A DNA stretch of 64,000 nt from Streptomyces reniochalinae (GTDB lineage Bacteria; Actinomycetota; Actinomycetes; Streptomycetales; Streptomycetaceae): contig NZ_QOIM01000042.1 in assembly GCF_003323735.1 (NCBI RefSeq), positions 372,001 through 436,000 on the forward strand. Direction: 5' to 3'. The notes under the pieces are model-generated. The model was not told the DNA's origin and ran no database searches. It worked only from the letters and a program-made list of their open reading frames with translations. The translations under genes and the position numbers were made by a program. Shown piece after piece: positions 1 through 64,000 of this stretch (position 1 is its first letter; every line of letters starts with the position of its first letter).

Positions 1-114
1 CAGGAACAGGGAGCCCAGCGTGGCCACGCCCACCGCCGGGCCGGACTGCTGTGCCGTCGCGGCCAGGCCGCCGCCCGCTCCGGCGCGCGAGGCGGGGGCG
101 TCCCCGGATGGGGG
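1..114 (-). pseudogene. fragment resembling the C-terminal part of an MFS drug transporter
   Basis: Read on the minus strand towards the left edge, this stretch translates as an Ala/Gly-rich segment containing LAATAQQSGPAVGVATLGS. That resembles the late transmembrane helix of DHA2-type major facilitator exporters, where a (T/S)QQxGxAxGVAxLG pattern is common. A whole transporter would need about 1 kb of coding sequence upstream on this strand, and that space is taken by dusB on the opposite strand. It is therefore probably the 5'-truncated end of a dead transporter gene that continues outside the window. The match is by eye over about 35 residues, so chance similarity remains possible. Confidence 0.35.
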
Positions 115-164
115 ACAATGGGGAGTCGCCCCGCCCGCCCCGTCACCCGAAGGACCGCCGCCGC

Positions 165-1316
165 ATGACCCGGACCGCCACGCAGCCGCTGCACATCGGA
201 CCGCACGCCGTCTGGCCGCCCGTCGTGCTGGCGCCGATGGCGGGGATCACCAACGCGCCGTTCCGTACCCTGTGCCGGGAGTTCTCGGGGGACCGGGGCC
301 TGTTCGTCAGCGAGATGATCACCACGCGGGCGCTGGTGGAGCGCAACGAGAAGACGATGCAGCTCGTGCACTTCGACGCGAGCGAGAAGCCGCGCTCCAT
401 CCAGCTGTACGGCGTGGATCCGGTGACCGTCGGCAAGGCGGTGCGGATGATCGCCGACGAGGACCTGGCCGATCACATCGACCTCAACTTCGGCTGCCCC
501 GTGCCCAAGGTCACCCGCAAGGGCGGCGGCTCGGCGCTGCCGTACAAGCGGCCGCTGCTGCGCGCCATCCTGCACGAGGCCGTCGGCAACGCGGGCGGCC
601 TCCCGGTGACCATGAAGATGCGCAAGGGCATCGACGACGACCACCTCACCTGCCTCGACGCGGGACGTATCGCCGTCGAGGAGGGCATCACCGCCATCGC
701 TCTGCACGGCCGCACTGCGGCACAGCACTACGGAGGCACCGCCGACTGGGACGCCATCGCGCGCCTCAAGGAAACGGTTCCGGAGATTCCGGTGCTGGGC
801 AACGGCGACATCTGGTCCGCCGACGACGCCGTGCGGATGATGCGTCGGACCGGCTGCGACGGTGTCGTCGTGGGCCGCGGCTGCCTGGGGCGGCCGTGGC
901 TGTTCGCCGATCTGGTGGCCGCGCTCGCGGGGGAGGGCGAGGCCGGGTACGCGCGGCCCACCCTGCGCGAGGTCGCCGAGGTGATGGTGCGGCACGCGCG
1001 GCTGCTGGGGGAGTGGCTGGGGGACGAGGGGCGCGGCGTCATCGACTTCCGCAAGCACGTCGCCTGGTACACCAAGGGCTTCTCCGTGGGCTCCGGGCTG
1101 CGCCGGAGGCTCGCGGTCGCGGGCTCGCTGGACGAGCTGCGCGGCCTGCTCGACGAGTTGGACCTCTCCCAGGAGTGGCCCCAGGGGGCCGACGGGCCCC
1201 GCGGCCGCACCCACTCGCGCAACAAGGTCGTCCTGCCCGACGGCTGGCTGGACGACCCCTACGCATACGGCACGGGCGTCGGCGCGGACGCCGAACTGGC
1301 CACCTCCGGCGGCTGA
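165..1316 (+). CDS. dusB: tRNA-dihydrouridine synthase (DusB type)
   Basis: FMN enzyme that reduces uridines in the D-loop of tRNA using NADPH. The 383-residue protein has the TIM-barrel start PMAGITNAPFR (residues 24-34), the catalytic-cysteine motif LNFGCPVPKV (Cys111), and the FMN/phosphate-binding end of the barrel, PVLGNGDIWS followed by VVVGRGCLGRPWLF. The length fits actinobacterial DusB, which has a C-terminal helical domain. I chose ATG 165 because GAAGGA lies about 9 bases upstream and homology begins at once. The longer open frame from 51 is unlikely to be translated. It converges on the next gene over a 52-bp spacer. Confidence 0.93.
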   Translation: MTRTATQPLHIGPHAVWPPVVLAPMAGITNAPFRTLCREFSGDRGLFVSEMITTRALVERNEKTMQLVHFDASEKPRSIQLYGVDPVTVGKAVRMIADEDLADHIDLNFGCPVPKVTRKGGGSALPYKRPLLRAILHEAVGNAGGLPVTMKMRKGIDDDHLTCLDAGRIAVEEGITAIALHGRTAAQHYGGTADWDAIARLKETVPEIPVLGNGDIWSADDAVRMMRRTGCDGVVVGRGCLGRPWLFADLVAALAGEGEAGYARPTLREVAEVMVRHARLLGEWLGDEGRGVIDFRKHVAWYTKGFSVGSGLRRRLAVAGSLDELRGLLDELDLSQEWPQGADGPRGRTHSRNKVVLPDGWLDDPYAYGTGVGADAELATSGG

Positions 1317-1329
1317 CCGCCCCTTTCCC

Positions 1330-1357
1330 GGCACGCACGCGCCGCGCGGGGCGTGCC
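1330..1357. terminator. possible weak stem-loop between convergent genes
   Basis: GGCACGC (1330-1336) can pair with GCGTGCC (1351-1357) in the short spacer between dusB and the convergent cyclotransferase gene. The loop is 14 bases and GC-rich. There is no T-run, as is usual in Streptomyces. Confidence 0.35.
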
Positions 1358-1368
1358 CCCGCGCGGGC

Positions 1369-1905
1369 TTACCGCCGCCCGGCCTGCGTGCGCAGGGCTG
1401 CCGCCTCCAGGCGCGCCGCGTACCCGTCGAGTCGTGCCTCCGCGAAGGTGTCGGCTTCCCAGTCGGCGGGGCGGATCTCGGACGGGCTCGCCCAGACGTA
1501 CGCCCAGGCCCGGCGGGGTGCCGCCCGGCCGGTGCGGTCGGGCCCAGCGCTGCTGCCGGTTCGACCGGCCCCGTCGGCTTCGTCGCCCCGGTCGAGAACG
1601 AGGGTGCGCAACTCGTACGCGTCGTCCTCGAAGTCGTCCAGTACGCGCCACTCGTGCGCCGTCAGCCCGGTCAGCAGCAGGCCGTGCGCGGTCCGTCCGG
1701 GGGCCGGGACGAGGCCGGGATACGGCCTGTTCCGCAGCGCCGCGGTGCGCCAGCCGGAGGCCGTGGCGCCGGCGGCGGGCGGAACCTGTCCGAGAAGTGC
1801 CGTCAGTATCCGGCGGAAGCGCAGGGTGCCGTAGACGAAGAGGGCGTCGGCGCCGGTGTCGACGGGGCTGAGGCGGGGGCGTCGGGTGCTGTTCGGAGGG
1901 GTCAT
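1369..1905 (-). CDS. gamma-glutamylcyclotransferase-like (AIG2/GGCT fold) protein
   Basis: Small cytoplasmic protein of the GGCT superfamily, whose members cyclise gamma-glutamyl amines or amino acids to 5-oxoproline. The 178-residue protein has the substrate-loop motif LFVYGTLRF (about residues 22-30) and the acidic motif LDDFEDDAYELR, which carries the probable catalytic glutamate. The C-terminal half has a low-complexity patch rich in Gly, Ala, Asp and Arg. The start is ATG 1905, where TACGGT lies 7 bases upstream and suggests leaderless transcription. An in-frame GTG at 1956 would add 17 residues without family support. The true substrate is not visible. Confidence 0.75.
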   Translation of the reverse strand: MTPPNSTRRPRLSPVDTGADALFVYGTLRFRRILTALLGQVPPAAGATASGWRTAALRNRPYPGLVPAPGRTAHGLLLTGLTAHEWRVLDDFEDDAYELRTLVLDRGDEADGAGRTGSSAGPDRTGRAAPRRAWAYVWASPSEIRPADWEADTFAEARLDGYAARLEAAALRTQAGRR

Positions 1906-1997
1906 GCGGGGCACCGTACGGTGGCACGGAGACTGTCCGCATGGTGAGACGTTCACTCGAATGGCCGCGTGATTCGCGCCACCTTGATAAGGGTGCC

Positions 1998-2032
1998 GCT
2001 CATATGAGCGATGTGAACGCGCTCAAATGAGT
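1998..2032. promoter_or_regulatory. two similar palindromes upstream of ppdK (candidate operator pair)
   Basis: GCTCATATGAGC (1998-2009) is a perfect 12-bp palindrome. GCTCAAATGAGT (2021-2032) repeats it with two changes, 23 bp further on. They lie about 290-320 bp before the dikinase start, in a 412-bp non-coding gap that also has a short AT-richer patch. A dimeric regulator bound at two sites is the simplest reading. I see nothing else definite in the gap. Confidence 0.45.
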
Positions 2033-2317
2033 GGTGTATGTCTCCAAGGAGCAGGCGGCGGTTTTACCGACCCTTGGTTCCGAGGTCGTACGCATGTGTC
2101 GCGTTCCGTCCGCAAGGCGGCCCGCCGTGCTCCTCAGCGTCATCATCCGTTCGGCTTCTGAATGGAGCGGCCAATCAGCCTCAACCGGTCAGTACTTTCG
2201 ATCTCTCGGCAGACGGGTGGTTACGGCCGTGTGACATGCCGCTGGACGTACTCGCAAGCCTTTGATCTGGGTACGCTCCCCGCCGTCAGGGCAACCGACC
2301 ACGAGGAGCCGAGTCCG

Positions 2318-5062
<2,745 letters not shown>

Positions 5063-5130
5063 AGGCCGGCCAGCACCCACCCCGGGCCCCCGTCCGCTCA
5101 CCACCCTCACCGCGGAAGGGGCCCGGTCCC

Positions 5131-5166
5131 AAGGGGGCGGCACCCGTGCGGGGGTGCCGCCTCCTT
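5131..5166 (+). terminator. strong stem-loop terminator after ppdK
   Basis: A 15-bp stem with one G-T pair joins 5131-5145 to 5152-5166 around a 6-base loop. It is 69 bases past the ppdK stop and ends in CCTCCTT. It could also serve the convergent thioredoxin operon. Confidence 0.75.
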
Positions 5167-5236
5167 CACGCGTGCGTGCCGGCCTCCATGCGTAACGGTC
5201 AGCGGGGCCCGGCGCAGGAGCCCGCACGGGCGGGTC

Positions 5237-5578
5237 TCACCGCGTCTCCTCCAGGCCCAGCGCCTCCACCAGACGGCGCTCCGGATGGGCGCCGACCACC
5301 GAGCGGGTGGGCTCGCCGTTCCGGAAGAGGACGAGCGTCGGCATCGACAGGACGCTGTAGGCGGCTTGCGTGGCCGGGTTGCGGTCCACGTCGAGGGAGA
5401 CCACTTTCAAGGTGCCCTCGCGCTCGGCGGCGATGTGGGCGAGCACCGGGGCGACCATGCGGCACGGCGGGCACCAGTCGGCGGTGAAGTCCACCAGTAC
5501 CGGCACGTCGCAGCGGAGCACCTCCTCCTCGAACGTGTCGTCGGTGACCTCGGGCAGGTGGCTGGTCCTCGTGCTCAT
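5237..5578 (-). CDS. thioredoxin
   Basis: Cytoplasmic dithiol oxidoreductase of 113 residues. The active site is ADWCPPCRMV (Cys36 and Cys39), with Pro-Pro between the cysteines instead of the usual Gly-Pro. It keeps the buried Asp in VDFTADW, the cis-proline in MPTLVLF and the closing helix, so the fold is complete. Its ATG overlaps the stop of the upstream MerR gene (ATGA), so the two are cotranscribed and probably translationally coupled. The context implies that the MerR protein adjusts thioredoxin supply to a chemical signal. CPPC thioredoxins are known variants whose redox potential differs from CGPC forms. Confidence 0.9.
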   Translation of the reverse strand: MSTRTSHLPEVTDDTFEEEVLRCDVPVLVDFTADWCPPCRMVAPVLAHIAAEREGTLKVVSLDVDRNPATQAAYSVLSMPTLVLFRNGEPTRSVVGAHPERRLVEALGLEETR

Positions 5579-6102
5579 CGTTCTCCCTCGAAGTCGTGTG
5601 CGTGCGGCGGAGCCGGTGCGTGGACCGGTGCCGCTGTGCGGGGCCAGACCGGTGTGCGCGGCGGTGCCGGGGCGTGAGCTGGTGCCGGTGTCGGGGGCGG
5701 CGGTGTCAGCTCGCAGCGCGGTTGCGGGCCGTGCGGCGACCCGGCCGCCGCCTCGACCTCGGCGCGCGCGAGCCGCGCGTCGACCTCGTCCCGTACGAGG
5801 CGCAGTTCGGCGATGCAGGCGTCCAGTTCAGCGAGTTTGCGGCGGTAGACCTCCAGCGAGTCGGGGCAGGAGTCGCCCGCCGGGTGGCCCGCGCGCAGGC
5901 ACTCCACGAAGGGCCGGGTCTCCTCCAGTTCGAAGCCGTGGTCCCGCAGTGTTCTGATCTGCCGCAGCACCGCGAGGTCGTCCTCGCCGAACGTGCGGTG
6001 CCCGTGGGCGTCCCGGTCCACTCGCAACAGGCCGCGCGCCTCGTAGTAGCGCAGTGTCCTGGTGGTGGTGCCCGCGCGTTTGGCCAGCTCCCCGATACGC
6101 AT
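5575..6102 (-). CDS. MerR-family regulator, first gene of the thioredoxin operon
   Basis: 175-residue transcription regulator with an N-terminal winged helix (MRIGELAKRAGTTTRTLRYYEARGLL, then GHRTFGEDDLAVLRQI), followed by a dimerisation coiled coil to about residue 120. Two cysteines frame CLRAGHPAGDSC and could bind a metal or sense thiols. It lacks the SoxR iron-sulfur cysteine cluster, so it is not SoxR. The last 45 residues are low-complexity Pro/Ala with APAPP repeats and histidines. It is driven by a MerR-type promoter about 80 bases upstream, so autoregulation together with thioredoxin is likely. The effector is unknown. Confidence 0.88.
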   Translation of the reverse strand: MRIGELAKRAGTTTRTLRYYEARGLLRVDRDAHGHRTFGEDDLAVLRQIRTLRDHGFELEETRPFVECLRAGHPAGDSCPDSLEVYRRKLAELDACIAELRLVRDEVDARLARAEVEAAAGSPHGPQPRCELTPPPPTPAPAHAPAPPRTPVWPRTAAPVHAPAPPHAHDFEGER

Positions 6103-6185
6103 CAGGCCCGCGTCCCTCCGTCGTCCGTCGCCGTTTTCGCTGTCCTCGGCGCTGCTTCACACGCTGTGCGTGTGCGGTGCTGTGC

Positions 6186-6216
6186 ACGCTATGCGTTGAC
6201 GCCGACGTCAACGCAA
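6186..6216 (-). promoter_or_regulatory. MerR-type promoter with palindrome in a 19-bp spacer
   Basis: On the minus strand, TTGCGT (6216-6211) and TAGCGT (6191-6186) are separated by 19 bp, the over-long spacer typical of MerR-activated promoters. The palindrome TGCGTTGAC-6-GTCAACGCA (6192-6215) occupies the spacer and overlaps the -35 box. Transcription would begin near 6179 and run into the MerR-thioredoxin genes. Confidence 0.65.
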
Positions 6217-6251
6217 CGGCGTGCGCGGGGTGTTGCCGAGCACGACGCGAG

Positions 6252-6551
6252 TGGTACACGACACGCCGGGCCGTGACAGCCGCGGGCCTCACAGCCGTGG
6301 CCGCCGGAGAGCCGGCAGGACCCCTCTCGTCCCGCGCCGCCGCCCCACCCCAGGCGGCGGCCGGCGAAGCCCCCTTCGTCGTACCGGCCCTGCGTGCGTG
6401 GCACGCGGAGGCGGGCGAGTTGCGAGCGTGACACCCGGCAGCGGACCCGACTGCGACACCTTCCGGCGCGGCGTCGCCTCACTGGGCCCGGGCCCCGGCC
6501 CGGAACTGCTGGCGCCGACCAGTCACCCGGGACCGCGTCGGCCGGGCGCGG
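6252..6551 (+). pseudogene. frameshifted N-terminal remnant, possibly a secreted beta-N-acetylhexosaminidase
   Basis: There is no intact gene here. One forward frame reads TRRAVTAAGLTAVAAG, like a twin-arginine or Sec signal, and then APFVVPALRAWHAEAGELR before a stop at 6429. That resembles the mature N-terminus of GH20 hexosaminidases (VPALREW). The next frame continues as CDTFRRGVASLGPG up to the opposite-strand response regulator. I see no convincing start codon. The pattern suggests the front end of a secreted glycosidase that has decayed by frameshift and deletion. The identification rests on short motifs. Confidence 0.3.
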
Positions 6552-7322
6552 TCACACCGGGTGGTAGCGGCGCTCCGGACGGCCCGTCGTGCCGTACCGG
6601 AGAGTGACCCGCGCGGTGCCCGTGGTCACGAAGTGCTCCAGGTAGCGGCGCGCGCTCACCCGGGACAGACCGCTGTGCCGGGCGCACTCGGAGGCGGACA
6701 GGCCCGCCTGGGCGCAGCTCGCGTCGAGCGTCGCACGCACCAGGGCCGACGTCTGCTCGGTCAGCCCCTTGGGCAGCGGGCCCCGGCGGGTGGCGAGCGC
6801 CCCGCCCGCCGGGGCCTCACCCGCCTGCGGGGCGGGCACGGGCGCGCCCGCTGACGCGGGCGCGGACTGCGGCACGCCCGTACCGGCGCCCGTGAAGACC
6901 CGGTCCAGTTCGTCCTGCCCCGGCGAGGTCAGCTCCTCGAACTCCCGCCGGTCGCGCGCGTACCGCTCCAGACGCTCGACCAGCAGCCGTCCCTCGAACG
7001 GCTTGACGACGTACTGCACCGCGCCCCCGTGCCGCGCGGCCCGCACGCTGGCCGCGTCCCGCGCCGCCGTGATCACGAGCACGTCGGGGCCGCCACCGGG
7101 CGCGCCGTCACCCCGCAGCCGCCGCAGCACCTCAAGGCCGCTCACATCCGGCAGGTACAGATCGAGCAGCACCAGGTCGGGGGCCAGCTCCCGCACCAGG
7201 GACAGCGCCTGCGCGCCGCTGTGCGCCACCCCGTCCACCTCGAAGCCCGGCACCCTCGCCACCAGCGTGCTGTGCAGGCGGGCCACCATGAAGTCGTCGT
7301 CGACGACCAGTACGCGGATCAC
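6552..7322 (-). CDS. orphan response regulator, DcuR/CitB-like
   Basis: 256-residue two-component regulator. The receiver domain has the acidic pocket VVDDD (residues 7-10), phospho-acceptor Asp54 in VLLDLYLPD and Lys107 in VVKPFEG. A Gly/Ala/Pro linker leads to a C-terminal helix-turn-helix (ECARHSGLSRVSARRYLEHF), the architecture of DcuR, CitB and DctR regulators of C4-dicarboxylate and citrate use. The GTG start overlaps the TGA of the SDR gene by 4 bases. Such regulators normally follow a PAS-containing sensor kinase; none is within 15 kb, so its partner must be encoded elsewhere or was lost and replaced by the SDR gene. Confidence 0.88.
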   Translation of the reverse strand: MIRVLVVDDDFMVARLHSTLVARVPGFEVDGVAHSGAQALSLVRELAPDLVLLDLYLPDVSGLEVLRRLRGDGAPGGGPDVLVITAARDAASVRAARHGGAVQYVVKPFEGRLLVERLERYARDRREFEELTSPGQDELDRVFTGAGTGVPQSAPASAGAPVPAPQAGEAPAGGALATRRGPLPKGLTEQTSALVRATLDASCAQAGLSASECARHSGLSRVSARRYLEHFVTTGTARVTLRYGTTGRPERRYHPV

Positions 7323-8239
7323 GAGGGCACCCCGTAGGCGACCCCCGTCAGCTCCTCCGAGGCCGCCCACAGACGCTGGGCCGCCGCGTCGTTGAGCGTC
7401 CACGGTGCCCGCAGCGACGGTGCGGGCGCGCCCCGCCAGCTCGCCAGCCGCGGCCCGGTGAAGGAGTCGGCGCCCACGCCGGGCGCCGTCGCCGCGTACA
7501 GCGTCGGCAGCGCGCCGGCCTCTGCGGACTGCGCGATTAGCCGGTTGCCCAGCCGCATCACGCGCTCGGCCGCCCTCCTGCCCTCCATGCGTGCGCTCGC
7601 GCTTTGCAGGTTCGTCGCCGCGTAGCCGGGGTGTGCCGCCGCGGCGATCAGCGGCGTGTCGGCCAGGCGGCCTGCCAGCTCGTGGGTGAAGAGCAGATTG
7701 GCTGTCTTGGACCGCCCGTAGGCGACCCAGCGCCGGTAGGAGCGCTCGCTGTTCAGGTCGGTGATGTCGATGTTGCCCAGCAGGTGCAGGGCGCTGGAGA
7801 CGGTGACCACCCGGGGAGCAGGTGAGGCCAGGAGCCTGTCCAGCAGCAGCCCGGTCAGGGCGAAGTGCCCCAGGTGGTTGACGCCGAACTGCCTCTCGAA
7901 GCCGTCCGCCGTGCGACCGTACGGCAGCGCCATCACGCCCGCGTTGTTGACCAGCAGGTCCACCCGCTCGTCCGGCAGCTCCTTGGCGAACGCGCTGACC
8001 GAGGCCAGGTCGCCCAGGTCGAGCAGGCGCAGCTCGGCGCGCGGCCCCGCCTCCGGCAGCTCCCGCACGAGCCGGTCGCGGGCCCACCGCCCGCGCTCCT
8101 CGTCGCGGCAGGCGAGGACGACGCGTGCGCCGCGCCGCGCCAGCTCCCTGGCCGTGACGAAACCCAGCCCGCTGTTGGCGCCGGTCACCACCGCGGTGCG
8201 GCCGCTCTGATCGGGGATGTTCCGCGCTGTCCAGCCCAT
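7319..8239 (-). CDS. short-chain dehydrogenase/reductase (retinol dehydrogenase/WWOX-like)
   Basis: NAD(P)-dependent oxidoreductase of 306 residues. It has the Rossmann motif TGANSGLG (19-26), the structural motif NNAG, a catalytic serine in TVSSALH and the active site YGRSK. The NLNSxxSYRRWVAYGRSK-like region and length match the subgroup annotated as retinol dehydrogenase-like, though the bacterial substrate is unknown. The ATG at 8239 has a GAGGAG/AAGGG stretch upstream. The last codon overlaps the response-regulator GTG, so the pair is translationally coupled. A longer open frame upstream is only the antisense of aroQ. Confidence 0.9.
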   Translation of the reverse strand: MGWTARNIPDQSGRTAVVTGANSGLGFVTARELARRGARVVLACRDEERGRWARDRLVRELPEAGPRAELRLLDLGDLASVSAFAKELPDERVDLLVNNAGVMALPYGRTADGFERQFGVNHLGHFALTGLLLDRLLASPAPRVVTVSSALHLLGNIDITDLNSERSYRRWVAYGRSKTANLLFTHELAGRLADTPLIAAAAHPGYAATNLQSASARMEGRRAAERVMRLGNRLIAQSAEAGALPTLYAATAPGVGADSFTGPRLASWRGAPAPSLRAPWTLNDAAAQRLWAASEELTGVAYGVPS

Positions 8240-8422
8240 CGCTCGCCCTTGCTCCTCGCCTCGCCGGCGCCCGTCCGTGCGGGGGCCTCTCCCTTCGGAG
8301 GCTAGCGGCACCTCCACCCCCGGTCGAGGTCGGCGGTACCGGCGGCGGTGCGTACCGGAGCCCGCGAGTCCGGCGGGCTCCGCACGAGGTCCAGGATTCG
8401 GGGCGGGCTCTAGGCTGCCTCC

Positions 8423-8938
8423 ATGAACGCGACTTCCTCCCCGTCCTCCGCCGAGACGTCCGCTTTCGCGGCGCCCCACGTGCTGCTGCTGCACGGCCCC
8501 AACCTCAACCTGCTGGGCGAGCGCGACCGCGACACCTACGGCAGCACCACCCTGCGGGACGTCGAGGAGCGCACCACGGCGCTCGGCAAGGAGCTCGGTG
8601 CCGAGGTGCGCTGCGCTCAGAGCAACAGCGAGGGCGCGCTCATCGACCTGATCCACGCCACCCGCGGCAGTGACGACGGCATCGTCTTCAACCCGGGCGC
8701 CTACGCGCACTACAGCTACGCGCTGCGTGACGCGCTGGAGGCCGTCACCGGGCTCGGTATCCCCTGCGTGGAGGTCCACATCTCCAACGTCCACGCCCGC
8801 GAGCCGTTCCGGCACACCTCCGTCACGGCACCGGTGTGCCAGGGCATGGTCTCGGGCCACGGCGTCTTCGGGTACGAGCTGGCGCTGCGCTCCGTACTGC
8901 ACCGGATCGGGGAGTGGGGCAGCCGGCAGGCGGTCTGA
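8423..8938 (+). CDS. aroQ: 3-dehydroquinate dehydratase, type II
   Basis: Converts 3-dehydroquinate to 3-dehydroshikimate in the shikimate (or quinate-use) pathway, as a dodecameric cytosolic enzyme. The 171-residue protein carries LLLHGPNLNLLGERD, with the catalytic-loop Arg and Tyr (TYG) just after, then NPGAYAHYSYALRDA and the histidine motif VEVHISNVHAREPFRH. A 20-residue polar N-terminal extension precedes the domain. TAGGCT sits exactly 6 bases before the ATG, so the mRNA is probably leaderless. It is separate from the other aro genes, so a biosynthetic or catabolic role cannot be decided here. Confidence 0.93.
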   Translation: MNATSSPSSAETSAFAAPHVLLLHGPNLNLLGERDRDTYGSTTLRDVEERTTALGKELGAEVRCAQSNSEGALIDLIHATRGSDDGIVFNPGAYAHYSYALRDALEAVTGLGIPCVEVHISNVHAREPFRHTSVTAPVCQGMVSGHGVFGYELALRSVLHRIGEWGSRQAV

Positions 8939-8965
8939 GCCCGCCTCATCCGGTCCGCCTCACCC

Positions 8966-8990
8966 GGGCGGCCCCACGCCCGGGCCGCCT
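8966..8990. terminator. stem-loop between aroQ and the convergent cupin gene
   Basis: GGCGGCCC (8967-8974) pairs with GGGCCGCC (8982-8989) around a 7-base loop; a flanking G-T pair extends it. It lies 28 bases after the aroQ stop and could act in both directions. Confidence 0.55.
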
Positions 8991-9021
8991 CGCTCGCCCG
9001 GCGTGCCTCAGCCGGCGTGGC

Positions 9022-9345
9022 TCACTCGGTGCCCGTCACCGCCGTGAGGATGAACACCGAGTCCTCCAGCGCCAGCACCCCGTGCCGCAGGTGCGGAATC
9101 CGCTGGATCTGCCCGGCGGCGACGTCCTGGTCGGCGGTGCCCTCGGTGAGCCTGACACTGCCCTGCAAGACGTGCAGGCTCGCCGCCGGGGGAGTGTTGT
9201 GCTCCTCCAGGGAGGAGCCCTCCGTCAGCGCGATGACGGACTGCCGCAGCGGCCCGTCGTGCAGGAAGAGGTACGCGCTGCGGCCGTGCGGGTCTTTCCT
9301 CGCCAGCGCCAGGTGCTCGGCTGCCAGTGCGGTCATATCATCCAT
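9022..9345 (-). CDS. small cupin-domain protein
   Basis: Single-domain cupin of 107 residues. Cupin motif 1 is degenerate (LEEHNTPPAASLHVLQGSVRLT) and motif 2 is GQIQRIPHLRHGVLALEDSVFIL. One or two histidines that could bind metal remain. Such proteins are often annotated as LuxR- or quercetinase-like cupins without known function. It is divergent from an AraC regulator that starts 154 bp away, so it may be that regulator's target. I chose ATG 9345; the ATG at 9336 is equally possible, and neither has a good ribosome-binding site. Confidence 0.7.
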   Translation of the reverse strand: MDDMTALAAEHLALARKDPHGRSAYLFLHDGPLRQSVIALTEGSSLEEHNTPPAASLHVLQGSVRLTEGTADQDVAAGQIQRIPHLRHGVLALEDSVFILTAVTGTE

Positions 9346-9499
9346 GCGTCCATCGTGCCTCGCACTCCACACGATGCAACCGGCCGACCCGCGCGGGAGC
9401 CCGCGCAATTCCCCCCTCGGAACCCCGCGCGGACCTCGCCGGGCCCCGCACGCCGTCGGCCCGGGTCAGCGGTTTCCAGGCCCGCTCTAAGCTGCTGCC

Positions 9500-10621
9500 G
9501 TGACGGCGACCGGGGCGGGGAACGGGCGGACGAGCGCGGCGGCAAATGGCGCGGGGGCCGGGGAGGCGGTGCGGCCCGGCGGCGGGGACGAACTGGCCGA
9601 GGCCCTCGCCGAGGTGCTGAGCGGAGCACGGGCGTGCGGCGGACTCCTCCACCGGGCGGTGCTCGCGCCTCCGTGGGGCGTACGCGTCCAGGACGGCGCA
9701 CCGCTGGCGGTCGCCTCCCTGGTGCGCGGCGAGGGCTGGGTCCTCCCCTCCGGCACACCGGAACCGGACCCGGGGCCGAGCACGAGCCCGGGGCCGGCAC
9801 CGGCCCCGGCCCCGGAGCCGGGGCCGGCACCCGTGCCGGAGCCGATACCGCTCGCGCCCGGCGACGTGGCGGTACTGCGCGGGCCCGCCCCCTACGTGCT
9901 CGCCGACGACCCGGCGACCCGGCCTGATCTGCTGATCCAGCCCGGTGACTGCTGCACCACCGTGGACGGCGTCGACCTGTGCGAGGAGATCGCCCTCGGG
10001 GTCCGCACCTACGGCCGCGACCCCGAGGCCCCCACCGTCCTGCTGAGCGGCGGCTACCAGCTGCACGGCGACCTGAGCGGCCGGCTGCTGGACGCGCTGC
10101 CGCCGGTGCTGGTGCTGCGCGACACCGAGTGGGACGCGGGGTTGCTGGCGCTCGTCGAACAGGAGATCGTCAGGGACGCGCCCGGCCAGCAGATGGTGCT
10201 CGACCGGGTGCTCGACCTGCTGCTGGTGTCGGTGCTGCGGGCGTGGTTCGCCCGCCCCGAGGCGGACGCGCCCGCCTGGTACCGCGCCCAGAGCGATCCC
10301 GTGGTCGGCGTCGCGCTGCGGCTGCTGCGCGAACAGCCGGGGCACGGCTGGACGGTGGCCTCGCTGGCCGCCCAGGCCGGGGTCTCCCGCGCGAGCCTCG
10401 CCCGGCGGTTCACCGAACTGCTGGGCGAGCCGCCCATGTCCTACCTCGCGCGGCGGCGCATCGACCTGGCCGCACGGCTGCTGCGGGAGCCGGGGGCCAC
10501 GCTGGGAGCCGTCGCCCGCCGGGTGGGCTACGCGGACGGCTTCGCGCTCAGCGCCGCCTTCAAACGCGTGCGCGGGGTCAGCCCCGCCGAGTACCGCGCG
10601 GGGCGGCCCGTCCGAGCCTGA
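9500..10621 (+). CDS. AraC-family regulator with cupin-type N-terminal domain
   Basis: 373-residue regulator. The N-terminal half is the cupin-like sensing domain (LHRAVLAPPWGVRVQDGAPLAVASLVRGEGWVLPSG ... LAPGDVAVLRGPAPYVLADDP) seen in regulators of oxidoreductase genes. The C-terminal 100 residues hold two helix-turn-helix units (WTVASLAAQAGVSRASLARRF and LGAVARRVGYADGFALSAAFKR). A Pro/Ala/Gly/Glu low-complexity insertion of about 30 residues (near 86-115) splits the sensor domain. TAAGCT lies 6 bases before the GTG start, which suggests a leaderless mRNA. The likely targets are the divergent cupin gene and itself. Confidence 0.87.
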   Translation: MTATGAGNGRTSAAANGAGAGEAVRPGGGDELAEALAEVLSGARACGGLLHRAVLAPPWGVRVQDGAPLAVASLVRGEGWVLPSGTPEPDPGPSTSPGPAPAPAPEPGPAPVPEPIPLAPGDVAVLRGPAPYVLADDPATRPDLLIQPGDCCTTVDGVDLCEEIALGVRTYGRDPEAPTVLLSGGYQLHGDLSGRLLDALPPVLVLRDTEWDAGLLALVEQEIVRDAPGQQMVLDRVLDLLLVSVLRAWFARPEADAPAWYRAQSDPVVGVALRLLREQPGHGWTVASLAAQAGVSRASLARRFTELLGEPPMSYLARRRIDLAARLLREPGATLGAVARRVGYADGFALSAAFKRVRGVSPAEYRAGRPVRA

Positions 10622-10680
10622 GACGGCGTGCGCGCGCCTCCCGCGGACAGGATGTCGGTGCCGGCAGGCATGCTGCGCGT

Positions 10681-11394
10681 ATGTACCAGGAGAGGGCTTC
10701 TCGGGTGCCGGGAGCCGTGGCGTGGTCCCGCGCCGCGGCCGCGCCCGGCACGAGCGGGCGGGTGCTGCCCGACGGCTGCATGGACCTGCTGTTGTGGAAC
10801 GGCGAACTGGTGGTCGCGGGCCCCGACACCCGCGCGTACACGACCACGGAGCGCCGGGGACTGCCGGTGTACGGGGTGCGCCTGGCGCCGGGGACGGGCC
10901 CGCGCGTCTTCGGCGTACGCGCCTGGGAGCTGTGCGACCAGCGGGTGCCGCTCCAGGCGCTGTGGCCGGACCGCCAGGTGCGCGGGCTCCGCGAACGCGT
11001 CGCGCACGCCGCCGACCCGCTGGCCGCGCTGGAACAGGTCGCCGCCGAAGCGCCGGCCGCGGGCGCGTACGAGGCCGCCGGCCCGCGGGCCGCCGCGCTG
11101 ACGGAGACGGTCGCCGCCCTGTTGCGTCGCGGCGCCGGCGTCGCCCGGACCGCCGGACACGTCGGCCTGAGCGAGCGTCAGCTGCACCGCCGCTGCCGGG
11201 ACGCCTTCGGCTACGGACCCAAGACGCTGGCACGGGTGCTGCGCTTGCAGCGGGCGCTGCGCGCGGCCGGTTCCGGGCTGCCCCTCGCCGAGACCGCCGC
11301 GCGGGCCGGCTACGCCGACCAGGCGCACCTCACCCGCGAGGTGCGCGCCCTCACGGGTTTGACACCCGCGAAGCTCCTGCGCACCGCGGACTAG
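10681..11394 (+). CDS. AraC-family regulator with DUF6597-like N-terminus
   Basis: 237-residue regulator. The N-terminal region carries GRVLPDGCMDLLLWNGELVVAGPDTRAY, a signature of the DUF6597/AraC class. The C-terminal AraC domain has VARTAGHVGLSERQLHRRCRDAFGYGPKTLARVLRLQRAL and LAETAARAGYADQAHLTREV. The ATG at 10681 is preceded by CATGCT at 6 bases, so the message may be leaderless. It overlaps the convergent VOC gene by 4 bp at the 3' end (the two stops share 11391-11394). That pairing suggests a joint role, but no ligand can be inferred. Confidence 0.85.
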   Translation: MYQERASRVPGAVAWSRAAAAPGTSGRVLPDGCMDLLLWNGELVVAGPDTRAYTTTERRGLPVYGVRLAPGTGPRVFGVRAWELCDQRVPLQALWPDRQVRGLRERVAHAADPLAALEQVAAEAPAAGAYEAAGPRAAALTETVAALLRRGAGVARTAGHVGLSERQLHRRCRDAFGYGPKTLARVLRLQRALRAAGSGLPLAETAARAGYADQAHLTREVRALTGLTPAKLLRTAD

Positions 11395-11783
11395 TTGCTT
11401 GCGAACAGGTCGATGCCGTTGCCGTCCGGGTCCAGCACGACGGCGTAGCGCTGTCCCCAGAAGGCGTCCCACGGTGCGTGGCGGCCCTCGTATCCGGCGT
11501 CCGTCAGCTCGCCGTACACCGTGTCGACCTCGGCGGGGGAGTCGCACGCGAACGCGAGCCCGACGCGTGAGGCCCCGTGCGGCGGTGCGCTCCAGTCGCT
11601 GTCGAACGAGCGGACCATCTCCTCCGTGTCCCACGCCAGCCGCAGCCCGCCGGGCCCGGCGGCCTCCACATGCGCTTCCGTGTCCGCGTCCGCGGGAATG
11701 TCGAGACCCAGTCGCCGGTAGAAGGCCAGCGAGGCGGCCATGTCCGCGGTGACGATGCCGATCAGGTCGAGTCGAGGTGTCAT
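11391..11783 (-). CDS. VOC (glyoxalase/bleomycin-resistance fold) protein
   Basis: 130 residues with the two beta-alpha-beta-beta-beta modules of the VOC superfamily: IGIVTADMAASLAFYRRLGLDIP at the N-terminus and VGLAFACDSPAEVDTVYGELTDAGYEG ... YAVVLDPDGNGIDLFA in the second half. The expected metal ligands are only partly present, so it may bind a ligand without catalysis. TAGCGT sits 6 bases before the ATG, pointing to a leaderless mRNA. It converges with the AraC gene, with a 4-bp overlap. Confidence 0.82.
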   Translation of the reverse strand: MTPRLDLIGIVTADMAASLAFYRRLGLDIPADADTEAHVEAAGPGGLRLAWDTEEMVRSFDSDWSAPPHGASRVGLAFACDSPAEVDTVYGELTDAGYEGRHAPWDAFWGQRYAVVLDPDGNGIDLFASN

Positions 11784-11859
11784 ACGCGCACGCTAGGCGC
11801 GGGGCGGGCGCGGTCTCTTGAACGAATCGGACGCCCTCGCGCGGAACCTGGGACCGACC

Positions 11860-11887
11860 TTGAAAGCGGCCCTCCGGGGCTTACCGT
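11860..11887 (+). promoter_or_regulatory. promoter of cutA (leaderless)
   Basis: TTGAAA (11860-11865), a 16-bp spacer and TACCGT (11882-11887) form a housekeeping-type promoter. The initiating base would fall at the ATG at 11894. Confidence 0.5.
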
Positions 11888-11893
11888 GGCGGC

Positions 11894-12235
11894 ATGGCTG
11901 AGGCATTGAGCGTGTTGACGACCGTGGGATCGCAGGAGGAGGCGCGGGCGCTGGCGGCGGGTGCCGTGGAGCGACGGGTCGCGGCGTGTGCGCAGATCAG
12001 CGGCGCCGTCACCTCCGTGTACCGGTGGGAGGGCGCGGTGCAGACCGACCCGGAGTGGCAGGTGCTGTTCAAGACCGCCGCCGGCTCCTACGACGCACTG
12101 GAGACCTACCTGAACGAGGCCCACCCGTACGACGTCCCGGAGATCATCGCCACCCCGATCGTGCGCGGCAGCGCCGCGTACCTGGAGTGGGTCCGCCAGG
12201 AGACGCAGCAGACGCAGGAGACCCAGGGAGCTTAG
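11894..12235 (+). CDS. cutA: CutA-like divalent-cation tolerance protein
   Basis: 113-residue trimeric, ferredoxin-like signal-protein relative of PII. It shows the family hallmarks [50 protein letters not shown] and [13 protein letters not shown]. The extreme C-terminus is Gln-rich ([12 protein letters not shown]). In enteric bacteria it is linked to copper tolerance; elsewhere its role is unclear. It lies 29 bp before dgt in the same direction. Both genes have TACCGT exactly 6 bases before the start, so each may have its own leaderless promoter. Confidence 0.9.
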
Positions 12236-12264
12236 GAGGCCCGCCCTCCGGTTACCGTCGGCGT

Positions 12265-13599
12265 ATGCGCCCCACGTACGGCACACCCGCAGCGGAGGGC
12301 CCCGGCACCCGCCAGGGGCCGAGGTACACGCCGTCGGACATCGCGCGCTGGGTGCCCGAGCCGGACAAGCGCCCGGGGCGTACGGCGTTCCAGCGGGACC
12401 GCGCCCGGGTGCTGCACTCGGCGGCGCTGCGCCGTCTCGCGGGCAAGACGCAGGTCGTCGCGCCCGAGACCGCGGCACCTTCCTGGGACGCGTCGCCACG
12501 CACCCGGCTGACGCACTCCCTCGAATGCGCCCAGGTCGGCCGCGAGCTGGGCGCCTCGCTGGGCTGCGACCCGGATCTGGTGGAGACCGCGTGTCTGGCA
12601 CACGACCTGGGGCACCCCCCGTTCGGGCACAACGGCGAGGCCGTCCTCGACGAGATCGCCGCGCCGGCGGGCGGTTTCGAGGGGAACGCACAGTCGCTGC
12701 GGCTGCTGACCCGGCTGGAGCCCAAGCGGTTCTCCGCCGAACCCGACGGGCAGGCGCCCGTGGGGCTGAACCTGACGCGGGCCGCGCTGGACGCCGCGAC
12801 GAAGTACCCGTGGCGCCGGGGCGCGCATCCGGCGGACCCGGCGTCGGGCAAGTTCGGGGTCTACGACGACGACCTGCCGGTCTTCCGCTGGCTGCGCGAG
12901 GGCGCGCCCCCGGGCCGCACCTGCTTCGAGGCGCAGGTCATGGACTGGTCGGACGATGTGGCCTACTCGGTGCACGACCTGGAGGACGGCATCAGGGCGG
13001 GGCACCTTCAGCCGCGGTCGCTGCGTTCGGGGCCGGAGCGCGGTGACGTGTTCGCCTGCGCCGCCGCACGCTACGCGCCGGGCGCGGACGAGGCGGAGCT
13101 GGCCGAGGCGCTGGACCGGCTGCTCGCCCAGGAGTGGTGGCCGCACGAGCACGACGGCACGGCCCTGGCGCAGGCCAGGCTCAAGGACGCGACCAGCCAG
13201 CTGATCGGCCGCTTCGCCCTGGCCGCCGAGGCGGCGACCCGCGCCGCCTACGGTTCCGGGCCGCTGACCCGGTACGGGGCCGAGCTGATCGTGCCGGGGC
13301 CCGCCCGGCTGGAGTGCGCGGTCCTCAAGGCGGTCGCCGACTGCCACGTGATGCAGCGTCCGGAGCTGGAGCGGCTGCGCGTGGAGCAGCGCGCCGTCCT
13401 CCGCGAGCTGGCCGAGGTCCTGCTGGCGCGCGCGCCCGAGGGGCTGGACGCGCAGTACGCGGACCTCTACGAGGAGGCGTCCGGCGCCGAGGGGGTGGCG
13501 GCGGCGCGGCTGCGCGTGGTCGTCGACCAGATCTCCACACTCACCGACGCGGCCGCCCGCTCCCTCCACCAGGTGATGACAGCGGGTACGGGGAGGTGA
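12265..13599 (+). CDS. dgt: deoxyguanosinetriphosphate triphosphohydrolase-like protein
   Basis: HD-domain dNTPase that hydrolyses dNTPs to nucleoside and triphosphate, helping control dNTP pools. The 444-residue protein has [15 protein letters not shown] (metal-ligand His84) and the HD pair in [15 protein letters not shown] (His113-Asp114), with a later metal Asp in [17 protein letters not shown]. The length and C-terminal antiviral-type domain match actinobacterial Dgt-like proteins. TACCGT precedes the ATG by 6 bases. The gene lies upstream of dnaG, as in other Streptomyces chromosomes, and so in a DNA-metabolism neighbourhood. Confidence 0.92.
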
Positions 13600-13779
13600 C
13601 GGTGAGCGAACGGTGCGGAACCCGCCACGGTGCCCGCACGTCCCTTACGCACCCCTGCCTCTTCCCGCGCATGGTGCGATGAGGGACGCTCACGGTGAAC
13701 GCTCGCAGGTGAACGACGGGGGACGACAGCACGGCCCGCGGGGGCCGGCTCTCCAAGGGGATTCGAGGAGGAGCTTCAA

Positions 13780-15045
13780 GTGGTGGACGCACACCGTACG
13801 TTCGTCATCGTCGGCGGGGGGCTCACGGGGGCGAAAGCCGCCGAGGCCCTGCGCGCCGAGGGGTTCACGGGCCGCGTGATCCTGATCGGTGACGAGCGTG
13901 AGCATCCCTACGAGCGTCCCCCGCTCTCCAAGGGCTTCCTCACCGGTTCGGCCGAACGCGGCAGCGTCTTCGTGCACGAGCCGGCCTGGTACGCGGCGGC
14001 CGACATCGAGCTGCACCTGGGGCAGCCCGCCGTCCAGCTCGACCCGGAGAGCAGGGCGGTCAGGCTGGGCGACGGTACCCGCATCCACTACGACAAGCTG
14101 CTGCTGGCCACCGGGGCCGAGCCGCGCCGGCTGGAGATTCCCGGCACCGATCTGGCGGGCGTGCACCACCTGCGCCGTCTCGCGCACGCCGAGCGGCTGC
14201 GCGGGGTGCTGACGGCGCTCGGCCAGGAGAACGGCCACCTGGTGATCGCCGGGGCGGGCTGGATCGGTCTTGAGGTGGCGGCAGCGGCGCGCACGTACGG
14301 TGCGGAGGTCACCGTCATCGAGCCGGAGCCCACCCCGCTGCACTCGGTGCTCGGCCCGGAGCTGGGGGCGCTCTTCGCCGACCTGCACCGCGAGAAGGGC
14401 GTCAGGTTCCACTTCGGCGCCCGGCTCACCCGGATCGCGGGCGTGGACGGAATGGTGCAGTCGGTGTACACCGACGACGGTGACGAGCACCCCGCGCACG
14501 ACGTCGTCGCCGCCATCGGGGCCGCGCCCCGCACGGCGCTGGCCGAGGCGGCGGGCCTGGAGACGGCCCCGGGTCCCGGCGGTGGCATCGCGGTGGACGC
14601 CTCGCTGCGCACCAGCGACCCGGACGTCTTCGTGGCAGGTGACGCCGCCGCCGTGCGGCATCCGCTGCTGGGCAGGCGGCTGCGGGTCGAGCACTGGGCC
14701 AACGCGCTGAACGGCGGCCCGGCCGCCGCCCGCGCGATGCTCGGCAAGGACGTGTCCTACGACCGGGTGCCCTACTTCTTCTCCGACCAGTACGAGCTGG
14801 GCATGGAGTACTCCGGTTACGCGCCGCCGGGCTCCTACGACCAGGTGGTGTGCCGGGGCGACGTGGGCAAGCGGGAGTTCGTCGCCTTCTGGCTGAGCGA
14901 GGGCCGGGTGCTGGCGGGGATGAACGTCAACGTCTGGGACGTGACGGGCCCCGTGCAAGACCTGATCCGTTCGGGTGCGGAGGTGGACGCGGAGGCGCTG
15001 GCGGACCCCGGCGTGCCGCTGGAGTCGCTGGGCGCCACGGCGTGA
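13780..15045 (+). CDS. FAD-dependent pyridine nucleotide-disulfide oxidoreductase (ferredoxin-reductase type)
   Basis: 421-residue flavoprotein. The FAD dinucleotide fold is VIVGGGLTGAKAAEALR at the N-terminus, the NAD(P)H-binding fold is VIAGAGWIGLEVAAAAR near residue 150, and the FAD-ribityl motif DVFVAGDAAAV lies near 290. The C-terminal reductase domain ends in FWLSEGRVLAGMNVNVWDV. This layout fits reductases that feed electrons to ferredoxins of oxygenases or P450s; no CxxC redox pair is present. The GTG start at 13780 has GAGGAGGAG about 8 bases upstream. No ferredoxin or oxygenase gene is adjacent. The 180 bp before it shows no other gene. Confidence 0.9.
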   Translation: MVDAHRTFVIVGGGLTGAKAAEALRAEGFTGRVILIGDEREHPYERPPLSKGFLTGSAERGSVFVHEPAWYAAADIELHLGQPAVQLDPESRAVRLGDGTRIHYDKLLLATGAEPRRLEIPGTDLAGVHHLRRLAHAERLRGVLTALGQENGHLVIAGAGWIGLEVAAAARTYGAEVTVIEPEPTPLHSVLGPELGALFADLHREKGVRFHFGARLTRIAGVDGMVQSVYTDDGDEHPAHDVVAAIGAAPRTALAEAAGLETAPGPGGGIAVDASLRTSDPDVFVAGDAAAVRHPLLGRRLRVEHWANALNGGPAAARAMLGKDVSYDRVPYFFSDQYELGMEYSGYAPPGSYDQVVCRGDVGKREFVAFWLSEGRVLAGMNVNVWDVTGPVQDLIRSGAEVDAEALADPGVPLESLGATA

Positions 15046-15158
15046 TGCCGGGGCGGCGCCTGGGGGATATGTTGCGGAAAGGAACGGGAGGCGGTGCCGG
15101 ACGGGGGCCCCGGCCCCTCGGCGTCGCCCCGCCGCGGCGAGCTAAGGACGAGTGAGCG

Positions 15159-16901
15159 ATGGCGAAGCAGACGGTGGCCGAGCAGTTCGTCGACACGCTG
15201 GTGCGGTCCGGCGTCGAACGCCTGTACGGAGTGGTGGGGGACAGCCTCAACCCGGTCGTGGACGCCATCCGGCGCAATCCGGCCATCGACTGGATCCAGG
15301 TCAGGCACGAGGAGGCCGCCGCCTTCGCCGCCGGGGCCGAGGCCCAGCTGAGCGGGAAGCTCACCGCGTGCGCCGGCTCCTGCGGCCCGGGCAACCTGCA
15401 CCTGATCAACGGCCTCTTCGACGCGCACCGCTCCATGGCACCCGTGCTGGCGCTGGCCTCGCACATCCCCAGCAGCGAGATCGGCACCCGTTTCTTCCAG
15501 GAGACCCACCCCGACCGGCTCTTCGTGGAGTGCAGCCACTACAGCGAGCTGATCTCCAGCGAGCAGCAGATGCCGCGGGTCCTCCAGACGGCCATCCAGC
15601 ACGCGGTGGGGCAGCAGGGCGTCAGCGTCGTCGCGCTCCCGGGCGACCTGGCCTCCCAGCCCGCGCCCGAGACGCCGGTGGAGCACGCGCTGGTCACCTC
15701 CCGGCCCACGGTGCGTCCCGGTGACGCGGAGATCGACGCGCTGGTGCGCATGATCGACGAGTCCGACAAGATCACCCTGTTCTGCGGCGCGGGCACCGCG
15801 GGCGCGCACGCGGAGGTCATGGAGTTCGCCGAGCGGATCAAGTCCCCGGTGGGGCACGCGCTGCGCGGCAAGGAGTGGATCCAGTACGACAACCCCTACG
15901 ACGTGGGGATGAGCGGACTGCTCGGATACGGCGCCGCCTACGAGGCCACCCACGAGTGCGATCTGCTGATCCTGCTGGGCACCGACTTCCCGTACAACGC
16001 GTTCCTGCCCAAGAACTGCAAGATCGTCCAGGTGGACGTGCGGCCCGAGCACCTCGGCCGCCGCACCCAGCTCGACCTCGCCGTGTGGGGCGACGTCCGC
16101 GAGACGCTGCGCTGTCTCACCCCGCGCGTGCCGCTCAAGACGAACCGCAAGTTCCTCGACCGGATGCTCAAGAAGCACGCCGAGGCGCTGGAAGGCGTCG
16201 TCAGCGCCTACACCCGCAAGGTCGACAAGCACACCCCGATCCACCCCGAGTACGTCGCCTCCCTGCTGGACGAGGAGGCCGCCGACGACGCCGTCTTCAC
16301 CGTGGACACGGGCATGTGCAACGTGTGGGCGGCCCGCTACATCACCCCGAACGGGCGGCGCCGGGTGATCGGCTCCTTCAGCCACGGGTCGATGGCCAAC
16401 GCCGTTCCGCAGGCCGTCGGGGCCCAGCTCCTCGACCGGGACCGCCAGGTCATCTCCATGTCGGGCGACGGCGGCTTCGCCATGCTGATGGGCGAGTTCC
16501 TCACGCTGGTGCAGTACGACCTGCCGGTCAAGGTGGTGCTGTTCAACAACTCCTCGCTGGGCATGGTCGAGCTGGAGATGATGGTGGACGGCATGCCGGC
16601 GTACGGGACGAACAACCGCAATCCGGACTTCGCGGCGCTCGCGCAGGCCGCGGGTGCCCACGCGGTCCGCGTCGAGAAGCCCAAGCACCTGCGGGGCGCC
16701 CTCAAGGACGTGCTCAAGCACAAGGGTCCGGCGCTGATCGACGTGGTCACCGACCCGCACGCCCTCTCGCTCCCGCCGAAGATCACCCGCGAACAGGTGA
16801 GCGGCTTCGCCCTCTCGGCGGGCAAGACGGTGCTGGACGGCGGTGTGGGCCGGATGGTCCAGATGGCCAGGTCCAACCTGCGCAACGTCCCGCGCCCCTG
16901 A
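15159..16901 (+). CDS. poxB: thiamine-diphosphate pyruvate oxidase/dehydrogenase (PoxB-like)
   Basis: 580-residue ThDP enzyme that decarboxylates pyruvate to acetate (quinone-linked) or acetyl phosphate. The N-terminal ThDP pyrimidine domain has the activating glutamate in RHEEAAAFAAGAEAQLSG. The middle FAD-type domain contains FCGAGTAGAHAEV. The C-terminal pyrophosphate domain carries MSGDGGFAMLMGEFLTLVQYDLPVKVVLFNN, the Mg-ThDP motif. It lacks the membrane-binding tail that I would expect in E. coli PoxB, and ends NLRNVPRP. It starts 113 bp after the FAD reductase and is closed by a strong terminator. Acetolactate synthase is a relative, but pairing with no small subunit argues against it. 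Confidence 0.85.
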   Translation: MAKQTVAEQFVDTLVRSGVERLYGVVGDSLNPVVDAIRRNPAIDWIQVRHEEAAAFAAGAEAQLSGKLTACAGSCGPGNLHLINGLFDAHRSMAPVLALASHIPSSEIGTRFFQETHPDRLFVECSHYSELISSEQQMPRVLQTAIQHAVGQQGVSVVALPGDLASQPAPETPVEHALVTSRPTVRPGDAEIDALVRMIDESDKITLFCGAGTAGAHAEVMEFAERIKSPVGHALRGKEWIQYDNPYDVGMSGLLGYGAAYEATHECDLLILLGTDFPYNAFLPKNCKIVQVDVRPEHLGRRTQLDLAVWGDVRETLRCLTPRVPLKTNRKFLDRMLKKHAEALEGVVSAYTRKVDKHTPIHPEYVASLLDEEAADDAVFTVDTGMCNVWAARYITPNGRRRVIGSFSHGSMANAVPQAVGAQLLDRDRQVISMSGDGGFAMLMGEFLTLVQYDLPVKVVLFNNSSLGMVELEMMVDGMPAYGTNNRNPDFAALAQAAGAHAVRVEKPKHLRGALKDVLKHKGPALIDVVTDPHALSLPPKITREQVSGFALSAGKTVLDGGVGRMVQMARSNLRNVPRP

Positions 16902-16912
16902 GCGGACCCCGG

Positions 16913-16944
16913 CCCGTGGGCGGGGCCGCGGCCCCGCCCACGGG
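16913..16944 (+). terminator. perfect 32-bp palindrome, terminator after poxB
   Basis: CCCGTGGGCGGGGCCG is followed directly by its exact reverse complement, 12 bases past the poxB stop. The central bases form the loop in practice. It insulates poxB from dnaG. Confidence 0.75.
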
Positions 16945-17029
16945 GCCTGACCGCGGCCCCGACCGGCGCGGTGGACGGTGGTCCTGACCACGGGGCGGGA
17001 CTGTCACCGGCGCGCCGTAGACTTGCCGC

Positions 17030-18943
17030 GTGGCTGGAAGGATCAACGACGAGGACGTGAAGGCGGTACGGGACGCGGTCCCGATCGACTCCGTCGTCTC
17101 CGAATACCTCCAGCTGCGCAACGCGGGCGGCGGCAACCTCAAGGGCCTGTGCCCCTTCCACGACGAGAAGTCCCCCTCCTTTCACGTCAGCCCGAGCAAG
17201 GGGTTCTACCACTGCTTCGGCTGCCAGGAGGGCGGGGACACCCTCGACTTCGTGATGAAGGTCGACCACCTGTCCTTCTCCGAGTCCGTCGAGCGGCTCG
17301 CGGCCCGCGCCGGCATCACCCTCCGCTACGAGGAGGGCGGCTACGGCCGCGCCTCGCAGCAGGGCGAGCGCACCCGGCTGGTCGAGGCCCACAAGATCGC
17401 CGCCCGGTTCTACGCCGAGCAGCTGGACGGGCCCGAGGCCGAGATCGCCCGCCGCTTCCTCGCGGAGCGCGGTTTCGACCAGGAGGCGGCCCGGCACTTC
17501 GGCATCGGCTACGCGCCGGCGGGCTGGGACCACCTGGTGCGGTATCTGCGCGGGCAGGGCTTCACCGACAAAGAGCTGACGCTCTCGGGGCTCGCCCAGG
17601 AGGCGCGCAACGGCCGCCCCATCGACCGCTTCCGCGGCCGGCTGATGTGGCCGATCCGCGACATCACGGGTGACGTGGTCGGCTTCGGCGCCCGCAAGCT
17701 GCGCGAGGACGACCAGGGGCCGAAGTACCTGAACACGCCCGAGACACCGATCTACCGCAAGTCCCAGGTGCTCTACGGCATCGACCTGGCGAAGCGGGAG
17801 ATCGCCAAGGCCAACCGCGCCGTGGTCGTCGAGGGCTACACGGACGTGATGGCCTGCCATCTGGCCGGGGTCACCACGGCCATCGCCACCTGCGGTACCG
17901 CCTTCGGCGGGGAGCACGTGAAGATTCTGCGCAGGGTGCTGATGGACAACGCGCAGTCGGAGGTCGTCTTCACCTTCGACGGCGACGCGGCGGGCCAGAA
18001 GGCGGCCCTGCGCGCTTTCGAGGACGACCAGAAGTTCGCAGCGCGCACCTGGATCGCGATCACGCCCGGCGGGATGGACCCGTGCGACCTGCGGCTGGCC
18101 GAGGGTGACGAGGCGGTCGCCAAGGTGGTCGAGGGCCGCACCCCGCTCTTCGACTTCGCGATGCGCTCGATCGTCGACCGGCACAACCTGGACACCGCGG
18201 AGGGCAGGTCGGCGGCGCTGGAGGAGGTCGCCCCCGTCGTCGTCCAGATCAAGGACCCCTCCATCCGGCGGGGTTACGCGGTGCGGCTGGCGGGCCTGCT
18301 GGGCATCGTGGACGAGGAGTTCGTCGTCCGCCGCGTCGCCCAGCTCGCCCGCTGGGCGCGCGAGCGCGGCCATGCCTCCCCGCGCGCCTCCCAGGGCGCC
18401 CGGCGGCACGAGGCCGCCGCCGTGCAGGCGCCGTTCGTGCCGCGCGGTCCGGCGCTGAACCTGCGCAGTCCGGCGCACCGGGTCGAGCGGGAGCTGCTGA
18501 AGCTGGCGCTCCAGCGTCCGGAGCTGGTCTCGCCCGCGTTCGACGCCTACGGAGCCGACGAGTTCACCGCGCCGCCCTACGCCGTGGTGCGGCAGGCGCT
18601 GGAGTCGGCGGGCGGCGCCGAGGCGGGGATCTCCGACAGCGGCTTCCTGGGCCGGGTGCGGGACGCGGCGCCGGACGACACCGTGCGGTCGCTGGTCACC
18701 GAGCTGGCCGTCGAGCCGCTGCGCAGCTCGCGCAGCCGCGATGTCGACGAGGCGTACGCGGGGGAGCAGTTGGTCGCCGTGCGCCGCGCCGCCGTGCTGG
18801 CCCGGATCGCCGAGCTGGAGGGCGCGGCGCGCCGCCTGGAGGCCCGTGGGGAGTACGAGCGGTCCGCGGGGGTGCGCCAGCAGATCTGGACGCTCCAGCA
18901 GTACGGCACGGCGCTGCGTGAGCGGGGGGCGGCGGCGCTCTGA
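17030..18943 (+). CDS. dnaG: DNA primase
   Basis: Makes RNA primers for replication together with DnaB helicase. The 637-residue protein has an N-terminal zinc finger with Cys41, His44, Cys62 and Cys65 (CPFHDEKSPSFH ... YHCFGC). The catalytic core includes EARNGRPIDRFRGRLMWPIRD. The TOPRIM motifs are VVVEGYTDVMA (metal Glu) and FTFDGDAAGQKA (DxD). A C-terminal helicase-binding domain of low similarity follows. The GTG at 17030 has TAGACT 6 bases upstream and no ribosome-binding site, so the message is probably leaderless. dgt upstream and the hrdA-like gene downstream match the classical Streptomyces order. Confidence 0.96.
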   Translation: MAGRINDEDVKAVRDAVPIDSVVSEYLQLRNAGGGNLKGLCPFHDEKSPSFHVSPSKGFYHCFGCQEGGDTLDFVMKVDHLSFSESVERLAARAGITLRYEEGGYGRASQQGERTRLVEAHKIAARFYAEQLDGPEAEIARRFLAERGFDQEAARHFGIGYAPAGWDHLVRYLRGQGFTDKELTLSGLAQEARNGRPIDRFRGRLMWPIRDITGDVVGFGARKLREDDQGPKYLNTPETPIYRKSQVLYGIDLAKREIAKANRAVVVEGYTDVMACHLAGVTTAIATCGTAFGGEHVKILRRVLMDNAQSEVVFTFDGDAAGQKAALRAFEDDQKFAARTWIAITPGGMDPCDLRLAEGDEAVAKVVEGRTPLFDFAMRSIVDRHNLDTAEGRSAALEEVAPVVVQIKDPSIRRGYAVRLAGLLGIVDEEFVVRRVAQLARWARERGHASPRASQGARRHEAAAVQAPFVPRGPALNLRSPAHRVERELLKLALQRPELVSPAFDAYGADEFTAPPYAVVRQALESAGGAEAGISDSGFLGRVRDAAPDDTVRSLVTELAVEPLRSSRSRDVDEAYAGEQLVAVRRAAVLARIAELEGAARRLEARGEYERSAGVRQQIWTLQQYGTALRERGAAAL

Positions 18944-18986
18944 CCCGCTGACGGCGCGGCCATGGGGGCGGGCGTAGGGGCAGGCC

Positions 18987-19011
18987 CCCGGGTCCCAGGT
19001 CCGGACCCGGG
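18987..19011 (+). terminator. stem-loop terminator after dnaG
   Basis: CCCGGGTCC (18987-18995) pairs with GGACCCGGG (19003-19011) around a 7-base loop, 43 bases beyond the dnaG stop. Confidence 0.6.
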
Positions 19012-19020
19012 CAGGGTCCA

Positions 19021-19044
19021 GACGCAGACGCAGACGCAGACGCA
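19021..19044. repeat. hexanucleotide tandem repeat
   Basis: GACGCA is repeated four times without error in the 255-bp non-coding gap between dnaG and the sigma-factor gene. It is a candidate slippage site. The rest of the gap contains the dnaG terminator and the sigma-gene promoter region. Confidence 0.7.
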
Positions 19045-19198
19045 GGAGCGGAGCCCCGGGTTCCGTCCCATCGGTGCGTCTGCGCCTCCCGCGCCCCGTC
19101 CGTGTGTAGTGGGTCGTGCGCTGTGGGTCACATTCGGCGGAAAAACTGTGCGCACGCCCCTCGTGGCCGGGCTGTGTCCTGCCCCACACTGGTGAGCG

Positions 19199-20443
19199 GT
19201 GCCTGAGTCCTCGGAGCGGGGCGGTGTCGGCCAGGACGGGTCGCGATCCCCCGCGGATGCGCACATATCGAACGGGATGGAGCGCGGCCCGGCCGCAGCC
19301 GTCCCCGTCTCGCACGCCGCCCCCGAACCGGCAGCGATCACCATGGAGGTCGCCCCCGTGCAGACCCGGACCCTGAACGCGGCGCCTGCCGCCGCCCCGG
19401 CAACGCCCCTCGCCCCGCCCACCGTTCCCCTCGTCGCGCCGCCCCAGCCGGTGCCCGGGACCGCCCCCGTCCAGGACGCCGCGCCCGGGGCCGGTCCCGA
19501 GCCGGCCGCCCGCCGGGAGCCGGCCACCACCGGACCCTCGGCGGACCTCTTCCGCCAGTACCTGCGCGAGATCGGCCGCATACCCCTGCTGACGGCGGCA
19601 GAGGAGGTGGAGCTGGCCCGCCGGGTGGAGGCGGGGCTGTTCGCCGAGGAGAAGCTCGGCAACACCCCCGAACTGGAGGGCGCGCTCGCCCTCGATCTCG
19701 ACCGTCTCGTGGTGCTCGGCAGGGTGGCCAAGCGCCGCCTGATAGAGGCGAACCTGAGGCTGGTCGTCTCCGTCGCCAAGCGCTACATCGGGCGGGGGCT
19801 GACGATGCTCGACCTCGTCCAGGAGGGCAACCTCGGTCTGATCCGCGCGGTGGAGAAGTTCGACTACGCGCGCGGCTACAAGTTCTCGACGTACGCGACC
19901 TGGTGGATCCGCCAGGCCATGTCCCGCGCCCTGGCCGACCAGGCCCGGACGATCCGCGTCCCGGTGCACGTCGTCGAGCTGATCAACCGGGTGGTGCGGG
20001 TCCAGCGCCGGCTGCTCCAGGAGCGCGGTTACGAGCCGGCGCCCGAGGAGGTCGCGGCCCAGCTCGGGCTGACGCCGGAGCGGGTGAGCGAGGTGCTGCG
20101 GCTCGCTCAGGAGCCGGTCTCCCTGCACGCTCCCGTGGGGGAGGAGGACGACGTCAACCTCGGCGACCTGATCGAGGACGGTGACGCGGCCTCACCCGTG
20201 GAGTCGGCCGCCTTCCTGCTGCTGCGCGAGCACCTGGAGGCCGTGCTCTCCACCCTCCAGGAGCGCGAACGCCGGGTCGTCCAGCTGCGGTACGGGCTGA
20301 TCGACGGCCGGCCCCGCACGCTGGAGGAGATCGGCAATCTCTTCGGCGTCACGCGGGAGCGCATCCGGCAGATCGAGTCGAAGACCCTCACCAAGTTGCG
20401 GGAGCACGCCTTCGCCGACCAGTTGCGGGGTTACCTGGATTGA
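19199..20443 (+). CDS. hrdA: principal-like (group 2) RNA polymerase sigma factor, HrdA type
   Basis: 414-residue sigma-70 factor. The first 115 residues are a Pro/Ala-rich disordered leader in place of region 1.1. Region 1.2 begins [38 protein letters not shown]. Region 2 contains [38 protein letters not shown] and [17 protein letters not shown]. Region 4 has [27 protein letters not shown]. It is too short and too divergent at its front to be the essential HrdB. The position after dnaG and before an ABC exporter pair suggests HrdA, but HrdC or HrdD types cannot be excluded. The start is uncertain: ATGs at residues 27 and 49 are alternatives. Confidence 0.82.
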
Positions 20444-20601
20444 GGGGTCTGCATGGTCCGGGGAGGGCGGGGAAGGTGAGGGACCGAGGGGGTTGAGGAG
20501 GTCTCGGCGGAGGCACCCTTGTCAGCGTGTTCGATTCCTCTCCATAATCACGGCATTCGCTTGGCATGCGCCCGTCACGCGGGTGTCGTGTGTGCGAGTA
20601 A

Positions 20602-21435
<834 letters not shown>

Positions 21436-21477
21436 TCCCGCTCCGGCTGGGCGGCTGAATCCGCCTCGCACGCCTTC

Positions 21478-21516
21478 GGCCGTGGCCCGCCGGTGAGGAC
21501 ACCGCGGGTCACGGCC
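21478..21516. terminator. stem-loop between protease and convergent ABC operon
   Basis: A 13-bp stem with one G-T pair joins 21478-21490 to 21504-21516. The 13-base loop can itself fold (GGTG with CACC). It lies between two convergent transcripts and can serve both. Confidence 0.65.
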
Positions 21517-21556
21517 GGTGCGGCGCCCGGCCTGGCTGTCGGCCGGTTCCGGGCTG

Positions 21557-23476
21557 CTAGTCCACCTCGGCCACGGCCTCCGCGAACTGGGACTGGTAGA
21601 GCCTCGCGTACGCGCCGTCCGCGGCCAGCAGGGCCGCGTGGTCGCCCTGTTCCACGATCGAGCCGTTCTCCATCACCAGGATGACGTCTGCGTCCCTGAT
21701 GGTGGAGAGGCGGTGGGCGATCACGAAGCTGGTGCGCTCGGAGGCGAGCCGCTCCATCGCGCGCTGGATCAGCACCTCGGTGCGGGTGTCGACGGAGCTG
21801 GTCGCCTCGTCCAGCACCAGGATGACCGGGTCGGAGAGGAAGGCGCGGGCGATGGTGATGAGCTGCTTCTCGCCGGCGCTCACCGTCGCGCCCTCGTCGT
21901 CGAGCACCGTGTCGTAGCCGTCCGGCAGCGTACGGATGAAGCGGTCGGCGTGCGCGGCACGCGCGGCCTCCTCCACCTGCTCGCGCGTCGCCCCCTGGGC
22001 GCCGTAGGCGATGTTCTCCGCGATGGTGCCGCCGAACAGCCAGGTGTCCTGGAGGACCATGCCGATGCCGGCGCGCAGTTCCTCACGGGACATCGCCGCG
22101 ATGTCGGTGCCGTCCAGCAGGATGCGGCCCGAGCGGACCTCGTAGAACCGCAGCAGCAGGTTGACCAGCGTCGTCTTGCCCGCGCCCGTGGGGCCGACGA
22201 TCGCCACCGTCTGACCGGGCTCCACCGCCAGGGACAGGTCCTCGATCAGCGGCGTGTCCTCGGTGTAGCGGAACGAGACGCGCCGCAGCTCCACCTGGCC
22301 CCGCAGCCGTTCGGGACGCTGGACGTGGGCCTCGTCCGGTTCGGCGGACTGCTCCTCGGCGTCGAGGAGTTCGAAGACCCGCTCGGCCGAGGCCACCCCC
22401 GACTGGATGAGGTTCGCCATGGAGGCGACCTGGTTGAGCGGCTGGCTGAACTGCCGCGAGTACTGCACGAACGCCTGCACGTCACCGATCGACAGCGCGC
22501 CGGACGCCACCCGCAGCCCGCCGACGACCGCCACCAGCACGTAGTTGAGGTTGCCCACGAACATCATCGCCGGCTGCATGATGCCGCTGATGAACTGCGC
22601 CATGAACCCGGCCTTGTACAGCTGCTCGTTCTGCTCGGCGAAGACGGTGGCCGACTCCCGCTGCCGCCCGTACACCTTCACCAGCGAGTGGCCCGTGTAC
22701 ATCTCCTCGATGTGCGCGTTCAGCGCGCCCGTGGACTTCCACTGGTCGACGAACTGCGGCTGCGCGCGCTTGCCCACCCGCGTGGCGACCAGCGCCGAGA
22801 GCGGCACGGTCACCAGCGCGACCAGCGCCAGCAGCGGCGAGATCCAGAACATCACGCCGAGCACACCGATGATCGTCAACAGCGAGTTGACGATCTGGCC
22901 CATCGTCTGCTGGAGCGTCTGCCCCAGGTTGTCGATGTCGTTGGTGACCCGGGAGAGCACCTCGCCGCGTGACTGCTTGTCCAGGTAGGACAGCGGCAGC
23001 CGGGACAGCTTCGCCTCGACCTGCTCACGCAACCTGAAGACCGTGCGGCTGATGGCCCGCACCGAGATCCGCGTGCCCCACAGCATCAGCAGCCCGGCGG
23101 CCACGTACACGGCGACCGCCGCCAGCAGCACGCCGCCCACGGCAGAGAAGTCGACGCCGTGCCCCGGGCGGAAGTCCATGCCCGAGAGCATGTCGGCGGC
23201 CCCGCCGTCCCCGCGTTCCCGCAGCCCGTCGAGCGCCTGCTCCTTGGTGAGCCCCTCGGGCAGCCTGCCGCCGATGAAGCCGCCGAAGACCAGGTCGGTG
23301 GCGTGCCCGAGGATCTTCGGACCGATCACGTTCAGGCCGACACTGGCGACGACGAGAGCCAGCATCAGCAACAGCCTGCCGCGCTCGGGGCGGAACTGGC
23401 CGAGCAGCCGTTTGCCCGACCCCTTGAAGTCCATCGACCGCTGCGGCGGCGCTCCACCCGTTCCCGCACCACTCAT
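21557..23476 (-). CDS. ABC exporter half-transporter, catalytically complete subunit
   Basis: 639-residue type IV ABC exporter. Six membrane helices occupy residues 25 to about 330, with a coupling-helix region LPLSYLDKQSRGEVLSRVTNDID. The nucleotide-binding domain has Walker A GPTGAGKTT, the signature VSAGEKQ (degenerate, normally LSGGQ), Walker B VILVLDEATSSVD with the catalytic Glu, and the switch His in IAHRLST. Its ATG shares one base with the stop of the upstream partner (TGATG). Together they form a TM287/288-like heterodimer in which this subunit supplies the catalytic Glu and His. The substrate is unknown; multidrug or lipid export is typical. Expression is coupled to the partner. 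Confidence 0.92.
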   Translation of the reverse strand: MSGAGTGGAPPQRSMDFKGSGKRLLGQFRPERGRLLLMLALVVASVGLNVIGPKILGHATDLVFGGFIGGRLPEGLTKEQALDGLRERGDGGAADMLSGMDFRPGHGVDFSAVGGVLLAAVAVYVAAGLLMLWGTRISVRAISRTVFRLREQVEAKLSRLPLSYLDKQSRGEVLSRVTNDIDNLGQTLQQTMGQIVNSLLTIIGVLGVMFWISPLLALVALVTVPLSALVATRVGKRAQPQFVDQWKSTGALNAHIEEMYTGHSLVKVYGRQRESATVFAEQNEQLYKAGFMAQFISGIMQPAMMFVGNLNYVLVAVVGGLRVASGALSIGDVQAFVQYSRQFSQPLNQVASMANLIQSGVASAERVFELLDAEEQSAEPDEAHVQRPERLRGQVELRRVSFRYTEDTPLIEDLSLAVEPGQTVAIVGPTGAGKTTLVNLLLRFYEVRSGRILLDGTDIAAMSREELRAGIGMVLQDTWLFGGTIAENIAYGAQGATREQVEEAARAAHADRFIRTLPDGYDTVLDDEGATVSAGEKQLITIARAFLSDPVILVLDEATSSVDTRTEVLIQRAMERLASERTSFVIAHRLSTIRDADVILVMENGSIVEQGDHAALLAADGAYARLYQSQFAEAVAEVD

Positions 23477-25209
23477 CAGGCGGCCTCGCTCTCGGTCAGC
23501 TGGGACAGCACGATCTCCCGGTAGGTCTCGTTGCTCTCCATCAGTTCGTCGTGCCGTCCCATGCCCACCACGTGTCCCTCGTCCAGGACGAGGATGCGGT
23601 CGGCGTCCCGGATGGTCGCCACCCGCTGGGCGACGATCACCACCGTCGCCTCGGCGGTCTCCCTCTCCAGCGCGGACCGCAGCGCCGCGTCGGTGGCGTA
23701 GTCCAGCGCCGAGAAGGAGTCGTCGAACAGGTAGATCTCGGGGCGGTGCACCAGTACCCGCGCGATCGCCAGCCGCTGCCGCTGCCCGCCGGAGACGTTG
23801 CTGCCGCCCTGCGCGATCTCCGCGTCCAGACCGCCCTCCATCCGCTCGACGAAGTCCCTGGCCTGCGCGACCTCGAGCGCGTGCCACAGCTCCTCGTCAC
23901 TGGCGTCAGGGCGGCCGTAGCGCAGGTTGGAGGCGACCGTGCCGGAGAACAGGTACGGACGCTGCGGCACGAGCCCGACGGTCGAGGCCAGCAGGTCGGG
24001 GTCGAGGGTGCGCACGTCCTCTCCGTCGACGAGGACCTGGCCCTCCGTGGCGTCGAACAGCCGCGGGATCAGACCCAGCAGGGACGACTTGCCGCTGCCC
24101 GTCGAGCCGATCACGGCCGTCACCTCGCCGGGGCGCGCCACCAGATCGACGCCCTCAAGCACGGGGGCCTCGGCGCCGGGGAAACCGAACCCGGCGCCGC
24201 GCAGCTCCAGATGGCCGTGGCGGCGCAGCCGGCGGACGGGCGCCGACGGCGGCACGACGCTGGAGTCGGTGTCGAGCACCTCCTGGATGCGCTCGGCGCA
24301 CACCTCGGCGCGCGGCACCATCATGAACATGAAGGTGGCCATCATCACCGACATCACGATCTGCATCAGGTAGGAGAGGAACGCGGTCAGCGCGCCGATC
24401 TCCATGGCCCCGTCGTCGATGCGGTGGGCGCCGAACCAGACCACGACGACGCTGGAGAGGTTCACGACCGTCATCACGACGGGGAACATCAGCGCCATCA
24501 GCTGCCCGGTCCGCACCTGTAGGTCGGTCAGGTCCGTGTTCGCCCCGTGGAAGCGGCGCCGCTCGAAGTCGTCCTTGACGAAGGCGCGGATGACGCGGAC
24601 CCCGGATATCTGCTCGCGCAGGATCCGGTTCACCTGGTCGAGACGCTCCTGCATGGTGCGGAACAGCGGCCGCATCCGGCGCACGATCAGCGTGACGGCG
24701 ATGCCGAGCACGGGGACCACGCCCAGCAGCACCGAGGAGAGCGGCACGTCCTGGCCGAGCGCCATGAAGATACCGCCGAAACACATGATCGGCGCGGTGA
24801 CCACCAGCGTGAACGCCATCAGCGTCACCATCTGCACCTGAAGCACGTCGTTGGTGGTGCGGGTGATCAGCGACGGGGCGCCGAAGTGACCGACCTCACG
24901 GGCCGAGAAGGACTGCACCCGGTCGAAGACGCCCGCGCGGATGTCCCGGCCGAGCGCCGCGGCGGTGCGCGCCCCGAGGTAGACGGCACCGATGTTGCAG
25001 ACGACCTGCACCACCGAGACCGCCAGCATCAGGCCGCCGTGCCGCAGGATGTAGCCGGTGTCGCCGAGGACGACACCGTTGTCGATGACGTCCGCGTTGA
25101 GCGTGGGCAGGTAGAGCGTGGCGCTCGTCTGTATGAGCTGGAGCAGGACGAGGAGCGCGATCGGCCGCTGATAGCGGCGCAACCGGGCGCTCAGTAGGCG
25201 GATCAGCAC
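23476..25209 (-). CDS. ABC exporter half-transporter, degenerate-site subunit
   Basis: 577-residue partner of the next gene. Six helices are followed by a nucleotide-binding domain with Walker A GSTGSGKSS, a canonical signature VSGGQRQRLAIARVL, but Walker B IYLFDDSFSALD, where Asp replaces the catalytic Glu. The switch region is VIVAQRVATI, where Gln replaces His. These two losses make its own ATP site non-hydrolytic, while its good signature completes the partner's active site. I chose the GTG at 25209 with GAGGAC upstream. The preceding open frame (to 25329) lacks family similarity. The promoter lies in the 207-bp gap to the kinase gene. Confidence 0.92.
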   Translation of the reverse strand: MLIRLLSARLRRYQRPIALLVLLQLIQTSATLYLPTLNADVIDNGVVLGDTGYILRHGGLMLAVSVVQVVCNIGAVYLGARTAAALGRDIRAGVFDRVQSFSAREVGHFGAPSLITRTTNDVLQVQMVTLMAFTLVVTAPIMCFGGIFMALGQDVPLSSVLLGVVPVLGIAVTLIVRRMRPLFRTMQERLDQVNRILREQISGVRVIRAFVKDDFERRRFHGANTDLTDLQVRTGQLMALMFPVVMTVVNLSSVVVVWFGAHRIDDGAMEIGALTAFLSYLMQIVMSVMMATFMFMMVPRAEVCAERIQEVLDTDSSVVPPSAPVRRLRRHGHLELRGAGFGFPGAEAPVLEGVDLVARPGEVTAVIGSTGSGKSSLLGLIPRLFDATEGQVLVDGEDVRTLDPDLLASTVGLVPQRPYLFSGTVASNLRYGRPDASDEELWHALEVAQARDFVERMEGGLDAEIAQGGSNVSGGQRQRLAIARVLVHRPEIYLFDDSFSALDYATDAALRSALERETAEATVVIVAQRVATIRDADRILVLDEGHVVGMGRHDELMESNETYREIVLSQLTESEAA

Positions 25210-25368
25210 ACGGATGTCCTCGTGGTCAGTGAGGGAGGGAAGCAGAAGTGGAAGAGCGTAACTGCGTGCGGCACGCGGCCGCCTCTCCTTTTGAGTTTTT
25301 CCACCGCAACCTGGGCCAAGTCCTGGCAAAGGGAGGGGACTACGGGCGGGGCCGCGCCGGACCCAGGT

Positions 25369-25403
25369 GTCCCGTCGCGGCGGGCTGTCCGCCGCGACGG
25401 GAC
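25369..25403 (-). terminator. perfect 15-bp stem-loop after the sugar-kinase gene
   Basis: GTCCCGTCGCGGCGG (25369-25383) pairs exactly with 25389-25403 around GCTGT, just past the kinase stop. It separates the kinase transcript from the ABC genes on the same strand. Confidence 0.75.
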
Positions 25404-25416
25404 CGCCGCTTGCGGA

Positions 25417-26823
25417 CTACACCGGCAGTGCGCCCGGATACATCTCCTCGCGCACCGTGACGTACTGCTGCCGCACGGCCTGTCCGACGGCGCGCTCGTC
25501 ACCCGCCTCGAACACCTGGCAGGCCGCGGCGGGCCACTGTGGAGGGTAACCCGAACCGGACAGCGCCCAGGCGGCCTGCCGCGCCGCACCGATCGCGGCG
25601 TAGTCGGCCGGCTCGGCCACCACCACCTGGGCGTCCAGCAGCGCGGGCGCCGCCGTCCGCACGGCCGGCAGGTTCGCGGCCTGCCCCAGCAGGAAGACCC
25701 GGCGCACCGAGACTCCGCGGCTGCGCAGCACCTCCAGCGCGTCGGCCAGCCCGCACAGCATGCCCTCGACGGCGGCCCGCGCCAGGAACTCGGGCTTCAT
25801 GCTCTCGCGCCGCAGCCCGTGCAGCGAGCCCGCCGTGTGCGGCAGCTGCGGAGTGCGCTCACCCTCCAGATACGGCAGCAGCACCAGCCCCGAGGCGCCG
25901 GGCGTCGACTCCGAAGCCAGCTCGGACAGGCCCTCCAGATCGGTGTTCAGCATCCCGGCGGCGCCCCGCAGTACCCGGGTGGCGTTCAGCGTGCGCACCA
26001 CGGGCAGGTACATGCCGGTCGCGTCCGCGTACGAGGTGATGGTGCCGGTCGGATCGGCCGGCGCCTCGTGGTGGACGGCGCAGACCGAGCCCGTGGCGCC
26101 CAGCGAGATCACCGCGTCGCCCAGCCCCAGGCCCAGCCCGAAGGCGGCGGCCATCGTCTGCCCCGTACCCGCGGAGATCAGCAGTCCCTCGGGCGTGTGC
26201 CCGGCCGGCTGGGAGGGGCTGACGACCTCGGGGAGCCTGGCCGGACGGCCCAGCGCCAGTTCCACCAGGTCGGGCCTGTAGGACTCGGTCGCAGCCGACC
26301 AGTAGCCGGTGCCCGAGGCGTCGCCCCGGTCGGTCACCCGGCGCTCCGGACGGCCCAGCAGCTGCCAGACCAGCCAGTCGTGCGGCTGCATCACCTCGGC
26401 CACCCGACGGGCGGCCTCCTCCTGCTCGCGCGCCAGCCAGCGCAGCTTGGAGACCGGGTGGGAGGCCTGCGGGACCGTGCCGACGGCCTGCGCCCACGCC
26501 TCGCGGCCGCCCAGCGCGTCCACCAGGTCGGCGGCCGCGGTCTGCACCCGCTGGTCGTTGCCGAGCAGTGCGGGCCCGACCGGGGCGCCCGTCTCGTCGA
26601 GCGCGACGAGGCCCTGCTGCTGCCCTGAGACGCCGATGGCCTGCACGTCGGCGAGCTGCCCGCCGCCCGCCGCCTCACCGAGTGAGAGCAGCCAGGACTG
26701 CGGATCGTCGCGCTCCCCAGGGTGTGCGGCGTGGCCGTGCCGTACGACCGCGCCCGTCTCCGCGTCGCAGACGACGATGCTTGTGTACTCGGCTGAGCTG
26801 TCCAGTCCGGCGACTATCCCCAT
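25417..26823 (-). CDS. xylB: FGGY-family carbohydrate kinase, xylulokinase-like
   Basis: 468-residue sugar kinase. The actin-like fold starts [24 protein letters not shown] (phosphate-1 loop). [17 protein letters not shown] and the base motif [16 protein letters not shown] include the probable catalytic Asp. The second domain shows [13 protein letters not shown] and [26 protein letters not shown], the adenosine region. The length and motif spelling favour D-xylulose 5-kinase, but no xylose isomerase or sugar transporter is adjacent, so the substrate is uncertain. CATCAT lies 7 bases before the ATG. It is divergent from the MalY-type gene across 253 bp. Confidence 0.8.
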
Positions 26824-27040
26824 GGCCGGAATGATGCCTCATAGGTACCCGTACCGGACCCGGCCCCCCGCACCCGTGACCCACGCCTCATCCCGCCCGT
26901 CAGCTCGCGCCTGCCTGCCCCGCACGCGTGCACCGTCGCGGATCGTGTCCGGTCGTCCTAGCGTGAGAGCGGTCACCGCCGTGCGTCGTGCACCCCCTCC
27001 GCACCGGGAGACGCCCGGAAGCCGCACCGCGGATGCGATG

Positions 27041-27063
27041 GCCGTTGCCGTTGCCGTTGCCGT
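27041..27063. repeat. GCCGTT hexamer repeat immediately upstream of the MalY-type gene
   Basis: Three perfect GCCGTT units plus a partial fourth lie directly before the ribosome-binding site GAAGGGA (27064-27070). Changes in copy number would alter the distance from promoter to ribosome-binding site, not the spacing to the start codon. Confidence 0.65.
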
Positions 27064-27076
27064 GAAGGGAGCCCCT

Positions 27077-28234
27077 GTGACCCGCGTGACCGAGCCCGAT
27101 CCGCTGCGGCGCCTGACCCTCGACCAACTGCGCCGCCGCACCAGCATGAAATGGCGCACCTACGCACCCGACGTGCTGCCCCTGTGGGTGGCCGAGATGG
27201 ACGTGCCGCTGGCGGAACCGGTCGCCGAGGCGATCACCGAGGCGGTGCGGCTGGGCGACACCGGCTATCCGGCCGGCACGGTCTACGCACAGGCGCTCGC
27301 CGACTTCACCCGGCGCCGCTGGGGCTGGGAGGTGCCGCCGGAGCACACGGCCCTCGTCCCCGACGTGATGCTCGGCGTCGTCGAGGTGCTCAAGCTGATC
27401 ACCGGGCCGGGGGACGCCGTGGTGGTCAACTCCCCCGTCTACACGCCCTTCTACCAGTTCGTGACGCATCTGGGCCGCCGGGTGGTCGAGGCCCCGCTGG
27501 ACGAGGCGGGACGGCTGGATCCGGCCGTCCTGGAGACCGCCTTCGCCCGGGCCGTCGAGGGCGGCCGCCGGGCCGCCTACCTGCTGTGCAGTCCGCACAA
27601 CCCCACCGGCACCGTGCACACGGCCGGTGAACTCACCGACGTGGCCGCTCGCGCGCGGGCACACGGCGTACGGGTGGTCGCCGACGAGATCCACGCGCCG
27701 GTGGTGCTGCCGGGCGCACACCACGTGCCCTACCTCTCGGTGCCCGGTGGCGAGCGCGCGTTCAGCCTGATGTCCGCCTCCAAGGCGTGGAACCTGGCCG
27801 GGCTCAAGGCCGCGCTCGCCCTCGCGGGGAGCGAGGCCGCCGACGATCTGGCCCGCATGCCCGAAGAGGTCGGCCACGGCCCCAGCCACCTGGGGGTCCT
27901 CGCCCATGCCGCGGCGCTGCGGCACGCCACCGGCTGGCTCGACGGCCTGCTGGAGGGGCTCGACCACAACCGGCGGCTGCTCGCCGGGCTCCTGGAACGC
28001 CACCTGCCCGGCGTCGGCTACCGCCCGGCCGAGGGCACCTTCTTGGCGTGGCTCGACTGCCGCGCCCTGGGCCTGGGCGACGATCCCGCCGCCGTCTTCC
28101 TGAAGCGCGGGCGGGTGGCCCTCAACTCCGGCCCCGCCTTCGGCACCGGGGGAGCCGGGCACGTGCGGCTCAATCTGGCCACCTCGCCAAAGATCCTCGA
28201 CGAGGCCGTGCGCCGGATGGCGTCGGCGGTGTGA
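27077..28234 (+). CDS. PLP-dependent aminotransferase/C-S lyase, MalY/PatB family
   Basis: 385-residue fold-type I PLP enzyme. The N-terminus has [32 protein letters not shown], characteristic of MalY/PatB cystathionine beta-lyases. [16 protein letters not shown], then [14 protein letters not shown] (Asp that binds the pyridine nitrogen) and [15 protein letters not shown] with the Schiff-base Lys near 236 follow. The C-terminal Arg that binds the substrate carboxylate lies in [10 protein letters not shown]. Activity is probably beta-elimination from cystathionine or cysteine conjugates; a true aminotransferase is possible. The GTG at 27077 has GAAGGGA upstream. A strong terminator lies between it and the convergent secreted-protein gene. 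Confidence 0.88.
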
Positions 28235-28279
28235 GCGCCGCGGCACGGGCTCCGCGGCACAGGCTCCGCGGTACGCGGC

Positions 28280-28312
28280 GGACCCGTGACCGGTCTGTAC
28301 GGTCACGGGTCC
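28280..28312. terminator. bidirectional 12-bp stem-loop
   Basis: GGACCCGTGACC (28280-28291) pairs with GGTCACGGGTCC (28301-28312) around 9 bases, between the convergent MalY-type and secreted-protein genes. A direct repeat GGCTCCGCGG lies just before it. Confidence 0.75.
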
Positions 28313-28345
28313 GGGGTCCTGCGGGGTGGTGCGGACGCGGTCGCG

Positions 28346-28879
28346 TCAGCAGCGCTTCGAGGAGTACGCGAAGTTCTGCTTGCTGTCGCCGGGGGCGCGC
28401 ACGACGCCGCGGGCCGCCGTGCAGTGGCGCACCGTGTCCGCGGGGTACGACCAGAAGGACGATGCCTTGGTGTGGTTCCAGCTGCGCAGACCCACCAGCT
28501 TGTGCGTCTTGAAGTCGTACACGGCGATGTTGGTCGACCAGTACGGGTGCTTCTGCCGGAAGCTCTTCCACACGTACAGGTAGCCGTAGTTGCGGTTGCA
28601 GCGCGGCGAGTAGAACTGCTTCACCGACGCGATGACGTGGCCCTTGCGCTTGACGTAGCCGGTGGAGCCGATCTGGTAGGCGTCGGCGCACACGCGCGCC
28701 TGCTGGGCCGAGCCCTCGGAGGCGTCGGACTCGGGGGCGGCGTTCATGGCCGTCGCCCCGCGGTCGCCGCCAGGAGCGGGAGCCGGACCGGAACCGGCCT
28801 GGGCGGCACCGGCGGGCAGCAGGGCCAGCGCGCAGGCCGCGGCTACGAGGGCGCCCTTGACGGGCGGAAGGGTACGCAT
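28346..28879 (-). CDS. secreted cysteine-containing protein of unknown function, paralogue 1
   Basis: 177 residues with a Sec signal peptide (MRTLPPVKGALVAAACALALLPAGAAQAG). The mature part holds four cysteines (VCADAYQIG, SPRCNRNYGYLYVW, RHCTAARG and the C-terminal KRC) that could form two disulfides. The core VIASVKQFYSPRCNRNYGYLYVWKSF faintly recalls DUF2690 secreted proteins (a YSxxC...W pattern), but I cannot assign a function. The neighbouring gene is a paralogue with the same cysteine and aromatic pattern, so this is a tandem duplication. The ribosome-binding site GAGGAGGAG is strong. The terminator at 28280-28312 closes it. Confidence 0.85.
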   Translation of the reverse strand: MRTLPPVKGALVAAACALALLPAGAAQAGSGPAPAPGGDRGATAMNAAPESDASEGSAQQARVCADAYQIGSTGYVKRKGHVIASVKQFYSPRCNRNYGYLYVWKSFRQKHPYWSTNIAVYDFKTHKLVGLRSWNHTKASSFWSYPADTVRHCTAARGVVRAPGDSKQNFAYSSKRC

Positions 28880-28993
28880 GGGGTCTCCTCCTCGGGGAGA
28901 GCGTGAGCTTCCGGACAAAAAGGCCGGATCGGGCATCACAGTAAGATCCCACGGCGTCCACGGCCGGGATTCGCGCGTCACGGCGGGTCGTGC

Positions 28994-29034
28994 GACCGGG
29001 GCCCGGCCCGCCAACGCGGTGCCGGACCCCGGTC
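28994..29034 (-). terminator. stem-loop between the two secreted paralogues
   Basis: GACCGGGG plus CCGGC (28994-29007) pairs with GCCGG plus CCCCGGTC (29021-29034), with one C-A mismatch, 25 bases beyond the stop of paralogue 2. The paralogues are therefore probably transcribed separately. Confidence 0.65.
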
Positions 29035-29058
29035 ATTGGCCCCCGGTCGTCCCCGTGC

Positions 29059-29589
29059 TCAGCAGCGCTTCTGCGAGAACGCCTGGTAGGCCTGCGGCGA
29101 GCCCGCCGGGCGCAGCGAGCCCACGGCGGACGTGCATGCCTCGACCGTGTTCGCCCCCTCGGACCAGAACTCCTGCTGCTTGGTGGCCTTCCACGTCTTG
29201 GCGGCGTGCACCGAGTCGTCGTCGTAGCTGTAGACGCCCAGGGTCACGTCGTAGGGCGCGGCGGTCTCGCGGAAGCTCTCCCACACCCACAGGTACGCGT
29301 AGTTCTCGTGGCACTTCTTCGAGTAGAACTGTTTGACGGAGGCAAGTGTTTCCGAGCCGCGCTTGATCAGCGCGCGCTCGCCGATCTGCACCGCGTCGTC
29401 GCAGACGCCCGAGGCCTTGGCCAGCTTGCTCGCCGGGTTCCCCTCAGGGGAGGGGGCCGAGGTGCGGGTCAGCTTCTGCGAAGGGCCGGTGGCCGGGCCG
29501 CTGCCCGCGTACGCCGCGCCGGCGGGCAGCAGCACCAGTGCCGTGGTGGCGGCGACCAGTGCGCCCTTGGAGAAACGAGTGGAACGCAT
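29059..29589 (-). CDS. secreted cysteine-containing protein of unknown function, paralogue 2
   Basis: 176 residues with a signal peptide (MRSTRFSKGALVAATTALVLLPAGAAYAGSG) almost identical in layout to its neighbour. The mature region aligns by eye: GVCDDAVQIG, TLASVKQFYSKKCHENYAYLWVWESF, WSEGANTVEACTSAVGSL and a C-terminal QKRC. All four cysteines and the YLWVW aromatic cluster are conserved, while surface residues differ, so both copies look functional. It is exported and probably disulfide-bonded; the role is unknown. The ribosome-binding site is GAGGGGG before the ATG at 29589. Confidence 0.85.
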   Translation of the reverse strand: MRSTRFSKGALVAATTALVLLPAGAAYAGSGPATGPSQKLTRTSAPSPEGNPASKLAKASGVCDDAVQIGERALIKRGSETLASVKQFYSKKCHENYAYLWVWESFRETAAPYDVTLGVYSYDDDSVHAAKTWKATKQQEFWSEGANTVEACTSAVGSLRPAGSPQAYQAFSQKRC

Positions 29590-29727
29590 AGCGACTTTTC
29601 CCCCTCTTTCCTGAACAACGGTCGGATACGAGACATTCGAGGCATGTGGTCGATGCCCCGGATACCCAGTAAGACACGTTGGCCCCGCCCGGGGTTGTAC
29701 GCCTCCTGCGGAGCGCACCAGGCGAGT

Positions 29728-29740
29728 TGACGTCACGTCA
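29728..29740. promoter_or_regulatory. 13-bp palindrome upstream of secreted paralogue 2
   Basis: TGACGTCACGTCA is palindromic around a single central C. It lies about 140 bp upstream of the paralogue 2 start, in the 190-bp gap after the ClpN gene. It is a candidate operator; no regulator can be named. Confidence 0.35.
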
Positions 29741-29779
29741 GCCACATCGGCCCCGTCCGCCCCCCTGCCCCCGGCGGCC

Positions 29780-30403
29780 TCAGGCGGCGGCCTCCCGCAG
29801 GTCGCTGAGCACCCGTTCTCTGAGGACCTCGGGAGCGACGCCGAGCCGGGCGAAGAGGCCCAGGGAGAGGGGGTCGTCGGAGCGCGACAGGCCGAGCACG
29901 ACGTGCTCCACGCCGATGCGCCGGTCCTTGCGCGCCAGCGCCTCGCCCAGCGCGCCCTTGAGCGCCTTCTTCGCCCGGGCGGCGAACGGGAGGTGCCGGG
30001 ACAGCGCCCGGCCGCCGCCTGACTGGCGCCGCCCGCCCGGCCCGCGGACGCCGGTGTCCCCGGCGCCCGCCCGGCCGTCCAGCGCGCCGTGGCCGAACGA
30101 CTCCTCCGCGCGCCGGCGGACCTCCTCCAGGTCGATACCGAACGTCCGCAGCGCCTCGGCGTCCCGCGGCCCGAGATCGTCACTCGTCCCGCTCACCACT
30201 CCGGCGACCGCCGCCCGGCACGAGGCGGGGGTGACGCCGAGGCGGACGAGGGTCGCCGCGCCCGGCTGCCGAGGGTGGCGCAGCGCCGCGAGCAGCAGGT
30301 GCTCGGTGCCGATCCACTCGTGCCCCAGCGCTCCGGCCTCCTCCTGCGCGCGGATCACGACCTCCCGCGCCTCCTTGCTGAACCGTTCGAACACCGGCCT
30401 CAC
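29780..30403 (-). CDS. Clp N-terminal (double ClpN repeat) domain protein without ATPase
   Basis: 207-residue protein made of two Clp-N repeats: FERFSKEAREVVIRAQEEAGALGHEWIGTEHLLLAAL at the front and FAARAKKALKGALGEALARKDRRIGVEHVVLGLSRSDDPLSLGLFARLG at the back, joined by a Gly/Arg linker. It ends before any AAA+ module, so it cannot unfold substrates itself. It may act as a free adaptor that mimics the substrate-binding region of ClpC. The GTG at 30403 overlaps the stop of the small HTH gene (GTGA). GTG 30394, giving VFERF like the usual MFERF of ClpC, has better ribosome-binding-site spacing and may be the real start. Confidence 0.85.
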   Translation of the reverse strand: MRPVFERFSKEAREVVIRAQEEAGALGHEWIGTEHLLLAALRHPRQPGAATLVRLGVTPASCRAAVAGVVSGTSDDLGPRDAEALRTFGIDLEEVRRRAEESFGHGALDGRAGAGDTGVRGPGGRRQSGGGRALSRHLPFAARAKKALKGALGEALARKDRRIGVEHVVLGLSRSDDPLSLGLFARLGVAPEVLRERVLSDLREAAA

Positions 30404-30633
30404 CTTCCCTTCCGCTTCGCGTGCTTCTTGTGCACCGCCTGCCGGCTGACACCCAGGGCCGCCCCGATCTCGTCCCAGGACCAGCCCTGGCGCCGGGCGC
30501 CCTCGACCTGGAGTGCCTCCAGCCGCTCGGCGAGCCGCCGCAACGCGGCGACGGCCCGCAGGCCGACTGCCGGGTCGCTGTTCAGGGCGGCCTGAGCGGT
30601 ATGCACCGTTTCCTGCGCTTCGGTACCTGCCAT
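30400..30633 (-). CDS. small helix-turn-helix DNA-binding protein
   Basis: 77-residue protein. The N-terminal half is an amphipathic helix (LRAVAALRRLAERLEALQVEGARRQ) and the C-terminal half a sigma-region-4-like HTH, WSWDEIGAALGVSRQAVHKKHAKR, with a basic tail. It probably binds as a dimer through the helix. The start is ATG 30633, with TAGGTT exactly 6 bases upstream and no ribosome-binding site, so the mRNA is leaderless. Two similar 18-bp palindromes cover its own promoter, which strongly suggests autoregulation. It is coupled to the ClpN-domain gene by a 4-base overlap; the pair is presumably one functional unit. Confidence 0.85.
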   Translation of the reverse strand: MAGTEAQETVHTAQAALNSDPAVGLRAVAALRRLAERLEALQVEGARRQGWSWDEIGAALGVSRQAVHKKHAKRKGR

Positions 30634-30635
30634 GC

Positions 30636-30681
30636 TGTCAACCTAGGATGACAAGCAGAGGGCTGTCAACCGGTGTTGACA
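30636..30681 (-). promoter_or_regulatory. leaderless promoter covered by two 18-bp palindromes
   Basis: TGTCAACCTAGGATGACA (30636-30653) and TGTCAACCGGTGTTGACA (30664-30681) share TGTCA and TGACA half-sites and start 28 bp apart. On the minus strand, the distal site supplies the -35 box TTGACA and the proximal one the -10 box TAGGTT, with an 18-bp spacer. The A of ATG 30633 is the predicted first transcribed base. A repressor on either site would block RNA polymerase. The rest of the 376-bp gap up to the tRNA gene holds a terminator and no recognisable gene. Confidence 0.65.
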
Positions 30682-30932
30682 CGTGCGGTTCGCTCGCTTC
30701 GTCCCGGTCCGGCGTCGCCGGGGGCCGGCGGGTGGCGCCCGGTGTGCGGGCGTCACCGGTCTGGGGGGTGACGACTTTTCATGGTGGCCGGCCCCGGCGG
30801 GCGTTCGCCGCCCGGAGCGAGGAGGGGGTGGCCTTTCGGTGCCCGAAGGAGTGAAGTCGAGGTTCACTCGAAGGAGGGGCCAAGGGGATGGTCCGGCTCG
30901 CCTCGGGGCTCGCGAGTCGCCCCTGGAAAGCC

Positions 30933-30970
30933 CGAGCGCCCCACCGGGCCGGGGCCGGGTGGGGCGCTCG
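30933..30970 (-). terminator. stem-loop downstream of the CAU tRNA gene
   Basis: CGAGCGCCCCACC (30933-30945) pairs exactly with 30958-30970 around a 12-base GC-rich loop, about 40 bases beyond the tRNA 3' end. Confidence 0.7.
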
Positions 30971-31009
30971 CTGTGCAGGTGGCGACGGCTTTTCGTACAC
31001 CTGCGCCCG

Positions 31010-31083
31010 TGGGGCGGGTGGGACTCGAACCCACGGCCGACGGATTATGAGTCCGCTGCTCTAACCGGCTGAGCTACCGCCCC
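31010..31083 (-). tRNA. tRNA with CAU anticodon (elongator Met or Ile2)
   Basis: The minus strand folds as a complete cloverleaf. The acceptor GGGGCGG (31083-31077) pairs with CCGCCCC. The D-arm is GCTCAGCCGGTTAGAGC, the anticodon loop CTCATAA gives CAU, and the T-arm contains GGTTCGAGTCC. The discriminator is A and no CCA is encoded. CAU anticodons occur in elongator methionine tRNA and in isoleucine tRNA whose C34 becomes lysidine. The loop is identical in both, so I leave the amino acid open. It is not an initiator by its paired first base and D-arm. Confidence 0.88.
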
Positions 31084-31274
31084 GTAACGGCGCACCGCGC
31101 ACATCTGTGCGCGCCGTCTGCCGCAGCATAACCGTTCATAGGATCTCCCGCCCGCGCCGGGGGAGATCTACGCAGGTGAGGACCCCGAACCAGGGGTGAT
31201 CGGTTCCCGGCCGGCGCCAACTTCCCCGAAGTCACCCGCGACAGCCCGGAACAGGGCGGGGACCGACACAGAAG

Positions 31275-31297
31275 AAGGGGCCCCTCAGGGGCCCCTT
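31275..31297 (-). terminator. stem-loop after tRNA-Asn
   Basis: AAGGGGCCCCT and its exact reverse complement flank a single C (31286), only 10 bases beyond the tRNA 3' end. The central bases must open to form the loop. Confidence 0.6.
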
Positions 31298-31306
31298 CCG
31301 GTGCTG

Positions 31307-31379
31307 CTCCCGCGACTGGACTCGAACCAGTAACCTGCCGGTTAACAGCCGGCTGCTCTGCCGATTGAGCTACACGGGA
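31307..31379 (-). tRNA. tRNA-Asn (GUU anticodon)
   Basis: Cloverleaf on the minus strand. The acceptor TCCCGTG (31379-31373) pairs with CGCGGGA and has one G-U pair. The D-arm is GCTCAATCGGCAGAGC, the anticodon stem-loop CCGGCTGTTAACCGG gives GUU, and the T-arm holds GGTTCGAGTCC. The discriminator is G, as expected for tRNA-Asn, and no CCA is encoded. The 223-bp gap to the CAU tRNA holds only the terminator. Confidence 0.93.
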
Positions 31380-31570
31380 ATGTCCCGCCGGTCGCGCTCC
31401 CGATGGCCGGGGCGCTCCCTTGCGACGGGGAATACATTAGCGCATGCCAGGGGGTGCTCCGAAATCGGTATTGCCGTCGCCCATGCGCGGTACCCCTTGA
31501 GGCGTCCCGGCGGCCGACGCGGCCGGGACGCCGGGAGATGGACCTCAAGGCCGAGAGAAGGGGCAAAGCT

Positions 31571-31858
31571 ATGCGCTACCGGCTCACGTTCGTGTCCGGA
31601 CTGGCCGTCGGCTACCTGCTCGGCGCCCGCGCGGGACGCGAGCGCTACGAGCAGATCAGGAAGAGCGTGCGGAGGATCTCGGAGAACCCGGCGGTGCGCA
31701 ACGCGGGAGAGGCGGCGGCCCTCAGCGGCCGGCAGGCCGCGTCCAAGGCGGCCGACCGGGTCCAGGACCGGCTCCCCTCCTCGCTCGGCGACCGTGTGCG
31801 CACGGTCCGGGACCACCGCGCCCGCTCCGGCGACGACTGGGGCGCCGAGGGCCGCTAG
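31571..31858 (+). CDS. small YtxH-like membrane-associated protein
   Basis: 95 residues. A short N-terminal hydrophobic stretch (LTFVSGLAVGYLLGARAGRERYEQI) carries the GYLLGARAGRERY signature of YtxH-type proteins, followed by a charged amphipathic helical region (VRRISENPAVRNAGEAAALSGRQAASKAADRVQDRL). It probably sits at the inner membrane face; no enzymatic motif is seen. I chose ATG 31571. The spacing from GGGGCAAAGCT is fair, and the longer open frame upstream lacks family likeness. A very strong terminator follows. Confidence 0.75.
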   Translation: MRYRLTFVSGLAVGYLLGARAGRERYEQIRKSVRRISENPAVRNAGEAAALSGRQAASKAADRVQDRLPSSLGDRVRTVRDHRARSGDDWGAEGR

Positions 31859-31862
31859 CACC

Positions 31863-31920
31863 CCGGCGCGCTGCGGCGGCCCCGGCTCTGGACGGCCGGG
31901 GCCGCCGCAGCACGCGCCGG
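31863..31920. terminator. very strong 16-bp stem-loop between convergent genes
   Basis: CTGCGGCGGCCCCGGC (31871-31886) pairs exactly with 31895-31910 around 8 bases. A 2-base bulge (31911-31912) then allows an outer helix, CGCG to CGCG and beyond. It separates the YtxH-like gene from the LigD-polymerase gene. Confidence 0.8.
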
Positions 31921-31937
31921 CTCGCCGGGCAGTCGCG

Positions 31938-32849
31938 CTACCGGGGAATCCGGCCGCGCGCGCTCTTCTTGCGGCTGCCCTTCTTCTCCTCCGCGAGCAG
32001 GGGCGCCAGCAGGTCGCCGTGTTCCTCGATGCGGGCGGGAAGGTCAAAGGTGAGGAAGACGAGGTCGTCCGGCTTCCGGGCAGCGGCGAGCTCCTCCCAG
32101 GTCAGCGGCGTGGAGACGGTGGGGCGGTCCTTGGCGCGCAGGGTGTAGGGCGTGGCGGTGGTCTTGGCCTGGTTGTTCTGCGACCAGTCCACGAAGACCT
32201 TGCCGCCGCGCAGATTCTTCGCCATCTTGCTGACCGCCCGGTCGGGCATGTCCGCCTCGGCCTCCTGCGCGAGCTTCTTCGCGTACGCCGACACCTGGTC
32301 CGAGGGCGTGCGTTCGAGGGCGGCGATCAGGTGCAGGCCCTTCGAGCCCGAGGTCTTGGGCAGCAGGGTGATGTCGTCGTCGGCGGCGCGTGCGCGCAGC
32401 CAGTCGGCGAGGGTGCGGCAGTCCAGGATGTCGGCGCCTTCGCCTGGGTCGAGGTCGAAGACGAGGCGGTCGGCCCTGGCCTGGTGGTCGGACCGCCACT
32501 GCGGGGTGTGCAGTTCCAGCGCGGCGAGGTTCGCGGCCCACACCAGGGTCGCCTCGTTCTGGATGAGCACCTGGTGCAGCGGTTCCTTGCTGACGACGTT
32601 GATCTTGCGGGTCGTCACCCAGCTGGGCGTGCCGGGGGGAACGTGCTTGGTGAAGAACTTCTCGCCCTCCACGCCGTCCGGGTAGCGCAAGAAGGAGAGG
32701 GGGCGTCCGTCGAGGTGAGGCAGGACGGCGTCGGCGATCGAGGCGTAGTAGTGGATCGCCTCTCCCTTGGTGAAACCCGTCGCCGGATAGAGCACCTTGT
32801 CGAGGTTGCTGAGGGCCAGCCGGTGGCCCCCGATCTCCGTGTGCGGCAT
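31938..32849 (-). CDS. LigD-type polymerase/primase domain protein (NHEJ)
   Basis: 303-residue stand-alone polymerase domain of the archaeo-eukaryotic primase fold, which fills ends during Ku-dependent double-strand break repair. It shows LSNLDKVLYPATGFTKGEAIHYYASIADAVLPHLDGRPLSFLRYPDG, FTKHVPPG, and the metal-binding VFDLDPGEG, with TSGSKGLHLI and the RGGKVFVDWSQNN motif after it. No ligase or nuclease domain is attached, so a separate ATP-dependent ligase is needed. The tail is Lys-rich (EEKKGSRKKSARGRIPR). The ATG at 32849 is only 30 bp from the divergent ku start, so the two promoters must overlap the coding regions or each other. Confidence 0.9.
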   Translation of the reverse strand: MPHTEIGGHRLALSNLDKVLYPATGFTKGEAIHYYASIADAVLPHLDGRPLSFLRYPDGVEGEKFFTKHVPPGTPSWVTTRKINVVSKEPLHQVLIQNEATLVWAANLAALELHTPQWRSDHQARADRLVFDLDPGEGADILDCRTLADWLRARAADDDITLLPKTSGSKGLHLIAALERTPSDQVSAYAKKLAQEAEADMPDRAVSKMAKNLRGGKVFVDWSQNNQAKTTATPYTLRAKDRPTVSTPLTWEELAAARKPDDLVFLTFDLPARIEEHGDLLAPLLAEEKKGSRKKSARGRIPR

Positions 32850-32879
32850 AACCTGAGAGTCCCATAGAAGGGACAAAGT

Positions 32880-33959
32880 ATGCGTTCAATCTGGAAAGGG
32901 ACCGTCTCCTTCGGGCTGGTCTCGATCCCGATCAAGGTGGTGTCCGCCACCGAGAACCACAGCGTCTCCTTCCACCAGGTGCACACGGACGACGGGGGCC
33001 GCATCCGCTACCGCAAGGTGTGCGAGCTGGACGAGCAGGAGGTCCCGCGCGAGGAGATCGGCCGCGGTTTCGAGACGGAGGAGGGGCGCACCATCCTCCT
33101 CACCGACGACGACATGGCGGCGCTCCCGCTGCCCACCGCCAAGACGGTGGAGATCCTCGGCTTCGTCCCCGCCGAGGACATCGACCCCATCCAGCTCGAC
33201 CGCTCGTACTTCCTGGCCGCGGACGGCCGGCGCGCCGACAAGCCGTACGTGCTGCTGCGTGAGGCCCTCAAGAGATCGGGCAAGGTCGCCGTCGCCAAGC
33301 TGGCGCTGCGTGCGCGCGAGAGCCTGGGGATGCTGCGGGTCTACGAGGACGCGCTCGCGCTGCACACCATGCTGTGGCCGGACGAGATCAGGTCGGCCAG
33401 TGGTGTGGCGCCCGAGGGGGAGGTCGCCGTACGGGACCAGGAGCTGGATCTGGCGGACACCCTGATGGAGACGCTGGGCGAGCTCGACTGGAGCGACCTG
33501 CGCGACGAGTACCGGGAGGCGCTCGAGGAACTCGTACGGGCCAAGGCCGAGGGGGTGGAGCCGCCGCCCGAGGAGTTGCGCCGCAGGACGGAGGCCGGCG
33601 GCGGGAAGCTGGTGGACCTGATGTCCGTGCTGGAGCGCAGCGTGCAGGAGGCCCGCGGCGGGCGGGACGCGGGGGAGGGCGGCGAGGCGACGGTGCACGA
33701 GCTGGCGGAGCGCCGTGCGGGGGAGCGCCCGGCCGAGAAGACGGCGTCCAAGAAGGCCGCGTCGAAGAAGACGGCCTCCCGGAAGCCGGCGGGCACGAAG
33801 AAGGCCGCCAAGAAGTCCACCGCGAAGCAGCCGGCCGCCAAGAGCACGAAGCAGTCAGGCGCCAAGAGCACGAAGAAGGCCGCCTCCAAGAGCACGAAGA
33901 CGGACGCCGCGAAGAAGACGGCGGCCAAGAAGGCCGCCCGTCCCCGCAAGACCGCCTGA
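32880..33959 (+). CDS. ku: Ku DNA end-binding protein
   Basis: Homodimeric ring that binds DNA ends and recruits LigD-type enzymes. The core Ku domain starts MRSIWKGTVSFGLVSIPIKVVSATENHSVSFHQVH and includes LLREALKRSGKVAVAKLALRARESLGMLRVY and LWPDEIR. The 359-residue length exceeds the usual 270-300 because of a roughly 80-residue C-terminal tail of repeated KK, KST and KKAA units, a basic extension that in other actinobacterial Ku proteins aids DNA binding. GAAGGGA precedes the ATG. It is divergent from the polymerase-domain gene, so the end-joining module is controlled from one 30-bp spacer. Confidence 0.95.
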   Translation: MRSIWKGTVSFGLVSIPIKVVSATENHSVSFHQVHTDDGGRIRYRKVCELDEQEVPREEIGRGFETEEGRTILLTDDDMAALPLPTAKTVEILGFVPAEDIDPIQLDRSYFLAADGRRADKPYVLLREALKRSGKVAVAKLALRARESLGMLRVYEDALALHTMLWPDEIRSASGVAPEGEVAVRDQELDLADTLMETLGELDWSDLRDEYREALEELVRAKAEGVEPPPEELRRRTEAGGGKLVDLMSVLERSVQEARGGRDAGEGGEATVHELAERRAGERPAEKTASKKAASKKTASRKPAGTKKAAKKSTAKQPAAKSTKQSGAKSTKKAASKSTKTDAAKKTAAKKAARPRKTA

Positions 33960-33986
33960 ACGGTACTGGGCGCCGCAGGGAGGCGG

Positions 33987-34754
33987 CTACCCGTGCCGCT
34001 CAGGTCTGCGGCCCTCGGGCAGGAACAGGGCCGAGTTCACGTAGCGGCGGTGCGGCGTGAGGGAGCGTCGCACCAGCCCGTGGTCGGCGACGTGCACGGT
34101 GCGCCGCTGGTGTGCCGCCAGGTCGAAGTCGGCCAGCCGCACCCAGGTGTCCGCGGGCAGCACCCAGCCGCTGTAGCCGAGCGAGGCCAGTTGTGACAGC
34201 ACCGGGGGGAGCGGCTGGATACGCGCTTCCAGTTCGACGAACAGCGCGGGCCTCTCCCGGGCCAGGGTCGACTCGGCGCCGTGCAGGACGGCTCGCTCAC
34301 CGCCGTCCACGTCGATCTTGACGAGGGAGACGTCGGTCAGCCCCAACGCGTCCAGCGGGAGGCAGGGAACGTCCAGCGAGACCTCGTGCACCTGGCGGCG
34401 CACCAGGGAGGACACGCCCCGGTCCCCGCGTCCGTCCGGTGGCAGCCACAGCGTCGCCCTGCCCGTGTGGTCGCTGGCCGCCGCCTGGAGGATCCGGGCG
34501 TTGGGCGGTGCCGTGGCTCGCAGGTGGCGGGCGAGGTGCGGGACGGGTTCGAGGGTGACGACGCGGTCGGCGCGGTGTGCCAGCCGGCGCGTCCACGGCC
34601 CGTACCAGCCGCCGACGTCGACCGCCGTACCCCCGCGCGGACAGTAGTCGGACAGGCGGCCCAGTTCGGGTTCGAAGCGCGGGTAGAGCCAGTCGGTGCC
34701 CGCGGTCAGCAGGCGCCGGGGCAGGTGGGGGCCGAGGCGGGAGGCGAGCGTCAT
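33987..34754 (-). CDS. FkbM-family SAM-dependent methyltransferase
   Basis: 255-residue methyltransferase. The SAM-binding glycine motif is TAVDVGGWYGPWTRRLA and the acidic motif VVTLEPVPHLARHL. The FkbM hallmark follows: LPLDALGLTDVSLVKIDVDGGERAVLHGAESTLARERPALFVELE. FkbM enzymes O-methylate sugars, polyketides or polysaccharide ends. It is the last gene of an eight-gene minus-strand operon, its ATG overlapping the stop of the Trm112-like gene (ATGA). In that setting a sugar or glycan is the most likely substrate. It converges closely (27 bp) on ku, without a clear terminator. Confidence 0.88.
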   Translation of the reverse strand: MTLASRLGPHLPRRLLTAGTDWLYPRFEPELGRLSDYCPRGGTAVDVGGWYGPWTRRLAHRADRVVTLEPVPHLARHLRATAPPNARILQAAASDHTGRATLWLPPDGRGDRGVSSLVRRQVHEVSLDVPCLPLDALGLTDVSLVKIDVDGGERAVLHGAESTLARERPALFVELEARIQPLPPVLSQLASLGYSGWVLPADTWVRLADFDLAAHQRRTVHVADHGLVRRSLTPHRRYVNSALFLPEGRRPERHG

Positions 34755-34987
34755 GGCGCCGGCTCCTTAGGGGCGGCCGGCGCCTCGATGAGCCGCTGGT
34801 GTTCCTCGTCGGCGACCTGTTCGCCGGAGGACGGAAGGAGCTGCGGTATGCCGTCGAGGACGGGGTAGCGGCGGCGCAGCCGGGGGTTGTAGAGCGTCTG
34901 GTCCGGCTCGATCAAAACGAGCGGCCCCTTGTCCAGGGGGCAGGCGAGGATCTTCAGGAGGGGGTCGTCGGCGGAGAGGCTGGGCAT
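34751..34987 (-). CDS. Trm112/UPF0434-like small protein
   Basis: 78 residues with KILACPLDKGPLVLIEPDQTLYNPRLRRRYPVLDGIPQLLP, the Trm112/YcaR fold that in eukaryotes activates methyltransferases. The second cysteine of the usual CPxC zinc knuckle is absent, so it may not bind zinc. It sits between the transporter gene (2 bp away) and the FkbM gene (4-bp overlap). Inference from fold and position: it may act as a partner or activator of one of the operon methyltransferases. Confidence 0.85.
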   Translation of the reverse strand: MPSLSADDPLLKILACPLDKGPLVLIEPDQTLYNPRLRRRYPVLDGIPQLLPSSGEQVADEEHQRLIEAPAAPKEPAP

Positions 34988-34989
34988 GG

Positions 34990-36009
34990 TCAGGGCCTTT
35001 CGGGTGCGTGGTGGGGGCTCTTGGGGCGGGTGGGCGGCAGCGTCGCCGACAGCGGGCGCCCGGCCGGTGGCAGCACCGTGTGTGCCGGGCCGTCCGCGGG
35101 AAGGACCTCTTCCGGCGCGCCGTCCGCCGTGGTGTCGGGCTCGTGGCGGGGCAGGGCCACCAGGACGCAGACGGCGAGGACGGCGCCGCCCAGCCGCAGG
35201 GCGAGCCGCAGCGGCTCGTCGGGCAGCGGCTCGGCGAACGCGACGGTGCCGCTGACCGTGGCGTAGAGGAAGTTGACGGTGGTGCACACGGGCACCACCA
35301 GGGAGGCGCGGCAGCGCTGGAGCGCGGTCTGCGACAGGACGAGCCCCGTCGTGCCGGTGAAGGCCAGCAGGTAGGGGTAAGGGGAGGTGACGAAGGACAC
35401 CACGGTGCCGCGCACGTCGCCGGGGTCGAGCAGCCCCGCGACGCCCTTGACGGCCAGCGAGCTGACCCCGTACAGGAAGCCGACCGCCACTCCGTACGGC
35501 ACGCCGGCGGTGGGCAGCCGGTGGCGCCGGCGGGAGCGGCGCTCGGCGCTCAGGAACAGCCCGATCCCCACGGCCAGGGACGGCAGACTCAGGGCCAGCA
35601 GCAGGGGCGCGGGTGCCAGGGCGCTGATCGTCTCGGAGCTGTCCCGCAGCGACGCGACGATCATCACGAGCGCGGCCACGATGGCCGCCATCCCCAGCCG
35701 TTCGCGTCCGCCGGACTTCTCGCCCAGGAACGCCGTGGACAGCAGGAGGAGCATCACGAGACCGGTCACGAACAGGCCCTGCGCCGCGATGAGGGGCAGC
35801 GTGCGGTAGACGGCGAGCTGCGCGGCGAAGCCCAGCAGCAGCGAGGCGGCGCCGACCAGCCACAGCGGGCTGCGCACCAGGTGCCGGACGAGCCGCGCCG
35901 GCTGTCCAGCGGACAGGGGAGGAAGGGCGGACAGCGCCCGCTTCTCGATGACGAAGCCCACGCTGAAGAGCAGGTTGGCCAGCAGCGCCGCCGCGACGCC
36001 GAGGACCAT
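34990..36009 (-). CDS. EamA/DMT-type multispanning transporter
   Basis: 339-residue inner-membrane protein with about nine or ten predicted helices, in two repeats as in drug/metabolite transporters. The N-terminus MVLGVAAALLANLLFSVGFVIEKRALSALPPL resembles the start of DMT permeases, and GLVMLLLLSTAFLGEKSGGRERLG mirrors the usual EK...E region. A 50-residue hydrophilic Pro-rich tail follows the last helix. ATG 36009 overlaps the stop of the upstream methyltransferase by one base. Some relatives move nucleotide sugars or lipid-linked intermediates, which would suit this operon. Confidence 0.82.
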   Translation of the reverse strand: MVLGVAAALLANLLFSVGFVIEKRALSALPPLSAGQPARLVRHLVRSPLWLVGAASLLLGFAAQLAVYRTLPLIAAQGLFVTGLVMLLLLSTAFLGEKSGGRERLGMAAIVAALVMIVASLRDSSETISALAPAPLLLALSLPSLAVGIGLFLSAERRSRRRHRLPTAGVPYGVAVGFLYGVSSLAVKGVAGLLDPGDVRGTVVSFVTSPYPYLLAFTGTTGLVLSQTALQRCRASLVVPVCTTVNFLYATVSGTVAFAEPLPDEPLRLALRLGGAVLAVCVLVALPRHEPDTTADGAPEEVLPADGPAHTVLPPAGRPLSATLPPTRPKSPHHAPERP

Positions 36010-36917
36010 CAGCTGCCCTTGCGCGGGGCGGGGTCGGCGCGTGGCCCGCGCTCCCGTCTGGGCACAGCGCGGGCGTGTACCAGCAGGATGGACGCCAGGG
36101 ACGGCGTGTGGCAGGCGGCGCGGTCCAGCGGGCGGAACGGGCGCGGTACGTCGTGGTAGGGCGCCCCGGTGATCCGTACGACGTGGAAGCCGGCGGCCGG
36201 CAGCAGGGAGCGCAACGCCCGCGCCGTGTACAGCCGCAGGTGTCCGACGACCTGGGATCCGGGCCTGCCGTGTATGCCGCGCAGCGACACCTCGGAGAAC
36301 ACCGGCTGGGTGCCGCACAGCAGCAGCAGGCGGTTGTACCAGGCGGCGAGGTTGGGGGTGGACAGCAGCAGATGGCCGCCGGGGCGCAGCACGCGATGCA
36401 GCTCCTCCAGGGCGGCGTCCGGGTCGACGAGGTGCTCGATCACCTCGGAGAAGAGCACGGCGTCAGCAGCGCCGGTCGCGAACGGCAGCCCGGGCGCGGA
36501 CAGTTCGCCGCGCACGGCACTCAGGTGTTCGGCGGCGCGGCGCAGCGCGTCCTGCGACCAGTCGACGCCGACGATCCGGTGCCGGGCCAGGGCGGTGGCC
36601 GCGGCGGCGGCAGCGGTGCCGTCACCGCACCCGATGTCCAGCACCGTCGAGGGGACGGGCCCCAGCGCGCGGGAGAGAACGGCCGCCTGGCGGAATGCCC
36701 GGTCGGGCCCCGAGGCGACCGGAGTGGCGGGGTCCTCGTACAGCTCCCGCAGACCGCCTTCAGCGCCGCCCTGCCAAGCGCCGCCCTGCCAAGCGCCGCC
36801 CTGCCAAGCGCCGTCCTGCCGCGTGTCGTCTTGCCAGGCGCCGTCTTGCCGCGCGCTGTCCCGCGCACCGCCGTGCGTCCCGCCGTGCCGGTGTCTGCGT
36901 ACTGTGCCGCCGCTCAT
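36009..36917 (-). CDS. class I SAM-dependent methyltransferase with repetitive N-terminus
   Basis: 302 residues. The first 55 are low complexity and include a pentapeptide repeat (GAWQG three times after QDGAWQDDTRQ). The catalytic domain follows: VLDIGCGDGTAAAAAATALARHRIVGVDWSQDALRRAA, FSEVIEHLVDPDAALEELHRVLRPGGHLLLSTPN, typical of Methyltransf_11/23. It ends in a Pro/Arg-rich tail. The acceptor is unknown, presumably a saccharide or lipid made by the operon. A 12-bp gap separates it from the condensation-type gene. The repeat is encoded by a 15-bp minisatellite. Confidence 0.88.
   Translation of the reverse strand: MSGGTVRRHRHGGTHGGARDSARQDGAWQDDTRQDGAWQGGAWQGGAWQGGAEGGLRELYEDPATPVASGPDRAFRQAAVLSRALGPVPSTVLDIGCGDGTAAAAAATALARHRIVGVDWSQDALRRAAEHLSAVRGELSAPGLPFATGAADAVLFSEVIEHLVDPDAALEELHRVLRPGGHLLLSTPNLAAWYNRLLLLCGTQPVFSEVSLRGIHGRPGSQVVGHLRLYTARALRSLLPAAGFHVVRITGAPYHDVPRPFRPLDRAACHTPSLASILLVHARAVPRRERGPRADPAPRKGS
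36763..36852. repeat. 15-bp minisatellite within a methyltransferase gene
   Basis: GCGCCGCCCTGCCAA occurs three times exactly (36763-36807), followed by three degenerate units to 36852. The unit is a multiple of three, so copy-number changes keep the frame and add or remove GAWQG-like pentapeptides. Confidence 0.8.
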
Positions 36918-36929
36918 CGCGGTCCTCCC

Positions 36930-38423
36930 TCAGCTCGGCTCGTCCACCGCGTACGCCGTCTCCGTCAGCGCGTCGGCGAACAGTTCCCCGAGGCGCCGGC
37001 CCGCCTCGTCGTCCAGCCGGGCGCGCGACCAGCGCAGAGCCAACTGGAGCCGCCCGCCCGTGGAGACGGTCGTGACCGAAAGACCGCGCGGGCGCTTCGC
37101 CGGTGCGGAGAACCACACGGCGCGGGCGCACCCGGCCTCGCCGAAGTCCAACGGGTAGGGCACGCGCCCGATGTTGGAGAGCAGCACGCTGGAGGCCCAC
37201 GGGGCGGCCGCCCTGCGCAGGGCACGGGTGCCGGCCGCGCGCAGCCCCACGGGCAGCAGGGGCGTGGTCAGCAGGTCACCGCTGAAGCCGAGTGGGGGCC
37301 GGTCGGCGGACTTCAGGGCGCGGGTGCGGGCCGCGGTGGTGCGCAGCAGCCGTTCGACCGCGCTCCGGTCGGCCGCCCCCGGCTCCGCCAGTGACGCGTA
37401 CAGCGCGCGTTCCCCGGGCCCGAAGCCGACCTCCACCAGCCGGGTGCCGTTGCCGATGGGCATCTCGGCGGTGCGGGGCCTGTCGTCAACGGGCATGGTG
37501 ACGCGGACGGGGCGCACCGGCGCCGCGTGCGCCCTGTTCCACCGGGCGACCATCAGCCAGGTGGCCACCAGCAACTGGTCGTTGACCGTGTAGGGGCCGG
37601 GCACCCCGGCCGCGCGGGGCGGCCGCGCCGGCACCGGCAGGTCGGCGATCAGCATGCCGTTCCCCGGGGCGCCGGGGTGGCGGGTGTGCGCCGCGACGCG
37701 GGCCGGCCGCTCCCGGGAGCGGGTGGATGCTTTTGTGCCGGCTCCCGTGTGCCCGGCAGCGAGGGGAGACCGTACGGGCGGCGGGGCGGGGGCGTTGTCC
37801 GCGCCGCCGTACAGGTGCGCCGCCGTGGCGACGACCCGCAGACAGGCCGGGCCGTCCAGCGCCGTGTGGTTGATCGTCACCAGCAGGACGCAGCCGTCCC
37901 CTTCCCCGGTGTTCTCGATCACCTCGGCGCGGAACGGCGGGGAGGCGTCCAGCGGAGGGCACTGAGCGAGCGCCCGCCGCCGCGCCTCCTGGAGCGTCCC
38001 GCCGGGGAAGACGACCGGGTCGCGATCGGGCTCGCCGGTGAGCACCCACGTGTACCGCGACCGCCACCAGCGCGACGGCGACTGGCGCACCAGGATGCGC
38101 GGATGCCGTCGCATCGCCTCACCGAACGCCTGCCGCAGCCGGTCGGGTTCGGGCACGGCGGGCAGGTGGATCTCCACGTGGACCGTTTCCGGCTCGTCGT
38201 CGTCCAGACAGTGCCGGGTGATCTCGTCGACGGTGGGGAAGGGGATGCGGTGCTCAGCGGGCGCCGGCGGGCGGGGCGGCCCGGCGGGCGGCAGGCCGGC
38301 ACCGCCGCCGGAGACGATCTCGGAGGCAGGCCGCTCCCCGGCGGCCCTCGGCGCCGAACCGCTCACCCTGCTGTGCGCGTGCGCTCCCGTAGTGCCGTCG
38401 GCGCCCGTGTGCGGTGCTGTCAT
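36930..38423 (-). CDS. condensation-fold acyltransferase (stand-alone, not NRPS)
   Basis: 497 residues of the CoA/carrier-dependent acyltransferase superfamily. A disordered N-terminus of about 55 residues leads to RIPFPTVDEITRHCLDDDEPETVHVEIHL. The active-site motif is INHTALDGPA, an xHxxxDG form of HHxxxDG, and the second half contains SSVLLSNIGRVPYPLDFG and LQLALRWSRARLDDEAGRRL, as in PapA or wax-ester-synthase-like enzymes. No adenylation or carrier domain is present. It probably transfers an acyl group to a sugar or lipid alcohol. ATG 38423 overlaps the stop of the AftD-like gene (ATGA), so the two are coupled. Confidence 0.82.
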   Translation of the reverse strand: MTAPHTGADGTTGAHAHSRVSGSAPRAAGERPASEIVSGGGAGLPPAGPPRPPAPAEHRIPFPTVDEITRHCLDDDEPETVHVEIHLPAVPEPDRLRQAFGEAMRRHPRILVRQSPSRWWRSRYTWVLTGEPDRDPVVFPGGTLQEARRRALAQCPPLDASPPFRAEVIENTGEGDGCVLLVTINHTALDGPACLRVVATAAHLYGGADNAPAPPPVRSPLAAGHTGAGTKASTRSRERPARVAAHTRHPGAPGNGMLIADLPVPARPPRAAGVPGPYTVNDQLLVATWLMVARWNRAHAAPVRPVRVTMPVDDRPRTAEMPIGNGTRLVEVGFGPGERALYASLAEPGAADRSAVERLLRTTAARTRALKSADRPPLGFSGDLLTTPLLPVGLRAAGTRALRRAAAPWASSVLLSNIGRVPYPLDFGEAGCARAVWFSAPAKRPRGLSVTTVSTGGRLQLALRWSRARLDDEAGRRLGELFADALTETAYAVDEPS

Positions 38424-41400
38424 GGGGCGGTCCCCTCCCCCTCGTGCGGGCCGTTCGTCGTGTGCGTCCCTTGGTGCGGTGCGGACGGAGGCTGCTGGGG
38501 TCCCCACGGCGCGGACGGCGCGGACGGTGGGGGCGGGGGCCCGAACACCGGAGTGCCCGGCTCCGCCTCGGGGGCGGTTTCGCGCTCCCGTACGGGCAGC
38601 GTCACCAGCGCGGCGGTCAGGGCGAGCAGCGCCAGTGCCTGCGCGGCGTGTCCGAAGGCACCCCGCCCCTCGGCGACGGCCGACCCCGCGCCGAGGGCCG
38701 CGATCACCCCGGCGCCCGCCATGGCGAAAAGCGCCACCGGCACGAGCACCCCCGGCCGAAGCCGGGCGAGCACCGCCAGCGCGGGCACGATCAGCGCGTA
38801 AGGACCCGCCGCGAGGGCGACCACGCAGGTGAGCGCGACCGTGCCCAGGATCGGGCCGGGTGCGGGCACGGCGCCGTCGTCGTCCTGCCCCACAGGCGTG
38901 CCGCGCCGCGGGGCCAGGAAGGCGAGGGCCAGCAGCGCGGCGATGCCCAGGCCGCCGGCCACGAGTCCGGCCGTGTACCAGGTGGCGGGCCGGTACTCCA
39001 GCTCGACGGTGCCCTTTTCGCCGGCCGGGACGAGGAAGCCCTGCTGCCAGCCGTCGAGCCGCAGTGGGCGCAGTTCCTCGCCGTCGAGGGTGGCTTTCCA
39101 GCCCTCGTTGGCGTTCTCGTGCGTGACGAGGTAGGAGGCGGGCCCGTCGGCGACCTCGACGGTACGCTCGTCGCCCGCCCAGTCGCGGACGGTGCTCTCG
39201 CGCTCGTCCGGAGCGCGAGAGACCTCGGGGTCCTGGACGGCGCTACCGGAGGAGGCACGGGGCTCGTCCTTCGCGCCCTGCGGCGCGGCGGCGCCCTTCT
39301 CGCCGGCTCCCAGAGTCACCTGGGTGAGGGCCAGGGGCCCGCTGTCGCCCGCCTCCACCGTGTGCCGGCCCGCGTCCATCCGCAGGCTGCCGTCCTCGGC
39401 TTCCCCGGCGCACAGTTCCACCTCGACGGGGCGCCGCAGGGTCAGGTCGCGCACGGTGCCGGACGCCTTGGTGGCGTGCAGGGTCCCGTCGACGGCGAGC
39501 ATCGGTCCCTTGCCGCAGGGCAGGTCGAACTTCTGGTCGGCGCTGGGCGCGGTCACGCGGTACTCGTCGAGCGCGGGCAGGTAGACCTCGTTGAGGCCGA
39601 CGGGCAGGGGGAGTTCGCGGTCGGCGAGCGGATTGTGGACGGTCACCTTCCTGGTCTTGGTGACGGTGAGCGTGAGCCGGTCCGTCTCGATGGGTTCGAA
39701 ACGGGCCTGGCCGTTCTTGTCGACACCTGCGCTCGCCGCGCCGTCCGGTGAGCTGATGCGGATCTCCTCGGCCGCGGCGGAGATGCCGCCCGCCGGTGCC
39801 AGGACGATCTCGTCGATCTCCTTCTTCTCGGGCCACGTGAGCCGGATCGTCGGCTTGTCCCCGGCGATCCACGCGGTGGACAGGTTGCCGTCCACCAGGT
39901 TGCGCGCGCTCAGCGAGCGGCCTGTCCTGGACGTCGAGTCGGCGGTGGCGGTGATCCGTTCCCGGGGGCCGGGGGCGGCCTCGTCCAGCAGCCGGTCGAG
40001 TGGGCCGCCCGCCACGGGCAGGGCGCGGGCGCGCACGTCGTAGTCGTGTCGGCGCTCCGTGGAGAACGTGCGGTGCAGCCCTGCCTCGGAGGCGGACGGT
40101 GCCAGGCCGCCGGGGTCGTCACCGCGGTGGAGGGAGAGCAGTTCGCTGTCCGCTCCACCGCCCCCGGCGTGCCCGCTGTCCCCGGTGTCGGCGGGGAGCC
40201 GCAGCAGCCGGGTCACCTGGACGTCCGGGATGCGGATCTCGGCGAATCCGGCCCCGGAGAGTCCGGGGCGTGGGGTCTGGGCCTCGGTGATGGTCAGCTT
40301 CAGCCACTTGGTGGCGCCCCGCGGCGCCTTGATCTTCTGGGGCTTGCCGGTGGGGCGCAGGAAGCTGGACGCGCTGCCGTGCGTGGTCTCCACGGTGACG
40401 CGGGTGGGCGCGGCGCGGGTGGCGTCGCCGGGCAGCGGCGTCACCTCGATCGAGGGGGGGATGTCGACACGGTCGTCGAACTCCGCCTTGATCCACTGTC
40501 CTTCGGGCTCTCCGGCGGTGCCCTCGGCCCACGCGGTGTCCGGGTTGCCGTCGAAGGCGCCCACGGGGTCGAACTGGGGCAGGTGGAAGAGCCAGTTGCC
40601 GCTGCTGGAGGCCGTCACCGAGGCCGCGCCGCGCAGGACGGACGTGGTCTGGTGCCGGACGCCGTCGGTCGGCAGGATCTGTTTGGGCTCCTCGCCGGGC
40701 TGCTGGAGGCTGTCGGGATGGTTCCGCTCGGTGGCCGTGTAGGTGTACGAGGTGTTGGTGTTGACCAGCCCGAAGCGGGTGTCGGCACGGCGCATCCCGT
40801 CGCCCCTGACCTGGAGCGCCGGCGCGCCGAGCCCCGGATGGTCGTCGCCGCGCAGCACGGCGGGCCGCCCCTTGAGGCGTGGATCGCCGGCGAGCGGCAG
40901 CAGCGACTCGGGTCCGCCGCTGACCTCGGCGGTGCCTGAGACGGGCCGCACGTCCGCGCGTTCGGGCCGCTCGACGCCGGTCGGCCGGTAGATCTCCACG
41001 GCCTGTCCGCGCGGGTAGAAGCCGGCCACCTGCACGGGCGTGCCCTCGGGTATGCGGCCCCCGGTCAGCGTCGGCCCGAACGCCTCGACCTTCTCGTAAC
41101 CCGACTCCTCAAGCGTGCGTTCGACGGTCTGCGGCGGTACGTAGCCGAGCTGGTCGGGGTCCAGATCACCCCGTACGACGACGTAGTAGAGGCCCGCGCG
41201 CGCCAGGAAGTCGGCGAGCCCCGGGACTTCACCGCCGCTCATGAGGGCCTGCTCGACCGCGTCGGTGGCCCTGCGGTTGCCGGGAGTGCCGAACGGGACG
41301 TAGTCGCGTTGGGCCCAGGGTGATTCGGCGAGCACGTCGAGGGGCTGGTCGATGGGGGAGCCCCAGGTGTGGAGGCCGTGCGCGGTCGCCGGGGTGACGT

Positions 41401-42784
41401 AGGCGCGGGTGTGCGGGGAGTGTTCCTTCAGCCATGCGGCGGTCTGCTGCCAGTGCGCGGGGAGCTTGTCGAACGCGCCGGGCTGGAGGACGTTCCCGCC
41501 CAGGTAGGGCAGGCACAGTCCCGGCAGTACCGCCAGCGCGGCCACCCACAGCAGCAGGGGGCGGCCCGGCAGGGCGCGGGTGCCGCGGGTGGAGACGGCC
41601 ACGGCGCTCAGGTGGGCGAGTGCGAAGGACAGCGCCAGGGCGAGCCCCGGCTGGAACTTGTAGATGTTGCGGAACGGACGCAGCCAGCCGTCCAGCCAGT
41701 CCTGCACGGTGCCGGAGAACGGCGCGCCCAGTGCGCCCCCGTATCCGGCCAGGACGATGCCGGTGACGGTCAGCACGCACAGCAGCAGCCAGCGCCGCTC
41801 GGGCAGGTCGCGCCGTGCCAGCCCCGCCAGTCCGAGCGCGGCGGCGAACGCGCCGCCCAGGATGGCGGGCCATCCGGCCGCCACCGTCCATCCCGCGGGC
41901 AGCCACGGGTCACCGAAGTGCAGGTAGGCCGTCCAGTTGCCGGCGCCGCGCAGCATCTCGGTGGCCGACATGGTGCCGGTGGTGGTCTCGGCGTTCTCCA
42001 CGTACGGCATGAAGTCCTCGCCGTACGCGCCGAGCAGCAGCAGCGGCACCCACCACCACAGGGTGGCCACCACGACGCCGGGCAGCCACCAGGCCAGCAG
42101 GGTGCGCCGCCGGCGGCCCGTACGGGTGACGACGTACAGCAGGGCGGGCAGCAGCGCGGCCAGGGTGGAGGCCGCGTTGACGCCGCCCATGAACGGGATC
42201 GCCAGGGCGGAGCGGGCCGCCGCCACCCGGGGTGCGGCCGTCAGCGAGGTGAGCGGCAGCAGCACCCACGGCAGCACGGCGCCCGGCAGTGCGGCGGCCG
42301 AGGTGGAGCCGACCACGATGGTGCAGGTGGGCCACAGCGCGTACACCACGGCGCCCAGCAGCCGGGTGGGCGGCGTGCCCACGCCGAGCCGCTCGGCGAG
42401 CCGCAGCACCCCCCAGAACGCCGCCGCGACGATCAGCGACATCCACAGCCGTTCGGCCAGCCAGGTCGGTATGTGCAACAGGTCGGTCAGCCCGTAGTAG
42501 GGCAGTGAGGGGAAGAGGTAGCCGGCGTACTGGTCGGCGATGCCGCCGAAGCCGCCTCGGGAGTGCCACAGCTGCCCCAGGTCCCCGAGGAACTTCCCCG
42601 GGTCCGCGGCCACGCCCAGCTTCGTCTCGAACGTCATCTTCCCCGGTGAGGGGGCGAGGAAGGCGATCAGCACGACCGCCCAGAAGCCGAACAGCCAGCG
42701 CCGGCCCCTGGGCGCTTCGTGGGGCGGTCCTGTCCGGGGTGCGGGGGCCGGGGCCTGGGGTGGCGCCTGGACGGTCGTGGTCAT
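38420..42784 (-). CDS. giant AftD/DUF3367-type membrane arabinofuranosyltransferase-like protein
   Basis: 1454 residues, like mycobacterial AftD. The N-terminal GT-C module of about eleven helices spans residues 30-500, with conserved early-loop acidic residues (PGKMTFETKLGVAADPGKFL, ADQYAGYLFP). A long periplasmic part contains two discoidin/carbohydrate-binding-like segments, around GAFDGNPDTAW (about 740) and NLVDGNLSTAW (about 963). Further helices lie near 1270-1400, and a Pro-rich cytoplasmic tail ends it. AftD adds alpha-1,3-arabinofuranose to arabinan in mycolate bacteria; Streptomyces lacks that wall, so donor and acceptor here are unknown. It is coupled at both ends by 4-base overlaps. 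Confidence 0.88.
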   Translation of the reverse strand: MTTTVQAPPQAPAPAPRTGPPHEAPRGRRWLFGFWAVVLIAFLAPSPGKMTFETKLGVAADPGKFLGDLGQLWHSRGGFGGIADQYAGYLFPSLPYYGLTDLLHIPTWLAERLWMSLIVAAAFWGVLRLAERLGVGTPPTRLLGAVVYALWPTCTIVVGSTSAAALPGAVLPWVLLPLTSLTAAPRVAAARSALAIPFMGGVNAASTLAALLPALLYVVTRTGRRRRTLLAWWLPGVVVATLWWWVPLLLLGAYGEDFMPYVENAETTTGTMSATEMLRGAGNWTAYLHFGDPWLPAGWTVAAGWPAILGGAFAAALGLAGLARRDLPERRWLLLCVLTVTGIVLAGYGGALGAPFSGTVQDWLDGWLRPFRNIYKFQPGLALALSFALAHLSAVAVSTRGTRALPGRPLLLWVAALAVLPGLCLPYLGGNVLQPGAFDKLPAHWQQTAAWLKEHSPHTRAYVTPATAHGLHTWGSPIDQPLDVLAESPWAQRDYVPFGTPGNRRATDAVEQALMSGGEVPGLADFLARAGLYYVVVRGDLDPDQLGYVPPQTVERTLEESGYEKVEAFGPTLTGGRIPEGTPVQVAGFYPRGQAVEIYRPTGVERPERADVRPVSGTAEVSGGPESLLPLAGDPRLKGRPAVLRGDDHPGLGAPALQVRGDGMRRADTRFGLVNTNTSYTYTATERNHPDSLQQPGEEPKQILPTDGVRHQTTSVLRGAASVTASSSGNWLFHLPQFDPVGAFDGNPDTAWAEGTAGEPEGQWIKAEFDDRVDIPPSIEVTPLPGDATRAAPTRVTVETTHGSASSFLRPTGKPQKIKAPRGATKWLKLTITEAQTPRPGLSGAGFAEIRIPDVQVTRLLRLPADTGDSGHAGGGGADSELLSLHRGDDPGGLAPSASEAGLHRTFSTERRHDYDVRARALPVAGGPLDRLLDEAAPGPRERITATADSTSRTGRSLSARNLVDGNLSTAWIAGDKPTIRLTWPEKKEIDEIVLAPAGGISAAAEEIRISSPDGAASAGVDKNGQARFEPIETDRLTLTVTKTRKVTVHNPLADRELPLPVGLNEVYLPALDEYRVTAPSADQKFDLPCGKGPMLAVDGTLHATKASGTVRDLTLRRPVEVELCAGEAEDGSLRMDAGRHTVEAGDSGPLALTQVTLGAGEKGAAAPQGAKDEPRASSGSAVQDPEVSRAPDERESTVRDWAGDERTVEVADGPASYLVTHENANEGWKATLDGEELRPLRLDGWQQGFLVPAGEKGTVELEYRPATWYTAGLVAGGLGIAALLALAFLAPRRGTPVGQDDDGAVPAPGPILGTVALTCVVALAAGPYALIVPALAVLARLRPGVLVPVALFAMAGAGVIAALGAGSAVAEGRGAFGHAAQALALLALTAALVTLPVRERETAPEAEPGTPVFGPPPPPSAPSAPWGPQQPPSAPHQGTHTTNGPHEGEGTAP

Positions 42785-43509
42785 GAGGGACACCGCCGGA
42801 GGATGAGGAGGAGGTTCCAGGTGGCCAGTTCGCGCAGCACGGGGACGCGGGTGACGGCGTGCGCGAGGAACGGCCAGTAGCGAGAGCGGGCAGCGACGAT
42901 CCGCACGTCGTCCCGGGCGCGCACGTGCCTGAGGGTGGGGCCGACGTGGACGGCGAACAGATTCTCGCCGAGCGTGTGCTTGGCGGCGTGCCCGGTGCGC
43001 CGCAGGTAGCGGGAGCGGGCGCGCTCGGCGCCGAACCAGTGCCAGGGGGAGGTCTCGTGACCGCCCCAGGGCGAGTACCAGTTGGTGAACGAGACGTAGA
43101 TCAGCCCGCCGGGACGGGTCACCCTGACCATTTCGGACAGGAACGTGACCGGGTCGGCCACGTGCTCGAGCACGTTGGAGGAGAAGCACACGTCCGCCGC
43201 GCCGTCGGCCAGCGGCAGCAGGTAGCCGTCGGCCAGCACAGCGCCCTCGGGGCTGCGCCCGCCCGCGTGCAGCTCACGCGGGTCGGGCTCGAACAAGAAG
43301 CAGTCGGCGCCCCGGCGGCGGAACTCCTCGGTGAAGTGCCCGCTGCCGCCGCCCACGTCCACCACGGTGCGGCCACCGAGCGGGACGTACCGCTCCACCT
43401 GGGCGACGGCGTCCCGTGCGAGCAGGCCGTAGCAGTGGGCCGGGTCCGACTGTTCGCGCAGGAAGGCACGGAAGAGGGCGAGGGAGCGTCTGAGGGAGGG
43501 GTCCCGCAC
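42781..43509 (-). CDS. class I SAM-dependent methyltransferase
   Basis: 242 residues. TVVDVGGGSGHFTEEFRRRGADCFLFEPDP binds SAM; FSSNVLEHVADPVTFLSEMVRVTRPGG is the post-motif region. FTNWYSPWGGHETSPWHWFG is a distinctive aromatic loop that may bind a sugar. It starts at GTG 43509 behind GGTGAGGAGG, 7 bp after the glycosyltransferase stop, and overlaps the AftD-like start. The long Arg/Pro-rich open frame upstream of 43509 is antisense noise. Substrate unknown; the operon implies a glycan or glycolipid. Confidence 0.87.
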   Translation of the reverse strand: MRDPSLRRSLALFRAFLREQSDPAHCYGLLARDAVAQVERYVPLGGRTVVDVGGGSGHFTEEFRRRGADCFLFEPDPRELHAGGRSPEGAVLADGYLLPLADGAADVCFSSNVLEHVADPVTFLSEMVRVTRPGGLIYVSFTNWYSPWGGHETSPWHWFGAERARSRYLRRTGHAAKHTLGENLFAVHVGPTLRHVRARDDVRIVAARSRYWPFLAHAVTRVPVLRELATWNLLLILRRCPS

Positions 43510-43516
43510 GGCCTCC

Positions 43517-44791
43517 TCACCGCCCCGTGGCGGCTGGATGGGGGGCCGTGTGAGCGGCGGGTTCGCCGGGGCCCGGCAGTGGTGCGGCCGGGGCGTGGGT
43601 GGCGGCCCCGGTGGCGCGCGCGTACGCCTCCGCCGCGACCGCCCGGAACCCGCTGACCGTGTGCGCCCAGCGGAAACCGTCGGCACGGCGCCGCGCCGCC
43701 TCCCCCAGCGCCAGGCGGCGCCGTTCCGAGAGCGCCAGCGCGCACCAGTGCGCGGCGAAGGTGCTCTCGCCGCGTGCCAGCAGCCCGGTCACCCCGTCCT
43801 CGACCGAGTCGCGCAGTCCGGGGATGTCGAAACCGATCGTGGGAGTGGACCGCGCTGCGGCCTCCATCACGACCAGGCCCCACCCCTCCACCAGCGAGGG
43901 GTGGAGCAGCAGCCAGGCCTGGCACAGCAGCCGGTGCTTGTCGGCTTCGCTCACGTGTCCCGCGAAGGTGACGCCCTCTCCCGCCCTCGCCTCCAGCGCG
44001 TGCCGCTCGGGGCCCTCGCCCACGATGACGAGCCGGCCCCCCGTGACCGGGCGCACCCGCTCCCACAGGCGCAGCAGCAGATCGACGCGCTTGTACTCGA
44101 CGAGCCGGCCCATCGCCAGGAACAGCGGCTCGGGTGAGGCGGGGTGCAGCGGTCCCGGATCCTCGACGCCGTTGTGCACGATCCTGATCTCGTCGGGGGG
44201 TACGCCGATGCGGGCCAGCGCCGTCGCGGTCGACCCCGAGACGGCGACCTTGAGGTTGCGCCGGTGGTTGCGGGCCAGCGACCAGTGTTCGAGCTGCCGG
44301 CCCAGGCGTGCGGCGGGTGCCGGGTAGCGCATGCCCCACAGGTCGGTGTGCACGTGGTTGACCAGGCACAGCGTCGGGCCGCTGTGCCACAGCGGAGCCA
44401 GGTACGGCATGCCGTTGCAGACCTCGACCAGCAGGTCGCAGTCGCCCACCTGCTGTGCGAAGGCGCGCCGGGCCCGCAGGAAGTGCGCCGCGTCGCCTCC
44501 CGCGGAGACGACGCGGTAGCCGCGGTGGGCGGCAGGCCCGCCGCACAGGAGGGTGACCTGGTGGCCGTGGTGGGTGAGCCCCTCGGCGATCCGGTCGATC
44601 AGCAACTCCGAGCCGCCGGCGGCCGGGTTGTCCAGATCGCGCCGTGCCAGGAAGACGATGCGGCGGGGTGCCCCCGAAGCGGTCTGCCGCACTCTGCGCG
44701 GGGCGGCCTCCCGTCCGCCCGCGGGGACGGACGGGAGGCCGGCGTGCGGGCCGTGCGGGGGAACCAGTGAGGCGCGTACGTGCTGGGGCAT
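43517..44791 (-). CDS. GT4-type glycosyltransferase, first gene of the envelope operon
   Basis: 424-residue GT-B enzyme. The N-terminal acceptor domain has RRIVFLARRDLDNPAAGGSELLIDRIAEGLTHHGHQVTLLCGG. The donor domain shows VHNGVEDPG, FLAMGRLVEYKRVDLLLRLW and LHPSLVEGWGLVVMEAAA with the EX7E pair that contacts the nucleotide sugar. Retaining transfer from UDP- or GDP-sugar is expected. A disordered tail rich in Ala and Pro follows. ATG 44791 has GGAGCACCC upstream. It heads eight genes packed with gaps of at most 12 bp, so the promoter must lie in the 476-bp region behind it. Confidence 0.9.
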   Translation of the reverse strand: MPQHVRASLVPPHGPHAGLPSVPAGGREAAPRRVRQTASGAPRRIVFLARRDLDNPAAGGSELLIDRIAEGLTHHGHQVTLLCGGPAAHRGYRVVSAGGDAAHFLRARRAFAQQVGDCDLLVEVCNGMPYLAPLWHSGPTLCLVNHVHTDLWGMRYPAPAARLGRQLEHWSLARNHRRNLKVAVSGSTATALARIGVPPDEIRIVHNGVEDPGPLHPASPEPLFLAMGRLVEYKRVDLLLRLWERVRPVTGGRLVIVGEGPERHALEARAGEGVTFAGHVSEADKHRLLCQAWLLLHPSLVEGWGLVVMEAAARSTPTIGFDIPGLRDSVEDGVTGLLARGESTFAAHWCALALSERRRLALGEAARRRADGFRWAHTVSGFRAVAAEAYARATGAATHAPAAPLPGPGEPAAHTAPHPAATGR

Positions 44792-45267
44792 GGGTGCTCC
44801 AACTCGTCTCGGGGGTGCGGGGGATACGCAACCGTGCGAGACGTTGCGAGTGAGCCTGCGGGACCTTGCGGGTGCGCTTGCGGGGCAGTGCGGGGACCCT
44901 CGCGGGTCGCTTGCGGTGCGGTGCGGTGCGGTGCGCTTGCTGACCTTGCTGAGCACGTGCGGAACACATGCGGAACCGTGTGGAACACCTGCAAAGGCGG
45001 TGCGGAGGTTGTGCGCAGGGGAGGTGCCGGAGGCGTGCGGGGCGGTGCACGTCGGAGGCTCAGTGTTCGCCGCAGCGTTCGCGGGTGGCTACTCACCGAA
45101 GTGACAATTTTCGCCCGGAGCCGGGCCGACGCTTCATCACTTCGCGCTCCGTCGCGTGTTCAACCACACGCGGCGGGCCCGACCAGGGCCGTCGGTGAGC
45201 GGACGTGGGCGACTGTGAGAGGTCCTGAGGGAACCTGAGGGGAAAGGCGCGGACGGGGCGGACCGCC
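44792..45267. other. 476-bp non-coding promoter region of the envelope operon, rich in short repeats
   Basis: No coding gene is evident. 44913-44932 is GCGGT repeated four times. 44958-44986 holds three direct repeats of TGYGGAAC at 44958, 44969 and 44979, spaced 11 and 10 bp, so on one face of the helix. The 45090-45150 stretch is less GC-rich (CAATTTTCG). TGCGG-type words recur throughout. The upstream DUF3068 gene ends at 45268, and I see only a CCTCAGG direct repeat near its end. Confidence 0.55.
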
Positions 45268-46248
45268 TCACGCCTCGTCCGGCTCGGGAGCGTGCCGCGC
45301 GCGCCCCCGGCTGCGGCGGCCCCTGACCACCAGCACCGCACCGACCGCCGCGCACACCGCCCCCGCCGAGGCGGCGGCGACCGGCGCCACACCGCCCACC
45401 AGCCGCAGCCGCGCGTTGTCGTCCTCGGCCAGCTCGACGGCCTCCCGCTGCGTCTTGTCGGTGAACTCCAGCTTGTCACTCTGCAGCAGCGTCACCTTGT
45501 CGGCCCGGCCGCCGGGTGCGCGCAGCGCGAGCTTCGGCCCTGTCGCCGCGTACAGGATGCGCCCTGTGCGCTGGTCGACGACGAACTCCAGGCCGGTGTT
45601 GGAGTACCACTGCTCGGCGTTGACCTGGCCGCGCTCCGGCTCGTCCACGAGCAGCCCGGGCACCTGCCGGGTGCCGGCCCTGGTGGGCTCGACCGTCCCC
45701 GCGAAGCGCAGCCCCTTGTGGCCGTGCACCGTGGCCTCGCCCTGGTAGCGCACCGGCACGGTGTCGCCCAGGCTGCTGTCCCACCAGGCGTAGTCGCGCT
45801 TCTCCACGTCGAACGGCCACTTCAGATACGCCTCTCCGGCGATGTCGTCGGGCCTGGAGGCGCAGCAGTCCACAGGACGGTTGGTCCTGCGGTCGGTCAC
45901 CAGCCGTTCGGTCGTCCACTGGAACGACTTGCGCGGGTCGTCCAGCTTGCGCGTCCTGGGGTTGTCGATGGTCTGCGAGACGTCCCACACGGCGCGCCCG
46001 CTCTTCTCGCTGGCCGCGACGTCGCCCAGCACGCGCCGCGTGACGGTGAGCTTCTGACCGCTTCTGGTCTTGAGTTCCTGCTGGTCGAAATACCTGCCCC
46101 GGCCTGTGAAGACGGAGGTGATGTCGACGTCGGTGGGGGTGCGTTCGGCCCGCGGCTCGACGTACCAGGCGAGCATCGGCGTCAGGACGAGCAGGAAGAC
46201 ACCGAGGCCCAGCACAACCAGGGCGAGGGGTGAGGCGGTACGGCGCAT
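45268..46248 (-). CDS. DUF3068 (PorA-like) membrane protein
   Basis: 326 residues. One helix near the N-terminus (LALVVLGLGVFLLVLTPMLAWYV) and one near the C-terminus (VAPVAAASAGAVCAAVGAVLVV) bracket a roughly 250-residue extracellular domain with TSVFTGRGRYFDQQ, YLKWPFDVEKRDYAWWD and QVNAEQWYSNTGLEFVVDQRTGRI, the DUF3068 pattern. The family is named for a porin-like annotation in mycolate bacteria, but its function is not known. It precedes the glycan operon on the same strand, separated by 476 bp. A promoter candidate lies at 46461-46490. Confidence 0.85.
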   Translation of the reverse strand: MRRTASPLALVVLGLGVFLLVLTPMLAWYVEPRAERTPTDVDITSVFTGRGRYFDQQELKTRSGQKLTVTRRVLGDVAASEKSGRAVWDVSQTIDNPRTRKLDDPRKSFQWTTERLVTDRRTNRPVDCCASRPDDIAGEAYLKWPFDVEKRDYAWWDSSLGDTVPVRYQGEATVHGHKGLRFAGTVEPTRAGTRQVPGLLVDEPERGQVNAEQWYSNTGLEFVVDQRTGRILYAATGPKLALRAPGGRADKVTLLQSDKLEFTDKTQREAVELAEDDNARLRLVGGVAPVAAASAGAVCAAVGAVLVVRGRRSRGRARHAPEPDEA

Positions 46249-46460
46249 GACGGGGCACTCCGAGGGTGTGTTGACCCGCGCCCCGAGGGTGGTTCCCCAC
46301 AGGGAGCGGGTACGGCGCTGAGGCGGGGGAAGTGCGCGTGCGGGAACCGGGCCGTCCGTCCAGGGCCGTCCAAGGACGGGTCGAGCGAAAGCCGTGCGGG
46401 AGAAGGCGAACGGGGCGGAGAGAACGAGGAGTTCGTGTGGACGGTCCGTATGGGCCGGAA

Positions 46461-46490
46461 ACCGTAGGGCGCACCTTGACACGGAGTCAA
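46461..46490 (-). promoter_or_regulatory. promoter candidate for the DUF3068 gene
   Basis: On the minus strand TTGACT (46490-46485) and TACGGT (46466-46461) are 18 bp apart. TTGAC-5-GTCAA (46476-46490) is an inverted repeat over the -35 region. Transcription would start near 46454, leaving a leader of about 200 bases. The rest of the 369-bp divergent gap shows nothing definite. Confidence 0.45.
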
Positions 46491-46617
46491 TGCCCACCGA
46501 CACTCAGCAACTCACAAGGGGTTGGCTCCTGGGGCGGAGCCGTCGCACCGGGCCGGCGTGTGCGCGCGTGACACACACGGCCGTCACGGCACCGACGAAG
46601 AGAGGTTCGCCTCCGCC

Positions 46618-46959
46618 ATGCACAGATCCCTCGCCGCCGCGCTCACCTGCGTACTCGCCGCCGGTCTCGCCGTCGGGGCCGGCGTCGGCATCGTCGCCGC
46701 GCTCGACGCCACCCCCGAGCAGCCCAACGTGCCGCTCGTGCACTTCCACTCGTCCCCCGACGAGATCCCCGGCCTCGGCGAGTCCGCGCTCCCCTCGCCG
46801 TCACCGTCCCCCCAAGACTCCGGCGGCACCGCGGGCCCCGGCGCCTCCTCGGACTCCGGCGACGCGGGGCGCACACCAGGCGGGCCGGACGACGGCTCGG
46901 GGGAGGGCGCCGCAGCCGGCGACGACCCGTCACCCTCCTCCGCCGCTCCCAGGGACTGA
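46618..46959 (+). CDS. small secreted or membrane-anchored Ser/Pro-rich protein
   Basis: 113 residues: an N-terminal hydrophobic segment (LAAALTCVLAAGLAVGAGVGIVAAL) that acts as signal or anchor, followed by a short conserved-looking stretch (TPEQPNVPLVHFHSSPDEIPGLGESALP) and a disordered Ser/Pro/Gly/Asp tail. No enzymatic motif. It lies 4 bp before the PucR-type regulator gene and should be cotranscribed with it. GAGAGG lies about 15 bases before the ATG, a rather long spacing. Confidence 0.7.
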   Translation: MHRSLAAALTCVLAAGLAVGAGVGIVAALDATPEQPNVPLVHFHSSPDEIPGLGESALPSPSPSPQDSGGTAGPGASSDSGDAGRTPGGPDDGSGEGAAAGDDPSPSSAAPRD

Positions 46960-46963
46960 CACC

Positions 46964-48190
46964 GTGCCGACCGCACCCGTCCGCTCCGCGTGGCAGGACG
47001 TCCCACCGCTGCGCGTGCGGCAGTTCGCGAGCCGGGCCATGGGCGAGGTGCCGGTGCTCGCCCAGGACATCCTCTCCGCCATCCGCCGCGAGTACCCCGC
47101 GCTGCCCCTGATGCTGGACGAGACGGGCGAGCCCATGGCCCTCGTCGGCATCCGGCGGGCACTGGAGCACTTCGTGGAGAACCTGGCCACGGGGCTGGAG
47201 GCACCGCACGTGCCGCCGCAGGTCTTCCAGGAGTTCGGCCGCGGCGAGGTGCTTCAAGGGCGCAGCCTCGACTCCCTCCAGGCGATCTACCGGCTGGGCA
47301 TCCGGCTGGCCTGGCGCCGGCTCGCCGAGATCGGCACCCAGATGGAGATTCCGCCGCCCGCGATGTACGAGCTGGCCGAATCCGGGTTCCAGTACCTCGA
47401 CGGGCTGGTCGCCGAGTCGGTACGCGGCTACGCCGAGGCAGCGGCCCGGCAGGCGGGGGAGCGGCTGCGCCTCCAGCGCAGACTGCTCGACCTGCTGCTG
47501 TCCGAGCACCCGCCGCGCGGCGGCGCCGACCGCGCCGACCTGCTCGCCGACCGCGCCGCCCGCATCGGCTGGAGGATGCCCGCCACCGTCGCCGTCGCCG
47601 TCCTGGTGCGCCCGGCCCGCTCCGCCGTGCCCCCCGCCGTGGGTGACGAGGTGCTGCTCGACATGGAGTGCGAGCAGCCCCGCATGGTGGTGCCGGAACC
47701 GGAGGCGCCCGGCAGGCCGGAGCTGCTGCGCCGCTCGACCGCGGGATGGTCGGGCGCGGTGGGGCCTCCGGTGCCGCTGGCCGACGCCGCCAAGTCGCTG
47801 CGCTGGGCCGTCACCGCCGTCGCCCTCATCGAGCGCGGACTGCTGCCCGGTGGGGCGCTGCTGCACTGCACCGAGCACACGGAGGCCCTGGTGCTGCTGC
47901 CGCCCGAGGAACTGATCGCAGGGCTGGGCCGGCGCCGGCTGGCTCCGCTGGAGACCTGCGGCCCCGCCCACAGCCGCAGGCTGGCCGAGACGCTGCTGGC
48001 CTGGCTGGAGACGCGCGGCGGCGCCCCGGAGGTCGCCGCCCGCCTCGGGGTGCACCCGCAGACGGTCCGCTACCGGCTGCGGCAGATCCGCGAACTGTGG
48101 GGCGAGGACATCGACGACCCCGACAGCCGCTTCGAGCTCGAACTCGTGCTCCGTTCGATGCGGCTGCGCGGCGAACTGGGGGCGCCCTGA
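46964..48190 (+). CDS. PucR/CdaR-type transcription regulator
   Basis: 408 residues. The N-terminal RsbT-co-antagonist/GGDEF-like region (EVPVLAQDILSAIRREYP ... GRGEVLQGRSLDSLQAIYRLGIRLAWRRLAEIG) is followed by a variable middle and a C-terminal PucR helix-turn-helix (RRLAETLLAWLETRGGAPEVAARLGVHPQTVRYRLRQIRELWG). Layout and length match the many Streptomyces proteins of this type. The GTG at 46964 follows the small secreted-protein stop by 4 bp. Its target and signal are unknown. It resembles FasR in architecture but sits away from the fab genes. Confidence 0.87.
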   Translation: MPTAPVRSAWQDVPPLRVRQFASRAMGEVPVLAQDILSAIRREYPALPLMLDETGEPMALVGIRRALEHFVENLATGLEAPHVPPQVFQEFGRGEVLQGRSLDSLQAIYRLGIRLAWRRLAEIGTQMEIPPPAMYELAESGFQYLDGLVAESVRGYAEAAARQAGERLRLQRRLLDLLLSEHPPRGGADRADLLADRAARIGWRMPATVAVAVLVRPARSAVPPAVGDEVLLDMECEQPRMVVPEPEAPGRPELLRRSTAGWSGAVGPPVPLADAAKSLRWAVTAVALIERGLLPGGALLHCTEHTEALVLLPPEELIAGLGRRRLAPLETCGPAHSRRLAETLLAWLETRGGAPEVAARLGVHPQTVRYRLRQIRELWGEDIDDPDSRFELELVLRSMRLRGELGAP

Positions 48191-48257
48191 GGGCCGGTCC
48201 GGCCGGAAGAGCCATGGCAGCCGGCCTGCGGGAGGCAGCCGGCCCACCGGAGGCGGC

Positions 48258-48764
48258 CTAGCGGTCGGTCGGGAGTGTCCCGTCGGGTGACGGCTCCCCG
48301 CCGCCTTCCTCTCCCAGCATGCGTCGGAGCAGGTCACGCAGGAGGGTCCGCTCGACCGGGGTGAGCCCCTTGAGCGGCTTCCCGGCGAAGCCGAGCTCGC
48401 CGCGCAGCCGGTCCGCCGTGGCGAGCCCCTCCTCGGTGGCGGCGGCGAGCTTGACCCGGCGGTCGCCGGGGTCCGGCCTGCGCTCGACCAGCCCGCGCGT
48501 CTCCAGGCGGTCGACTATGCCGGTGACGTTGGACGGCTCGCACTTCAGCTGCCGGGCGAGCCGTCGCATGGGGGTGGCTCCGCGGGCCAGCAGGGTGAGC
48601 ACCCGGGCCTGCGCGCCGGTCAGCGCGTGCGCGGAGGCGGCCAGCTCGTACTCCTCGTGGTAGCGCGTCACGACCGTGCCGATCAGCCCCGCCACCTCGA
48701 CATCGAGCGCGTCCCCGGCCGTTTCGGTGCTCCGCGCGTCCGGAACAAGAGTGTCCGCTGCCAT
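48258..48764 (-). CDS. MarR-family repressor
   Basis: 168 residues. The winged HTH lies in LTGAQARVLTLLARGATPMRRLARQLKCEPSNVTGIVDRLETRGLVERRPDPGDRRVKLAAATEEG, with the wing DPGDRR. The single cysteine sits inside the recognition region (LKCEPSN), so the protein lacks the N-terminal reactive Cys of OhrR. TAGGCT lies 6 bases before the ATG, giving a leaderless message. It is divergent from an alkenal-type reductase gene, and the palindromes in the 88-bp spacer are the likely operators for both genes. Confidence 0.9.
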   Translation of the reverse strand: MAADTLVPDARSTETAGDALDVEVAGLIGTVVTRYHEEYELAASAHALTGAQARVLTLLARGATPMRRLARQLKCEPSNVTGIVDRLETRGLVERRPDPGDRRVKLAAATEEGLATADRLRGELGFAGKPLKGLTPVERTLLRDLLRRMLGEEGGGEPSPDGTLPTDR

Positions 48765-48792
48765 ACGACCAGCCTAACGCATTGCTTGACAA

Positions 48793-48836
48793 CCTGAAAT
48801 ATTCAGGCGCAAGGTTGTTTCAGCACCTGAAACAAC
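48793..48836. promoter_or_regulatory. MarR operator region: two palindromes sharing TTTCAG-like half-sites
   Basis: CCTGAA-ATA-TTCAGG (48793-48807) and GTTGTTTCAG-CAC-CTGAAACAAC (48814-48836) are perfect inverted repeats with common CTGAA/TTCAG cores. TTGACA at 48786-48791 may be the -35 box for the reductase gene, with CAAGGT (48810-48815) 18 bp later as the -10 box. Confidence 0.65.
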
Positions 48837-48852
48837 GAGGAAGGGCGCCACC

Positions 48853-49902
48853 GTGACCCCACCCGCTTCCGCCCACTCCGGCACCGGCCGGCTCCCGGAG
48901 ACCGGCCATGCCTGGCACCTGACGGCACGCCCGCAGGGCTGGCCCACCCCGGACGACTTCGCCCTGCGGGAGGAGCCGGTCGCCGAGCCCGCCGACGGCC
49001 AGATCCTGGTGCGCAACATCCACCTGTCCGTCGACCCGTACATGCGCGGCCGGATGAGCGAGGCCAAGTCCTACGTCGCTCCCTACAAGCTGAACGAGCC
49101 GATGTACGGCGGCGCGGTCGGTGTCGTCCTCGCCTCCCGCGCGGACGGCTTCGCACCGGGCGATCACGTGCTGCACGACCTGGGCTGGCGCGAGTACGCC
49201 ACGCTCGCCGCCAAGCACGCCACCAAGGTCGACCCCCAGGCCGCGCCGCTGACGACGTATCTGGGCGTGCTGGGGATGCCGGGCCTGACGGCGTACGCGG
49301 GTCTGATGCGGGTGGCCGCCTTCCAGCCGGGCGACGCGGTCTTCGTCTCCGGCGCCGCGGGCGCGGTCGGCAGCGAGGTGGGCCAGATCGCCAAGCTGAA
49401 GGGCGCCTCCCGGGTCATCGGCTCCGCCGGCTCGGACGAGAAGGCCGAGGTCCTGACGGGGGAGTACGGCTTCGACGCGGCGATCAACTACAAGAAGGCC
49501 CCGGTCGCCGAGCAGCTGCGCAAGGCGGCTCCCGAGGGCATCGACGTCTACTTCGACAACGTCGGCGGTGAGCACCTCGAGGCCGCCATCGGCGCCCTCA
49601 ACCTCCACGGCCGGATCGCCGTGTGCGGCATGATCTCGCAGTACAACGCCACCGAGCCGACCCCGGCCCCGCGCAACCTCTCCCAGATCATCGCCAAGCG
49701 GTTCCGCATGGAGGGTCTGCTGGTTATGGACCACCAGGACCTCCGGCCGCAGTTCGTGCGAGAGGTCTCCGCCTGGGTGCGCTCGGGCGAGCTGACGTAC
49801 CGCGAGACGGTGGTCGAGGGCGTGGAGAACACCCTGGACGCCTTCCTCGGCCTGCTGCGCGGGGAGAACATCGGCAAGATGATCGTCACCCTCGGCGACT
49901 GA
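48853..49902 (+). CDS. NADP-dependent alkenal/quinone-type reductase (zinc-free MDR, PTGR/CurA-like)
   Basis: 349-residue medium-chain reductase without zinc ligands. It begins with the family element NIHLSVDPYMRGRMSEAKSYVAPYKLNEPMYGGAVGVV. The nucleotide fold is VFVSGAAGAVGSEVGQIAKLKGASRVIGSAGSDEK and the closing motif GENIGKMIVTLGD. Relatives reduce alpha,beta-unsaturated aldehydes, ketones or curcumin, using NADPH. Control by the divergent MarR suggests induction by electrophilic or phenolic compounds. The GTG at 48853 has GAGGAAGGG upstream. ohr follows in the same direction after 120 bp. Confidence 0.9.
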   Translation: MTPPASAHSGTGRLPETGHAWHLTARPQGWPTPDDFALREEPVAEPADGQILVRNIHLSVDPYMRGRMSEAKSYVAPYKLNEPMYGGAVGVVLASRADGFAPGDHVLHDLGWREYATLAAKHATKVDPQAAPLTTYLGVLGMPGLTAYAGLMRVAAFQPGDAVFVSGAAGAVGSEVGQIAKLKGASRVIGSAGSDEKAEVLTGEYGFDAAINYKKAPVAEQLRKAAPEGIDVYFDNVGGEHLEAAIGALNLHGRIAVCGMISQYNATEPTPAPRNLSQIIAKRFRMEGLLVMDHQDLRPQFVREVSAWVRSGELTYRETVVEGVENTLDAFLGLLRGENIGKMIVTLGD

Positions 49903-50022
49903 GCCGCCGGGACGCACGGGGCTGGCTGCCCCGCCGGTGGACACAGCGCATACGCTGGTCGTCGCACCGGCGGGGACAGGGGCGCGAGTTCCCCCGGCTG
50001 TGCCACCAACAGGAGGACATAC

Positions 50023-50451
50023 ATGGCAATCCAGCCCATCGACGTCAAGTACACCGCTGTCGCCACCGCGGAGAACGGCCGCGACGGCCGCGTCGCCAGC
50101 GACGACGGTCAGCTCGACGTCGTCGTCAACCCGCCCAAGGCGATGGGCGGCAGCGGCGCGGGCACCAACCCCGAGCAGCTCTTCGCGGCGGGCTACAGCG
50201 CCTGCTTCCAGGGTGCGCTCGGTGTCGTGGCCCGCAAGGAGGGTGCCGACATAACCGGCTCGACCGTCACGGCCGAGGTCGGCATCGGCAACCTGCCCGA
50301 GGGCGGCTTCGGCCTCACCGTCGCGCTCAAGGCCACCCTCCCCAACGTGGACGAGGCCACGGCCAAGGACCTGCTGGACAAGGCCCACCAGGTCTGCCCG
50401 TACTCCAACGCGACCCGCGGCAACATCGAGGTCACGCTGCACGTCGGCTGA
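50023..50451 (+). CDS. ohr: organic hydroperoxide resistance protein Ohr
   Basis: 142-residue thiol peroxidase that reduces organic hydroperoxides with lipoyl or dithiol electrons. The two redox cysteines are Cys61 in AAGYSACFQGAL and Cys125 in HQVCPYSNATRGNIEV; the family LFAAGY and LPEGGFGLTV motifs are intact. A strong ribosome-binding site (AGGAGG) precedes the ATG. It has its own 120-bp upstream region. The MarR gene 1.3 kb away may or may not control it. Confidence 0.94.
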   Translation: MAIQPIDVKYTAVATAENGRDGRVASDDGQLDVVVNPPKAMGGSGAGTNPEQLFAAGYSACFQGALGVVARKEGADITGSTVTAEVGIGNLPEGGFGLTVALKATLPNVDEATAKDLLDKAHQVCPYSNATRGNIEVTLHVG

Positions 50452-50457
50452 GCCCCG

Positions 50458-50492
50458 GCTCGTCCGGCTCCGGAACGCTCGTCCGGCTCCGG
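50458..50492. repeat. 16-bp direct repeat after ohr
   Basis: GCTCGTCCGGCTCCGG occurs at 50458-50473 and again at 50477-50492, separated by 3 bases. It lies between the ohr stop and the downstream terminator. Confidence 0.7.
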
Positions 50493-50549
50493 GGCGGGGA
50501 CGCCGCAGCGTGGGTGGCGTGCCCCGACCGGGGGCGGGCTGGCCGAGCA

Positions 50550-50579
50550 GCGCCCCACCGGTGCCATCCGGTGGGGCGC
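50550..50579. terminator. 12-bp stem-loop between convergent ohr and SGNH hydrolase genes
   Basis: GCGCCCCACCGG (50550-50561) pairs exactly with 50568-50579 around TGCCAT. It lies just before the hydrolase stop (reverse strand) and can act both ways. Confidence 0.75.
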
Positions 50580-50586
50580 ACCCGTC

Positions 50587-51555
50587 TCAGCCCGTGGGGC
50601 GCCTCTCGGTGATCTCCTCGTAGGCGAGCTCGGCGAGGCTGCGCTGGCCCTCTTTGCTGGGGTGGAACCAGTCCCAGCTGCTCAGCTCGGCGGGGGTGAA
50701 GCGGTAGTCGAAGACGGCGCCGTTGTCGTAGCGGCAGCGCAGGTCCTTCGCGCACTCCTGCTCGAGGACGGTGTTGTAGGCCACGACCCGGTCGTGGACC
50801 TGCTGCCGTCGCTGCTTGTCGGCCGCGTCCATCGACTGCGGGTCCCTGAGCATCGACTGGCAGATGCCCAGCCCCCACACCCGCTGTCCTATGGGGTTGG
50901 TGCGGCCCTGCTGCCACAGCCGTTTGAGGTCGGGGACGCTGGAGACGTAGACCTGCGTCGAGGGCGAGGCGGAGCGCAGGGCGCGCAGGGACTCCCGGAA
51001 GTCGGCGCGGAAGTCCGCCACCCCGGTCATCTGCTCGACGGTGGGGCGGCAGGCGTCGTTGGCGCCGCTCATCACCGTCACCATGTCGGGTTCTTTTGCG
51101 GCGGCCTTGCGCATCTGCTGCGGGAGGTCGGCGACGACGGCGCCGCTGACGGCGTAGTTCCAGCTCTTGCCCTTAGGATCGCTCAGCAGCCGCCGGGCGA
51201 GGCTGTCGACGTCGTGGGCTGTGCCGGTGGCCCAGGAGACCCGGGTGCAGTCGGCGAGCAGCGAACAGGCGTCGAAGCCGCGGGTGATGGAGTCCCCCAC
51301 GGCGGCCAGCGACGCGGGCGAGCGGTCCCAGACGCGGCGGGGGCTGGGCTTGGCAGGGGGGCGCGTGGAGCCGTCGGCGCGCTGTGCGCCGTCCCGGTCG
51401 CCCCCGTCGGGTGTGCCGCCGCAGGCCACGGCCAGCACGAGACCGGCGACGGCGACGAGGACGAAAGCGCAGATGGCGGCCGTGCGGGAGCGCCGTGGAC
51501 GGGGAATCCTGGACCGGCTGGGACGCGTGTTCGCCGCCTCGTGGCTGTCCGGCAT
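50587..51555 (-). CDS. secreted SGNH/GDSL-family esterase or lipase
   Basis: 322 residues. A cytoplasmic basic segment precedes a hydrophobic helix ending in LVLAVACGG, a weak lipobox, so it may be a lipoprotein. The SGNH blocks are ASLAAVGDSITRGF (nucleophile Ser), the oxyanion Gly in AVSGAVVADL, VTVMSGANDAC (Asn) and SSWDWFHPSKEGQ (Asp and His). Six cysteines after the helix suggest disulfides. Substrate unknown; related Streptomyces enzymes act on acyl esters. It converges on ohr. Confidence 0.88.
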   Translation of the reverse strand: MPDSHEAANTRPSRSRIPRPRRSRTAAICAFVLVAVAGLVLAVACGGTPDGGDRDGAQRADGSTRPPAKPSPRRVWDRSPASLAAVGDSITRGFDACSLLADCTRVSWATGTAHDVDSLARRLLSDPKGKSWNYAVSGAVVADLPQQMRKAAAKEPDMVTVMSGANDACRPTVEQMTGVADFRADFRESLRALRSASPSTQVYVSSVPDLKRLWQQGRTNPIGQRVWGLGICQSMLRDPQSMDAADKQRRQQVHDRVVAYNTVLEQECAKDLRCRYDNGAVFDYRFTPAELSSWDWFHPSKEGQRSLAELAYEEITERRPTG

Positions 51556-51871
51556 GCGTCCCCCTGTTTCGCTGGTGCCTCACCGACGGTACGTCACCTA
51601 CCGTGCGCCGCCGCGCGGTAGCTTGTTCCGCAACCGGTGCACCCGGTGAAGCCGGAGCGACCGCGGGCACAGGCGACGAAACAAATATTACCTCGCGTCA
51701 TAACCTGTCCCTTTCGGGGAGAATTGGGCGCAGTGGTGTTTACTATTCGTAACCTCGGGAGCTGGTAGAGAAGTGACCGGTGGTGCAAAATGTCAGGCGC
51801 TCTTCCGGCGCGTGACCGAGAGATGATCGAGGCCGCCCGGTGGCGACCTTCGCAGCGCACTGGAGGTCCCG
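51556..51871. other. 316-bp intergenic region with an AT-rich patch
   Basis: Non-coding gap between the divergent SGNH hydrolase and DUF3145 genes. 51680-51760 is unusually AT-rich for this genome (AACAAATATTACC, TTTACTATTCG). TACTAT (51741-51746) resembles a -10 box but no clear -35 box is placed for it. I see no tRNA or small gene. The ribosome-binding site of the DUF3145 gene, GGAGG, is at its right end. Confidence 0.5.
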
Positions 51872-52366
51872 GTGACGACACGTGGAGTTCTGTACGTCCA
51901 CTCGGCGCCCCGCGCCCTGTGCCCGCACGTCGAGTGGGCCGTCGCGGGCGTCCTGGGCGCCCGCGTCAATCTCGACTGGATCAGACAGCCGGCCTCGCCC
52001 GGCACCTGGCGCGCGGAGTTCTCCTGGCAGGGCGATCCCGGCACCGCCTCCAAGCTGGCCTCCGCACTGCGCGGCTGGCACCTGCTGCGCTTCGAGGTGA
52101 CGTCCGAGCCCTGCCCCACGGCGGAGGGCGAGCGCTACAGCTCCACGCCGGGCCTCGGCATCTTCCACGCCGTCACCGGCATGCACGGCGACATCCTCAT
52201 CCCCGAGGACCGGCTGCGTGCCGCCGTCGCCCGCGCGGGACGCGGCGAGAGCGACCTGGAGGCCGAGATCGCCAAGCTGCTGGGCAAGCCCTGGGACGAC
52301 GAGTTGGAACCGTTCCGCTACGCCGGCGAAGGCGCCCCGGTCCGCTGGCTGCACCAGGTCGTCTGA
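51872..52366 (+). CDS. DUF3145-family protein
   Basis: 164 residues of a family confined to actinobacteria: TRGVLYVHSAPRALCPHVEWAVAGVLGARVNLDWIRQPASPGTWRAEFSWQG, then LRGWHLLRFEVTSEPCPTAEGERYSSTPGLGIFHAVTGMHGDILIPEDRLR. It has no signal peptide and no catalytic motif that I recognise. The GTG start at 51872 has GGAGG 5-6 bases upstream. Its position just before the fab operon is the usual one in Streptomyces, hinting at a link to lipid metabolism, but this is context only. Confidence 0.85.
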   Translation: MTTRGVLYVHSAPRALCPHVEWAVAGVLGARVNLDWIRQPASPGTWRAEFSWQGDPGTASKLASALRGWHLLRFEVTSEPCPTAEGERYSSTPGLGIFHAVTGMHGDILIPEDRLRAAVARAGRGESDLEAEIAKLLGKPWDDELEPFRYAGEGAPVRWLHQVV

Positions 52367-52513
52367 CCCGGTACCCCAACCCCGGGCGCCCTCGCCTGTT
52401 CGGGTGAGTTGTGCCGGCGTCGGCGCGAGTCGGGTCACGCTCCCGCGCCGGCCCGACCGTCTGGGGTGCGTGCCGCCGGGACGGGGGCGTGTGTCAGCCT
52501 CTACGGTTCCCGC

Positions 52514-53431
52514 ATGGCTGACGAAACTTCTCCGCTGTCCTCGGTCGCGGTGCTCGGCACCGGCATCATGGGCGCCGCCATGGCCCGCAACCTGGCCGCC
52601 GCCGGGCTGGAGGTCCGCGCCTGGAACCGTACGAGGGAGCGGGCCGAGCCGCTGGCCGCCGACGGGGTCACCGTCGCGGCCGAGGCGGCCGAGGCGGTAC
52701 GCGGTGCCGACGCCGTCTTGACAGCACTGACCGACGGCCCCGCCGCGTTGGAGGTCATGCGCGCCGCCGCCCCCGGGGCCGCCGGGGGAACGCCGTGGAT
52801 CCAGGCAGGCACGGTCGGACCGGAAGGGCTGGTTCCGCTGGTCGAGCTCGCCGAGGAGCGGGGGCTGCGGCTGCTGGACGCGCCGGTGCTCGGCACCAGG
52901 GAACCCGCCGAGGCCGGGGAGCTGACCGTGCTGGTCTCCGGCCCTTCGGCCCTCGAGACCAGGGTCGCGCCGGTCCTGGACGCGATCGGTGCCCGTACCC
53001 GGTGGCTGGGGGAGGAGCCGGGGGCGGCCAGCCGGCTGAAGCTGGTGCTCAACAACTGGGTCCTCACCCTCATCAACGGCACCGCCGAGACGCTGGCGCT
53101 CGCCGAGGGGCTGGGCGTGGACCCCCGCGACGTACTCGGCGCGGTGGCGGGCGGCCCGCTGGACGTCCCGTACCTGCACGCGAAGGCCAGGCTGATCCTG
53201 GAGGGCGCCTACGAGGCGAGTTTCCCGCTCTCGGGGGCCCGCAAGGACGCCGACCTCATCTCCCGTGCCGCCCGGAAGGCGGGCGTACGGCTGGACGCGA
53301 CTCCGGCGCTCGCCGAGCGGCTGCGCCGGGCGGAGGCGCAGGGGCACGGCGCGGACGACGCGGCCGCCTCGTTCTTCGCGGCCTTCACCTCCTCCGACCA
53401 CGGCAGGGGCGACGCCCGCGGCGCGTCGTGA
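52514..53431 (+). CDS. NAD(P)-dependent beta-hydroxyacid dehydrogenase (6-phosphogluconate DH fold)
   Basis: 305-residue oxidoreductase of the 3-hydroxyisobutyrate/tartronate semialdehyde type. The Rossmann motif is VAVLGTGIMGAAMARNLAAAGLEV with an NRT that favours NADP. The substrate-loop region is WIQAGTVGPEGLVPL, LDAPVLGTREPAEAGELTVLVSG, and the catalytic Lys is in SRLKLVLNNWVLT. GLGAR-type reductases are close kin. ATG 52514 has TACGGT exactly 6 bases upstream and no ribosome-binding site, so it is likely leaderless. It converges on fabF with a terminator between. Confidence 0.87.
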   Translation: MADETSPLSSVAVLGTGIMGAAMARNLAAAGLEVRAWNRTRERAEPLAADGVTVAAEAAEAVRGADAVLTALTDGPAALEVMRAAAPGAAGGTPWIQAGTVGPEGLVPLVELAEERGLRLLDAPVLGTREPAEAGELTVLVSGPSALETRVAPVLDAIGARTRWLGEEPGAASRLKLVLNNWVLTLINGTAETLALAEGLGVDPRDVLGAVAGGPLDVPYLHAKARLILEGAYEASFPLSGARKDADLISRAARKAGVRLDATPALAERLRRAEAQGHGADDAAASFFAAFTSSDHGRGDARGAS

Positions 53432-53439
53432 ACGCGAAA

Positions 53440-53475
53440 CGGGTGGGGCGGCCTCAAAGGAGACCGCCCCACCCG
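53440..53475. terminator. bidirectional 12-bp stem-loop between dehydrogenase and fabF
   Basis: CGGGTGGGGCGG (53440-53451) pairs exactly with 53464-53475 around a 12-base loop that can itself form CCT-AGG. It ends the fab operon transcript and the opposing dehydrogenase transcript. Confidence 0.8.
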
Positions 53476-53490
53476 CCGCAGGAGGGTGTG

Positions 53491-54756
53491 TCAGACCGTG
53501 CGGAAGGCCAGCACCACGTTGTGACCGCCGAAGCCGAAGGAGTTGTTCAGCGCGGCGATCCGGCCGCTGGCCGGCAGCTCGCGCGCGGTGTCGCGCACGA
53601 TGTCGCCGTCGGCCTCCGGGTCCAGGTTCTTGATGTTGATCGTGGGCGGGGCCGTGCGGTGGTACAGCGCCAGCAGCGTGGCCACCGTCTCGACACCGCC
53701 CGCGCCGCCCAGCAGGTGGCCGGTCATCGACTTGGTCGCGGAGATGGCCATGTGGTCCATGTCGTCCCCGAACACCTTGCGCAGCGCCTTGAGCTCCGCC
53801 AGATCGCCCGCCGGGGTGGAGGTCGCGTGCGCGTTGATGTGCACGATCTCGGCCGGGTCGATGTCGTTCCTGGACATCAGGTTCTCCAGCGCGTGTGCGA
53901 TGCCGTTGCCCGAGGGCTCCGGCTGCACGATGTCGTGGCTGTCGGCGGAGATGCCCTGGCCCACGACCTCGACGTAGACCCTCGCGCCACGGCGTCGCGC
54001 GTGCTCGGCCGACTCCAGGACGATCACGCCTGCGCCCTCGCCCAGCACGAAACCGTTGCGGTCCGTGTCGAAGGGGCGGGAGGCGCCCTGCGGGTCGTCG
54101 TTGCTCTTGGACATCGCCATCATGTTGGCGAACGCGGCGACCGGCAGCGGGTGTATGGCCGCCTCCGTGCCGCCCGCGACCACGATGTCGGCCCGGCCGC
54201 TGCGGATCATCTCGATCGCGTAGCCGACGGCCTCTGACCCGGAGGCGCAGGCGCTGACCGGTGTGTGGACACCGGCGCGTGCGTTGACCTCCAGGCCGAC
54301 GTTGGCCGAGGGACCGTTGGGCATCAGCATCGGCACGGTGTGCGGGGAGACGCGGCGGACGCCCTTCTCCCTGAGCACGTCGTACTGGTCGAGCAGGGTG
54401 GTGACCCCGCCGATACCGGACGCCACGACGGCTCCGAGCCGGTCGGGGTCCACACTCGTCTCCTCGCCGGCGCGGGCGGTGAAGCCCGCGTCGGCCCACG
54501 CCTGGCGGGCGGCGATCAGCGCGAACTGCGCCGAGCGGTCCAGCCTCCGCGCCTGGGGGCGGGGGATGCTCTCGCCCGGCTCGACGGCGGCCCTGGCGGC
54601 GATCTGCACGGGCAGGTCGGCGGCCCACTCCTCCTGGAGGGGTGCGACACCGGACCGTCCGGCGACGAGTCCTTCCCAGGTCGATGCGCTGTCGCCACCC
54701 AGCGGTGTGGTTGCGCCGATACCGGTGACGACCACGGAAGTCTTGGTCGCGTTCAC
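53491..54756 (-). CDS. fabF: beta-ketoacyl-ACP synthase II
   Basis: Elongating condensing enzyme of fatty acid synthesis, 421 residues. Catalytic Cys170 lies in TPVSACASGSEAVG. The two histidines are in HINAHATSTPAGD and ATKSMTGHLLGGAGG, and the C-terminal motif is SFGFGGHN. The GTG start at 54756 has GGAGAG 6-7 bases upstream; an in-frame ATG at 54825 would add 23 residues without support. Last gene of fabD-fabH-acpP-fabF. The terminator at 53440-53475 closes the operon. Confidence 0.97.
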   Translation of the reverse strand: MNATKTSVVVTGIGATTPLGGDSASTWEGLVAGRSGVAPLQEEWAADLPVQIAARAAVEPGESIPRPQARRLDRSAQFALIAARQAWADAGFTARAGEETSVDPDRLGAVVASGIGGVTTLLDQYDVLREKGVRRVSPHTVPMLMPNGPSANVGLEVNARAGVHTPVSACASGSEAVGYAIEMIRSGRADIVVAGGTEAAIHPLPVAAFANMMAMSKSNDDPQGASRPFDTDRNGFVLGEGAGVIVLESAEHARRRGARVYVEVVGQGISADSHDIVQPEPSGNGIAHALENLMSRNDIDPAEIVHINAHATSTPAGDLAELKALRKVFGDDMDHMAISATKSMTGHLLGGAGGVETVATLLALYHRTAPPTINIKNLDPEADGDIVRDTARELPASGRIAALNNSFGFGGHNVVLAFRTV

Positions 54757-54888
54757 TGGATTTCTCTCCACGGTAGGGGTGACTCGTTTGAGCCACCCGG
54801 AGCCGGGTGGCGACAAACGCGTCAACGGTCTTCCCAGTACTGCCGCATCGGTCAGCGCCGCCGCGCGGGCGGGGCGCTGCCGCGTGGG

Positions 54889-55137
54889 TCAGTCCTGGTG
54901 CTTGAGGATGTAGTCGGTCGCGTCGCCGACGGTCTTGAGGTTCTTGACGTCGTCGTCCGGGATCTTCACGCCGAACTTCTCCTCGGCGGCCACGACCACC
55001 TCGACCATGGACAGCGAGTCCACGTCCAGGTCGTCGGTGAAGGACTTCTCCAGCTGGACGTCCTCGGCGGGGATGCCGGCGATCTCGTTCACGATCTCGG
55101 CGAGGCCCGAGACGATCTCTTCCTGAGTGGCGGCCAT
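54889..55137 (-). CDS. acpP: acyl carrier protein
   Basis: 82-residue, strongly acidic carrier for fatty acid synthesis. The phosphopantetheine attachment Ser41 is in FTDDLDVDSLSMVEVV, and helix IV ends in DYILKHQD. The spacing on both sides (72 bp from fabH, 132 bp to fabF) is larger than elsewhere in the operon, and the ATG has a GGAG element upstream, allowing high translation. The usual Streptomyces fab ACP sits at this position, so this is the primary AcpP. Confidence 0.96.
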   Translation of the reverse strand: MAATQEEIVSGLAEIVNEIAGIPAEDVQLEKSFTDDLDVDSLSMVEVVVAAEEKFGVKIPDDDVKNLKTVGDATDYILKHQD

Positions 55138-55209
55138 TGCGGCGCTCCTTCGTATCTGCGGTGAGTCCGCAGCGCCCGACCCTGTCGTACGGGGCTGCTC
55201 GGATGGTGA

Positions 55210-56247
55210 CTAGGGGAGAGTAACGACCGTGGCTGCGTAGACGAGACCCGCCCCGAAGCCGATGACCAGTGCGGTGTCGCCGCTCTTGGCCTTCCCCGTG
55301 GCCAGCAGCCGCTCCATCGCCAGCGGGATGGAGGCGGCCGAGGTGTTGCCCGTGGTCTCCACGTCGCGGGCGACCGTGACGTGCTCGGGCAGCTTGAGAG
55401 TCTTGACCATCGAGTCGATGATCCGCATGTTCGCCTGGTGCGGAATGAAGACGTCGAGGTCTTCGGCCGCTATTCCGGCGGCGTCCAGTGCCTGCTGGGC
55501 GACCTTGGCCATCTCGAAGACCGCCCAGCGGAAGACCGTCTGGCCCTCCTGGCGCAGCGCGGGGAACTTCAGCTCGCCGGTCTTCTCGTCGACGGGCAGC
55601 CGGGAGACGTCACCCACCCGGTAGTCGTCCCACGGCACGGTCTGCGAGATGACGTCCCGCTTGTCGCCCTCCGAGCCCCACACCGAGGGGCCGATGGCGG
55701 GCTCGTCGGAGGGGCCGACGATGACCGCGCCGGCGCCGTCCCCGAACAGGAACGCCGTGGAGCGGTCCGTCAGGTCCGTGAGGTCGGAGAGCCGCTCGGC
55801 GCCGACCACCAGCACGTACTCGGCGCTGCCCTCGACGACCAGGCCCTTGGCGAGGGTGAGGCCGTAGCCGAAGCCCGCGCAGCCCGCGTTGATGTCGAAG
55901 GCCGCGGCCTTGCCCGCGCCCATCCGGTCGGCGATCTCGGTCGCGATGGCGGGGGTCTGCTTGAAGTGCGAGACGGTCGAGATGATGACCGCGCCCACCT
56001 GTGAGGCCGAGATCCCCGCGTCCGCGACCGCCTTGCCCGCGGCCTCCAGGGTCATCTCGGCGACCGTCTCCCCGGGGCCCGCCCAGTGCCGGGTGGCGAT
56101 GCCCGAGCGGGAGCGGATCCACTCGTCGGAGGAGTCGATGTGCTTGAGGATCTCCTCGTTCGGAACGACGCGGGTCGGACGGTATCCGCCGACACCGAGG
56201 ATGCGCGCGTAGGGGGAGCCCTGCGCGGGCTTGATCTTCGCGGTCAT
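55210..56247 (-). CDS. fabH: beta-ketoacyl-ACP synthase III
   Basis: Initiating condensing enzyme, which joins acyl-CoA primers to malonyl-ACP; in Streptomyces it accepts branched primers. The 345-residue protein has Cys123 in FDINAGCAGFGYG, His in PHQANMRI and Asn in ETTGNTSAASIP, the Cys-His-Asn triad. ATG 56247 follows fabD by 20 bp. The sequence TVSHFKQTPA and the C-terminal GFGAGLVYAATVV are family standard. Confidence 0.96.
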   Translation of the reverse strand: MTAKIKPAQGSPYARILGVGGYRPTRVVPNEEILKHIDSSDEWIRSRSGIATRHWAGPGETVAEMTLEAAGKAVADAGISASQVGAVIISTVSHFKQTPAIATEIADRMGAGKAAAFDINAGCAGFGYGLTLAKGLVVEGSAEYVLVVGAERLSDLTDLTDRSTAFLFGDGAGAVIVGPSDEPAIGPSVWGSEGDKRDVISQTVPWDDYRVGDVSRLPVDEKTGELKFPALRQEGQTVFRWAVFEMAKVAQQALDAAGIAAEDLDVFIPHQANMRIIDSMVKTLKLPEHVTVARDVETTGNTSAASIPLAMERLLATGKAKSGDTALVIGFGAGLVYAATVVTLP

Positions 56248-56267
56248 GCTCTCGGGACTCCTTGGTC

Positions 56268-57215
56268 TCAGGCGGACGTGTGCGCGGCGAGCAGGTCCCG
56301 GGCCGCGGCGAGGTCGTCGGGCGACTTGAGCGCCAGCCTCTCCACGTCCGGCAGGGCACGCTTGGCCAGCCCGGTGAGGGTGCCGCCGGGGCACAGCTCG
56401 ATCAGCGCCGTGACGCCCAGCTCCCGGAAGGTGTCCATACACAGGTCCCAGCGCACGGGCGCGGAGATCTGGCGGACGAGCCGGCCCACGATCTCGGGCC
56501 CACTGGTCACGACGGCGCCGTCGAAGTTGGAGACGTAGCGGCTTCGCGGGGTGCCGGGCGTGATGCCGTCCACGGCCGCTTCCATGGCGGGCAGGGCGCC
56601 CGCCATGTGGTCGGTGTGGAAGGCGCCGGCGACCTGTAGCGGCCGCACCCGCGCAGCCTCCGGGCGGTCCTCGGCCAGTGCGGCGAGCTGCTCGACGGTG
56701 CCGGCGGCGACGATCTGTCCCGCGCCGTTCCTGTTGGCCGGGGTCAGCCCGAGCTTGTCCAGGTGCGCGGTGACCGCCTCCGGGTCGCCGCCCAGTACGG
56801 CCGACATGCCGGTCTCGCTCACGGCGGCGGCCTCGGCCATCGCGGTGCCGCGGGCGCGCACGACGCGCAGCGCCTCGACGGGGGTGAGCACCCCGGCCAG
56901 TGCCGCGGCGGCCAGCTCGCCCACGCTGTGACCGGCGAACGCGCCGATGGCGGCGGCCTTGCCCAGCTCCTGCTCGGTGGGCTCGCCCTCCAGCAGTTCG
57001 TAGGCCGACAGCAGGGCCGTGGCGACCAGCAGCGGCTGGGCGACGGCCGTGTCGCGGATCGCGTCGGCGTCGGCCTCGGTGCCGTAGTGCACCAGGTCGA
57101 GATCGATGGCGGCGGACCACTGGGCGAGCCGGTCGGCGGCGCCGGGCAGTTCCAGCCAGGGGGTCAGCAGGCCGGGCTTCTGGGCGCCTTGGCCGGGAGC
57201 GACGAGTACGAGCAC
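56268..57215 (-). CDS. fabD: malonyl-CoA:ACP transacylase
   Basis: Loads malonyl groups onto ACP, 315 residues. The nucleophile is Ser97 in GAFAGHSVGELAAAALAG. The catalytic His is in QVAGAFHTDHMAGAL, and the substrate Arg lies in VVRARGTAMAEAA. The N-terminus MLVLVAPGQGAQKPG and GTG start at 57215 have AGGAGAGAG upstream. First gene of the operon. It is separated from fasR by 100 bp that hold the regulator site. Confidence 0.96.
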   Translation of the reverse strand: MLVLVAPGQGAQKPGLLTPWLELPGAADRLAQWSAAIDLDLVHYGTEADADAIRDTAVAQPLLVATALLSAYELLEGEPTEQELGKAAAIGAFAGHSVGELAAAALAGVLTPVEALRVVRARGTAMAEAAAVSETGMSAVLGGDPEAVTAHLDKLGLTPANRNGAGQIVAAGTVEQLAALAEDRPEAARVRPLQVAGAFHTDHMAGALPAMEAAVDGITPGTPRSRYVSNFDGAVVTSGPEIVGRLVRQISAPVRWDLCMDTFRELGVTALIELCPGGTLTGLAKRALPDVERLALKSPDDLAAARDLLAAHTSA

Positions 57216-57240
57216 TCTTTCACTCTCTCCTGTGAACAGG

Positions 57241-57266
57241 CGTCTCGACCGGTGGGGACCGAGACG
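57241..57266 (-). promoter_or_regulatory. inverted repeat in the fab leader
   Basis: CGTCTCG (57241-57247) and CGAGACG (57260-57266) can pair around 12 bases, between the FasR palindrome and fabD. It could form a leader hairpin or be part of the protein-binding region. Confidence 0.4.
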
Positions 57267-57280
57267 AAGAACGGTGAGGG

Positions 57281-57303
57281 GTTTTGTGGGCCTTCCACAA
57301 AAC
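57281..57303. promoter_or_regulatory. FasR operator candidate upstream of fabD
   Basis: GTTTTGTGG-GCCTT-CCACAAAAC is a perfect 9-5-9 palindrome, 65 bp before the fabD start and directly behind the fasR stop. FasR is known to activate the fab operon in Streptomyces by binding its promoter; this is the only strong palindrome there. Confidence 0.65.
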
Positions 57304-57315
57304 GTGCCCGCAAGC

Positions 57316-58500
57316 CTACGGCTGGCCGCCGGAGTCGGCGAGACGCCCCAGGATCAGCGCGATACGCAGCGTGAAGGCGGAACGCACATCAGACGGCGAC
57401 CAGCCGGTGACGTCCGTCACACGTCGTAGCCGGTAGCGAACGGTGTTGGGGTGCACGAACAACATCCGCGCGGCACCCTCCAGACTACTCGCCTGCTCCA
57501 GATAGACGCTCAGCGTCTCCAGCAGCGCCGACCCCGCCTCCTCCAGCGGTCTGTAGATCTCCTCCACCAGCAGCTGCCGCGCCACCGGGTCACCGGCCAT
57601 CCCGCGCTCCGGCAGCAGATCGTCGGCCAGCACGGGCCGGGGCGCGTCGGGCCAGGCCGCGCACGCTTTCAGCCCGGCCATCGCGGCCTGCGCCGACCGG
57701 GGCGCCGCCAGCAGGTCGCCCACCACGGGCCCGGCCACCACAGGCCCGGCCGCGAACGGGCCGATCAGCGACTTCGCGGCCTTGAGCGGATCGTCGCAGC
57801 CGCCCGCGATCACCACCAGGCGGCTGCCGAGCACCCCGGTGAGCACCTGGAGCTTGGCGTGCCGGGACGCCCGCCGGATCGCCTCCACGGTCAGCTCGTT
57901 GTCCCCGTCGGGCGCCGTTCCCAGCACGACGGCCACGTGCTCGGGCGAGTTCCAGCCCAGCGCCGCAGCCCGCGATACGGCGCCCTCGTCGGCCTCCCCG
58001 GAGAGCACCGCGTTGACCACCAGCGACTCCAGGCGCGCGTCCCAGGCGCCGCGCGCCTCCGCCGCCTGCGCGTACACCTGCGCCGTGGCGAAGGCGATCT
58101 CCCTGGCGTACACCAGCAGCGCCTCGCGCAGCACCGCCTCGTCGCCGGGCGCGGCCACCTCGTCGATGGCCGCCTCGACGACCTCGATCGTGGTGCGCAC
58201 CATCTCCACGGTCTGCCGCAGCGTGATCGCCCGCGTCAGCTCTCGCGGCGCCGTTCCGAAGACGTCGGTGCTGATGGCCTGCGGGGTCTCCGGGTGACGG
58301 AACCACTCGGTGAAGGCCGCGATGCCCGCCTGCGCGACCAGGCCGATCCAGGAGCGGTTCTCCGGCGGCATCGCGCGGTACCAGGGCAACTGCTCGTCCA
58401 TGCGCGCGATGGCGGCGGCGGCGAGCTTCCCGGAGGACTGCTCCAGCCTGCGCAGGGTCGCCAGATGCGGGTGCTGGGGTGGATCTGTGGCTTCGGGCAC
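57316..58500 (-). CDS. fasR: FasR, PucR-type activator of fatty acid synthesis genes
   Basis: 394-residue regulator. It begins VPEATDPPQHPHLATLRRLEQSSGKLAAAAIARMDEQLPWYRAMPPENRSWIGLVAQAGIAAFTEWFRHPE, the conserved front of Streptomyces FasR. The C-terminal PucR HTH is LLETLSVYLEQASSLEGAARMLFVHPNTVRYRLRRVTDVTGW. The GTG at 58500 is preceded at 6 bases by CAGGCT and has no ribosome-binding site. It is cotranscribed in direction with fabD (100 bp), and the palindrome between is its likely target, coupling membrane lipid supply to activator level. Confidence 0.95.
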   Translation of the reverse strand: MPEATDPPQHPHLATLRRLEQSSGKLAAAAIARMDEQLPWYRAMPPENRSWIGLVAQAGIAAFTEWFRHPETPQAISTDVFGTAPRELTRAITLRQTVEMVRTTIEVVEAAIDEVAAPGDEAVLREALLVYAREIAFATAQVYAQAAEARGAWDARLESLVVNAVLSGEADEGAVSRAAALGWNSPEHVAVVLGTAPDGDNELTVEAIRRASRHAKLQVLTGVLGSRLVVIAGGCDDPLKAAKSLIGPFAAGPVVAGPVVGDLLAAPRSAQAAMAGLKACAAWPDAPRPVLADDLLPERGMAGDPVARQLLVEEIYRPLEEAGSALLETLSVYLEQASSLEGAARMLFVHPNTVRYRLRRVTDVTGWSPSDVRSAFTLRIALILGRLADSGGQP

Positions 58501-58592
58501 GGGACAAGCCTGCCTTACCGGGCGCGCCGCGCGGCTGCGGGGGGCGGACGGCAGCCGCACCTTCCCGCACCGCCGGGACTACGGTGGGGCGC

Positions 58593-59294
58593 ATGGCACA
58601 GGTGGTGTGGCGGGCCGCTGACCGGTACCGCGGCGGCGAGGCGGACGCCGGGATCGAGACCCGGCACGCCTTCTCCTTCTCCGGGTTCTACGACCCCGGC
58701 AACGTCGGGTTCGGACTGCTGGTGGCCTGCAACGAGGAACGCCTCGCGCCGGGCGCGGGATTCGCCCGGCACCCGCACCGGGACATCGAGATCGTCACCT
58801 GGGTCCTCGAAGGCGAGCTCGAACACCGCGACTCGGCCGGGCACGACGCGGTGGTGCGGCCCGGGGACGTACAACGGCTCGGCGCGGGCAGCGGCGTACG
58901 CCACACCGAACGCAACGCCGGGAGCGGGCCGCTGAGGTTCGTGCAGATGTGGCTGGTGCCCGGCGCCTTCGGCACCGAACCCGAGTACGAGGTCGTGCGC
59001 GGCATCGCGGACAACACCCCCTTCGCGCTGCCCCGCACCGAAGCGGTGCTGCACGTGCGGCGGCTGGCCGACGGGGAGCGCACGGCGGTGCCGGACGCGG
59101 CCTTCGGCTACGTGCACGTGGCCCGCGGCCAGGCGGTGCTGGACGAGGGCGAAGCGACGCCGCACCAGGGCGACACGGTGCTGCACGAGGGGGACGCGGC
59201 GCGGCTGACCGAGCCGCGGGAGCGGGAGCTGCGCGCCCGCGGCGGAGCCGAACTGCTGCTGTGGGAGATGCACGCGGAGCCCAGCTACGGCTGA
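58593..59294 (+). CDS. pirin-family protein
   Basis: 233-residue double-cupin protein. The N-terminal metal-binding motif is FARHPHRDIEIVTWVLEGELEHRDSAGHDAVVRPGDVQRLGAGSGVRHTERN, with the pirin His-His-His-Glu ligands. The C-terminal cupin contains HVRRLADGERTAV and VHVARGQAVLDEG. Several bacterial pirins are quercetin 2,3-dioxygenases, but other roles exist. TACGGT lies 7 bases before the ATG, so transcription may be leaderless. It is divergent from fasR. Confidence 0.92.
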   Translation: MAQVVWRAADRYRGGEADAGIETRHAFSFSGFYDPGNVGFGLLVACNEERLAPGAGFARHPHRDIEIVTWVLEGELEHRDSAGHDAVVRPGDVQRLGAGSGVRHTERNAGSGPLRFVQMWLVPGAFGTEPEYEVVRGIADNTPFALPRTEAVLHVRRLADGERTAVPDAAFGYVHVARGQAVLDEGEATPHQGDTVLHEGDAARLTEPRERELRARGGAELLLWEMHAEPSYG

Positions 59295-59298
59295 ACTT

Positions 59299-59317
59299 CG
59301 CGCGGTGTTTCCGCGCG
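59299..59317. terminator. weak stem-loop between pirin and beta-lactamase genes
   Basis: CGCGCGG (59299-59305) pairs with CCGCGCG (59311-59317) around TGTTT, in the 37-bp gap between convergent genes. Confidence 0.5.
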
Positions 59318-59331
59318 GCGGGGCGCAGACG

Positions 59332-60147
59332 CTAGCCGCGCAGTTCGGCGAGGACCGCGTCGGTGAAGGGCGTCCACGCCTCGACCGCCCACGGGCCGAA
59401 GGCCCGGTCGGTGAGCGCCACACAGGCGGCACCCGCCTCCGGGTCCACCCACAGGAACGTTCCGGACTGCCCGAAGTGCCCGAACGTGCGCGGCGAGGAC
59501 GTCTCACCCGTCCAGTGCGGCGACTTGCCGGAACGGATCTCGAATCCCAGACCCCAGTCGTTCGGCTTCTGGTTGCCGTACCCGGGCAGCACACCGTTCA
59601 GGCCGGGGAAGACCACAAAGGTCGCCTCCCGCACCGTCGAGGGGTCCAGCAGCGTGGGGGACTGGAGTTCGGCGGCGAACCGCGTCAGGTCGGCGCAGGT
59701 GGAGACGGCGTCCTTGGCCGCCGACCCGTCCAGCTCGGTGGAGGCCATGCCCAGCGGCTCCAGGACCCCCTCCCGCAGGTACGCGGGGAAAGGGATCCCG
59801 GTGGCCTTGGCCACGTGCTCCGCCAGCGTCTCGAAACCCGCGTTGGAGTAGATCCGCCGGGTGCCGGGATCGGCCTGCGTGCGGTGCTCGTCGAAGGCGA
59901 GCCCCGAGGTGTGGGCCAGCAGGTGCCGCACGGTCGCCCCCTCGGGCCCCGCGGGCTCCTCCAGCTCGACGGCGCCCTCCTCCAGCGCCATCAGCACGGC
60001 GTACGCGGACAGCAGCTTGGTGACGGAGGCCAGAGCGAAACGCTGCGCGGCGGGCCCCCGGCTCCCGGCCACACTGCCGTCCGCCCGTACGACGGCCGCC
60101 GCCGCGCTCGGCACCGGCCAGGTCTCGATCATCCGCAGGCTCTCCAT
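59332..60147 (-). CDS. class C beta-lactamase-related serine hydrolase
   Basis: 271 residues without a signal peptide, so cytoplasmic. The SxxK motif is ALASVTKLLSAYA (Ser41, Lys44), the Tyr motif IYSNAGFE, and the third box is approximated by HFGQSGTF. Overall this is the EstB/AmpC-related family, often esterases or peptidases and not resistance enzymes. TAGGCT lies 7 bases before the ATG. It is divergent from the MerR regulator, whose MerR-type promoter lies about 55-85 bp upstream of its start. Confidence 0.87.
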   Translation of the reverse strand: MESLRMIETWPVPSAAAAVVRADGSVAGSRGPAAQRFALASVTKLLSAYAVLMALEEGAVELEEPAGPEGATVRHLLAHTSGLAFDEHRTQADPGTRRIYSNAGFETLAEHVAKATGIPFPAYLREGVLEPLGMASTELDGSAAKDAVSTCADLTRFAAELQSPTLLDPSTVREATFVVFPGLNGVLPGYGNQKPNDWGLGFEIRSGKSPHWTGETSSPRTFGHFGQSGTFLWVDPEAGAACVALTDRAFGPWAVEAWTPFTDAVLAELRG

Positions 60148-60200
60148 GCGCACGAGCCTAACGGCAGCACTCCGCGGCCGATTTTGGCCTCCCTTTGCTC

Positions 60201-60231
60201 TTGCTTGGAGTGCGCTCCAACTTCGTACCGT
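60201..60231 (+). promoter_or_regulatory. MerR-type promoter with palindrome, leaderless
   Basis: TTGCTT (60201-60206) and TACCGT (60226-60231) are 19 bp apart. The palindrome TTGGAGTGCGCTCCAA (60205-60220) lies between them, resembling NmlR/AdhR-type sites. The start GTG 60238 falls 6 bases after the -10 box, so the message would be leaderless. Confidence 0.65.
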
Positions 60232-60237
60232 TCACTG

Positions 60238-60846
60238 GTGAGTGTGACCGAGACGCAGCGACGGACCAGCCAGGAAGCGGCACCGCCCGCGCAGTGTGCC
60301 GCCCGAAACGAGGGCCGCCCGCGGCCGGACGGAAGCGAGCGGTACACCATCAGCGAGGTCGCGGCGTTCACCGGGCTGAGCGCGCACACCCTGCGCTGGT
60401 ACGAGCGGATCGGCCTGATGCCGCACGTCGACAGGTCCCACACGGGGCAGCGCCGCTTCTCCGCTCGGGACCTGGAGTGGCTGGACCTGGTCGGCAAACT
60501 GCGGCTGACCGGCATGACGGTCGCGGACATGGTGCGCTACGCGGAACTGGTGCGCCAGGGCGAGCGGACCGTCGCGGAACGCCAGTCCCTCCTGGAGGCC
60601 ACGCGCGAGGGCGTACTGACCAGGATCGCGGAACTGCGCGACACCCTCGACGTGCTCGACTACAAGATCGGCCACTACTCCCGGAAGACCGGTGAACCGC
60701 CCGCGGCCCGCACGGGCCCGGCGCACACGTCCACCTGCCAGGCCCCGGGTGCGGGTCACGCCTCCACGGATGCGGGTCACGCCGCGAGCGCGGGTCACGG
60801 CTCCACGAGTCAGGTGTCGGCCGGCCGGACCACGGTGATCGGGTAG
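60238..60846 (+). CDS. MerR-family regulator with His-rich tail
   Basis: 202 residues. A 35-residue N-terminal extension precedes the winged helix YTISEVAAFTGLSAHTLRWYERIGLMPHVDRSHTGQRRFSARDLEWLDLVGKLRLTGM and a coiled coil (LLEATREGVLTRIAELRDTLDVLDYKIGHYSRK) of the NmlR/aldehyde-responsive type. The last 45 residues repeat AGHAS-like units with five or more histidines and one cysteine, and might bind metal. The YKIGHY motif is typical of MerR proteins near oxidoreductase genes. It probably controls its own promoter and the divergent beta-lactamase-like gene. Confidence 0.87.
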   Translation: MSVTETQRRTSQEAAPPAQCAARNEGRPRPDGSERYTISEVAAFTGLSAHTLRWYERIGLMPHVDRSHTGQRRFSARDLEWLDLVGKLRLTGMTVADMVRYAELVRQGERTVAERQSLLEATREGVLTRIAELRDTLDVLDYKIGHYSRKTGEPPAARTGPAHTSTCQAPGAGHASTDAGHAASAGHGSTSQVSAGRTTVIG

Positions 60847-60917
60847 GACCGCAGCCCGAAGGACAGCCGGCCTGCGACGGGAGCCGGGGCGGGAGCCCGA
60901 GCCGGCGCGGTAAGGGC

Positions 60918-62105
60918 TCAGCCGGCGTCGGCGCACTCCCGCGAGGAGGGAGCGCAGCGCACCGACTCGTACGCCCCCACGGCGATGGCGGCGAAGTTGG
61001 CGCGCGAGTCGGTGCCGGGACGCAGGTAGCCGCTGTGCCCCTCGGCCCTGTCGGCGGTCACGACACGGGCGCCGAAAGCGGCGTCCGTGGGGTCGGCACC
61101 GTGCCCGAGCCCCAGGAACTCCACGTGGGGGACGCGCGCGATCCAGTCCCCCGGGGCGCGCGCGGCCCACACCGGCACACCGGTGTGGAGCGCGGCGACC
61201 GACCCCGCGCGCATCCCCGGCGACCCGAAGACGAGCAGACCCGTGGCGTCCTCGCCGTCCAGCCCGGGCGCGGCCCGCCCGCAGACCACGGAGCCGTAGC
61301 TGTGGCACAGCACGGCGGGTGTGGCCACCCCGGTACGGGTCAGGCCGTGCAGGAAGCGGGTCAGACGCGGTGCGCCCGCCTCGGCCAGCCGCCCGGTGGC
61401 CGCGTCCGTGCCGAGTCCGACCGGGGTCGTGTAGCCGACCCAGGCGATCACCGCGACGCGGGCGCGGGGTACGCGCCGCGCCATCCCCGCCCGAAGGGAC
61501 TCGGCCATCCCGGCGGGCCTGCCGTAGCGGTTGGCGCCGTCGTCGTCGAAGGTGTGCAGGTCGGTGTCGGAACCCGGCACCACGACCGCTGTCCGCGCGG
61601 CGTGCACGAGGTCTCCGTAGACCTCGGCGATCTGCCCGCGCCCGCGCGGGTCGAAGGCGAGGATCTGCCGCCCCGGCGCGAGGAGTTCCCCGTACCGTTC
61701 GGCCCGCTCCCGCGCCCGGCCGTGATCCTCCCGCGTCCCCGAGGGGGCGTGCGCCAGCCTCCTGACCCGCGTCCGCTCCCTCTTGAGCGCCACCCGGTTC
61801 GCCTGGTACCGAAGATCTGGGGGGACGCCGTCCAGGTTCCCCACCGTCAACGGATGCCGCCGCACCAGCGTCCCGCGCTCCTCCTCGTCCAGCTCCGCGA
61901 AGAACGTGGCGACCCGTTCGGGTCCCGCTGTAGCGGGGTCGGGCAGCGTGCGCCCCAGCGAGTGGTCCGCGCGCCAGGCGGCGGCTCCTGGGGGTGGCCC
62001 GGTGACCGGAGTCTGCTCCGTACCGCTCGTGACGCCCGTCGTTCCGGCGAAGACCGCCGCCACCAGCGGGGCGGCGAGCAGAGCACGCTTGCGGCGGCGC
62101 TTCAT
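60918..62105 (-). CDS. secreted alpha/beta hydrolase (DUF1023)
   Basis: 395 residues. A basic N-terminus and hydrophobic segment (MKRRRKRALLAAPLVAAVFAG) act as signal or anchor. The DUF1023 fold follows: RQILAFDPRGRGQIAEVYGDLVHAARTAVVVPGSDTDLHTFDD, nucleophile elbow PAVLCHSYGSVVCGRA, where Cys replaces the usual first Gly, and VFGSPGMRAGSVAAL. Function is unproven; such proteins are lipase- or esterase-like. ATG 62105 is preceded by GGAGGGAGA. A G-rich intergenic tract lies behind its promoter. Confidence 0.85.
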   Translation of the reverse strand: MKRRRKRALLAAPLVAAVFAGTTGVTSGTEQTPVTGPPPGAAAWRADHSLGRTLPDPATAGPERVATFFAELDEEERGTLVRRHPLTVGNLDGVPPDLRYQANRVALKRERTRVRRLAHAPSGTREDHGRARERAERYGELLAPGRQILAFDPRGRGQIAEVYGDLVHAARTAVVVPGSDTDLHTFDDDGANRYGRPAGMAESLRAGMARRVPRARVAVIAWVGYTTPVGLGTDAATGRLAEAGAPRLTRFLHGLTRTGVATPAVLCHSYGSVVCGRAAPGLDGEDATGLLVFGSPGMRAGSVAALHTGVPVWAARAPGDWIARVPHVEFLGLGHGADPTDAAFGARVVTADRAEGHSGYLRPGTDSRANFAAIAVGAYESVRCAPSSRECADAG

Positions 62106-62235
62106 GACGGGTCTCCCTCCTCGTGTCTCCCGCCCGTCTCGTCGGCGCGGGACTCGTCGGCGGGAGAGAGGAAGAGGGTGCGGGTCCGTACGTGCCCGGG
62201 GCGTCACGCCGGAGAGCCAACTCCCCGCGTGCTAC

Positions 62236-62265
62236 GGGGGTAGGGGGGCGTACGGGGGTAGGGGG
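62236..62265 (+). promoter_or_regulatory. G-quadruplex-forming motif in intergenic DNA
   Basis: The plus strand carries runs of 5, 6, 5 and 5 G separated by TA, CGTAC and TA, made by a tandem 18-bp near-repeat. Loops of 2-5 bases give a canonical four-tetrad-capable motif. It lies about 130-160 bp upstream of the hydrolase gene and just after the response-regulator stop, on the template strand for the flanking genes. Confidence 0.6.
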
Positions 62266-62306
62266 ACACACGAGCCGCGCCCGGTGTCCGGTTCCGCCGG
62301 CCCGGG

Positions 62307-63038
62307 CTACTGCTCGCCAGGTGCCACGAGACCTGACTCGTACGCGAAGATGACCGCCTGGGCGCGGTCGCGCAGGGCGAGTTTGGCGAAGATGCGGCTC
62401 ACGTGGGTTTTCACCGTCTGTTCGGCCAGGACGAGCGAGGCGGCGATCTCCTGGTTGGACTGTCCGCGCGCGAGCAGCCCCAGTACCTCGGTCTCCCGTT
62501 CGGTCAGGTCGTTGAGCCGGAGCTGTGGCGCCGAGGAGCGCCCCTTGCGGGTGACGGAGTGCGGCCGCTGCCGGGCGAACTCGGCGATCAGCCGCCGGGT
62601 CACCGACGGCGCCAGAAGAGCCTCCCCTTCGGCCACCACCCGTACGGCGGCGATCAGGTCGGCGGGCGGCGCGTCCTTGAGGAGGAAGCCGCTCGCGCCC
62701 AGCCGCAGCGCCTCGTAGACGTAGTCGTCCACGTCGAACGTGGTCAGCATCAAGACCTTGGGCCTGTGGACGACGCCAGGGGGAGGTTCGAGGAGCGCTC
62801 GCGCCGCCTCCAGGCCGTTCAGCCGCGGCATCCGCACGTCCATCAGGACCACGTCCGGGTGGACGGTGCGGCACACCTCGACGCCCGCTGTGCCGTCCGC
62901 CGCCTCGCCCACGACGTCGATGTCGCTCTGGGCGGCCAGCAGCGCGGCGAATCCCGCCCTGACCATGGCCTGGTCGTCGACGATGACCACCCGGGTCACC
63001 TTGTCCGTCGGGGAGCCTGGCGTGCCGGTGCCGTTCAT
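62307..63038 (-). CDS. NarL/FixJ-family response regulator
   Basis: 243 residues. The receiver has IVDDQ and phospho-acceptor Asp67 in VVLMDVRMPR, with the Lys switch in GFLLKDAPP. The C-terminal LuxR-type HTH is LTERETEVLGLLARGQSNQEIAASLVLAEQTVKTHVSRIFAKLALRDRAQAVIFAYE. ATG 63038 overlaps the stop of the kinase gene by 4 bases, so a two-component operon is certain. Targets unknown. Confidence 0.95.
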   Translation of the reverse strand: MNGTGTPGSPTDKVTRVVIVDDQAMVRAGFAALLAAQSDIDVVGEAADGTAGVEVCRTVHPDVVLMDVRMPRLNGLEAARALLEPPPGVVHRPKVLMLTTFDVDDYVYEALRLGASGFLLKDAPPADLIAAVRVVAEGEALLAPSVTRRLIAEFARQRPHSVTRKGRSSAPQLRLNDLTERETEVLGLLARGQSNQEIAASLVLAEQTVKTHVSRIFAKLALRDRAQAVIFAYESGLVAPGEQ

Positions 63039-64000
63039 GCCGGGGGAGTGTCCTTCGTGTGCGGGGCGGGTCGGGGCGCGGCGTGTTCCGGGGCGTCCTT
63101 CGCGCCCTCGTGCCGCTCGTCGCTGAGGACGCCGGACGGCTCCTTCGGCGTTCCGGCGGGCGGATGCAGCGGCAGCCGGGCCGCGACACGGAAACCGCCG
63201 TCCGGCAGCGGGCCGACCTCCAGTGCCCCGCCCACCAGGCGCACCCGTTCGCGCATGCCCACGAGGCCGTGCCCGGTGCCGGACGTCTCCAGCGGCGGCC
63301 CCTCGGGTGCGGGGGAGGGCCCGTTGACGACGAGGACGAAGAGCCAGGCCGCCCGCCCGCCGTTCTCGTCCTCCTGCTCGCCGTTCAGGTCGTCCCGCCC
63401 GCTGTTTTCGTCCTCCCTCGCGTCCTTCGCGTCCGGACGCCCGCCGTTCCTCTCCCTCGCGCCGTTCTTGTCCGCCCGTGCGCCGTTTCCGTCTCCCCCG
63501 CCGTTCCCTTCCCGTCCGCTCCTCTCGTGCTCCTGGACGGTCACCGAGATGCGGGTGGCGGCCCCGGGCGCGTGCCGCACGACGTTCGCGAGCGCCTCCT
63601 GGACGATGCGGTACGCCGACAGCGTGACGGTCTGCGCGGGGCCGGAGCCGCCACCGGGCGCACCGTCCTGGCCGTCGGCCAGGCCGAGGTGCAGTTCGGC
63701 GGGGACGCCTGCTCGTACGGTGGCCTCCACGAGCTGTTCCAGCCGTTCCAGGCCGGGCTGGGGCGCGCGCTCCGAGCGCGCGTCCTCGCTGCGCAGCACG
63801 CCCAGCAGGCGCCGCATCTCGGTCAGTGACTCGCGTGCGGCGGTGGCGATGGCCCCGAACTCCTCGTTCGCCTCCCGCGGCAGGCCCGCGATCCGGTAGG
63901 GGGCGCTGTCCGCCTGGACGGTGATGACCGACATGTGGTGGGCGACGACGTCGTGCAGTTCGCGCGCGATGCGGGTGCGTTCCTCCAGGAGCGTGCGCTG
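63035..64000 (-). CDS. sensor histidine kinase (HisKA_3 type), 5' end beyond the window
   Basis: The last 322 residues are visible. The dimerisation box is RTRIARELHDVVAHHMSVITVQADSA with the phospho-His, followed by ESLTEMRRLLGVLR, the N-box region EALANVVRHAPGA and the G-box GTGHGLVGMRERVRLVGGALEVGPLPDGGFRVAARLP. Between the N- and G-boxes lies an insertion of about 50 residues rich in Asn, Gly, Asp, Glu and Arg (repeated NGxR/DAR units), which interrupts the ATP-binding domain at a surface loop. The sensor part and start lie to the right. Confidence 0.92.
   Translation of the reverse strand, partial: QRTLLEERTRIARELHDVVAHHMSVITVQADSAPYRIAGLPREANEEFGAIATAARESLTEMRRLLGVLRSEDARSERAPQPGLERLEQLVEATVRAGVPAELHLGLADGQDGAPGGGSGPAQTVTLSAYRIVQEALANVVRHAPGAATRISVTVQEHERSGREGNGGGDGNGARADKNGARERNGGRPDAKDAREDENSGRDDLNGEQEDENGGRAAWLFVLVVNGPSPAPEGPPLETSGTGHGLVGMRERVRLVGGALEVGPLPDGGFRVAARLPLHPPAGTPKEPSGVLSDERHEGAKDAPEHAAPRPAPHTKDTPPA

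Follow-up and report, generated by a model that had tools for sequence, protein, structure and literature searches.

The AftD-containing locus in this 64,000-nucleotide stretch of Streptomyces reniochalinae DNA (the window) is probably, at a chance we put near 0.6, the form taken in Streptomyces by an old actinobacterial module for envelope glycolipids. The core of this module consists of a GT4 glycosyltransferase, an MtrP-type methyltransferase, an AftD-family protein and PgfA/LmcA, and the tmaT locus would be another version of it. An earlier note on this DNA had described eight tightly joined minus-strand genes preceded by a DUF3068 gene. All nine genes are present with confirmed coordinates, but the divergent PucR-type gene at 46394-48190 had been missed, and the unit has ten genes once this regulator is counted. 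The members are listed below in window positions.

46394..48190, plus strand: PucR-type regulator, divergent, with C-terminal HTH_30 (PF13556, 69.9 bits); start codon uncertain
45268..46248, minus strand: PgfA/LmcA (DUF3068, "PorA" in Pfam; NF053601, 293.6 bits; PF11271, 235.7 bits)
43517..44791, minus strand: GT4 glycosyltransferase (Glycos_transf_1, 93.7 bits)
42781..43509, minus strand: MT1, MtrP-type class I methyltransferase (Methyltransf_11, 66 bits)
38420..42784, minus strand: AftD-family GT-C glycosyltransferase with carbohydrate-binding modules, 1454 aa (PF11847, 704 bits; CBM_AftD)
36930..38423, minus strand: predicted condensation-superfamily acyltransferase, stand-alone, 497 aa (fold of AlphaFold model)
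36009..36917, minus strand: MT2, class I methyltransferase (Methyltransf_23, 83.7 bits)
34990..36009, minus strand: DMT-superfamily multi-pass membrane protein (NIPA/EamA-like), candidate flippase (PF05653, 36.9 bits)
34751..34987, minus strand: Trm112-like small protein, candidate methyltransferase partner (PF03966, 42.8 bits)
33987..34754, minus strand: FkbM-family methyltransferase (PF05050, 46.6 bits; TIGR01444, 69 bits)

The eight genes from 44791 to 33987 form an operon in which, by ORF coordinates, every junction is an overlap or a gap of at most 12 bp. Overlaps of 4 bases join MT1 to AftD, AftD to the condensation gene, and Trm112 to FkbM, and MT2 and DMT overlap by 1; the gaps are 12 between the condensation gene and MT2, 2 between DMT and Trm112, and 7 between GT4 and MT1. 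The last value takes MT1 to start at GTG 43509, which is likely from the sequence; a longer in-frame start at 43686 is possible and would overlap GT4. The PgfA gene lies 476 bp upstream of GT4. A promoter scan at the operon found none, with 0.2 expected. The gene called EamA-type in the earlier note does belong to the DMT superfamily, but EamA itself scored below its cut-off and the best match was Mg_trans_NIPA (PF05653; cut-off 26.2 bits).

The ten genes, regulator included, are a real conserved unit. AftD was carried by 82 of 199 congeneric genomes, about four in ten Streptomyces species, and a profile search detected the condensation gene in 81 of these 82 carriers and in none of the 117 non-carriers. 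Of 57 named loci, 56 kept the gene order, so the neighbourhood survey bears out the co-conservation that had been proposed. MT2 was present in 57/57 of these loci, the Trm112-like gene in 56/57 and the DMT gene in 55/57, and a PucR-type homologue was detected by tblastn next to the operon in 54/57, and in 33/39 loci of a second Streptomyces set. FkbM was the least conserved member (46/57 and 31/39, respectively), and PgfA was absent beside GT4 in two of 38 untruncated loci. Overlaps of 4 bases recurred across 39 Streptomyces loci between AftD and condensation genes (26/39), condensation and MT2 (28/39), and Trm112 and FkbM (28/31); these counts are rough because starts were chosen mechanically and some ORF starts or gaps are wrong, as for the GT4 of locus L049, which comes out at 22 aa. 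Ku was considered as a further member and rejected, since it adjoins the operon in just 3 of 57 named loci.

The DUF3068 gene is assigned as PgfA/LmcA. Its product exceeds the cut-off of the equivalog NF053601 (160 bits), and its model has the fold of Mycobacterium smegmatis LmcA (7n3v/7shw), with a TM score of 0.78-0.82 by target length. Profile and fold settle this assignment, the phmmer match to LmcA being weak (E 0.1) and the identity to 7n3v only 18-19%. With terminal helices at residues 7-34 and 264-312, the modelled protein is likely a membrane-anchored barrel with lipid-binding capacity. MT1 and the gene occupying the MtrP position of three mycobacterial genomes are reciprocal best hits (43-50% identity), and the MtrP searches gave it 177-214 bits against 32-47 bits for the next protein. 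GT4 is the whole-genome best match of the GT4 adjoining mycobacterial MtrP (136 against 55 bits), a comparison made in one direction only. From their positions in the mycobacterial loci, we take the methyltransferase beside GT4, PgfA and AftD to be MtrP/Rv0224c and the GT4 to be of Rv0225 type. The distance between MtrP and the end of AftD is 7.5 to 11 kb in the three mycobacterial genomes.

The AftD-like assignment made earlier stood up well. The 1454-residue protein far exceeds the cut-off of 26 bits for PF11847, which places it in the AftD family with a GT-C domain; it scored 47.3 bits with CBM_AftD (cut-off 27) and matched 6wbx over residues 26-1391 (phmmer E 6.5e-129). It has the same full-length architecture as mycobacterial AftD (PDB 6w98, 6wbx), a GT-C domain with carbohydrate-binding modules, and shows about 30-33% identity to the AftD proteins of four mycobacterial-family loci. 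T54 and K55 are invariant in 60/60 aligned rows and are preceded by acidic E53, a position occupied by D or E among the 26 rows listed. The acidic residue of the first outer loop in AftD is presumably the catalytic one; it is Asp in mycobacterial AftD and Glu in S. reniochalinae.

Because of the PgfA identity, the MtrP reciprocal best hit and the full-length AftD match, the GT4-MtrP-AftD-PgfA core corresponds to the tmaT locus, a match that the earlier note had not noticed. In the tmaT/mtrP/mmpA/pgfA(lmcA) locus, NCgl2759-2765 of Corynebacterium and Rv0224c-Rv0228 of Mycobacterium, an MtrP-type methyltransferase, a GT4 and PgfA are likewise grouped with a membrane protein of the AftD family or resembling AftD. 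The Streptomyces operon differs in that neither a TmaT-like gene nor a separate MmpA was found, in having AftD within the operon, and in the addition of the condensation-type acyltransferase, a second methyltransferase and the DMT, Trm112-like and FkbM genes. PMC8972800 describes the tmaT locus as conserved in Corynebacterineae. PMC8698533 reports that the corynebacterial PgfA orthologue is required for LM/LAM, that MtrP, MmpA and TmaT are required for acetylation and transport of a trehalose lipid in corynebacteria, and that homologues of MmpA/Rv0226c are confined to corynebacteria and mycobacteria, a partial likeness to AftD aside (data not shown there). No separate MmpA gene was seen between the genes of the S. 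reniochalinae locus, and AftD may serve as a stand-in for MmpA. In our hhalign comparison the likeness of MmpA to AftD was weak (E 0.009, probability 4.5%), and a clear homology between the two was rejected. We found no papers on this operon in Streptomyces in the open-licence literature.

The pairing of AftD-like and condensation proteins is no orphan: GT4, MtrP-type, AftD and PgfA genes recur together in other actinobacterial families. We surveyed 20 AftD loci of other families (19 genomes, 18 genera, 9 families) and found MT1 homologues in 12, with 43-54% identity, and PgfA in 12 by tblastn. The GT4 matches in these loci, at 31-41% identity, may include paralogues because GT4 is a large family. 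A TmaT-like acyltransferase was found in 13 of the 20 loci (4 of these 13 had supplied the queries), whereas tblastn at E 1e-5 found it in 0/39 other Streptomyces loci, and all genes of the S. reniochalinae window are otherwise assigned. Two of 80 named loci (L130, L139) have weak TmaT-like matches of 27-28% identity, several kb outside the operon. This pattern of presence and absence suggests that TmaT may have been exchanged for the condensation enzyme.

The condensation-type protein has no match in Pfam, the Condensation family included, reaches only 34.6 bits with the WS/DGAT model TIGR02946 (cut-off 310), and gave no sequence match to solved structures up to E 5. The assignment in the earlier note is nevertheless upheld by a modelled condensation fold. 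The AlphaFold model (pLDDT 83, pTM 0.83) aligned with 8s6l (VIA Z 30.1 over 381 residues), WS/DGAT 6chj (Z 24.3 over 342 residues) and PapA5 1q9j (Z 21.5 over 328 residues). H186 and D190 of the motif NHTALDG, the counterpart of HHxxxDG with Asn in place of the first His, are invariant in 55/55 rows. PapA5, WS/DGAT and stand-alone condensation enzymes have the same fold and the same invariant second His and Asp, with 10-20% identity between the Streptomyces protein and the listed solved structures.

In the most likely reading, an envelope glycolipid is put together by the products of the operon, which also acylate, methylate, export and finish it. The cytoplasmic GT4 would glycosylate a lipid acceptor; O-methylation would fall to MT1, MT2 and FkbM, assisted by the Trm112-like partner; and the condensation-type enzyme would acylate the glycolipid from a CoA- or ACP-bound acyl group with H186 as base, the role held by TmaT in mycolate bacteria. 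The DMT protein would flip the glycolipid. On the outer face, AftD would draw on a polyprenyl-phosphate donor to add a sugar, which would be arabinose in genomes with DprE1 and DprE2 and possibly another sugar elsewhere, while its carbohydrate-binding modules hold the product, and PgfA would carry the acylated product off the membrane. The PucR-type protein would control the operon. The order of these steps is a guess. The general reading of the earlier note, an envelope glycoconjugate that is made, acylated, methylated and exported, agrees with the observed homology, gene order, co-occurrence and folds, from which we infer the mechanism, the product and each chemical step.

A narrower version of the reading in the earlier note would have the product arabinosylated from decaprenyl-phospho-arabinose as by mycobacterial AftD; we consider this doubtful. 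The S. reniochalinae genome does encode decaprenyl-phosphate phosphoribosyltransferase (DPPR synthase; 392 bits, cut-off 207), DprE1 (628 bits, cut-off 500) and DprE2 (364 bits, cut-off 250), and DprE1 is commoner in AftD carriers (56/82) than in others (48/117; Fisher p 1.7e-4, uncorrected for kinship). However, 26 of the 82 congeneric carriers are without DprE1, and a tree built from 54 AftD rows shows 11 changes in its state; DprE1 is therefore not required by the operon. The dprE1 cluster adjoins a TarF-like gene, which suggests another use, and Emb (PF04602) was not found in this genome. Of 114 genera that were sampled across the class, 48 have the AftD family; thus an AftD does not imply arabinose, its donor is not obligatorily arabinose, and annotation as AftD should not be read as arabinan. 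According to PMC6194230, only Corynebacteriales and some related orders have arabinogalactan genes; as AftD goes unmentioned in the main text of that paper, this has no direct bearing on the spread of the family seen here. A donor switch in which the loop Asp or Glu tracks DprE1 was rejected: D rows were 32 with and 6 without DprE1 and E rows 5 with and 11 without, figures that tell nothing because the residue changes only 3 times on the tree, giving 3 independent pairs.

It is unlikely that the operon decorates lipoteichoic or teichulosonic acid, polymers already known from Streptomyces, instead of making a new glycolipid. Teichoic acids are common across the genus while this locus is in just 82/199 congeners, and the presence of an acyltransferase, a GT4 and PgfA points to a product linked to lipid, although the carbohydrate-binding modules of AftD would suit a polymer and a Streptomyces lipoteichoic acid with glucosamine is reported in PMC3196553. 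The same patchy occurrence, the dedicated divergent regulator and a condensation fold common to natural-product enzymes such as SgcC5 and AzeD would fit a cluster that makes a secreted acylated glycolipid as a specialised metabolite. This is quite unlikely, as the Pfam matches of the unit include no gene for a carrier protein or for a polyketide or peptide synthetase, and in other families, among them mycobacteria, the core genes again sit beside AftD. That the genes are chance neighbours without joint function is refuted by their co-occurrence and fixed order, and the recurrent 4-base overlaps, with starts set mechanically, also speak against it; the failure to find FkbM in 11/57 loci is the point in its favor.

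Streptomyces is not known to have mycolates, and the functions of MtrP and PgfA are established only where mycolates exist. Since Streptomyces without a mycobacterial wall carries a related block of genes, the machinery may predate that wall. We tentatively suggest, as something short of an even bet, that the trehalose-mycolate transport and lipoglycan machinery of mycobacteria descends from a pre-mycolate system of glycolipid assembly and transport, and that Streptomyces and other actinobacteria still use a version of it, fitted with other acyltransferases, for an envelope glycolipid that nobody has isolated. Work on PgfA, MtrP and AftD has so far treated them as components of the mycolate envelope, and Streptomyces offers a genetically easy, non-mycolate host for testing the basic function of the core genes. 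Streptomyces, the S. reniochalinae genome included, also keeps a second PgfA beside rpsA; the operon PgfA is a paralogue of a separate lineage and so may have another ligand.

The operon is better described as a non-mycolate relative of the mycobacterial and corynebacterial tmaT/pgfA/mtrP locus, from which it differs by its acyltransferase and its non-mycolate host. The earlier note had proposed that it makes an envelope glycoconjugate, and this general reading stands for what is a real, well-conserved unit. All nine genes claimed, from PgfA to FkbM, were found at the expected positions on the minus strand of the window, which spans C11:372001-436000 in the 7.69-Mb source genome (70 contigs). 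Neighbouring operon genes overlap by up to 4 bases or are separated by no more than 12 bp, and PgfA lies 476 bp upstream of GT4. The start codon of MT1, the methyltransferase gene after GT4, was placed by judgement from the sequence.

AftD scored 704 bits against PF11847 and matched over its full length PDB entries 6wbx and 6w98, which we take to be mycobacterial AftD structures. Its outer-loop motif is ETK in the source strain, DTK in the 20 rows from other families and either of the two in congeneric rows. The operon PgfA gave an NCBIfam equivalog match (293.6 bits), and its AlphaFold model (pLDDT 86) matched LmcA far above all other structures, with LIMP-2 and CD36 next. LmcA itself resembles LIMP-2 and CD36, according to PMC8972800. 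The condensation protein has no Pfam family match, and its model (pLDDT 83) matches condensation domains, WS/DGAT and PapA5. More distant AftD neighbours, in L088 and in the Streptacidiphilus locus L188, score above the Pfam Condensation cut-off.

That the genes form a unit, as the earlier note had supposed, was borne out in Streptomyces. AftD (PF11847) is carried by 82 of 199 congeneric genomes. A condensation profile built from 55 proteins found its gene in 81 of the 199 (E 1e-10 or better), every one an AftD carrier; the sole carrier without a match, G050, is an assembly 82% complete in 1770 contigs. Thirty-nine further carrier loci were fetched, picked mostly for ample contig on either side. 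By tblastn, MT1 (fragmentary in L048), AftD, condensation, MT2 and Trm112 were present in 39/39, GT4 in 38 (the L048 locus is truncated where its contig ends), DMT in 37, PgfA in 36 and FkbM in 31. In a separate scan of named genomes, 57 loci among the best 80 of 571 relatives had sufficient flank. PgfA, MT1, AftD, condensation and MT2 were found in all 57, GT4 and Trm112 in 56, DMT in 55 and FkbM in 46. Gene order was collinear in 56/57, the exception being Streptacidiphilus, with a GT4 on the opposite strand, a different order and several distant or partial matches. The genus name is based on these named relatives, Streptomyces in 79 of the best 80 loci; S. scabiei, S. griseus, S. rimosus, S. 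noursei and S. lincolnensis are among the carriers. PgfA and a PucR-type gene are divergently oriented in 54/57 flanked and 33/39 further carrier loci. At the opposite end of the operon, the Ku gene is present in only 3/57 and is not a conserved neighbour.

In the class sample as a whole, AftD occurs in 139/296 genomes and 48/114 genera. We compared 20 AftD loci of other families (stretches up to 20 kb), from 19 genomes, 18 genera and 9 families; four belong to family f4, identified as mycobacterial by the 1894-bit score of L072 AftD against 6wbx. By tblastn, 12/20 carried MT1 homologues (43-54% identity) and 12/20 PgfA; TmaT-like genes were found in 13, of which 4 were query sources, and RpsA in 8. 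PgfA was present in all three f4 genomes examined, and a TmaT-like acyltransferase-3 in both checked with Pfam. In 3/3 f4 genomes a GT4 adjoins a methyltransferase, and the distance between this methyltransferase and the AftD end is 7.5 to 11 kb. These methyltransferases were the top matches of MT1 in the three mycobacterial genomes, at 214, 202 and 177 bits (next 47, 40 and 32), and the L104 methyltransferase found MT1 first in the whole Streptomyces genome, at 203 bits (next 34). MT1 is thus MtrP-type, the best matches agreeing both ways. No TmaT-like gene was found in the 39 further Streptomyces carrier loci; weak matches (27-28% identity) occurred in 2 of the best 80 of 571 relatives' loci, several kb outside the operon. 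Family f18 (L088, L089, L090) has two to three AftD-family matches per genome; near AftD, L088 and L090 also carry a distant condensation-type gene.

A second, stand-alone PgfA was present in 11/11 Streptomyces genomes chosen:
L032:9388-10761 and L190-L199, stand-alone PgfA, between polA and rpsA
In a tree with 11 rows each, operon and stand-alone PgfAs formed two separate groups with strong support. The AftD cluster lies near rpsA in 8/20 other-family loci. A simple reading is that the rpsA-linked position is older and the Streptomyces operon a relocated or acquired version, although the tree does not prove which.

The source genome also carries a cluster for the arabinose donor:
L101:8208-12188 (source genome, contig C10), DPPR synthase gene divergent from DprE1-DprE2, next to a TarF-like teichoic-acid gene
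Together these genes give a Streptomyces the complete pathway to the arabinose donor. Emb (PF04602) was not found in the source genome. DprE1 was counted in 104/199 congeners at a threshold of 470 bits (four counted genes fall just under the curated 500), with one split gene taken as present and fragments in G004, G076, G147 and G185 as absent. AftD and DprE1 occur together in 56, AftD alone in 26, DprE1 alone in 48 and neither in 69. Because 26 AftD carriers lack DprE1 and the source genome has the donor genes, the donor is available here and not required by the operon.

The observed parts of the mechanism are the homology, fold, order and co-occurrence of the operon genes. The acceptor, sugars, acyl chain and order of steps in the proposed pathway we infer; the DMT protein is a candidate flippase and the Trm112-like protein a putative methyltransferase partner. 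The main guide to such a mechanism is the role of relatives in C. glutamicum. There, according to PMC8698533, LM/LAM is impaired when the PgfA orthologue is lost, whereas cells lacking TmaT, MtrP or MmpA no longer acetylate trehalose corynomycolate and transport it more slowly. In M. smegmatis, PgfA and MmpL3 act in one pathway (PMC9678360). The operon makes it possible to test what role PgfA, MtrP and AftD had before mycolic acids, or have in their absence.

Two genomes, G104 (second copy at L059) and G049, have two AftD copies, and each copy lies a few kb from a condensation gene. The N-terminal coding part of MT2 contains a nearly perfect 15-bp tandem repeat (window 36762-36820, 3.9 copies, 97% matches), and the Ku gene adjoining the operon has a 24-bp tandem repeat in its C-terminal tail (window 33823-33915).
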